Assembly (NCBI RefSeq): GCF_012849055.1
Contig: NZ_CP051677.1
Coordinates: 3,177,001-3,241,000, forward strand
DNA: 64,000 nucleotides
Source of the DNA: Spirosoma rhododendri
GTDB taxonomy: Bacteria; Bacteroidota; Bacteroidia; Cytophagales; Spirosomataceae
Direction: 5' to 3'
In this document: piece by piece, positions 1 through 64,000 of the stretch
How the letters are laid out: every line of letters starts with the position of its first letter
Position numbering within the stretch: position 1 is the first letter of the stretch
Program-made: the position numbers and the translations under genes
Notes under the pieces: model-generated
Told to the model about the DNA's origin: nothing
What the model saw: only the letters and a program-made list of their open reading frames with translations
Databases searched by the model: none

Positions 1-1
1 G

Positions 2-1756
2 AAAACCGGTAAGGTGCTGACCTGGTACGTAGAACCCAACGTGCTGCCCAACTGGAAGCGCGCGCCCGTGCTTGAGTTCTCGCAGGTGGGCTACAATCCC
101 GGTCAGGAAAAAGTAGCGGTGATTGAACTGGATCAGGCCGATCAGGCCCTGAAAACGGCGTCGCTGATGCAGGTGATGGCCGATGGCAAACAGGTCGAAA
201 AACTGAAAGGAGCCGTAATACCCTGGGGTAAATTTCTGCGCTACAACTACGCCAGATTCGATTTTACGTCGGTGAAAGAGCCGGGCGTTTATTACATCCA
301 GTATGGCGATCAGAAGACGAATATTTTCCCCATTGCCGCCGACGTGTACCGCAACATCTGGCACCCGACGCTGGACGTGTGGTTTCCGGTGCAGATGGAC
401 CACATGACGGTGAACGAAGCCTACCGCGTGTGGCACGGTGCGCCGTTTAAGGACGATGCCCTCCAGGCTCCGCTCAATCAGCAGCACTTCGACGGCTACA
501 GCATGGGCGACAAAACTGATACGAAGTACAAACCGCTGGAGCGGATTCCCGGCCTGGGCGTAGGCGGCTGGTTCGACGCGGGCGATTTTGACATTCAGAC
601 CGGCTCGCACAACACTACGATTCTGAACTTCGTGGAGGCCTGGGAAAAGCTGAAACTAAACCGCGACGAAACCCGCATCGATCAGGCCCGGCAGTACGTC
701 GATATTCACCGGCCCGATGGTAAACCGGACCTGTTGCAGCAGATCGAACACGGCACGCTGAATCTGGTGGCGCAGGTCAAAAACATCGGGCATCCGGTGC
801 GGGGCATCATCGTGCCGAACCTCCATCAGTACCACCACCTCGGCGACGCCAACACCGAAACCGACAACCTGCCCTACAACCCGAATCTGAAACCCTACGA
901 GTCGGACGGTAAATCGAGCGGCACCATGGACGACCGCTGGGCCTTTACCACGCGCTCGGCCTTTCTGGATTACAACACAGCCGCAGCCCTGGCCGCGGCC
1001 AGCCGGGCGCTGAAGGGGTACAACGATACGCTGTCGACACAGGCGTTGACGTACGCGAAACGGTTGTGGGACGACAACGACGGGAAGGTCAACACGGATA
1101 CGTCCCGGTTTGCTATGTTCCGGCGGAATACTGAAATGGCAGCGGCCCTGCAATTGTTCATCGCGACGAAAGACGACCGCTACGCCAAAAAATTCACGGA
1201 CGCGATTTGGCCTGCCCTCGACCGGAACGTGGGGCAGGGGCTGACGGCCGCCCTGCAAGCTTATCCGTTCATGGACAAGGCCTACCAGACGAAGCTGAGA
1301 GACTACGTGGTGAAGTTCAAAGCCTCGAACGACGAACTGACCAAACAGAATCCGTATGGTGTACCGGCCGGTACGCGGGGCGGCTGGGGCAGCAATCAGC
1401 AGGTAATCAGCTGGGCCATCACCAACTACCACGCCAATAAGCATTTCCCGGACATCATCAGTCCTGAGTACGTTTTCAAAGGACTGAACTACATTTTCGG
1501 TTGCCACCCGTACCACAACCTCTCGTTTGTGTCGGCGGTGGGTACACGCTCCAAGAAGATCACCTACGGCAGCAACCGCGCCGACTTCAGCTACATCGCC
1601 GGGGGCGTGGTGCCGGGCATTATGGTGCTGAAACCCGATTTTCCGGAAAACCGCGAAGACTGGCCATTTCTGTGGGGTGAAAACGAAGTGATTATCGACA
1701 TCTGCTCGGCCTACATCCTGCTGGCCGGTGCTGCCAATGAACTAGTTAAAAAGTAG
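2..1756 (+). CDS. Glycoside hydrolase family 9 endoglucanase, 5'-truncated by window edge
   Basis: Secreted GH9 enzyme expected to cut beta-1,4-glucan (cellulose, xyloglucan or mixed-linkage glucan). The reading frame is open to the left edge, so the GTG at 14 is not taken as the real start; signal peptide and first residues are missing. The visible N-terminus (VLEFSQVGYNPGQEKVAVIE) is the Ig-like CelD_N domain typical of this family. The (alpha/alpha)6 catalytic domain follows, with the GGWFDAGDFD motif near residue 190 (DAGD holds the catalytic-base aspartates), a GCHPYHN histidine motif near 500 and the C-terminal WGENEVIID containing the proton-donor Glu near 557. It is 11 nt upstream of GH97 on the same strand, so probably co-transcribed. 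Family assignment is firm; exact substrate is inference. Confidence 0.9.
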   Translation, partial: KTGKVLTWYVEPNVLPNWKRAPVLEFSQVGYNPGQEKVAVIELDQADQALKTASLMQVMADGKQVEKLKGAVIPWGKFLRYNYARFDFTSVKEPGVYYIQYGDQKTNIFPIAADVYRNIWHPTLDVWFPVQMDHMTVNEAYRVWHGAPFKDDALQAPLNQQHFDGYSMGDKTDTKYKPLERIPGLGVGGWFDAGDFDIQTGSHNTTILNFVEAWEKLKLNRDETRIDQARQYVDIHRPDGKPDLLQQIEHGTLNLVAQVKNIGHPVRGIIVPNLHQYHHLGDANTETDNLPYNPNLKPYESDGKSSGTMDDRWAFTTRSAFLDYNTAAALAAASRALKGYNDTLSTQALTYAKRLWDDNDGKVNTDTSRFAMFRRNTEMAAALQLFIATKDDRYAKKFTDAIWPALDRNVGQGLTAALQAYPFMDKAYQTKLRDYVVKFKASNDELTKQNPYGVPAGTRGGWGSNQQVISWAITNYHANKHFPDIISPEYVFKGLNYIFGCHPYHNLSFVSAVGTRSKKITYGSNRADFSYIAGGVVPGIMVLKPDFPENREDWPFLWGENEVIIDICSAYILLAGAANELVKK

Positions 1757-1767
1757 GTCAACGACGA

Positions 1768-3721
1768 ATGAAACGCCTTATTCTTTGGCTGCCCCTGTGG
1801 CTTTGCGGGTACGTCGGCCAGGCACAAACGCCTGATCCGGTGGTGAGCAGCCCCGACGGAAAATTAGTGGTAACCGTATCGCTGGAAACGGGCAAACCGA
1901 CCTACAGCATTTCGCTGAATGGCAAGCCATTTTTAGCCCGATCACCACTTGGTTTAAAAACAAACGTGGGTGACTTTTCCGAAGGGCTTGCCGCAGGAAA
2001 ACCGGTAGCGATTACCAAAATTGACCGGTCGTACGAGCTAAAGACCATCAAGAAAAGTAACGTGCATTACGTGGCGAACGAGGGCATTTTTTCGTACTCG
2101 AAAGACAACGCACCCGCTATCGATATTACGTTCAGGGTGAGCAACAACGATGTGGCGTTTAAGTACAAAGTCTATCCACAAAAAGCGTCACGCTCATGCG
2201 TTGTCAACGAAGAAAAAACGGGCTTTGTCCTGCCAACCGGCACAACCACGTTTCTCTCGGCGCAAAGCAAAGCGATGGTTGGTTTTGCGCGGACTATGCC
2301 CAGCTACGAAATACCGTACACCGTCGATGATACGCTGGGGGAAAATGGCCGGAGCAACGGGTATACATTTCCCTGCCTGTTTAACCTAAACAGCAACGGC
2401 TGGGTACTGATTTCTGAAGCCGGGGTCGACAGCCGATACTGTGGCAGCCGCCTGATCGGCCATGCTGACGGGCTATACACCATTGGCTTCCCGATGCCAG
2501 ACGAAAACAACGGCATCGGCACCTCGGCACCGGGGATTCCGCTGCCCGGCGAAACGCCCTGGCGTACCATCACGGTCGGTGAAACACTGGCCCCGATTGT
2601 TGAAACGACGGTGCCGTTCGATGTGGTCGAACCCCGGTATAAAGGGTCCCAGCCATACGAGTACACCAAAGGGTCGTGGAGCTGGATTATCGGCATGGAC
2701 GGCCGAACGGTGTACGACGAGCAGGTCCGGTACATCGACTTCAGCGCGGCTATGGGCTACAAAACGGTGCTGGTCGATGCGCTGTGGGACACGCAGATTG
2801 GCCGCGACAAAGTGGCTGAACTGGCCAGATACGCGGCAACCAAAGGCGTCAGCCTCTATTTGTGGTACAACTCCAACGGCTACTGGAACGATGCACCACA
2901 GGGGCCACGGGGTATCATGGACAACACCATCGCCCGGCGTAAGGAAATGGCCTGGATGAAACGAATCGGCGTGAAAGGTATCAAGGTCGATTTTTTTTGG
3001 CGGGGATAAGCAGGAAACCATGAAGCTGTACGAAGACATTCTGTACGACGCCAACGACTATGGTATCCTCTGCATTTTTCATGGGTCTACGCTGCCACGG
3101 GGTTGGGAGCGGATGTACCCCAACTATGCCGCCAGCGAAGCCGTACTGGCCAGCGAAAACCTCGCGTTCTCGCAGCGCAGTTGCGATCTGGAAGCGTTCA
3201 ATGCCACCATTCACCCCTTCATCCGCAACACGGTGGGCAGCATGGATTTTGGCGGCAGCGCACTGAACAAATTCTACAACGCGACGAATACGCCCGGCCG
3301 GGGGTCGAAACGGGTCACGTCCGACGTCTATGCGCTGGCCACGGCGGTTTTGTTTCAAAGCCCTGTTCAGCATTTTGCCCTCGCCCCCAATAACCTCACC
3401 GACGCGCCGGACTGGGCCATCGACTTTATGAAAACCGTACCGACTACCTGGGACGAAGTTCGGTACATCGACGGCTATCCGGGCCGGTACGTTGTCCTGG
3501 CTCGTCGGCAGGGTACGAAATGGTACGTAGCGGGCGTGAATGCCCAGAAACAACCGGTCAAACTGAAGCTGAAACTGCCCATGATGGCAGCGGGCGTAGC
3601 GTATACATTATACAGCGACGATGCCCAGTTGACGGGAAAAGTAACGACCGAAAAGCTGCCAAAAAATCAGGAAGTAGAGTGGGTCATTCCGACCAACGGT
3701 GCTGCGCTGATCGTGCAGTAA
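1768..3721 (+). CDS. Glycoside hydrolase family 97, frameshifted as read
   Basis: GH97 exo-glycosidase (alpha-glucosidase/alpha-galactosidase type), periplasmic or secreted: signal peptide MKRLILWLPLWLCGYVGQAQ, N-terminal beta-sandwich (about 25-280), then TIM barrel. As read, the first frame stops at 3009 and the rest continues in another frame from about 3000 to 3721. The break is at a T8 run (2991-2998): with seven Ts the protein reads KVDFFGGDKQETMKLYED and gives one 650-residue product, the usual GH97 length. Asp408 in KVDFF fits the nucleophile position of the retaining GH97 branch; the acid/base should be one of the glutamates near 457-463, which lie after the break. The T8 may be a sequencing error, a true mutation or a slippage site. 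The family call is secure, the substrate is not. Confidence 0.85.
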
Positions 3722-3871
3722 CGTCTGACTATAGCCCGAAACAGGGTGGTACAAAATGCAATATCTGACGGTCAATATTGACTATTTTTCGGTACTAAAA
3801 ACGGCCTCGTATACTGCCCTGTTGGTGAATACTAAATTGCCGAAAATCAGCTATTTAACGTGTAAACGCTA

Positions 3872-4729
3872 ATGAAAAAAACAAACCTGATTCTGCTCGT
3901 TGCCACACTCCTGAGCGTCGCGGGTATCGCGGCCCAGGCGCAGGACCCTAACTTCCACGTCTACCTCTGTCTGGGGCAGTCGAACATGGAGGGCAATGCC
4001 AAAATTGAAGCGCAGGACACGGTCGGTGTGAACCCTCGGTTTCAGGTGCTGGAAGCCGTCGACTGCCCTGACCTCAGCCGGACGAAAGGGAACTGGTACA
4101 CGGCCATTCCCCCGCTGTGCCGCTGCCGCACCGGCCTGACCCCCGCCGACTACTTCGGTCGTACCCTGCTGACGTACCTGCCGCCAACGACGCGGGTGGG
4201 CGTGATCGACGTGGCCGTGGGTGGCTGTAGAATTGAACTGTTCGACAAAGATCAGTACCAGACGTACGTCGCGACGGTGCCGGGCTGGATGAAAAATTTC
4301 ATTAGCGAATACGGCGGCAATCCCTACGCCCGGCTGGTCGAGATGGGGAAACGGGCGCAGCAGGACGGCGTAATCAAAGGCATTCTGCTGCATCAGGGCG
4401 AGTCGAACCCCAACGATTCGTTGTGGACGAAGAAAGTAAAAAAGGTATACGACAACCTCCTGGCCGATCTGAACCTGCCGCCGAACTCCGTGCCGCTGCT
4501 GGCTGGCGAAACCGTCAACGCCGATCAGGACGGTATCTGCGCGGGCATGAACCGGATTATCGCTACGCTGCCCCAGGCGGTCCCGACGGCCCATGTCATC
4601 TCATCGGCGGGCTGTACGGATTCGTCTGACAACCTGCACTTCAACGCGGCTGGCTATCGGAAGCTGGGCAAACGCTACGCCTACCAGATGCTGACGTTGT
4701 TGGGCTACACCGTTAAAGCCGAAGACTAA
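3872..4729 (+). CDS. Sialate O-acetylesterase-type SGNH esterase (CE6-like)
   Basis: Small secreted carbohydrate acetylesterase of the SASA/CE6 type (285 aa) that probably removes O-acetyl groups from xylan. A signal peptide (MKKTNLILLVATLLSVAGIA, ending AQAQ) precedes the block-I motif LCLGQSNMEG with nucleophile Ser37. Block III is LHQGESN near 175, and the catalytic His is in DNLHF near 255. It lacks the inserted beta domain of the larger paralogue at 19.9-21.8 kb. It is 150 nt after GH97 and 25 nt before the next esterase, in a run of same-strand enzymes. The esterase family is clear; acetyl-xylan as substrate is inferred from the neighbouring xylanases. Confidence 0.88.
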   Translation: MKKTNLILLVATLLSVAGIAAQAQDPNFHVYLCLGQSNMEGNAKIEAQDTVGVNPRFQVLEAVDCPDLSRTKGNWYTAIPPLCRCRTGLTPADYFGRTLLTYLPPTTRVGVIDVAVGGCRIELFDKDQYQTYVATVPGWMKNFISEYGGNPYARLVEMGKRAQQDGVIKGILLHQGESNPNDSLWTKKVKKVYDNLLADLNLPPNSVPLLAGETVNADQDGICAGMNRIIATLPQAVPTAHVISSAGCTDSSDNLHFNAAGYRKLGKRYAYQMLTLLGYTVKAED

Positions 4730-4754
4730 ACCGGGTATCGCTACCCCCGTTTCT

Positions 4755-5645
4755 ATGAAAAAGAACCCGCTGTTTTTGGTGTGGCTGCTGGCGTCCGGGT
4801 TGTCGGCGCAGGCGCAGGAGATTATCCCGCTGTATGCGGGCACCGTGCCCAACGTAAAGCCGTCGTCGGTGCAGGAAACGTACACGTCGGGGATGTTCAG
4901 GAACGTAACGAAGCCAACGCTGGAGGTGTACCTGCCCGACAAAGCCATCGCTACCGGTACGGCGGTCGTCGTCATTCCCGGCGGGGGATACAGCGTTGTG
5001 GTGTATCAGGGCGAGGGTATCGGCACGGCGAAAGCGCTGGTGCAGAAAGGCGTGGCGGCCTTCGTGCTCAAGTACCGGCTACCTAGTGATTCGAGCATGA
5101 CCGACAAAACCATCGGGCCATTGCAGGACGCGCAACAGGCTATCAAACTCGTGCGCGAGGGTGCCGCTAAATGGGGTATCGATCCGGGGAAAATCGGTAT
5201 CATGGGTTTTTCGGCGGGTGGTCACCTGGCGTCGACTGAAGCGACGCATTTTGAAAAAGCGCTGATCGACAACCCCGAAAACACCCGCCTACGCCCCGAT
5301 TTTCAGGTGCTGGTGTACCCGGTGATCAGCATGGGCGACAGCCTCGCACACCGGGGTTCGCGCGACAATCTACTCGGCAAGAATCCGTCGCGGCAAACCA
5401 TCGACCTGTATTCCAACGAAAAGCAGATACGGGCAAACACGCCCCCGACGTACCTGACCCATGCGGCCGATGACAAGGTGGTCGACGTCGACAACAGCAT
5501 TGTGTATTTTGAAACGCTGCGCCGTCAGAAAATCCCCGTCGAGATGCACATCTACCCCAAAGGCGATCACGGCTTTATTTTCCGCCAACCCGGCTGGATC
5601 GATCCGCTCTTCGACTGGATGAAGCGGAACAACTGGATAAAATAA
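4755..5645 (+). CDS. Secreted alpha/beta-hydrolase, acetyl-xylan-esterase-like
   Basis: A 296-residue secreted alpha/beta-hydrolase. The signal peptide is MKKNPLFLVWLLASGLSAQA. The oxyanion region VVVIPGGGYS (near 75), nucleophile motif GFSAGGHLAS (Ser near 153), acid THAADDKVVD (near 238) and GDHGF histidine (near 273) make a complete triad in the BD-FAE/esterase_2-like group. Members of this group deacetylate xylan or small glycosides. It starts 25 nt after the SGNH esterase and shares its strand. Deacetylation of xylo-oligosaccharides is the likely job; lipase or peptidase activity cannot be excluded from sequence. Confidence 0.85.
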   Translation: MKKNPLFLVWLLASGLSAQAQEIIPLYAGTVPNVKPSSVQETYTSGMFRNVTKPTLEVYLPDKAIATGTAVVVIPGGGYSVVVYQGEGIGTAKALVQKGVAAFVLKYRLPSDSSMTDKTIGPLQDAQQAIKLVREGAAKWGIDPGKIGIMGFSAGGHLASTEATHFEKALIDNPENTRLRPDFQVLVYPVISMGDSLAHRGSRDNLLGKNPSRQTIDLYSNEKQIRANTPPTYLTHAADDKVVDVDNSIVYFETLRRQKIPVEMHIYPKGDHGFIFRQPGWIDPLFDWMKRNNWIK

Positions 5646-5704
5646 CGCCCAAACTAGGCACGTCGGCTTAGGGTAATTGCCTGTTACAGTGACATTGATA
5701 CACC

Positions 5705-7267
5705 ATGAAAAAAGTAAATCCGTTCGTCGCGTTTGCGTTGTCGCTGGTCAGCGCGGTTGCCTTCGCCCAGCAGCCTGCCCCCGTCAGGGTCAAGGGTGGG
5801 CAGGTTCGGGGTACGGTTGAAGAGGGGCTGACCGTCTACCGGGGGATTCCGTTTGCGGCCCCGCCCGTTGGTGAGTTGCGGTGGAAGGCGCCCCAGCCGG
5901 TGCAGACCTGGACGGGCGTTCGCGACGCCAACCGGTTTGCTCCCGCAGCTATGCAGGGCGGCAATACGCCGTCGGGAAAGAGCGAAGACTGCCTGTATTT
6001 GAATGTCTGGAGCCCGGCCAGAACGACCACTGACCGCATCCCCGTGCTAGTCTGGATTTATGGCGGTGGATTCAGTTTCGGTGCCACGTCCGACCCCAAC
6101 TACAGCGGGGAGAAGCTGGCGCAGAAGGGCGTCGTCGTGGTCAGCATTGCGTACCGGGTCGGGCCGCTGGGGTTTCTGGCGCACCCGCAATTGAGCGCCG
6201 AAAATCCGCAGCGCGTGTCGGGTAATTACGGGTTGCTGGACATGATCGCTGGGCTGAAATGGGTGCAACAAAACATTGCCGCGTTTGGTGGTGACCCCAC
6301 GAAAGTGACCATCTTCGGCGAGTCGGCGGGTGGTATCGCCGTCAGCATGTTGTGCGCGTCTCCGCAGGCCAAAGGGTTGTTCCGTGGGGCCATTTCACAA
6401 AGTGGCGGTTCGTTCGGGCCAACGCGCGCCACTACCTATCCGGGCGAAAACATGAAGCGGCTGGACGAAGCCGAAAAAGCGGGTGAAGCCTACGCGCAGA
6501 AAGCCGGTGCGTCGTCACTCGCCGACCTGCGCAAGATCGAGGCCGACAAACTGCCGGGTGGCTGGGGCGTCGGCTCGTCCTGGCCGATCGTCGACGGCTA
6601 CGTAATCCCCGACGATCAGCACAAACTGTACGAAGCGGGTAACTACAATCAGACACCTATTCTGGTTGGCTACAACTCCGACGAAGGAGCCAGTTTTTCC
6701 CCGCCGAAAACCCCCGGCGAATACATTGAGAGCACGAAGAAACGGTACGGCCCGTTTGCGGATGATCTCCTCAAAGCGTACCCGGTTGGGGCGAACAGCG
6801 TACCCAAAACGGCCCGCGACCTGATGCGTGATGCGGCTTTCGGCTGGCAAACCTGGAGCTGGGCCAACTTGCAGGCCACCACCAGCAAGCAAAAAGTCTT
6901 CTACTATTATTTCGATCAGCATCCTGACTATCCCGCCGATTCGCCCAAAGCGGGGGCCGGTTCCGGGCATGGGCAGGAGGTTTCCTACGTGTTCGGGCAC
7001 ATCGATCCGGCCAATCCGCAAACGACCAAAACGGACCTCGCCATTTCGGACGCGATGGGTACGTACTGGACCAACTTCACCAAATACGGCGACCCAAACG
7101 GGACGGGTGTACCCCAGTGGCCTGTCTTCAGCAAGACAAACCCCGCCGTGATGTACTTCAACCAGACCCCGCACGTGGGTCCGGTACCCAGTGCCGACGC
7201 GCTGAATGTACTGAATACATACTTCAACTGGCGACGCATACCCGAGGGTGAAGCATGGGCTAAGTAG
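5705..7267 (+). CDS. Type-B carboxylesterase
   Basis: A full-length (520 aa) carboxylesterase of the COesterase family with a signal peptide (MKKVNPFVAFALSLVSAVAF, then AQ). Family marks are the GIPFAAPPVGELRW block near 48, the oxyanion motif VWIYGGGFSFG near 118, the nucleophile FGESAGG (Ser near 208), the acidic member in NSDEGASF near 325 and the His in SGHGQEVSYVFGH near 425. Bacterial members hydrolyse short-chain aliphatic or aryl esters. In this locus it may cleave acyl or feruloyl-type esters, but that is inference from position. It is 59 nt after the preceding hydrolase and 47 nt before the CE1-like tandem. Confidence 0.88.
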   Translation: MKKVNPFVAFALSLVSAVAFAQQPAPVRVKGGQVRGTVEEGLTVYRGIPFAAPPVGELRWKAPQPVQTWTGVRDANRFAPAAMQGGNTPSGKSEDCLYLNVWSPARTTTDRIPVLVWIYGGGFSFGATSDPNYSGEKLAQKGVVVVSIAYRVGPLGFLAHPQLSAENPQRVSGNYGLLDMIAGLKWVQQNIAAFGGDPTKVTIFGESAGGIAVSMLCASPQAKGLFRGAISQSGGSFGPTRATTYPGENMKRLDEAEKAGEAYAQKAGASSLADLRKIEADKLPGGWGVGSSWPIVDGYVIPDDQHKLYEAGNYNQTPILVGYNSDEGASFSPPKTPGEYIESTKKRYGPFADDLLKAYPVGANSVPKTARDLMRDAAFGWQTWSWANLQATTSKQKVFYYYFDQHPDYPADSPKAGAGSGHGQEVSYVFGHIDPANPQTTKTDLAISDAMGTYWTNFTKYGDPNGTGVPQWPVFSKTNPAVMYFNQTPHVGPVPSADALNVLNTYFNWRRIPEGEAWAK

Positions 7268-7314
7268 CGACTGATTGTCAACAGTTTACCCCAATACCTT
7301 AACCCAAATCGACT

Positions 7315-8454
7315 ATGGATGTACGTTATCACCCGCCCTACGCGAGCCGTCTGTTGTTCGTTTGGTACCTGTTCTGTCTGTACACGATTGCGCTGGCCCA
7401 GCCGCCCGGAGGTCCGGTAGTGGTATCGCCCCAGGTCAACGCCGACAATACGGTCACGTTCCGGTATCTGGCACCCGCAGCCAAAGACGTAAAGCTGAAC
7501 GCCCAGTTCGAGAAAGCGCCTGTGCCGATGACAAAAGACGCACAAGGTATCTGGAGCGTGACGACCAGCCCGGTGAAGCCGGATATGTACCCGTATTCGT
7601 TCAGTGTGGATGGCATTTCGGTCGCCGACCCTAAAAACTCGGCCATCTTCCCGAACGAAGGATTTCAGAGTAGTGTGGTCGAGATAACCGGCCCCACACC
7701 CCTGGTGCACACCCTTCAGAACGTACCCCACGGGACCTTGTCGTACCGGTTCTATACATCGCCCGAACTGGGGCAGCGACCGGTGGTAATTTATACCCCA
7801 CCGGGTTACGAAACCGATACAAAGGCCACCTATCCAGTGCTTTACCTGCTGCACGGCACCACGGATCTGGAAGAGACCTGGACCAAGGTCGGACGAGCCA
7901 ACATCATTCTCGATAATCTGATTGCGCAGGGCAAAGCCAGGCCCATGGTCATCGTCATGCCCTACGGACGGGCCTATCCGACGATTAGTAAATCGTCGGG
8001 CAGCCTCCGAAACTGGGATAATCTTCAGGAGTTCAAGAAAGATTTTATGGGCAACCTGTTTCCGTTTGTCGAGAAAAATTATCGGGTAAAAAAAGACAAA
8101 GACAGCCGGGCCATTGCCGGGTTTTCGGGTGGTGGTGGCGAAACGCTCTACCTGGGCTTAAACAATCCCGAGCTGTTTGGCTGGGTCTGCGGTTTTGCGC
8201 CGGGTATGCTCAAAGACGAGTTTGAGCGTAACAACGCCACCGCTTTTGCCAATCCCGCGCAGACCAACCAGCGGCTGAAGCTGTTCTGGATTGGTGTCGG
8301 AAAAGAAGATGGCCTGTACCCGGTTGTCAACGACTACCTGAAGGTGCTCGATGAGAAGAAAATCAGGCACGAAACGCTGTTTTCGGAGGGGGGGCATACC
8401 TGGATGAACTGTAAGCTCTACCTGAGTACGATTGCGCAAAAACTTTTTATGTAG
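7315..8454 (+). CDS. CE1-like esterase with N-terminal E-set domain (tandem copy 1)
   Basis: Secreted two-domain esterase (379 aa). After a signal peptide ending ALAQ, residues about 35-110 form an Ig-like/E-set (CBM48-like) domain marked by FRYLAPAAKDVKL and PVKPDMYPYSFSVDG. The esterase D-type alpha/beta-hydrolase follows: YTPPGYE, VLYLLHG, nucleophile GFSGGGG (near 271) and catalytic GGHTWMN (near 360). This architecture is common in Bacteroidota feruloyl and acetyl xylan esterases. The next two genes are close paralogues in the same order and strand, 21 and 11 nt apart, so this is a tandem duplication. Ester specificity cannot be read from the sequence. Confidence 0.87.
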   Translation: MDVRYHPPYASRLLFVWYLFCLYTIALAQPPGGPVVVSPQVNADNTVTFRYLAPAAKDVKLNAQFEKAPVPMTKDAQGIWSVTTSPVKPDMYPYSFSVDGISVADPKNSAIFPNEGFQSSVVEITGPTPLVHTLQNVPHGTLSYRFYTSPELGQRPVVIYTPPGYETDTKATYPVLYLLHGTTDLEETWTKVGRANIILDNLIAQGKARPMVIVMPYGRAYPTISKSSGSLRNWDNLQEFKKDFMGNLFPFVEKNYRVKKDKDSRAIAGFSGGGGETLYLGLNNPELFGWVCGFAPGMLKDEFERNNATAFANPAQTNQRLKLFWIGVGKEDGLYPVVNDYLKVLDEKKIRHETLFSEGGHTWMNCKLYLSTIAQKLFM

Positions 8455-8475
8455 CTTTTCTAAAAACCCCGCCAA

Positions 8476-10736
<2,261 letters not shown>

Positions 10737-10748
10737 GCGTCTTACCAT

Positions 10749-12059
<1,311 letters not shown>

Positions 12060-12113
12060 CAGGGGTTCCTTTCTGGTCCTAAATTACCTCTAAATCACTC
12101 GAGAGGCTGTTGG

Positions 12114-12245
12114 GCGTCTTTTTGTCATCCCGACCGGTCCGCCGGTGCGGCAGGAGGGATCTTCGGTAAGAGGCTGTTTTGAGCGCTTACTGAATAAGAT
12201 CGTCTGCTACCGAAGATCCCTCCTGTCGTCGGGATGACAAAAACG
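12114..12245. repeat. Large palindromic repeat, family 1, copy R2 (unequal arms)
   Basis: Left arm 12114-12168 and right arm about 12208-12245. The left arm contains the 17-nt GC-rich module CCGGTCCGCCGGTGCGG (12134-12150), identical to the inverted R1 right-arm copy. The right arm lacks it and reads straight through GATCCCTCCTGTCGTCGGGA. The element lies between the esterase ending at 12059 and GH8. Flanking traces of an outer palindrome (GAGGCTGTTGGG left, CCCCAAACAATC right) resemble the outer arms of copy R4. Confidence 0.88.
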
Positions 12246-12313
12246 CTTCCCCAAACAATCCCTGTCAGTTGACTGAGTGGTAACAGACAGCAAAACAACC
12301 CCATTTTCTTACG

Positions 12314-16741
<4,428 letters not shown>

Positions 16742-16769
16742 GACTCGTCATTCGTGTTCTAATTTTTCG

Positions 16770-16909
16770 TTTTTTATCATCCCGCATTTTTGTCATCCCG
16801 ACGCAGGAGGGATCTTCGGTAAGAGCAAGAAAACCGCCTGCTAGCGAACCGGGCCGCCGGAGCGGATCCCTCCTGGCGTCGGGATGACAAAAATGCGGGA
16901 TGATAAAAA
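16770..16909. repeat. Large palindromic repeat, family 1, copy R3
   Basis: Arms 16770-16814 and 16865-16909 match apart from a 1-nt indel. Each arm contains two nested starts, TTTTTATCATCCCGCA followed by TTTTTGTCATCCCGACG, as if one end of the element had been duplicated. The GC module CCGGGCCGCCGGAGCGG is at 16849-16865, between the CGAA and GATCCC of the right arm, a different insertion point from R1 and R2, and absent from the left arm. It fills the gap between the double-headed esterase and GH10. Confidence 0.9.
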
Positions 16910-16956
16910 CTGGATGGCGGTAAAAACCATCCCCTTAACCTTAACTCATCAAGTTC

Positions 16957-18051
16957 ATGAAAAATCGATACGTGGCGGCTCTGCTGCTGGCGACCGTTGC
17001 TCAGTCGGGGAGTCTGTTTGCCCAGAAAATCCCATCGCTGAAAGATGCATTTAAAAAAGACTTCGGCATCGGAACCTGCCTGAACGTGGCGCAGATCGAG
17101 GAGCGCGACCCGGAAATGACGGCCTTCATCGCCAGCCAGTTCAACATGGCGACGCCCGAAAACGTCATGAAATCGGCGCTGGTGCATCCGGGCTGGGATA
17201 CGTATACCTTCGAGATGGCCGATAAGCTGGTCGAGTTCGGGAAGAAGCATAACATCAAAATCAACGGGCATACGCTCGTCTGGCACAGTCAGTTGCCGGG
17301 CTTCGTTCGGGGTATTCACAGTCAGGATTCGCTCCGCACGTTCTTTACCGACCACATCAAAACCGTAGCTGGTCGCTACAAAGGCAAGGTCTTTTCGTGG
17401 GACGTGGTGAACGAAGCCCTCAACGAGGACGGGACGCTACGGAAGTCGGTGTTTCTCAACTATCTGGGCGACAACTACATCACCGACGCGTTCCGGCTCG
17501 CGCAGGAAGCCTCGCCCGGTACGGAACTGTATTACAACGACTACAACAACGAGCAACCCGCCAAACGCGCCGGGTGTATCGCCATCATCAAGAAAATCAA
17601 AGACGCCGGGGTGCGTATCGACGGCGTCGGTATTCAGGGGCACTGGCACGTCGGTAAGGTACCACTGGCAGAGATCGAGGAAAGCATCAATCAGTACGCG
17701 GCCCTGGGCCTGAAAGTGATGTTCACCGAGCTGGACATCGAGGTGCTGCCCCGCAATTTTCAGGGTGCCGACGTGGGGCAGCGCATGACGGCCAACGCCA
17801 CGTCTAACCCGTACCCCGACGCGCTGCCCGACTCTGTGCAGACGCAACTGGCGGCTGACTACGAAGCCCTGTTCAAGCTTTTTCTGAAGCACAAAGACAA
17901 GGTCAGCCGTGTCACGTTCTGGGGTGTCAACGACGGGGATAGCTGGCTGAATGGCTGGCCCGTTCGCGGCCGGACCAACTACCCGCTTCTCTTCGACCGG
18001 AAGAACCAACCCAAACCCGCTTTCTACAAGGTTATTGCGCTGGGGAAGTAA
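16957..18051 (+). CDS. Endo-beta-1,4-xylanase, GH10
   Basis: GH10 xylanase (364 aa) with signal peptide MKNRYVAALLLATVAQSGSL then FAQ. The TIM barrel shows the family blocks in order: FNMATPENVMK near 65, GHTLVWHSQLPGFV near 105, acid/base WDVVNEAL (Glu near 153) and nucleophile FTELDIEVLP (Glu near 258), then VTFWGVNDGDSWLNGWP. No carbohydrate-binding module is present. It ends the + strand run and is followed 17 nt later by a strong terminator. A second GH10 (21980-23038) differs in length and sequence, so the two probably handle different chain lengths or decorations. Confidence 0.94.
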   Translation: MKNRYVAALLLATVAQSGSLFAQKIPSLKDAFKKDFGIGTCLNVAQIEERDPEMTAFIASQFNMATPENVMKSALVHPGWDTYTFEMADKLVEFGKKHNIKINGHTLVWHSQLPGFVRGIHSQDSLRTFFTDHIKTVAGRYKGKVFSWDVVNEALNEDGTLRKSVFLNYLGDNYITDAFRLAQEASPGTELYYNDYNNEQPAKRAGCIAIIKKIKDAGVRIDGVGIQGHWHVGKVPLAEIEESINQYAALGLKVMFTELDIEVLPRNFQGADVGQRMTANATSNPYPDALPDSVQTQLAADYEALFKLFLKHKDKVSRVTFWGVNDGDSWLNGWPVRGRTNYPLLFDRKNQPKPAFYKVIALGK

Positions 18052-18068
18052 CAGGTCAATTAGTCATG

Positions 18069-18104
18069 AAAAGGGCGTCTGGGGATTATTCCAGACGCCC
18101 TTTT
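18069..18104. terminator. Bidirectional intrinsic terminator between convergent genes
   Basis: Perfect 14-bp stem AAAAGGGCGTCTGG (18069-18082) with CCAGACGCCCTTTT (18091-18104) around an 8-nt loop. The T run ends the stem on + and the A run makes one on -, so it can stop both the GH10 transcript and the CE15 transcript that converges on it. Confidence 0.9.
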
Positions 18105-18144
18105 GCGGTTTGCTTCCCCCACGATGAGTACGGTTATGCGCTGG

Positions 18145-19695
18145 TCACTTAGGTATTCGGCTGTAGTTGAGTAGCTTACTGGCCCAGGGGATGAAGTATT
18201 GAAAATTTGGAGCGTCGGTATGTCCGCCATCGTGCTGTCGCCAGGCCAGTTGACCATCAAGTAAACCGGTTAGCACGGGGGGCATCTGGCTGGGGCTGTA
18301 CGCGCTGTTTACGCTCAGATCGCTGGCACCGAGTAGTTTAAATACGGGTCCGGCGGCTACGGTTGCCTTGTAACTCCCCAGCTGATCGAGCCATTTGGCG
18401 TCGCCTTTTTCGGGGATGCCGTAGCTCACAAACGTTGGTCTGGGGGCGCACAGAGCCAGCAGCTCGTGCGAATCGATGGGAAGGTCGCACCCCGTTTTTC
18501 GCCCGAACGACGATTCGGCTGCCGCGTATTTCAGGTAGTTGCCCGCCATCCAGTGATACTCTCCGCTGCCGGCCAAACTTTCGACGGCTTCGCCAAACAC
18601 CCGGCGCTGCAATGTAGTCCCGCCTTTCCCCGACGAGCCGATCAGGGCTACGGCAAACCGCTGATCGAAGGCCATCGTAACCAGCGCAGCTTTGCCGTAG
18701 CGGGAAACGCCCTCGATCCCCACCTGCTTCGCGTTGACCTGGGGTTCGGTTGCTAGATAATCGAGCGCGCGGGACGCCCCCCACGCCCAGGCCCGCAACG
18801 CTCCCCAGTCGTCGGGTTTGCGGGTTTGCCCTTTGTTCGTCAGGCCGATGATGCCCCGCGTCAGGCCCGCGCCGTTGTCCGCCTGAATGCTGCCCGCTTC
18901 CAGCAGACAATAGCCCCAGCCTGCCGCCAGCAGTTGCTCCGTAGGGGGTGAGTCGCCGGTTGGGGCGGGGGCAAAGACGTTGGGGCCGGGCAGTCGCGTG
19001 ATTGGCGCATAAGCCGGATACCGGTCGAAAATAGCTTTCATCTCCGGGTTTTGCCGGATCATCAGTTCCTTGAACGTCGCGTTGATCTTTTCCAGATCGG
19101 CGGGCGATGGCTGGGCCGGGGCCGGTAGGGCGGGCGGCAGGAAGCCGAACATCATCAGGACCGGCACCGGCCCTTTCACGTTCTGCGGCAGCACCAGCAC
19201 CATGTTGATATTGACGTCGATCAACGGATAATCGGTGTTGTCGACGTGGCCGATCAGTTGTTTGGCGACCACCGGAATACGGCCGACCTGCTCGTTGTCT
19301 GTCACCTTTACCCGCCACGTCACGGCAGGAATGGTTTTCGGCAACCGCCCGTACATTTCCTGCTCGAAGCTGTCGAGTAACTCCGGCCGACGTACCTGCC
19401 ACCACTGCTCCGGGGTAGTTACTTTTTTGCCGCCCTTCGTGGTCAGCGCGTCGGGCAGCTGCGGACACGGGTTTGCCGTTGCTTCGTCGTAGTTGGCATG
19501 ATTAGGGTCAGATTCGTTTCCACTCGGCCCAGGACGTAGTGTTTTGATGCCCAGTTGCTGCATCATGACCGCCTGATCCTGAACAGCCGTCATGGTCTTC
19601 AGGGATGGGTATTTACTGCTGTCGATGCTAGCCTGTTGCGCTATCACCCAACCGGGCAAACTGACCAACAGGGTTACGAATTGGTATGTACGCAT
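18145..19695 (-). CDS. Glucuronoyl esterase, CE15-like
   Basis: Secreted alpha/beta-hydrolase (516 aa; signal peptide MRTYQFVTLLVSLPGWVIAQ). The nucleophile motif EGVSRYGKAAL (Ser near 333) is the CE15 form of G-C-S-R-x-G-K, and the C-terminal RQHDGGHTDAPNF holds the catalytic His. LPIDSHELLALCAPRP and YVSYGIPEKGD-like blocks between them are typical of bacterial CE15. These enzymes split the ester between 4-O-methylglucuronate on xylan and lignin alcohols, fitting the two alpha-glucuronidases in this block. An insertion at about 185-250 (Pro/Ala-rich, with FGFLPP) makes it longer than most fungal CE15s, as in several Bacteroidota members. Confidence 0.85.
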   Translation of the reverse strand: MRTYQFVTLLVSLPGWVIAQQASIDSSKYPSLKTMTAVQDQAVMMQQLGIKTLRPGPSGNESDPNHANYDEATANPCPQLPDALTTKGGKKVTTPEQWWQVRRPELLDSFEQEMYGRLPKTIPAVTWRVKVTDNEQVGRIPVVAKQLIGHVDNTDYPLIDVNINMVLVLPQNVKGPVPVLMMFGFLPPALPAPAQPSPADLEKINATFKELMIRQNPEMKAIFDRYPAYAPITRLPGPNVFAPAPTGDSPPTEQLLAAGWGYCLLEAGSIQADNGAGLTRGIIGLTNKGQTRKPDDWGALRAWAWGASRALDYLATEPQVNAKQVGIEGVSRYGKAALVTMAFDQRFAVALIGSSGKGGTTLQRRVFGEAVESLAGSGEYHWMAGNYLKYAAAESSFGRKTGCDLPIDSHELLALCAPRPTFVSYGIPEKGDAKWLDQLGSYKATVAAGPVFKLLGASDLSVNSAYSPSQMPPVLTGLLDGQLAWRQHDGGHTDAPNFQYFIPWASKLLNYSRIPK

Positions 19696-19723
19696 GGGGT
19701 GAATGGTTTAGTATCAACGGGTT

Positions 19724-19864
19724 GCGAACCCCTAAATCCCTTAAGAGGTTGTTTGGGGAAGGAGTTTTTGTCATCCCTCCTGGCGTCGGGATGACAAAAA
19801 AGGTGATTCTAGGATCCTGAAATCGTTCCCCAAACAACCTCTGAAGGGGATTTAGGGGTTTGCG
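19724..19864. repeat. Composite nested palindrome, family 1, copy R4
   Basis: Outer arms of about 37 nt (19724-19760 and 19826-19864) pair CGAACCCCTAAATCCC and GAGGTTGTTTGGGGAA with their complements near the right end, with 2-3 small differences. Inside is a short family-1 core, GTTTTTGTCATCCC at 19764 paired with GGGATGACAAAAA at 19788, with only TCCTGGCGTC between: the normal loop and most of one arm are gone. It lies between the sialate O-acetylesterase-type gene and CE15. Confidence 0.88.
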
Positions 19865-19882
19865 CACCTTCTGTTCAACTGC

Positions 19883-21808
19883 TTACTTGTCCGTGCGGAA
19901 CGGGGATGCGGGTAGGCCCTCTTTGTTGGTCAGATTGGCGTTGACCGGGTTATCGGCCCAGGCATAGCGGACATACTGCGGGTTCGGAACGTCATCGCTC
20001 GACACGACCACCGTGTTGCCCTCGATTCTGGCGTTGGCCCAGACGAATTTCTTGTCGGCACCGGCAATGGCGAAGTCGCCGGGCGCTTCCCCGTCTCGGG
20101 TTGTCAGGCCACCGCCAACGTTGGTAAAGCTGAGCGTGATTTTGTTGCCATCGATGTTGGCCGATTGATAGAGTGGTCCCGACGCAACGATGTTTTCGTG
20201 GTAAGCCGTTTTTAGCGCGGTCAGCGCCAGCCGTTCGCCGACGTCTTTTTTGTTGTCGGGGTGAATGTCGTTCCACTCGCCCAGATCGATGGCAACGACC
20301 ATCGCCGTGTTTGGTACCGACAGCGCACTAAGCTGAGATTCGCGGAGAACGGCCCACCCGCTTTCCGACGGCTGGTAGTTATAGTCCATAAAGCCGGGTA
20401 GCTGAACGTACAGGAAAGGGAGCGTACCCTGCTGCCATTTGCCCCGCCAGTCGGCGATCAGGGCGGGCAGTAGCTGGGCGTATTCGGCGGGTTTTCCGGC
20501 GTTGCTCTCGCCCTGATACCAGCAAAATCCTTTGATGGTGTACTTGATTTCGGGCGCTACCATCGCGTTGTACAGGGCCGTCGGCTGATTCTGCGCGCTG
20601 ATACCGCCAGCAAAACCGCCCCCGCCCATAGACGGAAACGCAACGCCAACTTTGTACTGCCACGTTCCTTTCAGGTCGACCGTATCGGCACCGGCGAAGA
20701 GACTGTACGGCTTGTCGGGGACGAAGCCGCCTTTGCCGCCGTTGTTGGTGACCCGCACCACGAGTACGTTTTTCCCGGCTTTCAGTACATTGGCGGGCAG
20801 CTTGTACCGGCGTTGGGGATACATATACGTCGTCCGACCCACCGATTTGCCGTTGACATACAGTTCATCGGCATCGACGATACGGCCCAGAAAAACCGTC
20901 GCGGGTTTGCCGACCATAGCCGCTGGTACGTCGATTTCGCGCCGATACCAGACAATGCCGTTGAGGTCTTTCACGCCCTGATCTTCCCAGTAGCCCGGCA
21001 CGTTGATCGGCCGCCAGCCTTTCGGCATGTAAGCCGGATCGTACCACTTCGTCGCGCCCGACGTGCCCAGATCGACGGGCGGAGCGGGCCGTGGCATGGC
21101 CAATTGTCGGCGCGTCAGGCCGTTGACGTAGCTGGTATCTTTATTTTGGGCCACCGTTGCTTCGAGTGCCGAAAAACTGGTCAACCCGCTTTCACTGATC
21201 CAGGCTTCGATAGGCGTTCCGCCGACGCTGGCGTTGATGATGCCCACTGGTATGTTGTACTGCTGGTGAATTTTCTTCGCGAAAAAATAAGCCACCGCCG
21301 AGAACGGCCGCACATCCGGCCCCACCGCCTTCTTCCACTGCCCGTTGGGTACGTCGGTTTGCGGGCCTTGCAGGCTGGTGAGCGTCGGTACCCAGAACTG
21401 CCGGATTTGCGGATAGTTGGCCGTCGCGATTTCGTTGGCGTAGGTGACGTCGTGGATATTCAGCTGGTGCACCATGTTGCTCTGCCCGCTGCAAAACCAG
21501 ACGTCGCCGATCAGGATGTCTTTGACGCTAAGCTGGGTGTTGCCTGCGATGTCCATCGTGAACGGCCCACCCGCTTTCATCGACGGTAGCTTAACCTGCC
21601 ATTTTCCGCTTGCGTCGGTGGTCGTCTTGTAGCTTTTTCCGCTAAAGCGTATTGCGATTTTTTCACCGGGAGAGGCCCATCCCCAGATGTTGAGGGGCGT
21701 ATCGCGCTGCAACACCATGCCGTCGCTAATCAAACTCGGTAAACGTAATTGAGCCTGTGTTGTCAGATTAACGAGTACGAGCAGACAAATCCAGATGAAC
21801 GATTTCAT
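19883..21808 (-). CDS. Sialate O-acetylesterase-type carbohydrate esterase with inserted beta domain
   Basis: Large SASA-family esterase (641 aa; signal peptide MKSFIWICLLVLVNLTTQAQ). Order: N-terminal beta domain (about 25-95, DGMVLQRDTPLNIWGWA), first half of the SGNH domain with FCSGQSNMVHQL (Ser110), an inserted GH2-like sugar-binding jelly roll (about 265-400, including WYRREIDVPAAM and VNGKSVGRTTY), then the second half with FCWYQGESN near 443 and the DIHPDNK histidine block near 535. This layout fits enzymes that deacetylate xylan or sialic acids; between CE15 and GH10 acetyl-xylan is the likelier substrate. It starts 171 nt after GH10 in a - strand run, the gap being filled by repeat R5. 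Confidence 0.9.
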   Translation of the reverse strand: MKSFIWICLLVLVNLTTQAQLRLPSLISDGMVLQRDTPLNIWGWASPGEKIAIRFSGKSYKTTTDASGKWQVKLPSMKAGGPFTMDIAGNTQLSVKDILIGDVWFCSGQSNMVHQLNIHDVTYANEIATANYPQIRQFWVPTLTSLQGPQTDVPNGQWKKAVGPDVRPFSAVAYFFAKKIHQQYNIPVGIINASVGGTPIEAWISESGLTSFSALEATVAQNKDTSYVNGLTRRQLAMPRPAPPVDLGTSGATKWYDPAYMPKGWRPINVPGYWEDQGVKDLNGIVWYRREIDVPAAMVGKPATVFLGRIVDADELYVNGKSVGRTTYMYPQRRYKLPANVLKAGKNVLVVRVTNNGGKGGFVPDKPYSLFAGADTVDLKGTWQYKVGVAFPSMGGGGFAGGISAQNQPTALYNAMVAPEIKYTIKGFCWYQGESNAGKPAEYAQLLPALIADWRGKWQQGTLPFLYVQLPGFMDYNYQPSESGWAVLRESQLSALSVPNTAMVVAIDLGEWNDIHPDNKKDVGERLALTALKTAYHENIVASGPLYQSANIDGNKITLSFTNVGGGLTTRDGEAPGDFAIAGADKKFVWANARIEGNTVVVSSDDVPNPQYVRYAWADNPVNANLTNKEGLPASPFRTDK

Positions 21809-21837
21809 TGGGGGAAAAGACGGGTTGTAGGGGGAGT

Positions 21838-21961
21838 TTTTTTGTCATGGCTCCGGCCACCCGGCCCGACGCCAGGAGGGATCTTCGGAAACAGGCAGTT
21901 TTAACTCGCTCCGAAGATCCCTCCTGGCGTCGGGCCGGGTGGCCGGAGCCATGACAAAAAA
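21838..21961. repeat. Large palindromic repeat, family 1, copy R5 (perfect 52-nt arms)
   Basis: Arms 21838-21889 and 21910-21961 are exact reverse complements over 52 nt by direct reading, with a 20-nt loop. The order is TTTTTTGTCAT, the GC module in the opposite orientation (GGCTCCGGCCACCCGG, 21849-21864; inverted 21935-21950), then CCCGACGCCAGGAGGGATCT. The module splits the GTCAT/CCCGAC junction, a third insertion point. The identity of the arms implies a recent origin or ongoing arm-to-arm correction. Confidence 0.95.
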
Positions 21962-21979
21962 TGATTGAAACAAAAAACG

Positions 21980-23038
21980 CTAGAAGCGGACTACGCTTTC
22001 GTAGGCTTTTTTGGGTTTGCCGGCCTGGTCGAAGAGGAGCGGGTAGTCTTTGCGGCCAGGTACCGGGAAATTGTCGAGCCACGAATAGCGGTCGGTGAGG
22101 TTCCAGAACGTGACGCCGGTAATCGTGTTGCGATGCTTGCGGAACACCTCGAACAGCATCTTATACTGTGCTGCCTGCTGGTCGTTCATGGCCGGGGTAA
22201 ACTCGCTTTTGTCGGTCGGCCGACGTTCCCGGCGTTCGTGTTCTTTGGGGTACACCGACACGTCGACCTCGGTAAATTGCACTTTCAGACCCAGGCTGGC
22301 AAACTTCGTAATCGACTCCTCCAACTCCGAACGGGTGGGTTCGTAAATCGACCAGTGCGCCTGTAATCCCACGCCGTCAATAGGTACGCCCTTCGCTTTC
22401 AGCTTCTTCAGCAGCTGAAAAATGCGATCCCGCTTGGATGGCGTTTCCGTGTTGTAGTCGTTGTAGAACAGCTGCGCGTTCGGGTCGGCTTCGTGCGCGT
22501 ACTGAAACATTTTCTCGATGTAATCTTCGCCGATGATTTCCAGAAACCGCGTCTTCCGATATATGGCTGTGCTGGTGTCGGGCACGGCTTCGTTGACCAC
22601 GTCCCAGGCGTATACCGTGCCTTTGTAGCGGGTCATGACGTCGGTGATGTGCCGTTTCATCCGGGCCAGCAGCACATCGCGGCTCACGGTTTTGCCGGTC
22701 GAATCCACGAAAAGCCAGGCTGGTGTCTGGTTGTGCCAGCAGAGTGTGTGGCCCCGCAATTTGATGTTGTTCTGCCTGGCAAAGTCGGCAATGGCGTCGG
22801 CGTCTTTCCAGTTGTAGCGATTCTCTTCGGGATGAATTGGCCCTATCTTCATCGCGTTCTCGGGCGTCATACTGTTGAACTGCGCCTTGATTAGCTCGGC
22901 GTCGGGGCCGGGTTGCACCATGCGCGGGTTCACGGCAACGCCAATCGGGAAGTAGTCTTTATAATAATCCTTCAACCCTTTCTCGGGGGCCGTCATCGCC
23001 GACAGCAGTGGTAACAGGAGTAACGAACGAAAGCGCAT
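21980..23038 (-). CDS. Endo-beta-1,4-xylanase, GH10 (second copy)
   Basis: GH10 enzyme of 352 aa with a short signal sequence (MRFRSLLLLPLLSAMTA). Catalytic blocks: FNSMTPENAMKIG near 55, GHTLCWHNQTPAWLF near 96, acid/base WDVVNEAV (Glu150), nucleophile FTEVDVSVYP (Glu257) and VTFWNLTDRYSWLDNFP near 320. It has an extra charged segment after the nucleophile (KEHERRERRPTDKSEF) absent from the first GH10. Repeats R5 and R6 bracket it. Endo-xylanase function is very likely; preference for glucuronate-decorated chains is inferred from the adjacent GH67 and GH115. Confidence 0.94.
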   Translation of the reverse strand: MRFRSLLLLPLLSAMTAPEKGLKDYYKDYFPIGVAVNPRMVQPGPDAELIKAQFNSMTPENAMKIGPIHPEENRYNWKDADAIADFARQNNIKLRGHTLCWHNQTPAWLFVDSTGKTVSRDVLLARMKRHITDVMTRYKGTVYAWDVVNEAVPDTSTAIYRKTRFLEIIGEDYIEKMFQYAHEADPNAQLFYNDYNTETPSKRDRIFQLLKKLKAKGVPIDGVGLQAHWSIYEPTRSELEESITKFASLGLKVQFTEVDVSVYPKEHERRERRPTDKSEFTPAMNDQQAAQYKMLFEVFRKHRNTITGVTFWNLTDRYSWLDNFPVPGRKDYPLLFDQAGKPKKAYESVVRF

Positions 23039-23107
23039 GGTTGAGTAGGAAAAGTGCCAAGCGTATCTGCGCTGGGTAAGGTTGAGGGGATTGGCCTAAT
23101 ACGAATT

Positions 23108-23220
23108 ATTTTTTTGTCATGGCTCCGGCCACCCGGCCCGACGTCAGGAGGGATCTTCGGTAATAGGCGGTTTGATTCGTCAATACCAAAGATCCCTCCT
23201 GGCGTCGGGATGACAAAAAA
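23108..23220. repeat. Large palindromic repeat, family 1, copy R6 (unequal arms)
   Basis: Left arm 23108-23162 has the inverted GC module GGCTCCGGCCACCCGG (23121-23136) directly after GTCAT. Right arm 23184-23220 lacks it and reads GGCGTCGGGATGACAAAAAA. Removing the 16-nt module from the left arm restores a near-perfect palindrome with the right arm, which makes this the clearest example of module presence/absence. It sits between GH10 and GH43. Confidence 0.92.
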
Positions 23221-23236
23221 CGGTCAAAGCAGATGC

Positions 23237-24289
23237 TTACTTGTACGCGTCGATTGTTTTGATCGTGCCGTCGGGGTTGTAGGTCATTTCGGTGACTTTC
23301 ACATTCCGCAGGTGCGTCTTGCCCGACAGTTGGATGTCGTGGTAAAACAGGTACCACTTGCCGTCTTTTTCGATGATCGAATGGTGGTTCGTCCAGCCAA
23401 GCACCGGCTTCAGCAGTACACCTTTGTAGGTGAAAGGACCGTACGGACTGTCGCCCATCGCGTAGCACAGGTTGTGCGTGTCGCCGGTCGAGTACGAGAA
23501 GTAGTACTTGCCTTTGTATTTATGCAGCCAGGCGGCTTCGAAAAAGCGTTTGTCGTTGTCTTTTTCGAGGAATGGCTTGCCGTTTTCGTCCAGCAGTTGA
23601 ACCGCCTTAACGGGTTCGGCCAGCTCTTTCATGTCAGCAGCCAGCCGGGCTACGCGGGGCAGGTACGCGACTTCTTCAGGCTTTTTCAGCGCCCCTTTCG
23701 CGTCGTACTGATTGTTGTCCCACCGCTGTAATTGACCGCCCCAGATGCCGCCGAAATACAGATACGACTTGCCATCGGTATCCTGAAAAACGCAGGGATC
23801 GATGCTGTATGTACCTTTCATCGGCTGCGGCTCGGCCTTGAACGGACCCACCGGGCTTTTGCTCGTTGCGACGCCAAGGTGGAACACGTCCTGCTTGTCT
23901 TTGACGGGGAAATAGAGGTAATACGTGCCGTTTTTGTAGGCCGCATCCGGTGCCCAAAGCTGCCGCCCTGCCCAGGGGATGTCTTTGATGTCGAGTGCTA
24001 CGCCATTGTCTTTCACGGGGCCACCGATCTTATCCATCGACAGGATGTGATAATCGCGCATGGCGAAGTGCCCGCCGTCGTCATCTTCCTTGACGTCTTT
24101 GGCGTCGATGTCGTGCGAGGGGTAGATGTAAATTTTGCCGTTGAAAACGTGGGCCGATGGGTCAGCGGTGTAGATGTGCGATACCAGCGGCTGCGAAATG
24201 GGGGTTTTGCCGGTTTCGGTCTGGGCAAACGTCGATAGCGACAGGCAACTCAGTGCGGCTAGCGCCAATGAAATGCGAATACGTTTCAT
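23237..24289 (-). CDS. Glycoside hydrolase family 43
   Basis: Secreted five-bladed beta-propeller glycosidase (350 aa; signal peptide MKRIRISLALAALSCLSLST then FAQ). The general base is in YTADPSAHVFNGK (Asp near 43), the pKa-modulating Asp in YSIDPCVFQD near 158 and the acid in FFEAAWLHKYKGKYYF (Glu near 249). It is a single-domain member. GH43 enzymes of this size next to xylanases are usually beta-xylosidases or alpha-L-arabinofuranosidases; the sequence does not decide between them. Genes on both sides lie on the same strand, so it probably belongs to the xylan operon. Confidence 0.9.
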   Translation of the reverse strand: MKRIRISLALAALSCLSLSTFAQTETGKTPISQPLVSHIYTADPSAHVFNGKIYIYPSHDIDAKDVKEDDDGGHFAMRDYHILSMDKIGGPVKDNGVALDIKDIPWAGRQLWAPDAAYKNGTYYLYFPVKDKQDVFHLGVATSKSPVGPFKAEPQPMKGTYSIDPCVFQDTDGKSYLYFGGIWGGQLQRWDNNQYDAKGALKKPEEVAYLPRVARLAADMKELAEPVKAVQLLDENGKPFLEKDNDKRFFEAAWLHKYKGKYYFSYSTGDTHNLCYAMGDSPYGPFTYKGVLLKPVLGWTNHHSIIEKDGKWYLFYHDIQLSGKTHLRNVKVTEMTYNPDGTIKTIDAYK

Positions 24290-24351
24290 GCGTGGGTTTT
24301 AACTGTAAATAAGTTTCTTACTAATACTTTTCGTAAAAGTGACAAAAGATA

Positions 24352-25155
24352 CTAAAAACCAATCGAGTTACCACCGTCGACGGGGAGCGACGCACCGGTG
24401 ATATAGCGGGCGGCTTCCGACGCCAGGAAAACGGCCGCCCAGCCAATATCCGACGGCTGGCCAAACGTACCCATCGGCGTCCGGCGCATGGCGCGGGCGA
24501 AGCGGTCGGGGTCGCCACCCATCGCCGTTTTGCTCATGGCCGTTTCGATGAAACCCGGCGCAATGGCATTCACCCGCACGCCTTTGCCCGACCATTCCGA
24601 CGCCAGAATTTTGACCATTCCTTCCACCGCCGACTTCGACGCGCCGTATGCCGCGACCCGGTCGATACCGTAGTAAGCCGCCATCGACGAAATCATAATC
24701 ACGACACCGCTGTTTCGCTCGACCATGCGGGTAGCACAGGCGCGTGTCAGCGAAAAAACGGCGTTTAGATTGGTGTGTACCACCCGGTCGAATTCGTCGT
24801 CGGTGACGTCCAGCGCGGGCTTTTTCATGTTGATGCCCGCGTTGTTGACCAGAATATCAATGGGGCCGTGCTGACGTTCGATGGTGTCGACCAGTTGGTC
24901 CAGTTCAGCGCGCACCGTTACGTCATTGACCATGTAATTCGCTTTGGGCCCCAGCGTCTCGACCGCGTCGATCAGGGGTTGTTCCCGGCGACCCGTCACG
25001 ATGACGTCGGCTCCGGCAAGGGTCATGCACCGGGCAATGTCGAAGCCGATGCCGCTGCCCCCGCCGGTAATGAGCGCGCGCTTGCCTTCCAGCGAAAAAA
25101 CGGCTGGCGCGGATGTGAGCAGTGCCGTGTCGGCTGCTTGTTCGTTGGTAGTCAT
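24352..25155 (-). CDS. Short-chain dehydrogenase/reductase (gluconate-5-dehydrogenase-like)
   Basis: Cytoplasmic NAD(P)-dependent oxidoreductase (267 aa, no signal peptide). Classical SDR motifs: TGGGSGIG near 31, NNAG near 108, catalytic Ser in ISSMAAYYG and YGASK near 174, and the C-terminal LPVDGG. It begins at the base next to the stop codon of the GH67 gene, so translation is probably coupled. The relatives I recognise reduce keto-sugar acids (5-keto-gluconate, fructuronate) or sugars. Because it follows an alpha-glucuronidase, a role in reducing fructuronate made from released glucuronate is reasonable but unproven. Confidence 0.85.
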   Translation of the reverse strand: MTTNEQAADTALLTSAPAVFSLEGKRALITGGGSGIGFDIARCMTLAGADVIVTGRREQPLIDAVETLGPKANYMVNDVTVRAELDQLVDTIERQHGPIDILVNNAGINMKKPALDVTDDEFDRVVHTNLNAVFSLTRACATRMVERNSGVVIMISSMAAYYGIDRVAAYGASKSAVEGMVKILASEWSGKGVRVNAIAPGFIETAMSKTAMGGDPDRFARAMRRTPMGTFGQPSDIGWAAVFLASEAARYITGASLPVDGGNSIGF

Positions 25156-27261
25156 CTAGCGTAGTAAGTAAATATCAACAGATTTTTTTACGTCGTCCAG
25201 CGTCTGTTCGGGCTGTTTGAACGGCTTGGGAACGGGCTTTTTCGCAAACTCCTGGAGGTACAGCACCCAGGCATCGCGCCACCAGATCGCTTCCCTATGC
25301 TGCGTCGCCAGCCGGCCCGCTACGTCGGTGTACAGCACCGGGTCGAGGGCGGGTTTTGCCAGTGTCCATTCCTGCTGGAGCCAGCGCACTGAGTCGGCAC
25401 TGGTGTAGAAGCGGGTGCAGAGTTCATCCCAGAGCGTGCGGCCCGTTGAGAGTTGTTTGGTCCAGGGAACATGGTGAAACCACAGCAGGTAGGGCAGGGG
25501 ACAGTTGTCGACGTTTTCCCACTGCCGACGCACCTCCGGGCGATACTGCGCCAGCGCATTGCTGCCCGTCGCTGTCCGGTCGAAACCCAGCCCGACGGAA
25601 TCGGCCCGGTGGTAGTAAACGGCTGTCCAGTCGGGGCGGGGGCTCTTGTTCTGCCAGGGTTCGGGGGCGAAGTGAACCCCCGTCCAGGGGCGCGACAGGC
25701 CGATGGGGGCGTTGTAATCGACGTAGATATCCCGCGACCGGAGCAGCATGGCCCTAACGTGCGAAACGGCCTGTGGCTGTCGGGTAAGCGTCATGTTGAC
25801 CCATTCGTCGGCAATGGCGGCTGAGGTCAGCGTATGATCCCAGGCGATCCGGCCGAACGCGTACCAGTTGGCCTGCGCCAGTGGGTTACCGGTCCAGTTG
25901 CGGTCGGAACCCGTGTTGGCTACCCCCGCCATGAGCGTCTGCGAATAACCGTGCAGGCTCCCATCGATAACCCGCGCCACCGTCGATCCTTTGCCAGCCG
26001 CGTAGGTATCCGACTCCAGGCACTCCTTGAACACGGGCGCTTCGTAGACGAGGTGCGTAGCAAAGCCGAGGTACTCCTGCGTCAGCTGAAACTCGATGCC
26101 CAGCGGGGTTTTGGGCATGGCCCCGAACAGGGGCGAAAAGGGTTCGCGGGGCTGAAAATCAATCGGCCCGTTCTTGACCTGCACGATCACTTTCGGGTCG
26201 AATTGCCCATCGAACGGCGTAAACTCTTCGTAGGCGGCTTTGAACCGGTCGCCCGTTGGGTCGGCTTTGTAAACGAATGCCCGCCAGATCACCACGCCCG
26301 GAAACGGCTTCATGGCAGCCGCCAGCATGTTGGCCCCGTCGACGTGCGTACGGCCGTAGTCCTGCGGGCCGGGTTCACCCTCCGAATTGGCTTTCACCAG
26401 AAAACCGCCGAAGTCCGGGATGTAGCGGTGAATTTCGGCGGTTTTGTCGGTCCACCATTTCCTTACCTCCGGGTCGAGGGGATCGGATGTTTTAAGGCCA
26501 CCCAGCGTTTTGGGAGCCGCGAAATACACCGACAGATACACCTTGATGCCGTAGGGTCGCATAACGCCGGCCAGGGCGGCTACCTTTTGCAGGTACTCGC
26601 CCGTCAGCATCCGCGCACTGGCGTTGACGTTGTTGACAACGGTGCCGTTGATGCCCAGCGACGCATTGGCGCGGGCGTAGTCTTTGTAGCGGGGGTCGAT
26701 GGTTTCGGGCAATTCCGACCATTTCCAGAGCGACCCGCCCGCGTAACCCCGCTCGATGGTGCCGTTGGGATTATCCCAGTGATTCAGCATCCGCAGCTTT
26801 ACTTTTGGACTGCTCACCAGATTGATCGCGTCGACGGATTGGCCGGTCTGCAACTGGCGGAGCAGCGCAAACGTACCGTACAGCACGCCCACGTCGGTTT
26901 TGCCCATTACCAGAATATTCCCCTGCCGCTTCACGATCCGGTAGCCTTCCTCGTTTAGTTCGTTGGCATCGGCACCGGAAACACCCACCGTCAGCACGAT
27001 GCCGCCCTGCCGGGTTCCGGCGCTGGGAAGGGTAGGCACAGTTGTACCCAGCAAGCCCTGTAAACCCAACTGTAACTCATTGGTCGCCGATTTCAGGACG
27101 GGTGATGAGCCGCTGACCGCGATAAACTGAGCCGACCGGGCGTATCCCGACCGGACGGTAGCATCAGTAAGTCGGTCGTATTTGAGCCAGAGCCGGTACC
27201 CATCGTCTGCAAACGTAAGGTGAGTCAGGAGCAGCAGGCCAATCAGCAATAGTCGGTTCAT
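25156..27261 (-). CDS. Alpha-glucuronidase, GH67
   Basis: Full-length GH67 enzyme (701 aa) with signal peptide MNRLLLIGLLLLTHLTFA. It removes (4-O-methyl)glucuronate from the non-reducing end of short xylo-oligosaccharides. Recognisable blocks: the N-terminal hexosaminidase-like domain (about 20-150), the start of the TIM barrel with RMLNHWDNPNGTIERGYAG near 157, NANASARMLT-type segment, KANSEGEPGPQDYGRTHVDG with the general-acid Glu near 290, and VWIRAF-like VVIWRAFVYK. The C-terminal helical region has LWFHHVPWTKQL and RDAWVLYLQEF. Stop directly abuts the SDR start. With GH115 upstream the cluster covers both internal and terminal glucuronate. Confidence 0.93.
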   Translation of the reverse strand: MNRLLLIGLLLLTHLTFADDGYRLWLKYDRLTDATVRSGYARSAQFIAVSGSSPVLKSATNELQLGLQGLLGTTVPTLPSAGTRQGGIVLTVGVSGADANELNEEGYRIVKRQGNILVMGKTDVGVLYGTFALLRQLQTGQSVDAINLVSSPKVKLRMLNHWDNPNGTIERGYAGGSLWKWSELPETIDPRYKDYARANASLGINGTVVNNVNASARMLTGEYLQKVAALAGVMRPYGIKVYLSVYFAAPKTLGGLKTSDPLDPEVRKWWTDKTAEIHRYIPDFGGFLVKANSEGEPGPQDYGRTHVDGANMLAAAMKPFPGVVIWRAFVYKADPTGDRFKAAYEEFTPFDGQFDPKVIVQVKNGPIDFQPREPFSPLFGAMPKTPLGIEFQLTQEYLGFATHLVYEAPVFKECLESDTYAAGKGSTVARVIDGSLHGYSQTLMAGVANTGSDRNWTGNPLAQANWYAFGRIAWDHTLTSAAIADEWVNMTLTRQPQAVSHVRAMLLRSRDIYVDYNAPIGLSRPWTGVHFAPEPWQNKSPRPDWTAVYYHRADSVGLGFDRTATGSNALAQYRPEVRRQWENVDNCPLPYLLWFHHVPWTKQLSTGRTLWDELCTRFYTSADSVRWLQQEWTLAKPALDPVLYTDVAGRLATQHREAIWWRDAWVLYLQEFAKKPVPKPFKQPEQTLDDVKKSVDIYLLR

Positions 27262-27305
27262 GAATGGGTATTAGTAGCGGTTATGGTTGGTTTTACTTTT
27301 TCATT

Positions 27306-27433
27306 TTCTTTCTGTCATCCCGAGCTTGCGACCGGGCCGCCGGAGCGGGGATCTTCGGTAACACGCAGCTCTGCTCGACATTCCCGAAGATCCCTCGGCA
27401 CCGGCCGCCCGGCTGCGTCGGGATGACAAAGAC
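27306..27433. repeat. Large palindromic repeat, family 1, copy R7 (divergent)
   Basis: Most diverged copy. The outer GTCATCCCGA / TCGGGATGAC and inner GGATCTTCGG / CCCGAAGATCC pairs are kept, but the material between differs: left has GCTTGCGA plus module CCGGGCCGCCGGAGCGG (27332-27348, identical to the R3 module); right has, inverted, CCGGGCGGCCGGTGCCG (27396-27412) next to a GACGCAG remnant. The two arms therefore look like two independent versions of the module. It lies between GH67 and GH115. Confidence 0.8.
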
Positions 27434-27460
27434 GCTGGGATTACAGCAGGAATAGTTGGC

Positions 27461-30343
27461 TCACTTGTGACTCATGGTTGGTGCATCGCGCCGGAAGCTT
27501 TCGGGTGGCCCTAGGTAACTGGGCTTGACACCACCCCGGTCGATGACGAATTTCTGCACGACAACCGCCGGATCGACCAGCCAGTACTTTAGCGTGTGTT
27601 CCCCCGGCTTCGTCAAGCGGTGTTTGGTTGTCAGGATACGGATGTTGTTGGCGACCGACTGCTCCCAGACCCGCCCAGTTTCGTTGGCGTGCATATTAAC
27701 GATTTGGGGCGTTTCATCGTCGAACGAGATGGCGAAACGCAGGCCCTTATTGTCGTTGAAATTCAGCGTTGGCGATACGTAGGTCTGTACCTGCACCATA
27801 CCACTGTCGGCCAGAATCACCTGATACGTCAGCCGGGGCGACTGTCCGCCGGGTTGCTCGATGGCAGGCGTTGTGACCGGGGAACTGGTCATGCCCCCCG
27901 CCGTACGGCCAATGTCGGGTAGTCGCTGCCAGGTAGCTGTGGCGGTTTGGGTCGTATGCGTCGGGTGTTCGGCGTCGATGGAAACGTAGCCGTTGCTTTC
28001 CACGAATCCAACCGCCGGATCGAGCAGGGGAGACGCCGGGTTGTTGACAACCGCCTGCACGACAACCCGTTGCCCGTTGGGGCCGGTCAGTGTAATCGGT
28101 ACCTGCTGCGTACCGGCGGGTGCCTGTTTCCAGTTGACACCGACAAGTAGTCGCGTTTCCTGCCCGACGGTTCCCCCGGTCGTCGACAGGGTAAGCCAGG
28201 GAGCACCGGCGCTGGCCTGGAACGTAAACGGCGTTTGCCCCCGGTTGAAGAGGTCGATGTAGTATGTCTGCTGATTGTATTTGTCGAAGGTCGGCAACGT
28301 CAGTGAACTGCCCGCGCTGCCGGGAAACCAGTCGTCGCTGCCTTCGACGGTAAGACCCATATCGGCGGGTGTCGGTACGCTGATCGTTTCGGTCTTCGGC
28401 ATAGCGTTTTGGTTTGGCTGTTGCCAGTAGGTGTAGCCAATGTGGGTTTGGTCCATCATGTGCGTCCATTTGCCACCGGCCAGCGTATCGTTGTAGAAGC
28501 GCGTGATCTGCGCATCCCGCTCAAACAGCTTTTTTACCCGGTCGGCAAGGCTGTTCGCAGCCGACCGGCCCTGTTTGACGTACAGCCGGTTCCGACCCGC
28601 TGTTACGTAGAGTTCGTTCAGTGTCGCGCTGGCCTTGACGGGGTGGAGCACCAGTTGAAAATAAGCGTCCTGATAGGATGTAGGTAAGTCCTTCCCAATG
28701 CGTTCGGCCTCGCTGAGCAGTTGGTTATAGTCGGCCACGACGCGCTCAGCTTCACGGTAGTGAGTCAGGCTGTACGTGTCCGGGCTGAGCAGTTCGGGCT
28801 TGCGCCGGGCGTTGTACTGCGTGTAGGTCGTCAGGATGCGGGCAATGGCTTCGGCGTGTTTTGGGCCGAACTGCTGCTGAGCCCACAGCCGTGTGTAGTC
28901 CGTTAGTTTGTCGGCGGGCCAGGCGTTGGGGTTCCAGGCGTAGTCGAGGAAGAATTCGATGGGAAACTCCATCGGTTTGATATCACCCACGTTCACGATC
29001 CAGATTTGATCGACGCCGTGTTCGTAAGCCAGGTGCATCTGTTCCCGCGTCCGGGCAATGGTGTTGGTGTTGAGCCACTTGTAGTTGCGGGGACCGCCTA
29101 CGTAATCGTAGTGGTAATAGATGCCGTACCCGCCTTTGCGTTTCGGCGTACCCACGGTTGGTAACTTACGAAGGTTACCCCAGTTGTCGTCGCAGAGTAG
29201 CAGCGTTACGTCGTCGGGAACGCGCATGCCTTTGTCGTAGTAGTCCTGCACTTCCTTGTAGAGCGCCCATGACTGAGGTGTTTCGGCTGCCGGTTTGCCC
29301 GTTACGTCGCTGATAATGGTGCGCTGATCGGCTACGATTTTTTCGAGCAGGGCGGTGGCGGTTTCGCGGCTCATGGGTTCGTCGCCGTCGCCCCGCATTC
29401 CGACGCTCAGGATACTTTCGTTGGTGCCCATCCGCTCGACGCTTTTGCGCCAGAAGGCCCGCAGCGTCGAATCGTTAGTCTGGTAATTCCACGGCCCCTT
29501 GCCGTACCGACGCCATTCGTCGTGCGCCCGCATCAGCGGCTCGTGGTGCGACGTACCGATCACGACGCCGTATTCGTCGGCCAGCTTGGGGTTCTGCGGA
29601 TCGTCGTCGTAGAAGGCGTTGCCCCACATGGCAGGCCACAGGTAATTGCCTTTCAGCCGCAGAATCAGCTCGAATACGTGTTCGTAAAACTGGTGGTTAA
29701 ACCCGCCGAATTTGGCTTTCGTCCAGCCCGAGAGGGCAGGGGCCTCGTCGTTGATGAAGATGCCCCGGTATTTCACCGCCGGTGTGCCTGCCGTGTGCCG
29801 ACCCGGCAGCACGTACAGCGCCTTCTGGGTCTGTACCGGTACGTCGGCCCACCAATGCCAGGGCGAAACACCAATTTGCGCCGACAGGTCATACAGGCCG
29901 TAGATGGTCCCGCGTTTGTCGCTGCCCGCAATGACCAGCGCCGGGTCGACGCCCGGCATGGGGTTGTCGACAACCTGCGTGACGTACGTTTCCCACTTGC
30001 CGACAAGCCCGGAAAGGTCAATTTTCTTGTCGCTGACCAGCTTATCGATCAGCGGACTCTTACCGAGCGTGCCGACCAGTATCAATTCCTTTGGATCTTT
30101 CGAATCAGGCGACGGAGCCGGTTTAGCCCCCGTTACCCGAATGATGTCGGCTTCCAGACTTTTCATGGCCCGGCGCACCCCGGCGTATTCGTCAGGACCC
30201 GTCAACATGGCGGCTACCTGCCCCTTTAACGTGAGCGGAAACCGACCCTTGCCAGCCTGGGTAGCTACGTACTGGCCGGGAGTGACGGCAAAACTTTGAA
30301 TCCACAGATTCAGGATGAGCAGCGTAAACAGCAGACGTTTCAT
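27461..30343 (-). CDS. Xylan alpha-1,2-glucuronidase, GH115
   Basis: 960-residue secreted enzyme (signal peptide MKRLLFTLLILNLWIQSFAV). GH115 removes (methyl)glucuronate from internal xylose residues of polymeric xylan. Seen in order: N-terminal alpha/beta domain (about 30-190), TIM barrel with KYRGIFINDEAPALSGW near 195, LRLKGNYLWPAMWGNAFYDDD near 230, GTSHHEPLMRAHDEW near 268 and SVGMRGDGDEPMS near 320, a helical region, and C-terminal beta domains (about 640-950). Acidic residues in the INDE and GDGDEP blocks fall where the family keeps its substrate-binding acids. It is the first gene of the - strand block, opposite the LacI regulator, and is probably its direct target. Confidence 0.93.
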   Translation of the reverse strand: MKRLLFTLLILNLWIQSFAVTPGQYVATQAGKGRFPLTLKGQVAAMLTGPDEYAGVRRAMKSLEADIIRVTGAKPAPSPDSKDPKELILVGTLGKSPLIDKLVSDKKIDLSGLVGKWETYVTQVVDNPMPGVDPALVIAGSDKRGTIYGLYDLSAQIGVSPWHWWADVPVQTQKALYVLPGRHTAGTPAVKYRGIFINDEAPALSGWTKAKFGGFNHQFYEHVFELILRLKGNYLWPAMWGNAFYDDDPQNPKLADEYGVVIGTSHHEPLMRAHDEWRRYGKGPWNYQTNDSTLRAFWRKSVERMGTNESILSVGMRGDGDEPMSRETATALLEKIVADQRTIISDVTGKPAAETPQSWALYKEVQDYYDKGMRVPDDVTLLLCDDNWGNLRKLPTVGTPKRKGGYGIYYHYDYVGGPRNYKWLNTNTIARTREQMHLAYEHGVDQIWIVNVGDIKPMEFPIEFFLDYAWNPNAWPADKLTDYTRLWAQQQFGPKHAEAIARILTTYTQYNARRKPELLSPDTYSLTHYREAERVVADYNQLLSEAERIGKDLPTSYQDAYFQLVLHPVKASATLNELYVTAGRNRLYVKQGRSAANSLADRVKKLFERDAQITRFYNDTLAGGKWTHMMDQTHIGYTYWQQPNQNAMPKTETISVPTPADMGLTVEGSDDWFPGSAGSSLTLPTFDKYNQQTYYIDLFNRGQTPFTFQASAGAPWLTLSTTGGTVGQETRLLVGVNWKQAPAGTQQVPITLTGPNGQRVVVQAVVNNPASPLLDPAVGFVESNGYVSIDAEHPTHTTQTATATWQRLPDIGRTAGGMTSSPVTTPAIEQPGGQSPRLTYQVILADSGMVQVQTYVSPTLNFNDNKGLRFAISFDDETPQIVNMHANETGRVWEQSVANNIRILTTKHRLTKPGEHTLKYWLVDPAVVVQKFVIDRGGVKPSYLGPPESFRRDAPTMSHK

Positions 30344-30556
30344 ACGGCAGACGATCGGGTCGTCTCAGCGATCAGCGTTGAGTTGTGGTTCTTGAGTTAG
30401 TACTTCATGGGCAGGCCGGGAAGCTGGGTACGCAAAGTGAGCCTGTCATACCAGATACGATGCCCAACCGTTGCCGCCCGCTGTTTCACTTAGTAGATTA
30501 GGCTGCTTGTTTAAAAAAGCGATAGCAGCAAGCCTACCACAGATATTCTTATTGTA

Positions 30557-30587
30557 CAAATGTTTTCAAGAAAATGTAAATATGCAA
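30557..30587 (-). promoter_or_regulatory. Candidate Bacteroidota sigma-ABfA-type promoter for GH115
   Basis: On the - strand TTG (30585-30587) and AACATTTG (30557-30564) are 20 nt apart, one mismatch from the TTG-N(19-20)-TAnnTTTG consensus of Bacteroidota. The TTG lies inside the palindrome at 30583-30596, so a bound repressor would block it. Found by eye only. Confidence 0.35.
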
Positions 30588-30596
30588 TCGATTGCA
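30583..30596. promoter_or_regulatory. Putative LacI-family operator
   Basis: Perfect 14-bp palindrome TGCAATCGATTGCA with the central CG step typical of LacI/GalR operators. It is in the AT-rich part of the divergent region, about 200 bp from the ATG of the regulator gene and 240 bp from that of GH115, and overlaps the candidate -33 element of GH115. I saw no second perfect copy elsewhere, but the search was by eye. Confidence 0.6.
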
Positions 30597-30798
30597 GAAT
30601 TTTCGTGCAAATTGAGCTCCCGTTTTTGACCCGTATTGACTAATGGGCAGTTGATGCATAGTCAGTCGTACTTAATTTTAGGGATCGACTCTGGTTTTGC
30701 AACTATGCAATTCATGAACGAGGTACACTGAAAATTACACCTGTCAGCCTGTACACCTACCTAACTTTACGCACTGATCGCGGTCGGTGATCGTCAAT

Positions 30799-31824
30799 AT
30801 GACCAAAGAAGTAACGATTTACGACATCGCGAAACGATTGAATTATTCCCCGGCAACCGTCAGCCGGGCGCTTAATGATCACCCGGCCATCCGGGGTGAA
30901 ACGAAAGAGCTGATCAATGCCACGGCTCAGCAGATGGGCTATCGGTCCAACACATTCGCCAGCAATCTGCGTCGGCAAAAGACGTCGACGCTGGGGATTA
31001 TCGTGCCCCGGCTCAACAGCAATTTCATGTCGAGGGTACTGGCTGGGATGGAAAAGGCGGCCAACGATGCTTCCTACAATCTGATTATCACTCAGTCGCT
31101 GGAATCCGAGATCAAGGAAGTCGCCAATGCCAAAACGCTGTTCGATAGCCGGGTCGATGGGCTGCTGGTGTCTGTCGCGTACAATACCGAGTCGAACGAG
31201 CACTTTGAAACGTTTATACGCCGGGGGGTTCCGGTCCTGTTTTTCGACCGGGTTATTCAGCATCCCAAATGCGTGAGCGTGTCGATCGATAACGAGATGG
31301 CCGGCTATGAAGCAACCCGCCATCTGCTCGAACAGGGGTGTCGGCGCATCGCGCACATCACCGGAATTATGCGCCGGAACGTCTACGGCGACCGGCTGGC
31401 CGGGTATCGCCGGGCGCTGAACGAGCAGGCCCTTTCGGTCGATGATAGTCTGGTGGTTGAATCCGACCTGAGTTTTGAAGCGGGGTATCAGGCTGGGCAG
31501 GCGATACTGGCGATGCCCAACCGCCCCGACGGCATCTTCGTTGCCAACGATTTTTGCGCGGCTGGGTGCATGCTGGCGCTTAAACAGGCGGGTATCAGCA
31601 TACCCGGCGATATGGCGATTGTCGGCTTCAACGACGACCCCGTCGCGCAGGTGATAAGCCCCAGGCTGACGACCGTACACTATGCCGGTGAAAAAATGGG
31701 CGAGATTGCCGCCCGCAGCCTGATCAACTTTCTTAATGGCCTACAGGATATACAGGCCACGAATCGAATTGTGCTGCGATCCGAACTGGTTGTCAGAGAA
31801 TCGTCGGTCAGACGCGGAAAGTAG
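30799..31824 (+). CDS. LacI/GalR-family transcriptional regulator
   Basis: Cytoplasmic regulator of 341 aa. ATG 30799 is preferred over the GTG at 30787 because it puts the helix-turn-helix at the usual place: MTKEVTIYDIAKRLNYSPATVSRAL, hinge helix near 50-60 (NTFASNLRR), then a periplasmic-binding-protein-like sensor domain (TLGIIVPRLNSNFMSRVLAG onward) with GFNDDPVA near 275 and the dimer-interface end MGEIAARSLINFL. LacI proteins usually repress catabolic genes until a sugar binds the sensor domain. Its divergence from the GH115-led block suggests control by a xylan breakdown product. Effector identity is unknown. It lies 92 nt before the CocE-type hydrolase. Confidence 0.92.
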   Translation: MTKEVTIYDIAKRLNYSPATVSRALNDHPAIRGETKELINATAQQMGYRSNTFASNLRRQKTSTLGIIVPRLNSNFMSRVLAGMEKAANDASYNLIITQSLESEIKEVANAKTLFDSRVDGLLVSVAYNTESNEHFETFIRRGVPVLFFDRVIQHPKCVSVSIDNEMAGYEATRHLLEQGCRRIAHITGIMRRNVYGDRLAGYRRALNEQALSVDDSLVVESDLSFEAGYQAGQAILAMPNRPDGIFVANDFCAAGCMLALKQAGISIPGDMAIVGFNDDPVAQVISPRLTTVHYAGEKMGEIAARSLINFLNGLQDIQATNRIVLRSELVVRESSVRRGK

Positions 31825-31916
31825 CACGACCGGGCCGGTGCCCGCTCAATTCCGTTAAATCCGACTTCGGCTCTATCTTTACACCCACTCTTTGTACCGC
31901 ATAAACCATCAACTTC

Positions 31917-33848
31917 ATGAAAAAATGGCTGCTTAGCCTGTCGATTTGTGTGGCGGTGCTGCCCGCTCTGGCGCAGACTACACCACCCCGACCCAACAAT
32001 ACCTTCGTCCGTGATAATTTTCAGAAGCAGGAATACGACATTCCCATGCGCGACGGCACGAAGCTGCATACCAACGTCTACATCCCCAAAGACGCGTCGG
32101 CGGCCAACAAGTACCCATTCCTGATGCAGCGTACCTGCTACAGTGTGGCCCCCTACGGCCCCGACACGTACCCGAACGGTTTAGGCCCCTCGGGCACGCT
32201 CATGCGCGACAAATACATCTTCGTGTACCAGGACGTGCGCGGGCGCTGGGATTCCGAAGGTACCTGGACCAACATGACCCCCACGGTGACCGATCAGCCG
32301 TCGGCGGCTGACCAGAAGAAGCGTGGCAAAGCCCCCGCCCGGCAGTCGGCGATGGCGGTCGATGAAAGCTCGGACACCTACGATACCATCGACTGGCTGC
32401 TCAAAAACGTGCCGAATAACAACGGCCGGGTTGGGCAATGGGGCATCAGCTACCCCGGTTTCTACACCATCGCCGGGGCCGTAGCGGCTCACCCCGCCCT
32501 GAAAGCATCGTCGCCACAAGCCCCCGTATCGGACTTTTTCTTCGACGATTTCCACCACAACGGCGCGTTCATTCAGGCGTACATGTTTACGTTTCCCGTG
32601 TTCGGGATTCAGCACCCCGGCCCGACAACGAAAGCGTGGTACGAGGATCAGATCATCAACACCGGCTCGAAAGACGGGTATCAGTGGCAGTATGACCTTG
32701 GCCCGCTGAAGAATGCCGACAAATACTACAAAGACAATTTTTACTGGCAGGAAACCGTCAACCACCCCAACTACGACGAGTTCTGGCAGAAGCGCAGCAT
32801 CATTCCCCACCTGAAAAATATCAAACATGCCGTGATGACGGTGGGCGGCTGGTTCGACGCGGAAGATCTCTACGGCCCGCTAACGATTTATAAGACAGTC
32901 GAGAAGAATAACCCCGGCACCTACAATACACTCGTTATGGGGCCGTTCGGCCACGGCCGGTGGTCGCGCGAAACGGGCCACACCATGCACAGCAACGTGT
33001 ATTTCGGCGACAGCATTGCGACGTTCTACCAGCGTAACATCGAAGCCAAATTTTTCGACCACTTCCTGAAAGGCTCAGGCGATGGCAAATCGGGTCTGCC
33101 CGAAGCGTATCTGTTCAATACGGGTCGCAACGAGTGGAAAACCTTCGACAAATGGCCCGCGCCCACCGCTCAGCCAATGCAGCTTGGGTTGCGCAACAGC
33201 GGCAAACTCGACATGGGTAGTAAAGGCAGCGCCAGCGCGTTCTCGGAATTCGTCAGCGACCCCGCCAAACCCGTGCCGTACACCGAAGACAACACGACGA
33301 CGCTTGGGTTTACGCCGTTCAATTACATGTCGGAAGATCAGCGTTTCGCCAGCCGACGCCCCGATGTGCTCACCTTCCAGACCGACGTACTAACCGACGA
33401 CGTGACGCTGGCTGGCGAACTGATGGCAAAGCTGAACGTCAGCACGACCGGTACCGATGCCGACTGGGTTGTGAAACTGATCGACGTATACCCGCCCAAC
33501 GAGCCGAATCACCCGTACATGCCGAACAAGAATATTACGCTTGGCAACTACCAGCAGATGGTTCGTTCGGAGGTGATGCGCGGCCGGTTCCGCAACTCGT
33601 TTGAAAAGCCCGAACCCTTCGTGGCCAACCAGCCGACACCGGTCAACGTCCGCTTGCAGGATGTACTGCACACGTTCAAAAAAGGCCACCGTATCATGGT
33701 GCAGGTTCAAAGCACCTGGTTCCCGCTCATCGACCGGAATCCGCAGAAGTATGTCGATAATATCTACAAGGCGGAAGCTGCTGATTTTCAGAAAGCTACC
33801 CACCGCGTTTACGATGATTCAGTGATTGAGGTGTCGGTATTGAAATAA
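31917..33848 (+). CDS. CocE/NonD-family alpha/beta-hydrolase (X-Pro dipeptidyl-peptidase S15-like)
   Basis: Secreted hydrolase of 643 aa with signal peptide MKKWLLSLSICVAVLPALAQ. The S15 alpha/beta-hydrolase domain (about 30-360) has IPMRDGTKLHTNVYIPKD, VYQDVRGRWDSEG, the nucleophile in WGISYPGFYTI (Ser near 180) and His in GPFGHGRWSR near 345. The C-terminal jelly-roll domain (about 380-640) ends with RVYDDSVIEVSVLK. Relatives include cocaine esterase, glutaryl-7-ACA acylase and alpha-amino-acid ester hydrolases, so it cuts esters or amides of small acids. Its position after the regulator hints at a place in the same regulon, but it may be unrelated. A probable terminator follows. Confidence 0.88.
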   Translation: MKKWLLSLSICVAVLPALAQTTPPRPNNTFVRDNFQKQEYDIPMRDGTKLHTNVYIPKDASAANKYPFLMQRTCYSVAPYGPDTYPNGLGPSGTLMRDKYIFVYQDVRGRWDSEGTWTNMTPTVTDQPSAADQKKRGKAPARQSAMAVDESSDTYDTIDWLLKNVPNNNGRVGQWGISYPGFYTIAGAVAAHPALKASSPQAPVSDFFFDDFHHNGAFIQAYMFTFPVFGIQHPGPTTKAWYEDQIINTGSKDGYQWQYDLGPLKNADKYYKDNFYWQETVNHPNYDEFWQKRSIIPHLKNIKHAVMTVGGWFDAEDLYGPLTIYKTVEKNNPGTYNTLVMGPFGHGRWSRETGHTMHSNVYFGDSIATFYQRNIEAKFFDHFLKGSGDGKSGLPEAYLFNTGRNEWKTFDKWPAPTAQPMQLGLRNSGKLDMGSKGSASAFSEFVSDPAKPVPYTEDNTTTLGFTPFNYMSEDQRFASRRPDVLTFQTDVLTDDVTLAGELMAKLNVSTTGTDADWVVKLIDVYPPNEPNHPYMPNKNITLGNYQQMVRSEVMRGRFRNSFEKPEPFVANQPTPVNVRLQDVLHTFKKGHRIMVQVQSTWFPLIDRNPQKYVDNIYKAEAADFQKATHRVYDDSVIEVSVLK

Positions 33849-34167
33849 GGACATTACGTCAAGTATACGGGCAGGGGTCTGGTGAAAACGGGGCTCCTGC
33901 TTTTTCATAAATTTATGTAACCGTCACTCGCCTGAGTAGTCAGAACTGTATAGGCGCACAATACAAACCGCCCCTTTGATTTAATGACCAGTTGTCAAAA
34001 GAATCAGGTAAGCGACAAATACCAGCCTATGTTTCCTGATGAATGCCCCCCATTTTGGGTTGTTTGTCGAAAAGATGTTCCGTTCAGTCACAGAACGGCT
34101 CACCTTTGTCACAGTCCTGACGGCCTAACTAACCCATAAGAACGTACGCTGTTACCCACCTACCGAT
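33849..34167. other. 319-bp gap between the xylan locus and the exopolysaccharide locus
   Basis: Contains a probable terminator at the left end (separate entry) and no convincing coding frame. An inverted repeat CCGTTC-N7-GAACGG (34080-34098) sits 70 nt before the GT2 start, and GTCACAG occurs twice around it (34088 and 34109). This could be an operator for the exopolysaccharide genes; support is weak. Confidence 0.5.
33872..33906 (+). terminator. Probable intrinsic terminator after the CocE-type hydrolase
   Basis: GCAGGGGTCT pairs with GGGCTCCTGC (about 10 bp including three G-T wobbles) around a short loop and is followed by TTTTT at 33902-33906. It is 24 nt after the stop codon, at the boundary of the two functional regions. 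Confidence 0.55.
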
Positions 34168-35376
34168 ATGTTTGTACTCGAATCTGTTTACGCAATTGTT
34201 CTCCTCTACCTGGGACTGAGTGTGCTGTTTCTGGCCGTGTTCGCCGTTGCGGGTCGGTTTGGTGGCACCGACGACGTAAGCCCCGCCATCACGCCGGCCA
34301 CCTACCGAAAAATTGGTGTGCTGATTCCGGCCTACAAGGAAGATGCCGTTATCATTGAGTCGGTACGGACCAACCTGCGGCAGAAGTACCCCACCGATCG
34401 TTTCGAGCTGATCGTCATTGCCGATTCGATTCATCCGTCGGTGCTGGCTCAGCTGGCCGAATTGCCGATCCGGGTTATCCCGGTATCGTTTGAAACCTCG
34501 ACCGTTTCAAAGGCCATCAACGCAGCACTGGCGCAGATTCCGGCCGGGCAGTACGACGTGCTGATGGTAGCTGACGCTGACAACCACATGGCTACCGACT
34601 TTCTAAGCCGCATTAACCTGGCCTTCGAGCAGGGCTGGCAGGCCGTACAGGGGCACCGGGTTGCGAAGAACACGAATACGAGCGTGGCCGTGCTGGACGC
34701 AATCAGCGAAGAAATAAACAACCACCTGTTCCGGCAGGGAAGCCGCGCCCTGGGCCTGGCATCGTCAATCATCGGGTCGGGTATGGCATTCGAGCCGGAA
34801 CTGATGCGGGCGGGTATGGCCAGCCTGCACACGATGGGTGGCTACGATAAAGAACTTGAAATGAATATTGTGCTGGCGGGCCGCCCCATCGCCTACCTCG
34901 CCGATGCGTATATCTACGACGAAAAAGTAGCCAGCAAAGCGGTATTCGAGAATCAACGTACCCGCTGGATTGCCGCTCAGTGGCAGTTTCTGGCCCACTA
35001 CTTCCGTCCCGGTCTGCGCGAGCTGTCGGCTAGTCGGATGATGAGTGGCTTCAAAATGATACAGGCAATGGTGTTGCCCCGGGTGTTGCTGCTGGGCGTA
35101 CTAACGTTGCTCTCGGCATTAAGTTTGCTGGCGACGCAGCCGTTTTTTCAGCTTGCCGCGCCTGCCCTCTTACTCACATTATGCCTGAGTTTGGCGATTT
35201 CGGTGCCAAATTATCTCTGGAAGCGGCTGACGGTGCGTGAATTGCTAGTACTGCCTGTACTGATGCTTCGCTTTGCGCGGGCCATGCTCAACATGCGGAA
35301 AGCGTTCCGCCGGTTTATGCATACGCCCCACACCGGAACCCCCGATGTTCAGTTGCAGCCAAACAAATCCGCTTAG
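34168..35376 (+). CDS. Membrane glycosyltransferase family 2 (polysaccharide synthase-like)
   Basis: 402-residue GT2 enzyme in the inner membrane. An N-terminal transmembrane helix (about 5-30) precedes the GT-A domain with VLIPAYKEDAVIIES, the metal-binding DADN motif near 143, MGGYDKELEMN and the QRTRW motif near 267. Two or three further hydrophobic helices (about 300-350) follow. This resembles processive synthases such as those for hyaluronan or poly-N-acetylglucosamine, though the usual QxxRW is QRTRW here. It opens the exopolysaccharide locus. Donor and product are unknown. The 219-nt gap after it contains no recognised element. Confidence 0.88.
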   Translation: MFVLESVYAIVLLYLGLSVLFLAVFAVAGRFGGTDDVSPAITPATYRKIGVLIPAYKEDAVIIESVRTNLRQKYPTDRFELIVIADSIHPSVLAQLAELPIRVIPVSFETSTVSKAINAALAQIPAGQYDVLMVADADNHMATDFLSRINLAFEQGWQAVQGHRVAKNTNTSVAVLDAISEEINNHLFRQGSRALGLASSIIGSGMAFEPELMRAGMASLHTMGGYDKELEMNIVLAGRPIAYLADAYIYDEKVASKAVFENQRTRWIAAQWQFLAHYFRPGLRELSASRMMSGFKMIQAMVLPRVLLLGVLTLLSALSLLATQPFFQLAAPALLLTLCLSLAISVPNYLWKRLTVRELLVLPVLMLRFARAMLNMRKAFRRFMHTPHTGTPDVQLQPNKSA

Positions 35377-35595
35377 TAAATTCGGGTGTGACAGCCAGAT
35401 TAAAAAGTAGTCTGAATAACTAGAGCAGGTAGGATTACGCAAGCAACGCAGACCGCATCAGCCTGACACCGGTCGGTCGACTGGTGAACAAGCACCGTAA
35501 TTAAAACGGGGCAGCGTTTGGGAGTAGAGAAGTACGGAGTTCAGCCACCTGAACCCGTTTTCTCCGTTACAAACCTCGCCCCTGCACAAGTAAGT

Positions 35596-36405
35596 ATGAA
35601 ATCTGTTCTGGGTCGGGTAAGCATTGGAGTACTGGTAGGGCTGCTGATCAGCCAGGTGAGTATGGGGCAGGCGCAGCAGAAAAGCGTGCGCGGGCTAGTA
35701 TCGTTCGGTCAGGCGACGGGCGTAACGGGCGACACCTCGTTTCTGGATGTCGACAAAGATATCGCCATTCAGCTGTTGCCGTTTGAGGAGCTGACCAAGA
35801 TCGCTACGGCTTATTCACCCCTGTTGAAGTATCAGGGCGAGATTGCTAATTCGCTCGATGCCGGGTACCAGATTTCCAAGCTACAGATCCTGCAAAATAT
35901 GTCGGCTTACGGCAACTATTCGGCGGGTAACCAGGCCATCGTATCGTCGGGTGTTAATATTCCCAGTGGTGTCGATCCGGTTTCGCAGATTGCCAACGGC
36001 TACCGCTTTGGTGTCGACATGCGCGTGACACTGTATGATCTGTTTGGTCGCAAACAGCAGATGAAACAGGCGTACTCGAACTACCGCGCATCGGTGCTGC
36101 AAAAAGACATTATTGCGCAGGAAATCCGGCGGTCGCTGATCGGTATTTATCAGGATATGATTACGGCGCAGCAGGTGCTGAAAACCCGCCTGCTCGACGA
36201 ACAGGCGTCGCTGACGGCGTACCGCATCGCAGAAGCGGAAACGCAGAAGGGACGGGGGAACGCCGAAACGCTGGCTAACGCGCTGAACCGCTACGCACAG
36301 GCAAAGTCATATTCTGAGCAGGTCAAAGGCGAGTTTTTAAAGAATGTTCGGTATTTTGAGACACTCGTAGGACAACCTCTTCAACGGCTAAAACGAATCA
36401 ACTAA
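35596..36405 (+). CDS. Short TolC-like outer-membrane protein
   Basis: A 269-residue protein. The frame is open from a TTG at 35518, but ATG 35596 gives a signal peptide (MKSVLGRVSIGVLVGLLISQ ... MGQAQ) and is chosen. The rest is mainly helical, with SPLLKYQGEIANSLDAGYQI, a central segment containing an amphipathic strand (GYRFGVDMRVTLYDLFGRKQ) and a long coiled-coil (about 155-260), resembling half of a TolC subunit. Similar short TolC-type proteins accompany Wzc-like proteins in Bacteroidota polysaccharide loci. Its stop overlaps the start of the next gene by one base (TAATG), showing translational coupling. A role in the export channel is inferred. Confidence 0.7.
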   Translation: MKSVLGRVSIGVLVGLLISQVSMGQAQQKSVRGLVSFGQATGVTGDTSFLDVDKDIAIQLLPFEELTKIATAYSPLLKYQGEIANSLDAGYQISKLQILQNMSAYGNYSAGNQAIVSSGVNIPSGVDPVSQIANGYRFGVDMRVTLYDLFGRKQQMKQAYSNYRASVLQKDIIAQEIRRSLIGIYQDMITAQQVLKTRLLDEQASLTAYRIAEAETQKGRGNAETLANALNRYAQAKSYSEQVKGEFLKNVRYFETLVGQPLQRLKRIN

Positions 36406-38607
36406 TGTCAATCGACGCACTGCTCAGGCTATTTCGGCAAAATCTGCTCTGGATGATCCTGCTGCCGGTCGTTACGGCCGCAACAGCCTGGTATGTCACC
36501 CGCGATTCGGTGAAAACCTACCGTTCGGAAGCTACGCTATACACGGGTCTGGCATCCGGCTATACGCTGTTGACGGATCGGCTGGGGCAGTCGATGGACC
36601 GCTCATCCAACGCGTTCGACAACCTGCTGACGACGCTCAACTCGAAAGAAACACGCTCGCAGGTTGGCATCTCGCTGCTGAACGATCACCTGCGGCTGCA
36701 ACAGCCCGATACGCTGGTGTTGGGTTCGGCCGGGTTCGACCAACTGCATCAGGCCATCCCGGCCGACTGGCAACCGTTTCTGATGGGCGAATCTGATTCG
36801 CTGCGGCTCTGGAACCGGCTCGACAGCCTGTCGAAGCTGGCCACTGACAATCCCGTCAAGGAGATACTGTTCAAGTCGAGTCTGCCGTACTCGATCAATA
36901 CCATCGGTGAGAAGCTGATCGCGTCGGCCCGTAAAAATACCAACGACGTGCTGCTGATGGAATACGAAGCCAATGACCCGGCCGTTGCCCAGCAGACACT
37001 ACGGTACGCGATCGATGCGCTGAACCGACGCAATTCGTTTTTCAAGACATCGGAAACCAACTCGGTTGTCAGCTATTACGAAGACCGTCTCAAAGCAGCC
37101 AAAGACAAGCTGAATCTGGCCGAGGGGCGGCTGCGCGACTTTACGATGCGCAACAAAGTGCTCGATTATGATGAGGAAGCGCGTAACGTAGCGGCTTCGC
37201 GCGAGGCACTCGATCAGGATTACAACCGCGAACTGATGCAGCGGGATGCCGCCAAAGCCGCTGTCGATGCGGTAGGGAGGCAACTGGCGAAGCAGGGCAG
37301 CGTAACCGCCAACACCAACGAACTCACCGATAAACAGCGTCGGCTGACGGCGGCTGAAAGCCAGCTATCGAACGCGAAAGCGTACGGTCAGTCGCGGGCG
37401 GCCATTGCCCGTTTGCAGACCAACGTCGATCAGCTGTCGAGCGATCTGAAAGCCAGCGCGCAAAAGATGTCGTCGGCGGGAAACACGCCCGAAGCCATGC
37501 CGGCACAGACGATGCTAAACGACTGGATGGCTAAAACGCTGGAGTACGAAGAATCGGTGGCGCGGCTCAAAGTGTACGAAAAACGTCGGAACGAGTATCA
37601 GGCCAAAACCAACCAGTTTGGGCCGCTCGGGTCGCAGCTGCGGCAGTTGAACCGCGATCTGGAGATTTCGGAAAAAGAATACCTGGGGCTCCTTCAGAAT
37701 GTTGAACAATCACGGACCCGTCGGCAGGACGTCGCTGTGGGTGGAAAACTGGAAGTGCTCGATGCCCCGATTACCCGCTGTCGCCCCTGTCGTCGAAGCG
37801 CATGCAACTGGTTGTTGTGGGTGGCGGTGTTGGGTTGTTTTTGGCGCTGTTACTACTGGCCCTGCGTTTCTGGCTCGACAAACGGATTCAGTCGCCCGAA
37901 CAGGCTGAAACACTGCTGGGTCGCCCGCTAACGGCGCAGTTTCCGGTGGTGCGCAAGCCACAGGTGTACTCGAAAGTAACCCGGGCGTCGCGGGCGATGA
38001 TGGAGCAGTTGCTCAACACGATAAACATTGAAATCGCGCAGGCGGCAGGCAAGCCGTACCCCCGCTCATCACGCTATTCAGCGTACGGGCGAAGCAAGGC
38101 AAAACGTGGCTCGCCAACGGGCTGATCGATGCCTACGCCAACGCCGATCAGCAGGTGGCTTACTGCTACCCCCGCCAAACCGGGCGCGAACGGCGGCAGG
38201 ACAGGCCGGGCGTGACGTATTTCCCGTATACCATCCGGCCCGACTTTATGAACGTAACGGGTCTCGACTACCTGATCGATGCAGACAGCGGCTTCGACGC
38301 GTCGCAGTTTGATCGAATTGTGCTGGAACTGCCCCCGCTGATGAGCAATCAGATTCCGGTATATCTTCTTAAAGCCAGCGTACTGTCGATGCTGGTGGTC
38401 GACGCGCAGAGTGCGTGGGGACGGGCTGAAAAGCAGCTATTGAGTCTGTACCTGCGGGTTACGAACCAGCCCCTGCTTACGGTACTGAACCGGGTTGAAG
38501 ACAACTATGTCGATGTGCCGGGACAGGCCGATTTCAGCGAGCGCCCCCCGCGTACTGGCAGCAACGCCGAACAGCCGATGCCGCAGCCGACGCGATCAAA
38601 CCGGTAA
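36405..38607 (+). CDS. Wzc/Wzz-like polysaccharide co-polymerase with degenerate kinase domain, two frameshifts as read
   Basis: As read the frame breaks twice, at a C4 run (37765-37768) and a C5 run (38059-38063). One extra C at each joins three frames into a single 734-residue protein, the normal size for a Wzc-type co-polymerase: DAPDYPLSPLSSKRMQLVVV across the first, KPYPPLITLFSVRAKQGKTW across the second. Layout: TM helix 1 (about 10-28), periplasmic coiled-coil (about 180-450), TM helix 2 (about 465-490), then a cytoplasmic BY-kinase-like domain. Its Walker A reads SVRAKQGKTW, lacking the first glycine, and Walker B is IVLELPP instead of the usual IIDTPP. No tyrosine cluster is visible at the C-terminus. 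It probably sets chain length without tyrosine-kinase activity. Confidence 0.82.
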
Positions 38608-38660
38608 GTAGTTCTCGAATCACTCCGCTGTATTCTATCCTCTTTTAATAGAAAAGGTGT

Positions 38661-41600
38661 ATGTCAGATCATGTATTCGCCGTAGCGCAACAGGCCCTGC
38701 CCGACTCCTTCACAATACACCGCCTGGTGGCCGATGCCATGGTGCGCACCGCCCCCGACACGACTGCCGTGCGGATAGGTGGCGAACTCCTGACGTACCG
38801 GCAGCTGGATGAGCAGTCAGACATACTGAGTCAGGCCATTCTCCGGGTAGCGTCCGATAGTCAGCTGGTAGGAATCAGCTGCACCCGCAGTCTTGATATG
38901 GTTGTGGGTGTGCTGGCGATTCTGAAAGCGGGCAAGGCGTATCTGCCCCTTGACCCCACCTATCCCGACGCCCGGCTGCGGCAGCTCATCAACGATTCCG
39001 GGGTGCAGCACTGCCTGTCGACGACCGCTGACGAGCCGCTGTTTACCGAACTGGGTCTGCACGTGATTCGCCCGGATGCAACCCAGGATGGTCCATCGCA
39101 AGCCGTCACGACGCAGAACGAAACGGCCTGTGTACTCTACACGTCGGGCTCGACAGGTAAGCCGAAGGGCGTTTGTCTGACCCACATGGGGCTGGTCAAC
39201 ATGCTGACCAATCAGGTGGGTCGCTGGGCTGGTCAGCCGGGCTTGCAGACCCTTCAGTTCTGTCACCTGAGCTTCGACGCGTCCTTCCAGGAAATTTTCG
39301 TGCCGCTGCTCACGGGTGGCACCATTCACCTTGTCGACGATTCGTACCGGCTCAACGCGGGGCGGTTGCTCGACTATATCGAACAGGAACGCATCAACCG
39401 GGTATTCCTGCCCTACGTGGTGCTCCAATACCTGACCGAAACGGCCGTTGCCAGTCATCGGTTTCCCGCCGACCTACGGGAGATCATCACCGGTGGCGAA
39501 CTGCTCAAAATAACCCCCGCCATCGCGCAATTTTTCGACGCCCTGCCCGGCTGTGCGCTGATGAACGTGTACGGCCCGACCGAAGCGAGCGTCTGGGTGA
39601 CGGAAAACCGCTTGCAGGGCGACGCCTTGAACTGGCCTCAACTGCCGAGCATCGGGCGGGTGGTGCCGGGTTGTGGCGTTATCATTCTCAACGAACAGCT
39701 TGAGCCGGTAGAGGAGGGTGAAATCGGCGAAATTGGTATCGCGGGCGTATGCCTGGCCAATGGCTACCTCAACCAGCCGGATCGCACCGCCGACGCGTTT
39801 ATCGACTGGCAGCACCCGCAGTACGGCCCAACGCGACTGTACCGCACGGGTGATCTAGCCCGGTTTATGCCCGACGGCACGCTCGACTTTCACGGTCGGC
39901 GGGATACGCAGGTAAAGATTCGGGGTAACCGGGTCGAACTGGGCGAAATCGAAGTGTTACTGGCGCAGCAGCCCGCCGTGCAACAGGCAGTTGTGGTGGC
40001 GCGGGAAGACATACCGGGTCACAAACGACTGGTGGCCTACGTGGTGGTTCCGGCGACTAATTTTTCCGTCCCGCTGCTCCGCACTGCGCTGACCGAGCGG
40101 TTGCCCGATTTCATGCTGCCGACCTACTATGTCCGGCTCGATGATCTGCCCCGCACCACAAGTGGTAAAGTCGACAAGGCGCAGCTGCCCCCGCCCGATC
40201 ACAGCCGCCCCGACCTGACAACCTTGCTCCGCCCGGCCCGTACGGCGCTGGAGAAAGAAATTGTCGGTATGTGGGGCGAGTGGCTGCAACTGAACCCCGT
40301 CGGGCTGGATGATAATTTCTTCGAACTGGGCGGTAATTCCCTGCTGGCGCAACAGACCATCGCGGCCCTGGAGCAACGCGGCTTTACGGTACCTATCACC
40401 AAACTGTACCAATACCCGACAGCGGGTGCGCTGGCTGAATTTATCCAGCCAACAACCAGTATTCGGCCCGGACAGCCGCAACCTGAATTAACCGCTCCCC
40501 GTCGTGCTACTGCCGACGATACCGACGTGGCGGTGATTGGTATGAGCGGCCGTTTTCCGGGAGCCAGCACCATCGATGAACTGTGGTCGTTGCTGAAAGA
40601 AGGGCGTGAAACGACCCGCTTTTTCACCGACGCCGAACTCGACGCGGCTATCCCGGCGTCGGTCCGGGAGAACCCGCAGTACGTAAAAGCGCGGGGCGTT
40701 ATCGACGGTGCCGATCAGTTCGACGCCCGCTTCTTTGGCCTGACCCCCGCCATCGCGCAGGTGATGGACCCGCAGCAGCGTATTTTTCTGGAGATCGCCT
40801 ACGAAGCCCTCGAAACGACCGGCTACCTGCCCGAACTGTACGGCGGTCGGGTAGGGGTGTTTGCGGGTTGTGGCAACAATACATACTACCTGAACAATGT
40901 CCTGGCTAACCCTGACGTGGTGGCGCAGGTCGGTTCGTTTCAGGCCATGACCGTCAACGAGAAGGATTACATTGCCTCCCGGACGGCTTATCAACTCAAT
41001 CTCAACGGCCCCGCCGTGAGCGTCTACTCAGCCTGCTCGACGTCGCTGCTGGCGATTACGCAGGCGGTGCAAAGCCTGCGTAGCGGACAGTGTGAGGTGG
41101 CGCTGGCGGGTGGGGCCAGTATTACGGCACCCGTCAGCAGTGGGCATCTGTATCAGGAAGGGGCCATGTTCAGCAGCGACGGGCACACCCGCTCGTTCAA
41201 CGCCGACTCAACGGGTACCGTCTTTAGCGACGGTGCCGGGGTGGTGTTGCTGAAACGACTGACCGACGCCCGTCGCGACGGCGATACGGTCTACGCGGTT
41301 ATCAAAGGCATCGGCGTCAATAACGACGGAGGCAACAAAGGCAGCTTCACGGCACCCAACGCCGACGGACAGGCCGGTTCGATTCGGATGGCCCTCGCCG
41401 ATGCGCAGGTCGACCCGGCAACGATCAGCTACGTTGAAGCGCATGGTACGGCGACTCCCGTTGGCGACCCGATCGAAATCGAAGGACTAACGGCGGCTTT
41501 CGGCCCGCAGGACCGGAATCAGTACTGCGCCATTGGTTCGATCAAGAGTAATATGGGGCACCTGACGCAGGCAGCGGGGGTGGCCGGGCTGATAAAAGCG

Positions 41601-44600
41601 GTACTGAGTCTGCATTATCGGCAACTCCCACCGTCGATCAACTACGAGCGGCCCAACCCCGTTATCGACTTCGCCAACAGTCCGTTCTACGTCAACGCAA
41701 CCCTGCGCGACTGGGATCAGGAACAAGAATCAACAGCACGCCGGGCGAATTCACGCCGAGCGAATCCACGCCGGGCGAATCCACGCCGGGCGGGCGTTAG
41801 TTCGTTCGGCGTGGGCGGTACCAACGTTCACGTCGTGCTGGAGGAATTCGCGGAAACCGTTACCGAACCGATCAGCGACAAACCTGCGCGGCCCGTTCAA
41901 CTACTGATGTGGTCGGCAAAGTCGGTCGCCAGTCGGCACGCTTTTGCGCAGCAACTGGTTGCCCGGCTGCAACAGCCCAATGCCCCTGCCTTGGCCGACG
42001 TTGCGTTTACGCTGCCCCTGACCCGACCCGGCTACGTCCATCGTCAGTTTGCCGTGGCGGCATCGGCCGACGAGCTAACGCAGACACTAACCAGCAATCC
42101 GGGGATCAATGCCCAGACACTTGGCCGCGCGCCCGGCGATGTCGTGTTTTTGTTTCCGGGGCAGGGGGCGCAGTTCCTGAATATGGGCCGGGCTCTGTAC
42201 GAGTACGAACCCACGTTCCGGCAGGCGATCGACGACTGCGCTGAGCACCTGCGTCCGCATCTCGATGTCGACATCCGGAAGGTGCTATATCCTGATACCA
42301 TCAATTTGGAAGTCGAGCAGCAACTGCGCAACACACGCTACACGCAGGCGGCTTTGTTCGTAACGGAATACGCCCTGGCCCGGCTCTGGATGAGCTGGGG
42401 TATTGAGCCATCAATTTTATGCGGTCACAGCGTCGGGGAATTCGTGGCGGCTCATCTGGCGGGCGTATTCACGCTGCCGGATGCCTTACGGCTCGTCGCG
42501 GCTCGTGGTCGGCTGGTGAGCGAACAGCCGCGCGGCAGTATGCTATCGGTGCGGCTGGGTATTGATCAGCTTCAGCCGCTGTTGCCAGATACGTTGTCGG
42601 TGGCCGCTGTCAACAGCCGCCATCTGTGCGTAGTGGCGGGGCAGGACGAGGATATTGCCGATTTCGCCCGGCTGCTCGACGAACGGGAAATTCCCAATCG
42701 GCCGCTGGCAACCAGTCACGCATTTCACTCGGCCATGATGGACCCCATCGTGACGCAATTCGCCGAAATCGTCAAAACAGTACCACTCAGCCGACCGCAA
42801 AAACCCATTGTGTCGACGGTAACGGGTACCTTTATGACCGATGCGCAGGCTACCGACCCGGCTTACTGGGCCACGCACCTCCGCGCAACGGTACGCTTCG
42901 CTGACGCCCTCGACACGATTCTGACGCTCGACAAGCCACTTTTGCTGGAAGTCGGGCCGGGCCGCTCGATGGCTACCTTGGCCAGACAACATGCAACCGG
43001 TCAGGCGCAGCCGGGATCGGTACTGGCTGGACTGGCAACGCAGGCCGACGACAAAGCCACGTATGAAGCACTGCTGACGACGCTTGGCCAGTTGTACCTG
43101 CACGGCCTGCCCATCGACTGGCGCGCGTTTTATGCCGGGCAAAACAGGCGACGGGTGGCCCTGCCGACTTACGCGTTCGACCGGCGTCGCTGCTGGATCG
43201 ATGCCCCCGTCAGCAACCCGGTACTTACTGAGCTACTACCTTCCTATACTACGAATCAACAAGCGAGTAATTCTTCTACACCGCCTATGAGAACTCCCTC
43301 TCTTCTTAACAAAATCTACCAGCTACTGGAGGATGCATCGGGCATCGAAATGGCCGATGTAGCGCCGGAAACAAGTTTTCTCGAACTCGGTTTCGATTCC
43401 CTCCTGCTGACGCAGATGGCCATTACCCTCCGTAACGAGTTTGGTACGCCCATTACCTTCCGGCAGCTAACCACCGACCTGACCAGCCCCAACGATCTGG
43501 CCGCTTTCCTCGATCAGCAACTACCCGCCGATCAGTATGCACCGGCACCGGTGGCTGTGCCCGCGCCTGTTGCTGCCCCTGTTAGTCAGCCTGCGCCGAT
43601 GGCTGAGCCAGTTATGCCCGCTATGGCTCCCATGCCGATGGCGGCCGCACCTGCCCTTATGCCCGTCGGTATGGTCGGTGGTGATTCTGCGCTGGGGCTG
43701 ATCGCTCAGCAACTGCAACTGCTGGCCCGGCAGGTAGCCCTGATGCAGGGCGTTCCCGCACAGCCTGCGCCGGTAGCCCCGCCCGTTGCCGTTCCGCCCG
43801 CTCCAACCCCGCAGCCGGTAGCGGTACAGCAACCCATAGCACCACCAGCCCCGCCGATAAAGCCCGCTACGCTATCCGTACCGACAACGGGAGAACTGAC
43901 GCCGGAGGAAGCGATTGAGCACAAAAAGCCATTCGGAGCAACGGCTAAAATCGAACGGCAGACACAGGAACTGACGCAACCGCAGCAACAATTTCTCGCT
44001 CAGCTTACGCAGCGGTACAACAGCAAAACGGCGGGTAGCAAAGCCTATGCGCAGCAACATCGGGCGCAGATGGCCGATCCGCGCGTGGTGTCGGGCTTCC
44101 GTCCGCTGACTAAAGAAATCGTGTATCCCATCGTGGTCAACCGCTCGGCGGGGAGCCGGTTGTGGGACGTCGACGGCAACGAATACATCGACGTGCTGAA
44201 TGGCTTTGGGTCCAACATGTTCGGCTATCAGCCTGACTTTATCAAAAAAGCACTGCACGAGCAGATCGAAAAAGGCTTTGAGGTTGGGCCGCAGCACGAG
44301 CTGGCGGGCGAGGTTAGTCAGCTGGTTTGCGAACTGACCGGATCGGAGCGCGTGGCGCTGTGCAACACTGGTTCCGAAGCGGTGCTGGGAGCCATGCGCG
44401 TCGCCCGGACGATTACCGGCCGGTCGCTGATTGTGGCATTCGCGGGTTCGTACCACGGCATTGTCGATGAAGTACTGGTGCGCGGGTCGAAGAAGCTGAA
44501 GACCTTCCCGGCGGCATCGGGCATCATGGCCAACGTGGTGCAGAACATGCTTATCCTGGACTATGGTACCGACGAAAGTCTGCGGATCATCCGGGAGCGG

Positions 44601-45482
44601 GCCGACGAACTGGCGGCTGTACTGGTCGAGCCGATACAAAGCCGACGCCCGGAATTTGTCCCCATTGACTTCCTGAACGAATTGCGGTCGATTACAACCG
44701 CGTCGGGTTCAGCCCTGATTTTCGATGAAGTCATCACCGGCTTCCGTATGCACCTGGGCGGGGCGCAGGCCCTGCTCGGTATCCGGGCCGACATGGCGAC
44801 CTACGGCAAAGTGGCCGGGGCGGGTATGTCGATCGGCATTATTGCCGGGAAGCGGTCGTTTATGGATGCGCTCGATGGTGGCCACTGGCAATACGGCGAC
44901 GCGTCGGCTCCTGAAGTGGGCGTGACGTACTTCGCCGGTACGTTTGTGCGGCACCCGCTGGCGCTGGCCGCTGCGAAGGCGTCGATGCTGCACCTGCGCG
45001 AGCAGGGCGTTGGACTACAGCAGGCCCTGACCCGCAAAACAACCTACCTGGCCGATACGCTGAACACCTACCTGACCGAGCGGCAGCTGCCCATGTTCAT
45101 CGCTCATTTCGGGTCGCTCTGGAAGCTCAAGTTTACCGAAGACGTACCGTACGCTGAACTGCTGTTCACGCTGATGCGCGAAAAAGGCATTCATATCTGG
45201 GACGGTTTCCCCTGCTTTATGACCGAAGCGCATACCGACGAGGAACTGAGCACGGTGATCGACGCATTCTGCCGCAGCATCGATACGATGATCGACGCGA
45301 CGTTTTTTCCGGGTAAATCGGTAAGCACCACTCCGCCGGTCAGTGCCGGATCAACCCTGTATCAGCTAGAGCCACCTGTGGCCGGGGCCAGATTAGGCCG
45401 TGACCGCGCAGGTAACCCGGCCTGGTTTTTGCCCGACCCCGAGCGGCCTGGTGCCTATTTACAGGTTGATTTAATGGCCTGA
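38661..45482 (+). CDS. Hybrid NRPS-PKS: A-PCP-KS-AT-ACP-aminotransferase (2273 aa)
   Basis: Assembly-line enzyme. Domains: adenylation (about 20-515; YTSGSTGKPKG near 157, YGPTEAS near 304, SGKVDK near 500), PCP (GGNSLL, Ser near 560), ketosynthase (about 620-1060; Cys in SACSTSLL near 792, His in EAHGTAT near 927 and NMGHLTQ near 967), acyltransferase (about 1160-1450; GHSVGEF, and HAFH near 1353, which indicates malonyl-CoA), ACP (GFDSLL, Ser near 1580), a Pro/Ala/Met-rich linker (about 1620-1770), and a PLP-dependent aminotransferase of the glutamate-semialdehyde type (about 1800-2220; Lys near 2050 in TYGKVAGAG). No ketoreductase, dehydratase, condensation or thioesterase domain. Expected chemistry: amino acid loaded, extended with malonate, beta-ketone converted to amine. 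The next gene starts 3 nt later. Confidence 0.93.
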   Translation: MSDHVFAVAQQALPDSFTIHRLVADAMVRTAPDTTAVRIGGELLTYRQLDEQSDILSQAILRVASDSQLVGISCTRSLDMVVGVLAILKAGKAYLPLDPTYPDARLRQLINDSGVQHCLSTTADEPLFTELGLHVIRPDATQDGPSQAVTTQNETACVLYTSGSTGKPKGVCLTHMGLVNMLTNQVGRWAGQPGLQTLQFCHLSFDASFQEIFVPLLTGGTIHLVDDSYRLNAGRLLDYIEQERINRVFLPYVVLQYLTETAVASHRFPADLREIITGGELLKITPAIAQFFDALPGCALMNVYGPTEASVWVTENRLQGDALNWPQLPSIGRVVPGCGVIILNEQLEPVEEGEIGEIGIAGVCLANGYLNQPDRTADAFIDWQHPQYGPTRLYRTGDLARFMPDGTLDFHGRRDTQVKIRGNRVELGEIEVLLAQQPAVQQAVVVAREDIPGHKRLVAYVVVPATNFSVPLLRTALTERLPDFMLPTYYVRLDDLPRTTSGKVDKAQLPPPDHSRPDLTTLLRPARTALEKEIVGMWGEWLQLNPVGLDDNFFELGGNSLLAQQTIAALEQRGFTVPITKLYQYPTAGALAEFIQPTTSIRPGQPQPELTAPRRATADDTDVAVIGMSGRFPGASTIDELWSLLKEGRETTRFFTDAELDAAIPASVRENPQYVKARGVIDGADQFDARFFGLTPAIAQVMDPQQRIFLEIAYEALETTGYLPELYGGRVGVFAGCGNNTYYLNNVLANPDVVAQVGSFQAMTVNEKDYIASRTAYQLNLNGPAVSVYSACSTSLLAITQAVQSLRSGQCEVALAGGASITAPVSSGHLYQEGAMFSSDGHTRSFNADSTGTVFSDGAGVVLLKRLTDARRDGDTVYAVIKGIGVNNDGGNKGSFTAPNADGQAGSIRMALADAQVDPATISYVEAHGTATPVGDPIEIEGLTAAFGPQDRNQYCAIGSIKSNMGHLTQAAGVAGLIKAVLSLHYRQLPPSINYERPNPVIDFANSPFYVNATLRDWDQEQESTARRANSRRANPRRANPRRAGVSSFGVGGTNVHVVLEEFAETVTEPISDKPARPVQLLMWSAKSVASRHAFAQQLVARLQQPNAPALADVAFTLPLTRPGYVHRQFAVAASADELTQTLTSNPGINAQTLGRAPGDVVFLFPGQGAQFLNMGRALYEYEPTFRQAIDDCAEHLRPHLDVDIRKVLYPDTINLEVEQQLRNTRYTQAALFVTEYALARLWMSWGIEPSILCGHSVGEFVAAHLAGVFTLPDALRLVAARGRLVSEQPRGSMLSVRLGIDQLQPLLPDTLSVAAVNSRHLCVVAGQDEDIADFARLLDEREIPNRPLATSHAFHSAMMDPIVTQFAEIVKTVPLSRPQKPIVSTVTGTFMTDAQATDPAYWATHLRATVRFADALDTILTLDKPLLLEVGPGRSMATLARQHATGQAQPGSVLAGLATQADDKATYEALLTTLGQLYLHGLPIDWRAFYAGQNRRRVALPTYAFDRRRCWIDAPVSNPVLTELLPSYTTNQQASNSSTPPMRTPSLLNKIYQLLEDASGIEMADVAPETSFLELGFDSLLLTQMAITLRNEFGTPITFRQLTTDLTSPNDLAAFLDQQLPADQYAPAPVAVPAPVAAPVSQPAPMAEPVMPAMAPMPMAAAPALMPVGMVGGDSALGLIAQQLQLLARQVALMQGVPAQPAPVAPPVAVPPAPTPQPVAVQQPIAPPAPPIKPATLSVPTTGELTPEEAIEHKKPFGATAKIERQTQELTQPQQQFLAQLTQRYNSKTAGSKAYAQQHRAQMADPRVVSGFRPLTKEIVYPIVVNRSAGSRLWDVDGNEYIDVLNGFGSNMFGYQPDFIKKALHEQIEKGFEVGPQHELAGEVSQLVCELTGSERVALCNTGSEAVLGAMRVARTITGRSLIVAFAGSYHGIVDEVLVRGSKKLKTFPAASGIMANVVQNMLILDYGTDESLRIIRERADELAAVLVEPIQSRRPEFVPIDFLNELRSITTASGSALIFDEVITGFRMHLGGAQALLGIRADMATYGKVAGAGMSIGIIAGKRSFMDALDGGHWQYGDASAPEVGVTYFAGTFVRHPLALAAAKASMLHLREQGVGLQQALTRKTTYLADTLNTYLTERQLPMFIAHFGSLWKLKFTEDVPYAELLFTLMREKGIHIWDGFPCFMTEAHTDEELSTVIDAFCRSIDTMIDATFFPGKSVSTTPPVSAGSTLYQLEPPVAGARLGRDRAGNPAWFLPDPERPGAYLQVDLMA
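41737..41796 (+). repeat. Four in-frame 15-bp tandem repeats in the KS-AT junction
   Basis: Units CACGCCGGGCGAATT, CACGCCGAGCGAATC, CACGCCGGGCGAATC and CACGCCGGGCGGGCG follow one another. They encode ARRANSRRANPRRANPRRAG just before the conserved GVSSFGVGGTNVHVVLEE end of the ketosynthase, where other KS domains have a short segment. The unit length keeps the frame, so copy number could vary without breaking the gene. Confidence 0.92.
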
Positions 45483-45485
45483 TGC

Positions 45486-48400
45486 ATGGTAGACAACGTT
45501 ACAAACCCACAACTGACCGCCGTTGATTTTGATCCCTTCGCGGGACCGCCCATAGCCCTGCTGGCTCCGACGATCGAGCCGCAGCAAGAGCTATGGGCGT
45601 CCTGTCTGCTGGGGGGCGACGATGCCAGCCGGGCTTACAATGAGTCGGTGTCGCTGCGGTTTACGGGCCGGCTCGATAGGCTGCTTTTCGAGCGGGCCCT
45701 GCAACAACTGGTTCAGCGACACGAAGCCCTGCGGTCGGCATTCAGCGCCGACGGGCAGCAGATGCTTATTTTTTCGGAACTGATCATTCCGCTTTATTAT
45801 CAGGATATCAGTGAGCAGTCGTCGGCTTCCCAGCAGCAGCTAACGGCCGACTACGTGCGGGTCGACGCCGAGTACCGGTTCGATCTGCTCGACGGGCCGT
45901 TGCTCAAACCGGGTCTGTTCCGGCTGGGCGAACTCGACCATCTGTTCGTACTGACCGCGCACCACATCGTCTGCGATGGCTGGTCGCTGGGGATTATGTT
46001 GCAGGATCTGGGCCGGATGTATTCCGGGCTGGTGCAGCACCGGCCGGTTAGCCTGCCCGCTCCGCCCCAGATCAGCGACTACGCCCATCAGCAGCTGATG
46101 TACTCCAACAGCCCGGCTTACCGGCAGACCGAACAGTACTGGCTCGACCTGTACCGGGATGCCGTGCCGACGGTGAGCCTGCCGACCGACTGGCCCCGTC
46201 CCGCTCTGCGAACCTTTCAGAGCGCCCGGCAGGATTACCCGCTGCGGGCTGATCTGGGACCGGCTCTGCGTAAGGTAGGGGCCAAAGCCGGAGCCAGTTT
46301 TGTGACGACGCTAATTGCCGCATTCGAGGTGCTGTTGCAGCGGCTGACGGGCCAAACCGACCTGATCGTTGGTCTGCCCACGGCGGGGCAATCGGCGACC
46401 GACAATCCGCGACTGGTTGGTCACTGCGTCAATTTGCTGCCCCTCCGCAGCCGCCCGCAACCCGATCTATCGTTTGTCGATTACCTGCGCGTCCGAAAGG
46501 GTGAGCTGCTCGACGCGTTCGAGCACCAGCAGCTGACGTTTGGCACCCTGCTCAAAAAACTGAGCATTCCCCGCGACCCCTCCCGTGTGCCGATGGTGCC
46601 GGTGCTCTTCAATGTCGACCTCGGCCTGACCGAAGATATTGCGTTCGAAGGACTTACGTATCAGTTCATTAGTAACCCCCGCGCCTACGAAACGGTCGAA
46701 CTGTTTCTGAACATTGGCGGGTCGGTAACCGATCTGACGATGGAGTGGTCGTACAATACGCAGCTGTTCCGGCCCGATACCATCGATCGGATGATGGCTG
46801 GCTTTGAAACACTGCTGGAAACGGTTGTCGAAAACCCCGCCGTTCGCATTGGCGACATAGCCCTGGGCGGTGAGCGCGAGCTGCTGCAAAAACTCGCTGA
46901 CTGGAACGACACGACGGTAGCTTACCCGGACAATCAGCCGCTGACGCACTTGCTGACCAAAACGGCCGGACAGTTTGCCGATAAAGTCGCGCTGGTGGCC
47001 GGGAATCAGCAGCGCACGTACCGCGAACTTGATTTGGTTTCGAGTCAGGTCGCGCAGGCACTGCACCGGTCGGGTATCGGCCGGGGCGACGTGGTGGGCG
47101 TCTTGCTCGACCGCACCCCCGACCTGCTGGTGGCGTTGCTGGCCGTGATGAAAGCCGGGGCCGCTTACGTCCCGCTCGACCCCGATTACCCGCAGGACCG
47201 TATCGCGTTTATGCTGACCGATTCGGGCGCGAAACTGTTGCTGACGTCCCGCAAATACGGGCGCGGTGGGGTAGGGGGTCAAACGCCAGAACGTCTGATT
47301 GAAACGCTGCTGACCGAATCGACAGACCTGCCCACAACTGCCCCCAACCTGCCGTTGAATGGCCGCGATCTGGCGTATATTCTGTACACGTCGGGCTCGA
47401 CGGGCCGGCCGAAGGGGGTGCAGATCGAACACCGTAGTTTGGTCAATCTGCTCGACAGCATGATCGACTGGCCCGGTATCACGCCCGACGACCGGTTGCT
47501 GGCCGTTACAACCATTTCGTTCGACATCGCCGGGCTGGAACTTTACCTGCCGCTGCTGACGGGCGCAACACTGGTGCTGGCCGACGCCGAAACCACCCGC
47601 GACGGTCGGGCTTTGCTACAGATGCTGACCGATCAGCAGATCAGCCTGATTCAGGCAACACCGGTTACGTATCGGATGCTGCTGGCGGCTGGCTGGGAAC
47701 AGCCGCTACCGGTGAAGGTACTGTGCTGTGGCGAACCGCTGCCAAAAGATCTGGCTCAGAAGCTGACCGCCCGCTGCGCGTCGCTGTGGAATATGTACGG
47801 CCCCACCGAAACAACGATCTATTCGTCGGGTAAGCAGATTCTGCCCACCGATGAGGTCATTACGATCGGTCGGCCCATCCATAACACGCAGATTTATATT
47901 CTCGATGAACAGCAGCAACCGGTGGCCGACGGGGTGGCGGGTGAGCTGTATCTGGCGGGTGATGGCGTGGCACGGGGCTACCTGAACCGGCCTGAGCTGA
48001 ACACCGAAAAGTTTGTCGCCGACCCGTTTAGTGCTACGCCCGGCGCGCGGATGTACCGCACGGGCGACCTGGGTCTGTTCATGCCCGATGGTGAAATTAA
48101 CTGTCTGGGTCGTATTGATCAGCAGATCAAGATTCGCGGCTATCGGATCGAACCGGGCGAAATCGAGCAGGTGCTGCTGAAGCAGGACGGTGTACACGAA
48201 ACGCTGGTGATGGCGCGGGAAGACCGCCCCGGCGACAGGCGGCTGGTGGCCTATGTGCTGGCTCCTGAACTGACCGATGACACATTCATCAACCGCGTCG
48301 GCGACTGGAAAAACCAGCTACGCGATGTGCTGCCGACCTACATGGTTCCGGCTGATTTTGTGCGGATCGATCAATGGCCGATCACACCAAATGGTAAAAT

Positions 48401-49523
48401 CGACCGAAAAGCCCTGCCCAAACCCGCTGCGCTGACTGACCTCCCCGGAAAGTCGCAGCCAACGAGTGTTATTGAGAAGCAGATTGCCCAGATCTGGAGC
48501 GAGGCCCTCGGGCTGACGCAGATTGGTCTGGACGACGATTTCTTTGACCTGGGTGGCCATTCGATGATTGCTGTGCAGGTGATGACGCAGCTCGAAACCG
48601 TAACCGGCCGACGGCTACCCCTGTCGACGCTGATGACCGCGCCAACCATCCAGAAGCTGGCCCTGCTGTTTGATGCCGACAAACCGGCTACGCACTGGAA
48701 ATCGCTGGTACCGATCAGGCCGGAGGGGAGCAAGACGCCAATCTACATCATCCACGGTATCGGTCTTAATCTGCTGAATTTCAATAGTCTGGTGTCGTAC
48801 ATGGACCCCGATCAGCCCATCTACGGCTTACAGGCGCGGGGTCTTGACGGTACCGACGAGCCGTTTGACCGGATGGAGGATATTGCCGCCTTTTACATCA
48901 GCGAAATCGTGCAGCAGAACCCCGACGGGCCATATGCCATTGCCGGTTATTCGTTTGGCGGCTACGTGGCTCTTGAGATGGCGCAACAACTTCAGGCGAT
49001 GGGTAAATCGGTGAAGATGCTGGCGATGTTTGATACCAACGCAGAACCGTCGATCCGTCACTGGTCGACGGGGGCGAGATTCTGGTGGCGCGCTACCCGA
49101 CAGTTGCCTAAGCTACGCTGGATCGGTGCATCACTATTGAAAAATCCGGGGCAGACGATACGGTATCAGGCCGCGTTTGCCAGGTCGTTGTCGCAACGGC
49201 TGATGCATAAGTTGGGGATGTATGAAACGCCACAGGTAGAGCCGGGTATGGATCATCTGAGCCGGATCATGGAGAAGCATGAGATCGCCTACGAGAACTA
49301 CCGGTTTAAATCCTACGACGGAGTCATCGACCTGTTCAAGGCACAGAGCCGGATTTACTTCGTGGAAGACAACAAGTCGCTGGGCTGGGGAAAATACGCC
49401 AGACAGGTACGGGTACACGACGTGCCGGGTGACCACCAGATGATGATGATGCCCCCAACGACAAGGTCTTCGCGCAGGTGTTACAGCGTGCCCTGGACCG
49501 GTGTTCCAAGTCGTAAGATGTGA
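45486..49523 (+). CDS. NRPS: C-A-PCP-TE (about 1343 aa), C-terminal frameshift as read
   Basis: Second, terminating module. Condensation domain (about 40-440; HHIVCDGW near 160), adenylation domain (about 470-975; YTSGSTGRPKG near 632, YGPTETT near 770, NGKIDRKALP near 968), PCP (GGHSMI, Ser near 1024) and type I thioesterase (about 1070-1340; GYSFGGY, Ser near 1156; His in PGDHQ near 1317). As read the last 20 or so residues are out of frame (ending at 49523). One more C in the C5 run near 49462 gives MMMMPPNDKVFAQVLQRALD and a stop at 49514-49516. A-domain pocket residues read by alignment to PheA give about D-I-L-Q-L-C-M-I-Y-K, closest to the glycine code I know. Translation is coupled to the upstream PKS gene. 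Confidence 0.92.
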   Translation: MVDNVTNPQLTAVDFDPFAGPPIALLAPTIEPQQELWASCLLGGDDASRAYNESVSLRFTGRLDRLLFERALQQLVQRHEALRSAFSADGQQMLIFSELIIPLYYQDISEQSSASQQQLTADYVRVDAEYRFDLLDGPLLKPGLFRLGELDHLFVLTAHHIVCDGWSLGIMLQDLGRMYSGLVQHRPVSLPAPPQISDYAHQQLMYSNSPAYRQTEQYWLDLYRDAVPTVSLPTDWPRPALRTFQSARQDYPLRADLGPALRKVGAKAGASFVTTLIAAFEVLLQRLTGQTDLIVGLPTAGQSATDNPRLVGHCVNLLPLRSRPQPDLSFVDYLRVRKGELLDAFEHQQLTFGTLLKKLSIPRDPSRVPMVPVLFNVDLGLTEDIAFEGLTYQFISNPRAYETVELFLNIGGSVTDLTMEWSYNTQLFRPDTIDRMMAGFETLLETVVENPAVRIGDIALGGERELLQKLADWNDTTVAYPDNQPLTHLLTKTAGQFADKVALVAGNQQRTYRELDLVSSQVAQALHRSGIGRGDVVGVLLDRTPDLLVALLAVMKAGAAYVPLDPDYPQDRIAFMLTDSGAKLLLTSRKYGRGGVGGQTPERLIETLLTESTDLPTTAPNLPLNGRDLAYILYTSGSTGRPKGVQIEHRSLVNLLDSMIDWPGITPDDRLLAVTTISFDIAGLELYLPLLTGATLVLADAETTRDGRALLQMLTDQQISLIQATPVTYRMLLAAGWEQPLPVKVLCCGEPLPKDLAQKLTARCASLWNMYGPTETTIYSSGKQILPTDEVITIGRPIHNTQIYILDEQQQPVADGVAGELYLAGDGVARGYLNRPELNTEKFVADPFSATPGARMYRTGDLGLFMPDGEINCLGRIDQQIKIRGYRIEPGEIEQVLLKQDGVHETLVMAREDRPGDRRLVAYVLAPELTDDTFINRVGDWKNQLRDVLPTYMVPADFVRIDQWPITPNGKIDRKALPKPAALTDLPGKSQPTSVIEKQIAQIWSEALGLTQIGLDDDFFDLGGHSMIAVQVMTQLETVTGRRLPLSTLMTAPTIQKLALLFDADKPATHWKSLVPIRPEGSKTPIYIIHGIGLNLLNFNSLVSYMDPDQPIYGLQARGLDGTDEPFDRMEDIAAFYISEIVQQNPDGPYAIAGYSFGGYVALEMAQQLQAMGKSVKMLAMFDTNAEPSIRHWSTGARFWWRATRQLPKLRWIGASLLKNPGQTIRYQAAFARSLSQRLMHKLGMYETPQVEPGMDHLSRIMEKHEIAYENYRFKSYDGVIDLFKAQSRIYFVEDNKSLGWGKYARQVRVHDVPGDHQMMMMPPTTRSSRRCYSVPWTGVPSRKM

Positions 49524-49724
49524 TTGTCTTGAACCGCTGGGCGGCCCCGTGTGATTTTTCTGATTTTTTGATTTCGCTGATTTGAAAAAGAATCATAGTC
49601 CATCAGCGTAATCACAGTTCAAGATTATCTGAACTATGATTCCTTTGATTAGTTGATTGCCCTGATTCAGAAAAAATCACAGTCCATCAGCGTAATCATA
49701 AAAATCACAGTTCAAGACAATCAC
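49520..49724. repeat. AT-rich repeat, family 2, copy 1 with terminal inverted repeats
   Basis: Begins GTGATTGTCTTGAAC (49520-49534) and ends GTTCAAGACAATCAC (49710-49724), exact inverted 15-mers. The interior has the degenerate words TGATTT, CTGATT, CATCAGCGTAATCA (twice) and AATCACAGTTCA, with a hairpin-like pair AATCATAG / CTATGATT interrupted by an extra CCATCAGCGTAATCAC segment. It occupies the whole gap between the corrected NRPS stop (49516) and the pentapeptide gene stop (49728). It is much more AT-rich than the flanking genes. Confidence 0.85.
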
Positions 49725-49727
49725 CGG

Positions 49728-50294
49728 TCATGATTTGACGATCAGATTATGCTTATCCAGTAAACCGGGCAGGCTATAGAGTGAGAATTTTGCCTTCTTT
49801 AATCGGTTTACATCGGGGTCGAGTGTGATGTTGAAGGAGGTCGAAAAGTCGACCTGATTCAGCGTATTATCGTCGAATTTTGTGAGTTCAAGGTCACAGC
49901 GGTCGAAGAGAGCCCCGGTCATGTCGCAGCGGATGAACAGGACGCTTTTGATGGAGCACTCCACGAATTTGGCCTTTACCAGCCGCCGATTGAGAAAAAT
50001 ACTCTGATCGAGTTGACAGGCTTGAAAATCAGCGTGAAACCCAAACGGGTTGCAGGTGCCGAAGTCGACGCCCTGCACCGCACAGCCAACAAAAGCGACG
50101 TCGTTGAACTGCGTCTGTTTCACAGCACAGCGGATCAGCATGCACTGCTCAAACCGGCAATTGATAAAATTAGCCCCCGCCAGCATCGTCGGCGTCGGGC
50201 TCAGCTTCTGAAACGTACACTGTTCGAAGGTGTGCCCCGCCCATTGGCTGGGTAAGTCATCTGACGTTGTGTACAGCTGTTTGTAATGCTCCAT
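49728..50294 (-). CDS. Pentapeptide-repeat protein (Qnr/McbG-like fold)
   Basis: A 188-residue cytoplasmic protein built of A(D/N)LxX-type pentapeptides, e.g. GANFINCRFEQCMLIRC, VDFGTCNPFGFHADFQACQL, AKFVECSIKSVLFIRCDMTG and ALFDRCDLELTKFDDNTL, with many Cys and Phe at the central positions. The C-terminal end (NRLKKAKFSLYSLPGLLDKH) is the capping helix seen in Qnr/McbG-like proteins. Such right-handed beta-helices mimic DNA and can protect gyrase from toxins, but many have no known role. The gene lies between two copies of a repeat, 3 nt from one and touching the other, and just behind the NRPS genes on the opposite strand. Self-immunity is only a hypothesis. Confidence 0.88.
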   Translation of the reverse strand: MEHYKQLYTTSDDLPSQWAGHTFEQCTFQKLSPTPTMLAGANFINCRFEQCMLIRCAVKQTQFNDVAFVGCAVQGVDFGTCNPFGFHADFQACQLDQSIFLNRRLVKAKFVECSIKSVLFIRCDMTGALFDRCDLELTKFDDNTLNQVDFSTSFNITLDPDVNRLKKAKFSLYSLPGLLDKHNLIVKS

Positions 50295-50451
50295 GTCTCG
50301 AACCGCGATTTTCCTGATTTACTGATTTTAAAGAGAATCACAGTTCAGATAATGTCTGAACTGTGATTCTCTTGATCGCTTTGATTACCCTGATTTCAAA
50401 ATAATCATAGCCTATCAGCGTAATCACAAAAATCACAGTTCAGACAATCAC
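50291..50451. repeat. AT-rich repeat, family 2, copy 2 with perfect 19-bp hairpin
   Basis: Same orientation and word order as copy 1 (CGATTTTCCTGATTT ... CTATCAGCGTAATCAC ... AATCACAGTTCAGACAATCA). Its centre is a perfect 19-bp stem AAGAGAATCACAGTTCAGA (50331-50349) with its complement 50355-50373 and a TAATG loop. The left terminal repeat is eroded to GTCTCGAAC, and overlaps the start of the pentapeptide gene. The right end contains the stop codon of the flippase gene (50448-50450). Confidence 0.85.
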
Positions 50452-51890
50452 GACAACAGCGATTGCCGATACGTCTTCAGCTCGGCGAAAGACAGCTTGT
50501 AGTTGAGCGTCAGCAGGCCGTACGTCAGGCCGCCAAGCCCTACCTGAACGATGGTGTTCAGGATACCCTCGTAGCCTACGAACTGCTTGTAGGCGTAAAC
50601 GACCAGCACCATCACAAGGCAGAAAACCGTTGGCCAGGCAATGTTGCGCAGGAAAGCACCGAAGAAGTCGCCGATCAGGTAGTGGACAACCCCAAAGTTG
50701 GCGATCAGGTTAAACAGCGTTGCCAGCAGAAAGGCAGTGGCGATACCCATCACACCAAAGTAAGTGCCGAGGAAATAAACCAGCGGGAGCTTTACGATCA
50801 GCGTTACTACGTTCAGGTAAAACAGCAGGTTTGGTTTGCCCTTCGTAAACGCAAGCGTAAACAGCGGATGGCTGAGGCAGGTAAACCAGCCCACGAACAC
50901 AAAGATTCGGATCAGTTCGATGGTCTTGTCCCAGCCGGGGCCGTAGAAGAGCGGCACCACGCTTTCGGCCGTAATAAAGAGCCCCGCCAGCAGCGGCATG
51001 TTGCAGTAGCTGACGAAGTCCAGAATTTTCAGGTACGACTTTTTCAACTCCACCGTACTTTCCTTCATCTTCGCCAGAATGGGGTAGGCCACCTGTAGAA
51101 TGATCGGGTTCAGCTTCGTAATTGGGAAAATCGACAGCTGATAGGCAATGGTGTAATACCCCAATAGTTTCACGCCCAGCATGCCGCCGATGAAAATATT
51201 GTCGGCGTTCGACTGTATGAAGCCCAGCAGACCGTCGCCGAGATTGAATAGACCGAAGCGCAGGTGTTCGCCGATATTCCGCATGTCGAAAGCCAGCGTT
51301 GGGGAGAAATAAGGCAACCCGAAAATGACCTGAAATACGGTTTTGATCGTCTGATTGATCAGCGAGCCGATGATGAGCGAGAGCTCATGGTAGCCATTGT
51401 ACGCTAGTGTTACTGTCGCAATTGACCCGATCACCGTACCCAGAATGTCGATAATCGCTACGGCCCGAAACTTAAGCTCTTTCTGGAGCAGAAACAGGTA
51501 TAGCTGCCCGAAATACACGATTAGGAAGTAGTAAGACGACAGGTGAACGACTTCCGCCAGCTTCGGCTCCTTGTAAAACGAAACAATCAGGGGGGTGCTC
51601 AGGTAAACGGCCACGAAAATTATGACCCCAACGATCAGGTTGAGGTAATACAGCGTCGATAGCACCCGGCGGTCGCTTTCCTGCTTGTAAATGATGGAGT
51701 TGGAAAACCCCAGGCTGGAAAAAATGGTGAAAAAGCCAATGACGAGGTTGCTGATACTGACGATACCGAAGTCGGCGGGTACGAGAAGCCGGGCCAGTAC
51801 AGCTACCTGTCCGAACTGGAAAACGGTGGAGATTACGGTTGCAATCGTAATCCACTTGCCACCGTTCATGGCTTTGTCTTTGTTACTCAT
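50448..51890 (-). CDS. Polysaccharide flippase, MOP superfamily (Wzx-like)
   Basis: 480-residue inner-membrane protein with about 12-14 hydrophobic helices and no signal peptide. It opens with KWITIATVISTVFQFGQVAV and LLVPADFGIVSISNLVIGFF, the start typical of the lipopolysaccharide-biosynthesis flippase (PST/MVF) family; LGYYTIAYQL and YPILAKMKES in the middle also fit. It should move lipid-linked repeat units across the inner membrane for polymerisation by the Wzy-like protein at 60.1-61.5 kb. Its stop codon is inside repeat family 2. Substrate unknown. Confidence 0.9.
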   Translation of the reverse strand: MSNKDKAMNGGKWITIATVISTVFQFGQVAVLARLLVPADFGIVSISNLVIGFFTIFSSLGFSNSIIYKQESDRRVLSTLYYLNLIVGVIIFVAVYLSTPLIVSFYKEPKLAEVVHLSSYYFLIVYFGQLYLFLLQKELKFRAVAIIDILGTVIGSIATVTLAYNGYHELSLIIGSLINQTIKTVFQVIFGLPYFSPTLAFDMRNIGEHLRFGLFNLGDGLLGFIQSNADNIFIGGMLGVKLLGYYTIAYQLSIFPITKLNPIILQVAYPILAKMKESTVELKKSYLKILDFVSYCNMPLLAGLFITAESVVPLFYGPGWDKTIELIRIFVFVGWFTCLSHPLFTLAFTKGKPNLLFYLNVVTLIVKLPLVYFLGTYFGVMGIATAFLLATLFNLIANFGVVHYLIGDFFGAFLRNIAWPTVFCLVMVLVVYAYKQFVGYEGILNTIVQVGLGGLTYGLLTLNYKLSFAELKTYRQSLLS

Positions 51891-51999
51891 TGTTGAGGTA
51901 AGTGCAGCTAATGGTTACGGTAGTTTAGCTATTCTGGAAAATAGAATGCAGAAAAAACCTTGCCACTCTATATAGACTACAACTTTTGCGTTTCGTAAT

Positions 52000-54359
52000 C
52001 TATTGGACGTGAATTATTTTCCGTACAACCCGACTCTTGCCCTGTCGAATATCGAGCAGGCAGACGCCATACGCCATACCGGTCAGGCTGATACGGGCCG
52101 ACAGCGAGGGTTCGGGTTTTGAAAAACGTACCGACCTGTAAAGCTGACCGGTGGTACCAATCACGTTTATCTGCACCGGGTCCTGACTGTCGTTGGTCAG
52201 CACGAGGTCGACGTAATCGGATGTAGGGTTGGGGAAAACCTGTATCGTTGATAGGTCGGGACTGCTGTCGCCGTCTAGCGGGGGCCAGCGCTGGGCATAA
52301 CGAAGATGGGTGTTTCGCTCACCGGTATCAGCACACTGCCGTTCTGACTGACGAGCCGCGTACGAACCATCGTGCTGCGGCCGGGGGTAGGTACGCAAAG
52401 CTGCACCGTGTCGCCCCGCGGAACCGGCAGCGCGTAGGTACCGGAGCGCCCTTGTTCGTCGCCAATCAGCAGCACGTAAGCTGATCGTCGTTCGCCGTTG
52501 CTCGTTACCGCCGGGCCGGGTTCGTACCGATCCACGATTAGTCGGGCGGGGCCGTTGGTTACCGCTACGGTATCGGCGAAGCGGTACGCGCCCAGCAACG
52601 CATTGGCCTGCCGCAGGTATTCGGCAGCGGGCTTGCGGGTTTTGTCGTCACTGAGCAGACCCATCGAACTGAACTGAGTCGGATTCGCCGGGTCTTCGTC
52701 GTAGAGCTGGTAAAAAAACAGCCGGTCGATGCCCACCCGGTTATACAGCAGCGCCGTACGTAGTATCCAGTCCGCCTGCGTTTCCTGAACGGTTTTACCG
52801 CCAACGCCGATGGCCCGCAGTGGACTACCGGGGTTGGTGTCGTAACCGGCTTCGGTGATCCAGACGGGCCGGTCGTTGGCCAGTTCGTGCGATAATTTCA
52901 CGAAAGCGGCAGCCTGCGCCCCCACACCTGATAGTTCCGGCGCGGCCCCGCGCGTGCCGCCCCCGTCCTGCGATGTACCGGCGTCGTTGGCGTAAAGGTG
53001 CTGATTGATAATATCCCAGCAGAGATCGATGCTGCCGTCGGGCTTGTAGCCCCGAAACTCGCGGCACCAGTCGATCATTCCCCGTACGTAATCGGTGGTC
53101 GACGCGGCCAGTCCACCTATGGCGACGATCATCGCGGGGTCGGCATTTTTAACCCCAACGCCCGGCCCGAGCGTATTTTTATGGCCGTCGTAGAACGCCG
53201 ACAGATTCGCGGCATACTCGCGGGCGGTCTGGTATGCTTTGCGGCCCTTCCATGTTTTGTCGCGCTCGTTGTCGCATTCGATGTACCGGATCAGGCCCAG
53301 CCCAATTTTTACCGTGTTGACCCCCGCCCAGGTTTTTACGGGACTGACACTCACCAGACCAGGGTCAACGGATTTGTTGCTGCCATACCGGGCTGCGTAC
53401 TGAAACGCGACTTTCGCCTGCTCGACGTACGACGCGGGCTGCGTCAGATCGCGTCCATAAATGGCCGGTACGTTCTCGTAGTCGCGCTGCCCTTCCGGGT
53501 ACGTGTTTTCCAGCCACTTCGGTAACGTCTTCAGGCAGGCCAGTACCTCGATGCCTTCGCTCTGCATGCGCTCGTAGATGGCGTCGTAGTTCCAGTTGCC
53601 GCTGAAGGTTGGGTTGAAGGTATACTGCCCCGGCGTCGATTCCAGCTTTTCCCAGTCCATATAGTGCCGGATGGCGGAAAAGCCTTTCAGGAGCGGAATC
53701 CGCGTTTCGTCGACCTGCCAGGGGGCGTCGGCACTTTCGATGTTCCACTCAAATGCGTTTACGCCCAGTTGCTGACTCAGGAGTGTGTGCCGGACGGATG
53801 GGAGCGTCGGTTCGGGGCCGGGTTGGTACGTGCCGTAGAATTCGAGTTCGGTGGGGTACGCGCCCGACGTGTTGATGACCAGAAAGCGGGCGTTGCTGAT
53901 GGGTGTTTTCAGATCGAGTACGTCGGGCTGCGACGGGTCCGGTCCAACCCAGGCATTGTACTTGTCGCCAATAAATCGGGCAATCGGAATTCGCTCCCAA
54001 CTGTCGGTGATGATCGAAATGGTTAGGGGGGCGTCGACGTTAGTACCGCTGCCATCGTACATCCGAATGCGGTCGATGGTCATCTGCTCGCCGGGCCGCA
54101 GCGGGTAGTAGGCGTCGTAGTTTTTGAGCAGCTTATTGTAGCCCGTGTTGACCTCTTCATCCGTTTTGCCGTCGAACAGGCCGTTAAGCCCGTTGCTGAC
54201 GTTGTTGAGCTGATACCAGCGGGGGCCGGTAACCGGAATTTTTCCGGCGTCGGCCAGCTGAGGGCGCGCACTGCCCGACGCCATAAGCACCTGAGGCCAG
54301 TACGTAAACAGCAATAGCGCGCCCAGGGCGACCACCGCTGTAACAAACAGCTTTTTCAT
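52000..54359 (-). CDS. Secreted GH39-like (clan GH-A) glycosidase with T9SS sorting domain, frameshifted as read
   Basis: As read, a 694-residue frame ends at 52275 and the tail continues in a second frame to 52000. One extra C in the C5 run at about 52280-52284 gives one 786-residue protein (SAGPPLDGDSSPDLSTIQVF at the join). N-terminal signal/membrane segment (KLFVTAVVALGALLLFTYWP), a discoidin-like beta region (about 60-185), TIM-barrel catalytic domain (about 190-600) with acid/base in YIECDNERDK near 355 and nucleophile in VWITEAGYD near 500, then a C-terminal T9SS sorting domain (VFPNPTSDYVDLVL ... RKIIHVQ). A GH39-like hydrolase in an exopolysaccharide locus recalls PslG of Pseudomonas. 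It may trim or release the polymer at the cell surface; substrate unknown. Confidence 0.82.
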
Positions 54360-54420
54360 CGTACATCAAGTATAACCCGGTGGGTTTTCCGGGTGGGTTA
54401 GTCTAAGCCAAAAAGCCTCG

Positions 54421-55407
54421 TTACCGCGTCAGCATCACCTGACCGCGTTGCACAATAGGCGTATTGTTCGGGTCGGCTCCCACCTGCTGGTAGGAAAGCA
54501 GCCAGCTATAGCTACCCGGCTCACAGGGTTGCCCACTGTGCATGCCGTCCCAGAATCGATCCGTAGTATTGGTGTAAAAAAGCGGGCTCCCCCAACGATC
54601 GAACACGGTCATTGTAAAGGAAGCGACGTTGGTTGTAAATACGCGCAGCACGTCGTTGGTACCGTCGTTGTTGGGGGTAAAAGCGTCGGGTACAAACACC
54701 GGGCTCGGCGGACACGATGTGCATTGCCTGACCTGTACGTCGTCGATGGCCATGTCGTTGCCGCAGCCGTCGTCGCCCTGATTGTTGATGAGTTTGATAA
54801 CCACGCCCTGCGTTGAGTTAGGTGTGGTAAACAAGGTCGAGAACCGTTGCCAGCTTGGGGTGCGGCTTTGCGGGATCGAGCCGAAATCGATGCTTTGCAA
54901 TACCGTGCCGTCGGCGGCTTCCACGCGCAACGTCAGGTTGGGCAGGAGCGGATTCGTGCAGATGCCCGGCCGCAGCAGGTTGATACCCCACAGCGAAAAT
55001 TCGTAGGTTGTCTGGCTGCATAGCCCCGTTGCGGGCTGGGTATACACTTCACCCGCGCCCTGGGAGCCATTGACGATCATCATCAGACCGCGCGAGTCGC
55101 CCGGGGTATGGTCTTGCGGAACGGCATGCCAGAGGTTGTCATAACAGGTGCCGTCGACGTGATCGGCCAGTGCATACTGCCCGTCGAGGGGGCAGGTAAG
55201 AGTGGTGAATTGGTAGCGGGTCCGGTTACTGAGCGATGAGGGCGACCCCACCTGCCCGAACGTTTCATCGACCGTTAATTCGGGAGGGCCGCCCATACAC
55301 GACTGGGCCTGTGAAGCCAGCGTCGCGCCAGAAATAACCAGCCAGGCCAGTAGTAAAGGTCGGGTCAACCTGCTTAGTGTACCACTTCGATGGACTTGGG
55401 CATTCAT
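54421..55407 (-). CDS. T9SS type B sorting-domain (gliding-motility-associated C-terminal) protein
   Basis: 328-residue exported protein. A signal segment (RLTRPLLLAWLVISGATLAS then QAQ) precedes a Cys-containing beta-sandwich (about 40-225; PELTVDETFG, TYEFSLWGINLL, DDGCGNDMAIDDVQV) that resembles adhesin or carbohydrate-binding modules. The C-terminal 90 residues (FVPDAFTPNNDGTNDVLRVF, FDRWGSPLFY, WDGMHSGQPCEPGSYSWLL) are the CHU_C/type B sorting domain recognised by the type IX secretion system. Likely a surface protein; its function is not known. It is on the same strand as the GH39-like gene, 61 nt upstream, so the two may be co-expressed. Confidence 0.88.
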   Translation of the reverse strand: MNAQVHRSGTLSRLTRPLLLAWLVISGATLASQAQSCMGGPPELTVDETFGQVGSPSSLSNRTRYQFTTLTCPLDGQYALADHVDGTCYDNLWHAVPQDHTPGDSRGLMMIVNGSQGAGEVYTQPATGLCSQTTYEFSLWGINLLRPGICTNPLLPNLTLRVEAADGTVLQSIDFGSIPQSRTPSWQRFSTLFTTPNSTQGVVIKLINNQGDDGCGNDMAIDDVQVRQCTSCPPSPVFVPDAFTPNNDGTNDVLRVFTTNVASFTMTVFDRWGSPLFYTNTTDRFWDGMHSGQPCEPGSYSWLLSYQQVGADPNNTPIVQRGQVMLTR

Positions 55408-55537
55408 ATACCTTTTTATGACGTCAGGCCAAACATAGCGTCACCAATTCCTATGATTAAGTTGTCGTGTAAAGGGCTGGCGTAGGCTGGATGCTGCGGC
55501 CCCGTTACTTTTACCGAAAATTGGTGAATTTACACAA

Positions 55538-56287
55538 ATGGCGTGGGTAAATTGTATGATCGGTAGTCCGCCCGGCTGGGTTAATATCGGCGATCTCCGC
55601 CCGGTAGGACCCGCGGTTATTGGCCTGTCCGTAAGGGGTTTGGCAGAGCCGCTGGGTACGCTGCTGGCCGAGCTGTCAGCCACCGACCATAGTCGGGCGA
55701 ATCGGTATCGGCAACCCGCCGACCGGCTGCGGTTTCTGTATGGGCGCGTACTGGTGGGCTGGGTCGGAGCGGGGCTGACGGGTTATACGGCGCAGACCGT
55801 TCCGCTGGTGATCGGTCCGTATGGCAAGCCCGATCTGGCGGCCCATACAGGCTGGCACATAAACCTGACCCACGCAGGCGACTGGGTGTTGCTGGCCGTT
55901 GATCGGCATCCCGTCGGTATCGACGTAGAAAATCGTCGGCCTGACTTGCCCATCGCTACCCTGCTGCCCACGGTGTGCAGCCCGGACGAACAGGCGCGTG
56001 TCTGGGCCGACACCGACCCGGCCACGGCATTTCTGCGGTCGTGGACCCGTAAGGAAGCGCTCCTGAAAGGCATCGGGCACGGCCTGGTCGACGATCTGCG
56101 GGTGATACCGTCCCTGGATGGCCAATCATCACTTCCGCCCGGACTGAGCGATAGCGACTGGCAGGTGCAGAGCTTTGCGGTCGATTCCGCGCACCCGGCG
56201 GCTCTGGCGCACCAACCGACCGACATATCTCCCGTCTTTTACAGGCTAACGGCATCTGATTTGCTGACAAACCTGAAATGGGCGTGA
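55538..56287 (+). CDS. 4'-phosphopantetheinyl transferase, Sfp type
   Basis: 249-residue cytoplasmic enzyme that attaches phosphopantetheine to carrier-protein serines. Family motifs are all visible: GPYGKPDL near 94, the WHINLTHAGDWVLLAV histidine block near 110, VGIDVE with metal-binding acids near 130, and FLRSWTRKEALLKGIGHGL near 170. A start at the second ATG (55556) is possible. It can activate the PCP and ACP domains of the two assembly-line genes 6-17 kb upstream, which gives a functional reason for its place in a polysaccharide locus. Transcribed divergently from the T9SS gene; 130 nt between them. Confidence 0.92.
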   Translation: MAWVNCMIGSPPGWVNIGDLRPVGPAVIGLSVRGLAEPLGTLLAELSATDHSRANRYRQPADRLRFLYGRVLVGWVGAGLTGYTAQTVPLVIGPYGKPDLAAHTGWHINLTHAGDWVLLAVDRHPVGIDVENRRPDLPIATLLPTVCSPDEQARVWADTDPATAFLRSWTRKEALLKGIGHGLVDDLRVIPSLDGQSSLPPGLSDSDWQVQSFAVDSAHPAALAHQPTDISPVFYRLTASDLLTNLKWA

Positions 56288-56364
56288 CTTAGGTTCCCTT
56301 GGCCTGTCATATAAGCACCTCTGAAATTTTGATTTTTTACCGGCACGTTTCTTACGTGTGAGTC

Positions 56365-57321
56365 ATGCAGCGACTGGTTCTTAAATTTTTATACGTAGTA
56401 GCTACCCTGAATTACCCCCGTATCCGGAAGGATCTGCGGTATTTCGTGCGCGACAATTACTACTGCCGACTGAATCAGCTTCGGTATTACCGGGCTGACT
56501 ACGGGCGTAAACAGCCGTACAAAGTGATCGACTACCACGGCGAGTTTGATCAGGAACTGCGTTACGTACTGCCTTTCGCGTACTGGCACCATTGCAACGG
56601 CACGCTCAAGCAAACCATCTCCTGCACGAATACGAAGCCGTTCTATTTCTTCAGCCCCGACCACCTCGAAACGCACGAAAAGCGGGTGTGGCAGGCCGGA
56701 TACGATTACTATGACGTGCCTAACATGACCCATAGCCCCACCTTCGATTTCTCGAAGTGGAAACGGGTACCGCTCAAAGCACACTATCGCAATAAGCTGT
56801 TTCGCTACGATAAGCCGCTGCTCGTGATCGCCAACAAGTACAACATCGAGTGGGACGGCCCACCCCGTAACTTCCTCGATATTCCGACGCTCGACCACAT
56901 CATCAGCCGTTGCAAAACCACGCACCAAATCATCTACAACCGGCCGCTATCGTCGCAGATCGTACTCGACAACAGCGAAATCATGGATCTGGGTGAGCAC
57001 GCCTGGCTGCGCGAAAACCATCCCGAGGTGCTGCTGATGAATGATTTGCACGAACAACACCGCGAGCAGGTGAGTAGCTTCAACCATCTGCAACTGATGG
57101 TCTACGCCAACTGTGACCGGTTTATTTCCATGCACGGCGGAACGGCTGCGTTAGCCAGCTACTTCGAGGGTACGAACATCATTCTGTCGCGACCCGGCGG
57201 GGGGATGGAGCACCACTTCGACGAATACAATACTATTTTTCCGGCTCTGTCGGGTGCAACTATCCACCACGCCAGGACCCCCGAAGAAGTGATTCAACTG
57301 GTTGAGCAACAGTACAACTAA
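56365..57321 (+). CDS. Conserved protein of unknown function, possible glycosyltransferase
   Basis: 318-residue cytoplasmic protein without a clear signal peptide. I do not recognise the family with certainty. It is rich in Tyr, His and Arg in the first half (YCRLNQLRYYRADYGR, FAYWHHCNGTLK). The second half has a Rossmann-like run LQLMVYANCDRFISMHGGTA followed by ALASYFEGTNIILSRPGGG, which resembles the nucleotide-sugar end of DUF563/GT61-type transferases. It is 7 nt before the fucosyltransferase ATG, so the two are clearly co-translated, and a glycosyl- or glycerol-transfer step is plausible. Function remains open. Confidence 0.72.
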   Translation: MQRLVLKFLYVVATLNYPRIRKDLRYFVRDNYYCRLNQLRYYRADYGRKQPYKVIDYHGEFDQELRYVLPFAYWHHCNGTLKQTISCTNTKPFYFFSPDHLETHEKRVWQAGYDYYDVPNMTHSPTFDFSKWKRVPLKAHYRNKLFRYDKPLLVIANKYNIEWDGPPRNFLDIPTLDHIISRCKTTHQIIYNRPLSSQIVLDNSEIMDLGEHAWLRENHPEVLLMNDLHEQHREQVSSFNHLQLMVYANCDRFISMHGGTAALASYFEGTNIILSRPGGGMEHHFDEYNTIFPALSGATIHHARTPEEVIQLVEQQYN

Positions 57322-57328
57322 GAACAGT

Positions 57329-58200
57329 ATGATTATTGCCCGCATCACGAGTGGCCTCGGAAATCAACTGTTCCAGTATGCCCTGGCTCGTCATTTAGCG
57401 CAGAAAAACAACACGTCGCTGTACGTCGACCTGAGTTATTATCAGCAGTCGTACGCTACTGATACGGTACGCACGTTTAAGCTCGACCGGTTCAAGACAC
57501 GTTACAACGTACTCAACACGTCGCCGTATCTGTACGTCTCGAAAGCTACGAAACTGCTGCCCGGCCGTACGCTGAAACCATTTTTTCATTTCGTACAGGA
57601 GCAGCAGTTTCACGTCGACCCGGCGGTGGATCAGGCTCGTTCGGCCGTGATTACGCTGGAAGGGTTCTGGCAGTCGGAACGGTATTTTCTGGACAGTGCC
57701 GAAGCGGTGCGCCGGGAGCTGACGTTTCAGCGAACGCCGGGTGCTGACTTCGCCGGTTATGCCGATCAGATCGCGCAGACGGCCTGCCCGGTGTCGGTTC
57801 ATATTCGCCGGGGCGACTACGTCAACCATCCCGAGTTCAGTCAGTCGTTCGGCTTCGTTGGACTCGATTACTACCGGGAGGCTCTGGCAGAACTAAACCG
57901 TCGTCTGCCCGACGCGCGCTTTTTTGTGTTCAGCGACGACCCTGACTGGGTAGCGGATAACCTGAATCTGAGCAGCCCGCACGTGTACGTACGCAACAGC
58001 GGCCCCGATGCCGACGTCGACGATTTGCAACTGATGAGTTTGTGCCATCACCACGTCATCGCCAACAGTTCGTTCAGCTGGTGGGGTGCCTGGCTCAATC
58101 CGCGCCCCGACAAGCTGGTTATTGCCCCCGCAACTGGTTCCGCAACAAACCCGACTGGAACACCACCGATCTGATTCCGGCTTCCTGGCTTCGCATCTAA
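57329..58200 (+). CDS. Alpha-1,2-fucosyltransferase, GT11, C-terminal frameshift as read
   Basis: GT11 enzyme that transfers fucose from GDP-fucose. ATG 57329 gives MIIARITSGLGNQLFQYALA, the standard GT11 start; an upstream TTG in the same frame overlaps the previous gene. HIRRGDYVNHPEFSQS (near 155) is the HxRRxD motif, and FVFSDDPDWV and VIANSSFSWWGAWLN are the other two. As read the frame ends at 58174. One more C in the C5 run (58125-58129) continues as APRNWFRNKPDWNTTDLIPA to a stop at 58200, giving 290 residues, the usual length. The exopolysaccharide is therefore likely to contain alpha-1,2-linked fucose or a related 6-deoxyhexose. Confidence 0.87.
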
Positions 58201-58234
58201 GTCCGTTGCTTCCCACCCCATCCATTTACACCAT

Positions 58235-58890
58235 ATGAATCTGAAACAATACCTTGACAACCGACCGGCACTCAAGCGGTTTGTGCACCACCTGCTGATC
58301 CGGCCGGAGCAGGCCCGCCCCGACAATGGGTAAGCTGGTTCGTTAATCCGCTGATTCACAAGCGGGGAGCCTCTGCGCGAATTTGCCGGTCAGTACGGAT
58401 GGACGTTGTACCGTTCAATGTATTTCAGATGGGGGCCGGCAGTACGATCGAAGATTTCAGCGTGGTGAACAACGGCGTCGGCAACGTGCTGATTGGGAAT
58501 CATTGCCACTTGGGGCTGGGGTCGGTCGTGATCGGACCCGTCACGCTGGGCAACAACATTATCATCGCGCAGCACGTGGTGATGTCGGGGTTGAACCACG
58601 TGTACGACGACGTAGAAATGCCCATTCGCCACCAGCCAACCGTAACAAAACCCATCGTACTGGAAGACGACTGCTGGATCGGGGCCAACGTAACGATCGT
58701 TGCCGGGGTAACGGTGGGGCGACATTCGGTTGTGGCGGGGGGCAGCGTCGTCACCCGCGACGTGCAGCCGTTTACCGTTGTCGGTGGTAACCCGGCCCGT
58801 GTCCTGCGTCGTTACGACGAAACAACCCGCCAATGGGTAGCCGCATCGGCCGACAAACCGGCCGCTCCGGTTGCTATACCTGCGCAATAA
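58235..58890 (+). CDS. Hexapeptide-repeat acyltransferase, frameshifted as read
   Basis: From ATG 58235 the frame stops at 58330. Adding one C to the C4 run (58318-58321) joins it to the frame that runs to 58890, giving 218 residues (EQARPRQWVSWFVNPLIHKR at the join). The C-terminal part is a left-handed beta-helix: TIEDFSVVNNGVGNVLIGNH, VVIGPVTLGNNIIIAQHVVM, then a loop with the catalytic-type His in SGLNHVYDD, and DDCWIGANVTIVAGVTVGRH. These are marks of the WcaF/NodL-like O-acetyltransferase group, so it probably adds an acetyl group to a sugar of the exopolysaccharide. Its last 17 nt overlap the convergent GT4-like gene. Confidence 0.85.
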
Positions 58891-60052
58891 CCGCTTCGAA
58901 TTCCTCGGCCCGTCGGGCCCACGAGTTAGCCCTGGCCGTAGCGACGCGCTGGTTGCGGGTGGTCAGGTTGGTGTCGTTCAGGGCCCGGCGCAAGGCATCG
59001 GCGAATGCTTCAGGCGTATCGGCCAGCTCGATGATCCCCGTAAAATCATTCAGGTTCGCAAACGATGTCGATACGACGGGTAAGCCAGCCGCCAGGTATT
59101 CGTTGATTTTCAGCGGGTAAATCGTCTTGGTGTGTGCGTTACAGACGTAGGGGATGATTGTTGCCGTCATCTGCGCCAGCAGAGCGGGGAGCTGATGCGG
59201 CTGATGGGGTGGTACAAACTCGACATTGGGATAGACGGAGAGCCGCTGAGTTAGCTTTTCTTCCGGCACTTCGCCCACAAACCGAAAAACCACATCAGGC
59301 ATAGTGCGTACGCTATGCTCGATCAGATCGATGTTGACCCGGTTGTCTGCCGTACCCAGATACCCTACCACCGGCCGACTGGGCGGTTGCTCATCGGCCA
59401 GTAGACGGGCCTGGTGAAACAGCTCGAAATTAACCCCATTCTTCACGCAGAAAGCCTTTGGCTGAAGCTGCGACTTGGTATTGTTTAGTGCGTCGGAGGT
59501 CGTGACAACGGCATTGACGCGCCGGAGGTAGTCGATCTCGTATCGACCACCGTGGCGGCCCATCCAGTTGCTGACCGTAATCTCATCGAAACAGTAGTAG
59601 ATCGTACCGCGCTCATTAAGCTTTCCCAGCATGGGCAGGCCGAAAACCGGATTCATACCGTTGATAACCAGCGGCTGACGCATACCCAATTGGTTCATCA
59701 CGCTGCGTAAGCCCCGAACCAGCATGTCCACATTGGTCTGGATAAGCCGGTCATGCATGGCGGGCTGTAACCAGTTGACGGGCAGCATAACGGGCGGTTG
59801 CCACACCCACACTTCTGCGCCGGTAGCCAGCTTCTTGGTAATGAGGGCGTTGGTGCGGCTGGTCAGCGATCGGACGGGGACAGACTGTTTGTTGAGCAGG
59901 CCCATCGCCAGATCTTTCAGCGTGTACTGATAGTCGACGTAGAGCACACGATGGCGAACGGCGAGTTCGCCCATGAGCTGAACAATGGCTTTTTGAAAAT
60001 CACCCTCCCAGGGAGTCTGGCCGACGCAGATAATACTGTCGAAATTGGTCAT
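58874..60052 (-). CDS. Glycosyltransferase, GT4-like (group 1)
   Basis: 392-residue cytoplasmic GT-B enzyme. Its N-terminal half has SIICVGQTPWEGDFQKAIVQ and LPVNWLQPAM. The C-terminal donor domain is typical: VVGYLGTADNRVNIDLIEHS (near 230), FRFVGEVPEEK, NVEFVPPHQPHQLPALLAQM and KINEYLAAGLPVVSTSF (near 320), the last holding the E-x7-E-like nucleotide-sugar motif (only the first Glu is obvious). It starts 3 nt after the stop of the Wzy-like gene, so these form an operon running leftward. It should add one sugar to the lipid-linked repeat unit. Confidence 0.85.
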   Translation of the reverse strand: MTNFDSIICVGQTPWEGDFQKAIVQLMGELAVRHRVLYVDYQYTLKDLAMGLLNKQSVPVRSLTSRTNALITKKLATGAEVWVWQPPVMLPVNWLQPAMHDRLIQTNVDMLVRGLRSVMNQLGMRQPLVINGMNPVFGLPMLGKLNERGTIYYCFDEITVSNWMGRHGGRYEIDYLRRVNAVVTTSDALNNTKSQLQPKAFCVKNGVNFELFHQARLLADEQPPSRPVVGYLGTADNRVNIDLIEHSVRTMPDVVFRFVGEVPEEKLTQRLSVYPNVEFVPPHQPHQLPALLAQMTATIIPYVCNAHTKTIYPLKINEYLAAGLPVVSTSFANLNDFTGIIELADTPEAFADALRRALNDTNLTTRNQRVATARANSWARRAEEFEAVIAQV

Positions 60053-60055
60053 GAG

Positions 60056-61546
60056 TTAGTGCGTCGGCCAAGCGGTAGTGGAGCCGGGGGCCGGTTGGAA
60101 TCGGTTCGTAGTTGGCGCCCCAAGGTCCCATCGGTAACAGGTTGTGAATAGCACCGACGTGATACCCAGCAATGTACTCGTTGGAAACTGTCCGAGCGTG
60201 GCATTTGAATAACTCATGACGCAGATACCGAAAAATTCGGCCAGAAAAATAATCATGGTCGTTCGCAGCCACGGGTCGTTGAGTTGCCAGATCTGATACG
60301 TGCCAATGGTCATTATCGCAATCAGCATCAGGATGTACAGGACGGTCCCAACCAGGCCCGTTTCGATCCAGAGTTCGACGTACCAGCTATCCGGTGGAAT
60401 CTGCGCGGCCGGGTGGTCGGGCGCGAAGCGAGCCCCCCACGAGCCCGACGTGCCCAGGCCTGCACCGAAGGGCAAATCTTTCATATACGCCTTCAGTCGC
60501 TGCTGGTTTTCAATCCGTACCATAAACGACGCGTCTTCTTTCGGGTGCAGGGCCGTACGCATTCGCCAGATCTGGTAGTTCGAGTCGCCGATGTGCGTAA
60601 ACAGCAGAATAACCATGATTGGAGCCATAATGCCCACACCCCACATGATTGTCTTAATGCTTCGGCGCAGTGCAATAAACGCCAGAATACCGCCCAGCAA
60701 TACAAACAGCGCACTCCGCGTACCCGATAGCGCATACGCCCAGAAGAAAATCAGCAGTAGCCCGACATAAATCAGCCGGTGCAGCGCCGAATGCGTCGAC
60801 GTCAGCAATACGATGGTGATAAGTGTGGCACCGGCCATCTCGGCCCCGAATTGAGCCGCGTCGGAATAGAACGAGAAACAGCGCAGTTGCCCCCAGAGCA
60901 TGTGTGTTTTGGCCGCGCCTGCCGCCAGCCACTGCACCTCCGCGTTGGCCAGCCCAATGTAATGCTGCTTGAAGGCCCAGAAAGCAGCCAGCAGCGACCA
61001 GCCAATCCACATGCGCAGAAACCACAGAATGTCACGCCGGGTAATCGGCATAACGAGCGTCAGGATGACGAGCAGAAACCAACTGAAGGCAATTGAGCGG
61101 ACTTTATAAAACCAGGCGACGGGGTTCGGTACTTCCGGGTTGAAATACTCCAGAATGCTGTAGAATAGCCAGATCGCCATGAGGTAGAAAATCGGTGTCC
61201 GCAGCCGCTTCCAGTTCATTTGCTTACCGTTCAGAAACGTCGCCATCAGCGTCAGCACCAGCACTGCATCGAGTGCCAGCCCCAGCGGGGTATCTCCCGG
61301 TATGAATCGGGTAAAGCCAATCAGAAAGCTAAGCGTAACGTAGATCAGCAGGCCAAATTTTGGCTCAATCAGGATACCGGCAAAGACTGCCAGTGCCAGC
61401 GGCAACGCCACCATCACGGCACCGCCCATTACGCCAAACGTGCCAATGAGCCAGCCCGTCAGCAGGGCCACGAAGACGCTCAGCACACCGTAGAACCAGC
61501 GGCTATCGCGAAGTTGATCGGCAAGGTGAGCGAGTTGTTCGGCCAT
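60056..61546 (-). CDS. O-antigen ligase/polymerase-like protein (Wzy candidate)
   Basis: 496-residue protein with about 11-12 predicted membrane helices and no signal peptide; residues 20-100 and 125-310 are almost entirely hydrophobic. A large periplasmic loop (about 330-385; MRTALHPKEDASFMVRIENQ and MKDLPFGAGLGTSGSWG) precedes the last helices, as in the Wzy_C/O-antigen ligase family, and RxxH-like basic residues occur in the loop. In this locus it is the best candidate for the repeat-unit polymerase working with the flippase and Wzc-like protein. Polymerase versus ligase cannot be decided from sequence. Confidence 0.85.
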   Translation of the reverse strand: MAEQLAHLADQLRDSRWFYGVLSVFVALLTGWLIGTFGVMGGAVMVALPLALAVFAGILIEPKFGLLIYVTLSFLIGFTRFIPGDTPLGLALDAVLVLTLMATFLNGKQMNWKRLRTPIFYLMAIWLFYSILEYFNPEVPNPVAWFYKVRSIAFSWFLLVILTLVMPITRRDILWFLRMWIGWSLLAAFWAFKQHYIGLANAEVQWLAAGAAKTHMLWGQLRCFSFYSDAAQFGAEMAGATLITIVLLTSTHSALHRLIYVGLLLIFFWAYALSGTRSALFVLLGGILAFIALRRSIKTIMWGVGIMAPIMVILLFTHIGDSNYQIWRMRTALHPKEDASFMVRIENQQRLKAYMKDLPFGAGLGTSGSWGARFAPDHPAAQIPPDSWYVELWIETGLVGTVLYILMLIAIMTIGTYQIWQLNDPWLRTTMIIFLAEFFGICVMSYSNATLGQFPTSTLLGITSVLFTTCYRWDLGAPTTNRFQPAPGSTTAWPTH

Positions 61547-61601
61547 GTGATGTGTCGATGGATAAAGCAGTGGGAACGGACTAACGAAAGTACGCTAAAA
61601 A

Positions 61602-62804
61602 TCAGATAGCCCGGCGTGACTTTTCCCACTTGCCCGATAGGCCGCCCCGCTGATAACGTATGAAGCCCGCCAGTACGCACACATTCATAAACACGAAGTA
61701 AAATGGTACGAAGGTGAGCTTCCAGCGCGTCTGCCGGTTTTCCAGTATGTAACCGACGCCCGCTGCCAGATAGAACAGTACCTGCGCCCAGAACATAGCC
61801 GTCCATAGCATCGATCCGGCGGGGTTTGTCAGCAGAAGCAGATTGAGCAGCAGCAGTAATGGCAGGCAGAACGGCGTTACGGCCCAGCGCAACACCCGGT
61901 GCGAGATATACTGAAAGCTCAGCCAGCCGTAACGCCCCACCGACAGCAGCGGAGCCAGCCGCCGGATTGCCTGAAAACCGCCGGTCGCAATACGAACCTT
62001 CCGTTTGGTCTCTTCATCGACCGAGTGGGAGGGGCGTTCCAGCGCGTAGGCGTCGGGCGCGTACTCGACGCGGTAGCCCCGTTGAGCAATGCGCAGCGAA
62101 ATGATAAAATCGTCCAGGAGTGTGTCGGGCTCAACGGGTTCGTAGAGGGCCGTCCGCACGGCAAACAGCTCGCCAGCCGCCCCCACGATGGTATACAGCT
62201 GAGCGTCCATCTTCTTCAGAAACGATTCGTAGCGCCAGTACAACCCTTCGCCACTACCCGCAGCCGACTCTTTTCCCTCCGTACTTATGCGTTTTTCGCC
62301 CGTAACAGCCCCTACACTCGCCGGTGCGAAGCGGGCCACCAGCCGACTGATGGCTTCGAGGTTGAGGGTCGTGTTGGCATCAGTAAAAATGGTGATGTCG
62401 GTCGATACCTGCTCCATCGCCCGGTTCATCGCCACAATCTTCCCCAGCCGTTCCGTGCCCGACAGTACGGCCAGACCCGGTATGTCGGCCTGGCGGCTCG
62501 CGAGGTATTCCGCCGACCCGTCGGTCGATCCTTCGATTACAAACAGCAGGTTCAACTTATCGGCCGGATACGTCTGCGCCAGGCAGTTGTCGAGTTTGGC
62601 GGGCAGGTAATCCCGTTCGTTGTAGGCCGGTACGATCATCGTTACGCTGGGAAGCGGCTCCGTCGGTTCGGTGGGGGGCGTTGCGTGGCCCCGGCGCAGG
62701 CGAACCAGTACCCAGATTACGATGCCGTAGCCGAGGTAGGTGTAAAAAACAACAAAAGCCAGCCCCCAGAACAGCACGGCAGCCAGCGAATACAATAGGG
62801 TCAT
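61602..62804 (-). CDS. Membrane glycosyltransferase family 2
   Basis: GT2 enzyme of 400 aa. The frame is open from a GTG at 62864, but that overlaps the neighbouring gene by 40 nt; ATG at 62804 gives a clean N-terminal membrane helix (MTLLYSLAAVLFWGLAFVVF). GT-A domain: VTMIVPAYNERDYLPAKLDN (near 55), a GKIVAMNRA block near 120, DANT (near 137) as the DxD-like metal site and LLDDFIISLRIAQRGYRVEY (near 225) with the catalytic ED/DD region, then three to four hydrophobic helices (about 290-370). It resembles the processive or polyprenyl-linked GT2 group. The linkage is unknown. It is in the same - strand run as its neighbours. Confidence 0.87.
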   Translation of the reverse strand: MTLLYSLAAVLFWGLAFVVFYTYLGYGIVIWVLVRLRRGHATPPTEPTEPLPSVTMIVPAYNERDYLPAKLDNCLAQTYPADKLNLLFVIEGSTDGSAEYLASRQADIPGLAVLSGTERLGKIVAMNRAMEQVSTDITIFTDANTTLNLEAISRLVARFAPASVGAVTGEKRISTEGKESAAGSGEGLYWRYESFLKKMDAQLYTIVGAAGELFAVRTALYEPVEPDTLLDDFIISLRIAQRGYRVEYAPDAYALERPSHSVDEETKRKVRIATGGFQAIRRLAPLLSVGRYGWLSFQYISHRVLRWAVTPFCLPLLLLLNLLLLTNPAGSMLWTAMFWAQVLFYLAAGVGYILENRQTRWKLTFVPFYFVFMNVCVLAGFIRYQRGGLSGKWEKSRRAI

Positions 62805-62824
62805 TCGGATACTAGGTTTACGAA

Positions 62825-63748
62825 TTAAACGGGCGAGGTACTGGCCGAGTGGAGGTTCCACCACACCCCCCGTACAAACGCCTGTGCGTGTTGCCGTTTG
62901 CCGCTAAGCACGTAGGTTGCCAGGTGCTTGGGCACCACACAACCCGCGAAAAATAAGTAAAAAACAAGCTTCTGCACCGGCGTACAGTGTCGACGCATAA
63001 ACAGAATCCGGTTGCGGGTCAGGTAGTACGTTTTCAGCGGACTGAACTCACCCACCGACATCGATTCCTTATGCAAGATGTGGGCCGATGGCTGGTAATA
63101 AATAACAAAACCCGCGTCGCGGATGCGCTGCGACCAGTCGAGTTCTTCGTAATACAGAAAAAAGCGTTCGGCAAACCGGCCCACTTTGTCGATTACGGCC
63201 CGCTTCACCAGCATGGCGCAGCCGTGGGCGAACGCCGTCGGGCCGGGTTGGTCGTAGCTGGCATCGTCGGGCAATTTGTAACCTACCGGTACGGCCGTAC
63301 CGGTCAGCATATTCATCGGATTGTAGCCTGCGTACTGCACCAGCGAAGGGTTGCTGAAAAACCGGATTTTGGGGCAGGTAACGCCGATACGATCGTCGGC
63401 TGCAAACGGCTTCAGCAATTCAGTCAGCAGATCGGCGTTGAGTTCGGTATCGTTATTAACGATGAAGAGATACTCACCGTTGGCGTTGGCGATCCCCAGG
63501 TTGTTGCCGCCCGTGAAGCCAAGATTTTCGTCGCTGCGGATGACCCGCACATTCGGATACTGGCCTGCGTCCAGACAACTGTTGAGTGATGGTTGCGACG
63601 CGTTGTCGACAACGATGATCTCTACGTTGGGGTGCGTCAGTAGCCGCGACGAGTCCAGAAACTGCCGGGTCACCTCCGCCTGATTGTAGTTGATCGTGAT
63701 AATCGATACCAGCGGAACGGGGCTGGTCAGACGTTCTCCTTCTGCCAT
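62825..63748 (-). CDS. Glycosyltransferase family 2 (rhamnosyltransferase-like)
   Basis: 307-residue GT2 enzyme. GT-A motifs: VSIITINYNQAEVTRQFLDS at the start, VVDNAS near 47, NLGFTGGNNLGI near 77, NNDTEL (near 98; DxD equivalent) and FFLYYEELDWSQRIRDAGF near 200 with the ED motif. One or two hydrophobic segments near the end (LVFYLFFAGCVV) suggest membrane association. This group often transfers rhamnose or similar 6-deoxy sugars. Its start overlaps the end of the sugar phosphotransferase gene by 22 nt and its stop is 20 nt before the start chosen for the next GT2, so it is part of a tightly packed operon. Confidence 0.88.
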   Translation of the reverse strand: MAEGERLTSPVPLVSIITINYNQAEVTRQFLDSSRLLTHPNVEIIVVDNASQPSLNSCLDAGQYPNVRVIRSDENLGFTGGNNLGIANANGEYLFIVNNDTELNADLLTELLKPFAADDRIGVTCPKIRFFSNPSLVQYAGYNPMNMLTGTAVPVGYKLPDDASYDQPGPTAFAHGCAMLVKRAVIDKVGRFAERFFLYYEELDWSQRIRDAGFVIYYQPSAHILHKESMSVGEFSPLKTYYLTRNRILFMRRHCTPVQKLVFYLFFAGCVVPKHLATYVLSGKRQHAQAFVRGVWWNLHSASTSPV

Positions 63749-64000
63749 ACGCTGAATAGAGTCTGCCAGATAATGTACATGTCGGTTTTGAACGAGAATG
63801 TACTGGCGTATTCAATGTCGAGAGCGATGCGTTCGCTGTCGGTAACGGGGCCTTCACCTTTGGCCCGTTTCTTCACCTGCCACAGGCCCGTCAACCCGGC
63901 TGGTCCTGCAAACCGCTGCGCCGACGCGTCGGTTGTCAGTTTCTCCGCTTCGTAAAGCGGCAGTGGCCGGTTGCCCACCAGCGACATATCGCCGAACAAA
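63727..64000 (-). CDS. Polyprenyl-phosphate sugar phosphotransferase, C-terminal part (cut by window edge)
   Basis: Only the last 90 or so residues are in the window; the frame is open to the right edge. GDMSLVGNRPLPLYEAEKL, GPAGLTGLWQV and the DIEYASTFSFKTDMYIIWQT end are characteristic of the bacterial sugar transferase family (WbaP/WcaJ/PglC type). This enzyme starts repeat-unit synthesis by placing a sugar-1-phosphate on undecaprenyl phosphate at the inner membrane. The family usually reads SLVGPRP where this has SLVGNRP. It would be the initiating enzyme of the locus, and more of the locus probably lies beyond the edge. Confidence 0.88.
   Translation of the reverse strand, partial: LFGDMSLVGNRPLPLYEAEKLTTDASAQRFAGPAGLTGLWQVKKRAKGEGPVTDSERIALDIEYASTFSFKTDMYIIWQTLFSVWQKENV

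Follow-up and report, generated by a model that had tools for sequence, protein, structure and literature searches.

An NRPS-PKS-aminotransferase operon inside a Spirosoma exopolysaccharide locus, predicted to make a short 3,4-diamino-acid pseudo-peptide

Results

A two-gene NRPS-PKS-aminotransferase operon of Spirosoma rhododendri sits inside a Wzx/Wzy exopolysaccharide locus, a setting that the original prediction for this DNA had missed. We consider it fairly likely, judging from domain order and substrate codes, that the two proteins make a short pseudo-peptide composed of a 3,4-diamino acid and glycine or a similar small residue. The window, meaning the whole stretch of DNA analysed, comprises 64,000 nt (GCF_012849055.1, contig NZ_CP051677.1, positions 3,177,001-3,241,000 of the forward strand), and all positions are given in its own numbering. 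We know of no product, activity or mutant for this system, and in open-licence PMC full-text papers we found no characterised product for A-PCP-KS-AT-ACP-AMT followed by C-A-PCP-TE.

The ORF listing and Pfam place protein 1 (2273 aa, order A-PCP-KS-AT-ACP-AMT) at 38661-45482 and protein 2 (1345 aa, order C-A-PCP-TE) at 45486-49523, both on the + strand and exactly 3 nt apart, and the domain order and spacing first noted both hold. In protein 1, Pfam matches the start module as AMP-binding (residues 28-370), AMP-binding_C (429-503) and PP-binding (533-595), and the remainder as KS (621-996), AT (1162-1480), a second PP-binding stretch and Aminotran_3 (1822-2179). Combined with aligned residues, these matches delimit, on the + strand, the adenylation domain A1 (38742-40169), PCP1 with Ser560 (40257-40445), the ketosynthase with Cys792, His928 and His967 (40521-41648), the acyltransferase with Ser1257 (42144-43100), an ACP with Ser1580 and approximate limits (43290-43500) and the class III aminotransferase AMT (43926-45311). 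All 129 aligned protein-1 sequences, which are all rather close relatives and some of them redundant, conserve every catalytic residue that we checked. This set combines the window with 13 loci and with 115 of 120 listed database matches selected by length; the search behind the list scored 8000 candidates and gave at least 120 matches. As predicted, the AT is of malonyl type, its HAFH motif (1353-1356) showing H1353, F1355 and H1356 in 129/129 sequences and A1354 in 128/129, and a ketoreductase is absent: Pfam models for KR, DH, ER and methyltransferase have no match in protein 1 or protein 2.

The starter domain A1 scores 368.6 bits against the amino-acid adenylation model TIGR01733 (cut-off 317.4). 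Its code, DAQFIGVVW(K), was read with a position mapping backed by an alignment to LgrA; Asp235 points to an alpha-amino acid, the exact substrate being uncertain, and DAQFIGVVWK has no match in the open-licence PMC full-text literature. In relatives, the A1 codes are either exact for Thr (DFWNIGMVH) or resemble those for Pro, Asp/Asn or Val. Among 77 loci drawn from the best 80 of at least 579, 31 codes are Pro-like, 9 are D.TK.G, 5 are Thr, 2 are Val/Ile-like and the rest are others; the starter amino acid is varied across relatives, and the second is mostly Gly-like. We also weighed an aryl or fatty acid as the substrate of A1, which would yield a simple beta-amino acid. Iturin-type systems do draw their chain from a fatty acid, as described in the accessible part of PMC4219810, and the A1 code in the window matches no assigned substrate. 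Against this stand the score above the TIGR01733 cut-off, the conservation of Asp235 in 129/129 sequences and the relatives with exact Thr and Pro-like codes. We therefore rejected a non-amino-acid starter as very improbable, and the aminoacyl starter of the original prediction is retained.

The AMT is, by sequence, closest to that of mycosubtilin synthase MycA and distinct from stand-alone HemL-type aminomutases, in keeping with the iturin/mycosubtilin type proposed for it. Residues 1756-2217 of protein 1 align to the MycA AMT 6kfu. The AMT scores 421 bits against 6kfu and 419 against 6kfm, compared with 181 bits for the best glutamate-1-semialdehyde aminomutase. The PLP lysine Lys2050, Asp2022 and Thr2094 are kept in 129/129 protein-1 sequences. 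An AlphaFold model of the domain from a 20-row alignment reached a mean pLDDT of 59.6, too poor for a three-dimensional reading of the active site. Gln-dependent amination of a beta-keto thioester has been demonstrated for MycA (available text of PMC3870968), and homology predicts the same beta-amination of a carrier-bound ketone by the Spirosoma AMT.

In protein 2, Pfam finds Condensation (residues 45-464), AMP-binding (491-833), AMP-binding_C (892-971), PP-binding (999-1059) and Thioesterase (from 1085). With aligned residues these give, on the + strand, the condensation domain with His160 and Asp164 of HHxxxDG (45618-46877), the adenylation domain A2 (46956-48398), PCP2 with Ser1026 (48480-48662) and the thioesterase with Ser1156, Asp1183 and His1317 (48738-49436); 14/14 protein-2 sequences conserve every catalytic residue examined. 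The A2 code, DILQLCMIY(K), occurs as DILQLCMIY in 13 of 14 Spirosoma proteins and differs at two positions (Cys301, Tyr331) from the glycine code DILQLGMIWK, given in the available text of PMC12283262. A loose Gly-like pattern fits 52 of 69 loci from the best 80 of at least 579, and 17 of the 69 are not Gly-like. The second amino acid, which the original prediction included but did not identify, is probably glycine or a similar small residue.

Taken in order, the domains suggest the following route. The phosphopantetheinyl transferase encoded nearby would arm the carrier domains, and A1, going by its code and family, would put an alpha-amino acid onto PCP1. The KS would couple this aminoacyl group with AT-loaded malonate to give a 4-amino-3-oxo thioester on the ACP, there being no KR, DH or ER among the domains found. 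The AMT, if it behaves as its homolog MycA, would turn the 3-ketone into an amine and leave a 3,4-diamino acyl-ACP. The C domain of protein 2 would link this group to the residue that the A2 code indicates, glycine or a similar small one, and the TE would free the product, either linear or cyclised. The 3,4-diamino acid is a plausible prediction because the AT is of malonyl type, no KR is present, the AMT is of MycA type and the starter is an amino acid. Premature formation of a gamma-lactam through the 4-amine may occur.

Alternatively, the AMT might aminate an aminoacyl ketone poorly, and the 4-amino-3-oxo thioester would cyclise to a tetramic acid or be passed on as the ketone. Such thioesters can cyclise spontaneously, and one position of the AMT motif ALC[NS]TG is variable: of the 129 sequences, 75 have N there and 54 have S. 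Yet the PLP lysine, Asp and Thr never vary in that set, the AMT falls in the MycA clade by score, and a C domain comes next, as in MycA-type systems; we regard poor amination as distinctly unlikely and keep the 3,4-diamino acid as the expected unit.

The system is not unique. The AMT is present in 15 of 395 Bacteroidota genomes, two of them with clearly weaker scores (E ~1e-163 and ~1e-185) that may represent other AMT systems, and in 30 of 36 genomes of Spirosoma itself. Several further Bacteroidota genera, Hymenobacter and Pedobacter among them, also have relatives. We examined 599 stretches and confirmed at least 579, which may contain other aminotransferases, and compared the best 80 of these. 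Locus sets partly overlap, the same genome appearing twice (for example L015 and L055), and were not summed. Within these best 80, protein 1 has the A-KS-AT-AMT arrangement in 76, and C-A-TE follows directly in 65 of the 75 loci with enough flank, with longer versions in 3. Five have neither a C-A-TE within 600 bp downstream nor a fused one, although L104 and L112, two of the five, do have such a gene ~1 kb further on. Median identity to the window in the best 80 is 50% for A1, 68% for KS and 70% for AMT, and the AMTs of other Pedobacter species among them are 67-71% identical.

The original prediction also knew of no described system with exactly this architecture in Bacteroidota. That claim fails, as the architecture had already been tabulated: Table 2 of Milano et al. 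2013 lists Pedobacter heparinus C6XWU5 as A-CP-KS-AT-CP-PLP1, with the antiSMASH reading Nrp-Mal-Gly-Pk (PMC3870968, available text). C6XWU5, from the same phylum, shares the layout A-CP-KS-AT-CP-Aminotran_3 on one chain, the comparison being one of layout, and its table entry gives neither product nor diamino acids. The next residue in P. heparinus is predicted as glycine (PMC3870968); the window's code DILQLCMIY resembles the glycine code DILQLGMIWK (PMC12283262) without matching it exactly. The same table lists A-domain-fed A-CP-KS-AT-CP-PLP1 modules in Thiorhodococcus drewsii G2E5C9 and Salinisphaera shabanensis F7QBN5, which, unlike the Spirosoma proteins, are longer single chains from other phyla, entered there with no product (PMC3870968).

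With the mycosubtilin and iturin synthases (MycA, ItuA), the Spirosoma line shares KS-AT-ACP-AMT followed by a C domain and a homologous AMT (421 bits), and protein 1 likewise carries KS-AT-ACP ahead of the AMT on the same chain and lacks a ketoreductase. However, MycA and ItuA extend a fatty acyl chain and end in a long cyclic lipopeptide, whereas the Spirosoma line starts with an amino-acid A domain and is predicted to end in a pseudo-dipeptide. The puwainaphycin synthase PuwE also has a PKS module, an aminotransferase and then an NRPS module, but uses a fatty acyl starter, carries a monooxygenase domain and makes a long peptide (available text of PMC4219810).

Around the operon, Wzx, Wzy, Wzc-like and glycosyltransferase genes form one block, recognised by Pfam, NF007773 and synteny. 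Upstream, on the + strand, lie a GT2-type glycosyltransferase conserved in this position (34168-35376, Pfam), an outer membrane efflux protein that has a single OEP stretch and an uncertain start codon (35518-36405, Pfam) and a Wzc/Wzz-like GNVR protein (36405-38607, Pfam), 731 aa in the relative L015, whose best PDB matches are Wzc and PslE (E ~1e-5). Downstream are a Wzx/MOP-family flippase (50448-51890, - strand; Pfam, NF007773 above cut-off, synteny), an Sfp-type phosphopantetheinyl transferase that is the likely activator of the carrier domains (55538-56287, +; Pfam), a conserved protein of unknown family with no usable Pfam or PDB match (56365-57321, +) and a GT11-type glycosyltransferase (57302-58174, +; Pfam). 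Profile matches on the - strand then identify a GT group 1 glycosyltransferase (58874-60052), a candidate Wzy_C/O-antigen-ligase-type polymerase also backed by synteny (60056-61546) and two GT2-type glycosyltransferases (61602-62864 and 62825-63748, together 61602-63748). The genome has two PF01648 matches, one of them inside the window, and in 37 of 64 loci from the best 80 of at least 579 a PPTase-like ORF follows gene 2 at a distance of no more than 1 kb. No MbtH was found in this genome; therefore the A domains seem MbtH-independent. Other Wzx/Wzy loci with Wzc/PslE-like proteins have the same GT2, GNVR/Wzc-like, Wzx, Wzy_C and further glycosyltransferase genes, but the Spirosoma locus differs in its interleaved NRPS-PKS pair and PPTase and in having a single-stretch OEP protein as outer membrane partner.

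Several reading frames of the window are interrupted, and this strain's copy could be in decay, or its sequence partly in error, and it may be non-functional. Two frame changes fall in the Wzc-like gene just upstream of gene 1 and one in a secreted-protein gene at 52281. One more lies near the end of protein 2, whose last residues are in another frame than in relatives; tblastn with the L015 protein ends at its residue 1328 of 1340. In the relative G030/L015 the genes are ~83% identical with whole frames. A failing copy is nevertheless rather unlikely in our view: gene 1 is intact over its 6.8 kb with all checked catalytic residues present, protein 2 loses only residues past the catalytic His, and several close-set single frame changes also fit sequencing errors.

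Discussion

Because the operon has a constant place in the Wzx/Wzy locus in Spirosoma, its product probably acts at or on the cell surface, or together with it, a point of which we are less sure. Tentatively, the diamino-acyl pseudo-dipeptide might form part of the surface polysaccharide, attached to it through an amide or ester link, or be exported by the dedicated Wzc-like/OEP pair, and the combined NRPS-PKS and Wzx/Wzy locus would then yield a cationic, peptide-bearing exopolysaccharide whose starter amino acid is exchanged between species. There is a nearly even chance that the genes are merely inherited together as neighbours and that the peptide is unrelated to the polysaccharide. Under a strict rule, just 9 of the best 80 of at least 579 loci across the phylum have the Wzc-like gene next to gene 1; Hymenobacter, Pedobacter and other relatives carry the core without it, and Spirosoma has a second type of polysaccharide locus without NRPS (Wzc-like paralogs 44-48%). 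Within Spirosoma, however, this distinct Wzc-like subfamily tracks the core: it adjoins the core gene (47-609 bp), intact or broken, in 28 of 29 genomes with the core, and none of the 7 genomes lacking the core has it. These 7 include G021 (assembly 82% complete), which has GT2 and Wzx genes 89% and 91% identical to the window's and no core gene, possibly an assembly gap. Also against mere shared inheritance, the Wzc-like gene and the core are broken together in G016 and G023, the left block is kept with the core in G019 although Wzx and Wzy are 3.2 Mb distant there, and synteny on the left extends no further than the GT2 gene, G030 being the exception.

Vicinal 3,4-diamino acids are units used by chemists in protease inhibitors. 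If the predicted chemistry is right, a widespread Bacteroidota family in which A1 varies and KS-AT-AMT is kept would offer a compact route to them. The near-obligate position in a polysaccharide locus of one genus also makes it possible to test directly whether nonribosomal peptides can form part of exopolysaccharides or share their export.

A conserved two-gene assembly line

ORF calls and Pfam searches confirmed the original prediction of two ORFs 3 nt apart in the 6.05 Mb source genome: protein 1 (2273 aa, 38661-45482), with the domain order A-PCP-KS-AT-ACP-AMT, and protein 2 (1345 aa, 45486-49523), with C-A-PCP-TE. Pfam found no reductive domains, including the ketoreductase already noted as missing, and no methyl domains in either protein. 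Across an alignment of 129 partly redundant protein-1 sequences there is no variation in the serines of the carrier domains, the Cys-His-His of KS, the Ser and His of AT, or the Asp, Lys and Thr of the AMT. Likewise, the C-domain His and Asp, the carrier Ser and the TE Ser-Asp-His are invariant among 14 protein-2 sequences. Compared with the AMT of mycosubtilin MycA, this domain reached 421 bits for chain 6kfu and 419 for 6kfm, and no glutamate-1-semialdehyde aminomutase scored above 181 bits. MycA is reported to aminate a beta-keto thioester with Gln as the donor (PMC3870968).

The original prediction also held that no system of exactly this architecture was known in Bacteroidota, a claim contradicted by Milano et al. 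2013 (PMC3870968). Entries of that paper include Pedobacter heparinus C6XWU5, laid out as A-CP-KS-AT-CP-PLP1 with the prediction Nrp-Mal-Gly-Pk; the domain order of protein 1 matches it, thus the layout was already known in silico in this phylum. No characterised product for it was found in the open-licence literature searched. The assembly line is real and probably active, with a layout that is known yet uncharacterised.

Predicted chemistry and substrates

The domains are present, and from them we infer every chemical step. An amino acid held on the first PCP would be extended by a single malonate through KS-AT, the ketone would stay unreduced, and the AMT would transaminate C3. An amide bond would then be formed to a glycine-like residue and the TE would release the product, a pseudo-dipeptide of a 3,4-diamino acid and Gly, or else a ring formed from this. 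Such a diamino-acid product is plausible.

Adenylation codes were read by motif, with the placement backed by alignment to LgrA. The first adenylation domain (A1) reads DAQFIGVVW(K), a string without a match in the open-licence literature searched, and the second (A2) reads DILQLCMIY(K). In a 2025 survey (PMC12283262) glycine has the code DILQLGMIWK, Thr, along with N-methyl Thr, has DFWNIGMVHK, and Val236 with Gln239 is usual for Pro. Asp235 is kept in 129/129 A1 domains and the last code position is lysine in 128/129. A1 codes from 77 loci were Pro-like (31), D.TK.G (9), Thr (5) or Val/Ile-like (2), the remainder being others that include the window's type. Of the A2 codes from 69 loci, 52 fit a loosely defined Gly-like pattern, 7 are Asp/Asn-like (DLTKMGHIG), 4 are Pro-like (DVQYMAQVV) and the other 6 each occur once. 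Two protein-2 versions of ~1745 aa (L062:11552-16795 and L071:11515-16749) carry a methyltransferase domain inside A2, which suggests sarcosine (N-methylglycine).

Distribution and variant forms

With an E-value cut-off of 1e-150, the AMT was found in 15/395 Bacteroidota genomes, representing 9/170 genera, although two of the 15 matches are weak. Within the window's genus it occurs in 30/36 genomes. Among the best 80 of at least 579 confirmed stretches (GTDB representatives), which include records titled Spirosoma, Hymenobacter, Fibrella, Rudanella, Larkinella, Pedobacter, Mucilaginibacter, Flavobacterium and Puia, protein 1 is A-KS-AT-AMT in 76. Median identity to the window across the 80 was 50% for A1, 68% for KS and 70% for AMT, the lower A1 value being as expected if starter domains are swapped. 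Where the flank sufficed (75 loci), C-A-TE follows directly in 65, a longer version in 3 and none in 7, one of the last being a fused single protein. A PPTase-like ORF lies within 1 kb downstream in 37/64 loci; that of the window sits 6 kb downstream.

The genus also has other forms. Seven A-PCP-KS-AT-ACP-AMT genes stand alone (L035:8923-16410, L036:7375-14837, L037:2969-10418, L041:7114-14573, L042:5887-13302, L043:5219-12652 and L044:7379-14935). All seven have a Thr code in A1 and a related GNAT acetyltransferase immediately upstream, and none has an adjoining C-A-TE gene. Fused A-KS-AT-AMT-C-A-TE proteins of 3955-3962 aa (L039:3177-15044 and L040:7782-19670) have the A1 code DAEQCGKVN. A large PKS-NRPS in G011 (L045:441-19504) carries a more distant AMT (46% identity).

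A polysaccharide locus surrounds the operon

Pfam places GT2 (from 34168), OEP (from 35518), Wzx flippase (from 50448, minus strand) and PPTase (from 55538) genes around the operon, together with GT11, GT group 1, Wzy_C and two GT2 genes. A conserved protein of no recognised family (56365-57321) lies beside the PPTase and GT11 genes, and two secreted-protein genes lie near the operon. The Wzc/Wzz-like GNVR protein (36405-38607), frame-broken in the window and 731 aa in the locus of G030, a sister genome in the same genus, has weak matches (E ~1e-5) to the structures of Wzc and PslE. Relative to G030, ~16 kb of the window holds four frame changes, two in this gene, one near the protein-2 end (49466) and one in a secreted-protein gene (52281), reflecting either decay or sequencing errors.

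The protein-1 (core) gene, intact or broken, is present in 29/36 Spirosoma-genus genomes. In 28 a GNVR relative of at least 58% identity, split into pieces where the gene is broken, is found 47-609 bp away; the exception, G015, has a broken core and GNVR relatives of at most 48%. The seven core-less genomes (G009, G021, G025, G026, G031, G033 and G035, the last with a stand-alone paralog only) also hold GNVR relatives of at most 48%, with none in G033. With both genes on one contig, Wzx lies within 20 kb in 24/25 genomes and Wzy within 30 kb in 23/24. G019 is the sole exception for both, keeping GT2, GNVR and core together with Wzx/Wzy 3.2 Mb off. Left-side synteny stops at GT2 in the fetched loci, that of G030 excepted, and GT2 at high identity is absent from G008 and G013.

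Outside the Spirosoma clade GNVR-core adjacency is rare: under a strict rule 9/80 loci show it, among them records titled Rudanella and Flavobacterium sp. SUN052; L066 and L070 have the link in broken or overlapping form. G023 carries an extra core copy (L054) without the cassette, and Spirosoma also has polysaccharide loci, with paralogous genes, that lack an NRPS. Shared descent could account for the operon-polysaccharide pattern without common function.

A pentapeptide-repeat protein (49728-50294) adjoins protein 2; of the loci fetched for comparison, L016 alone has a relative. Plant-polysaccharide utilisation genes at 24352-31824 (GH67, GH115, a short-chain dehydrogenase and a LacI-type regulator) appear unrelated.
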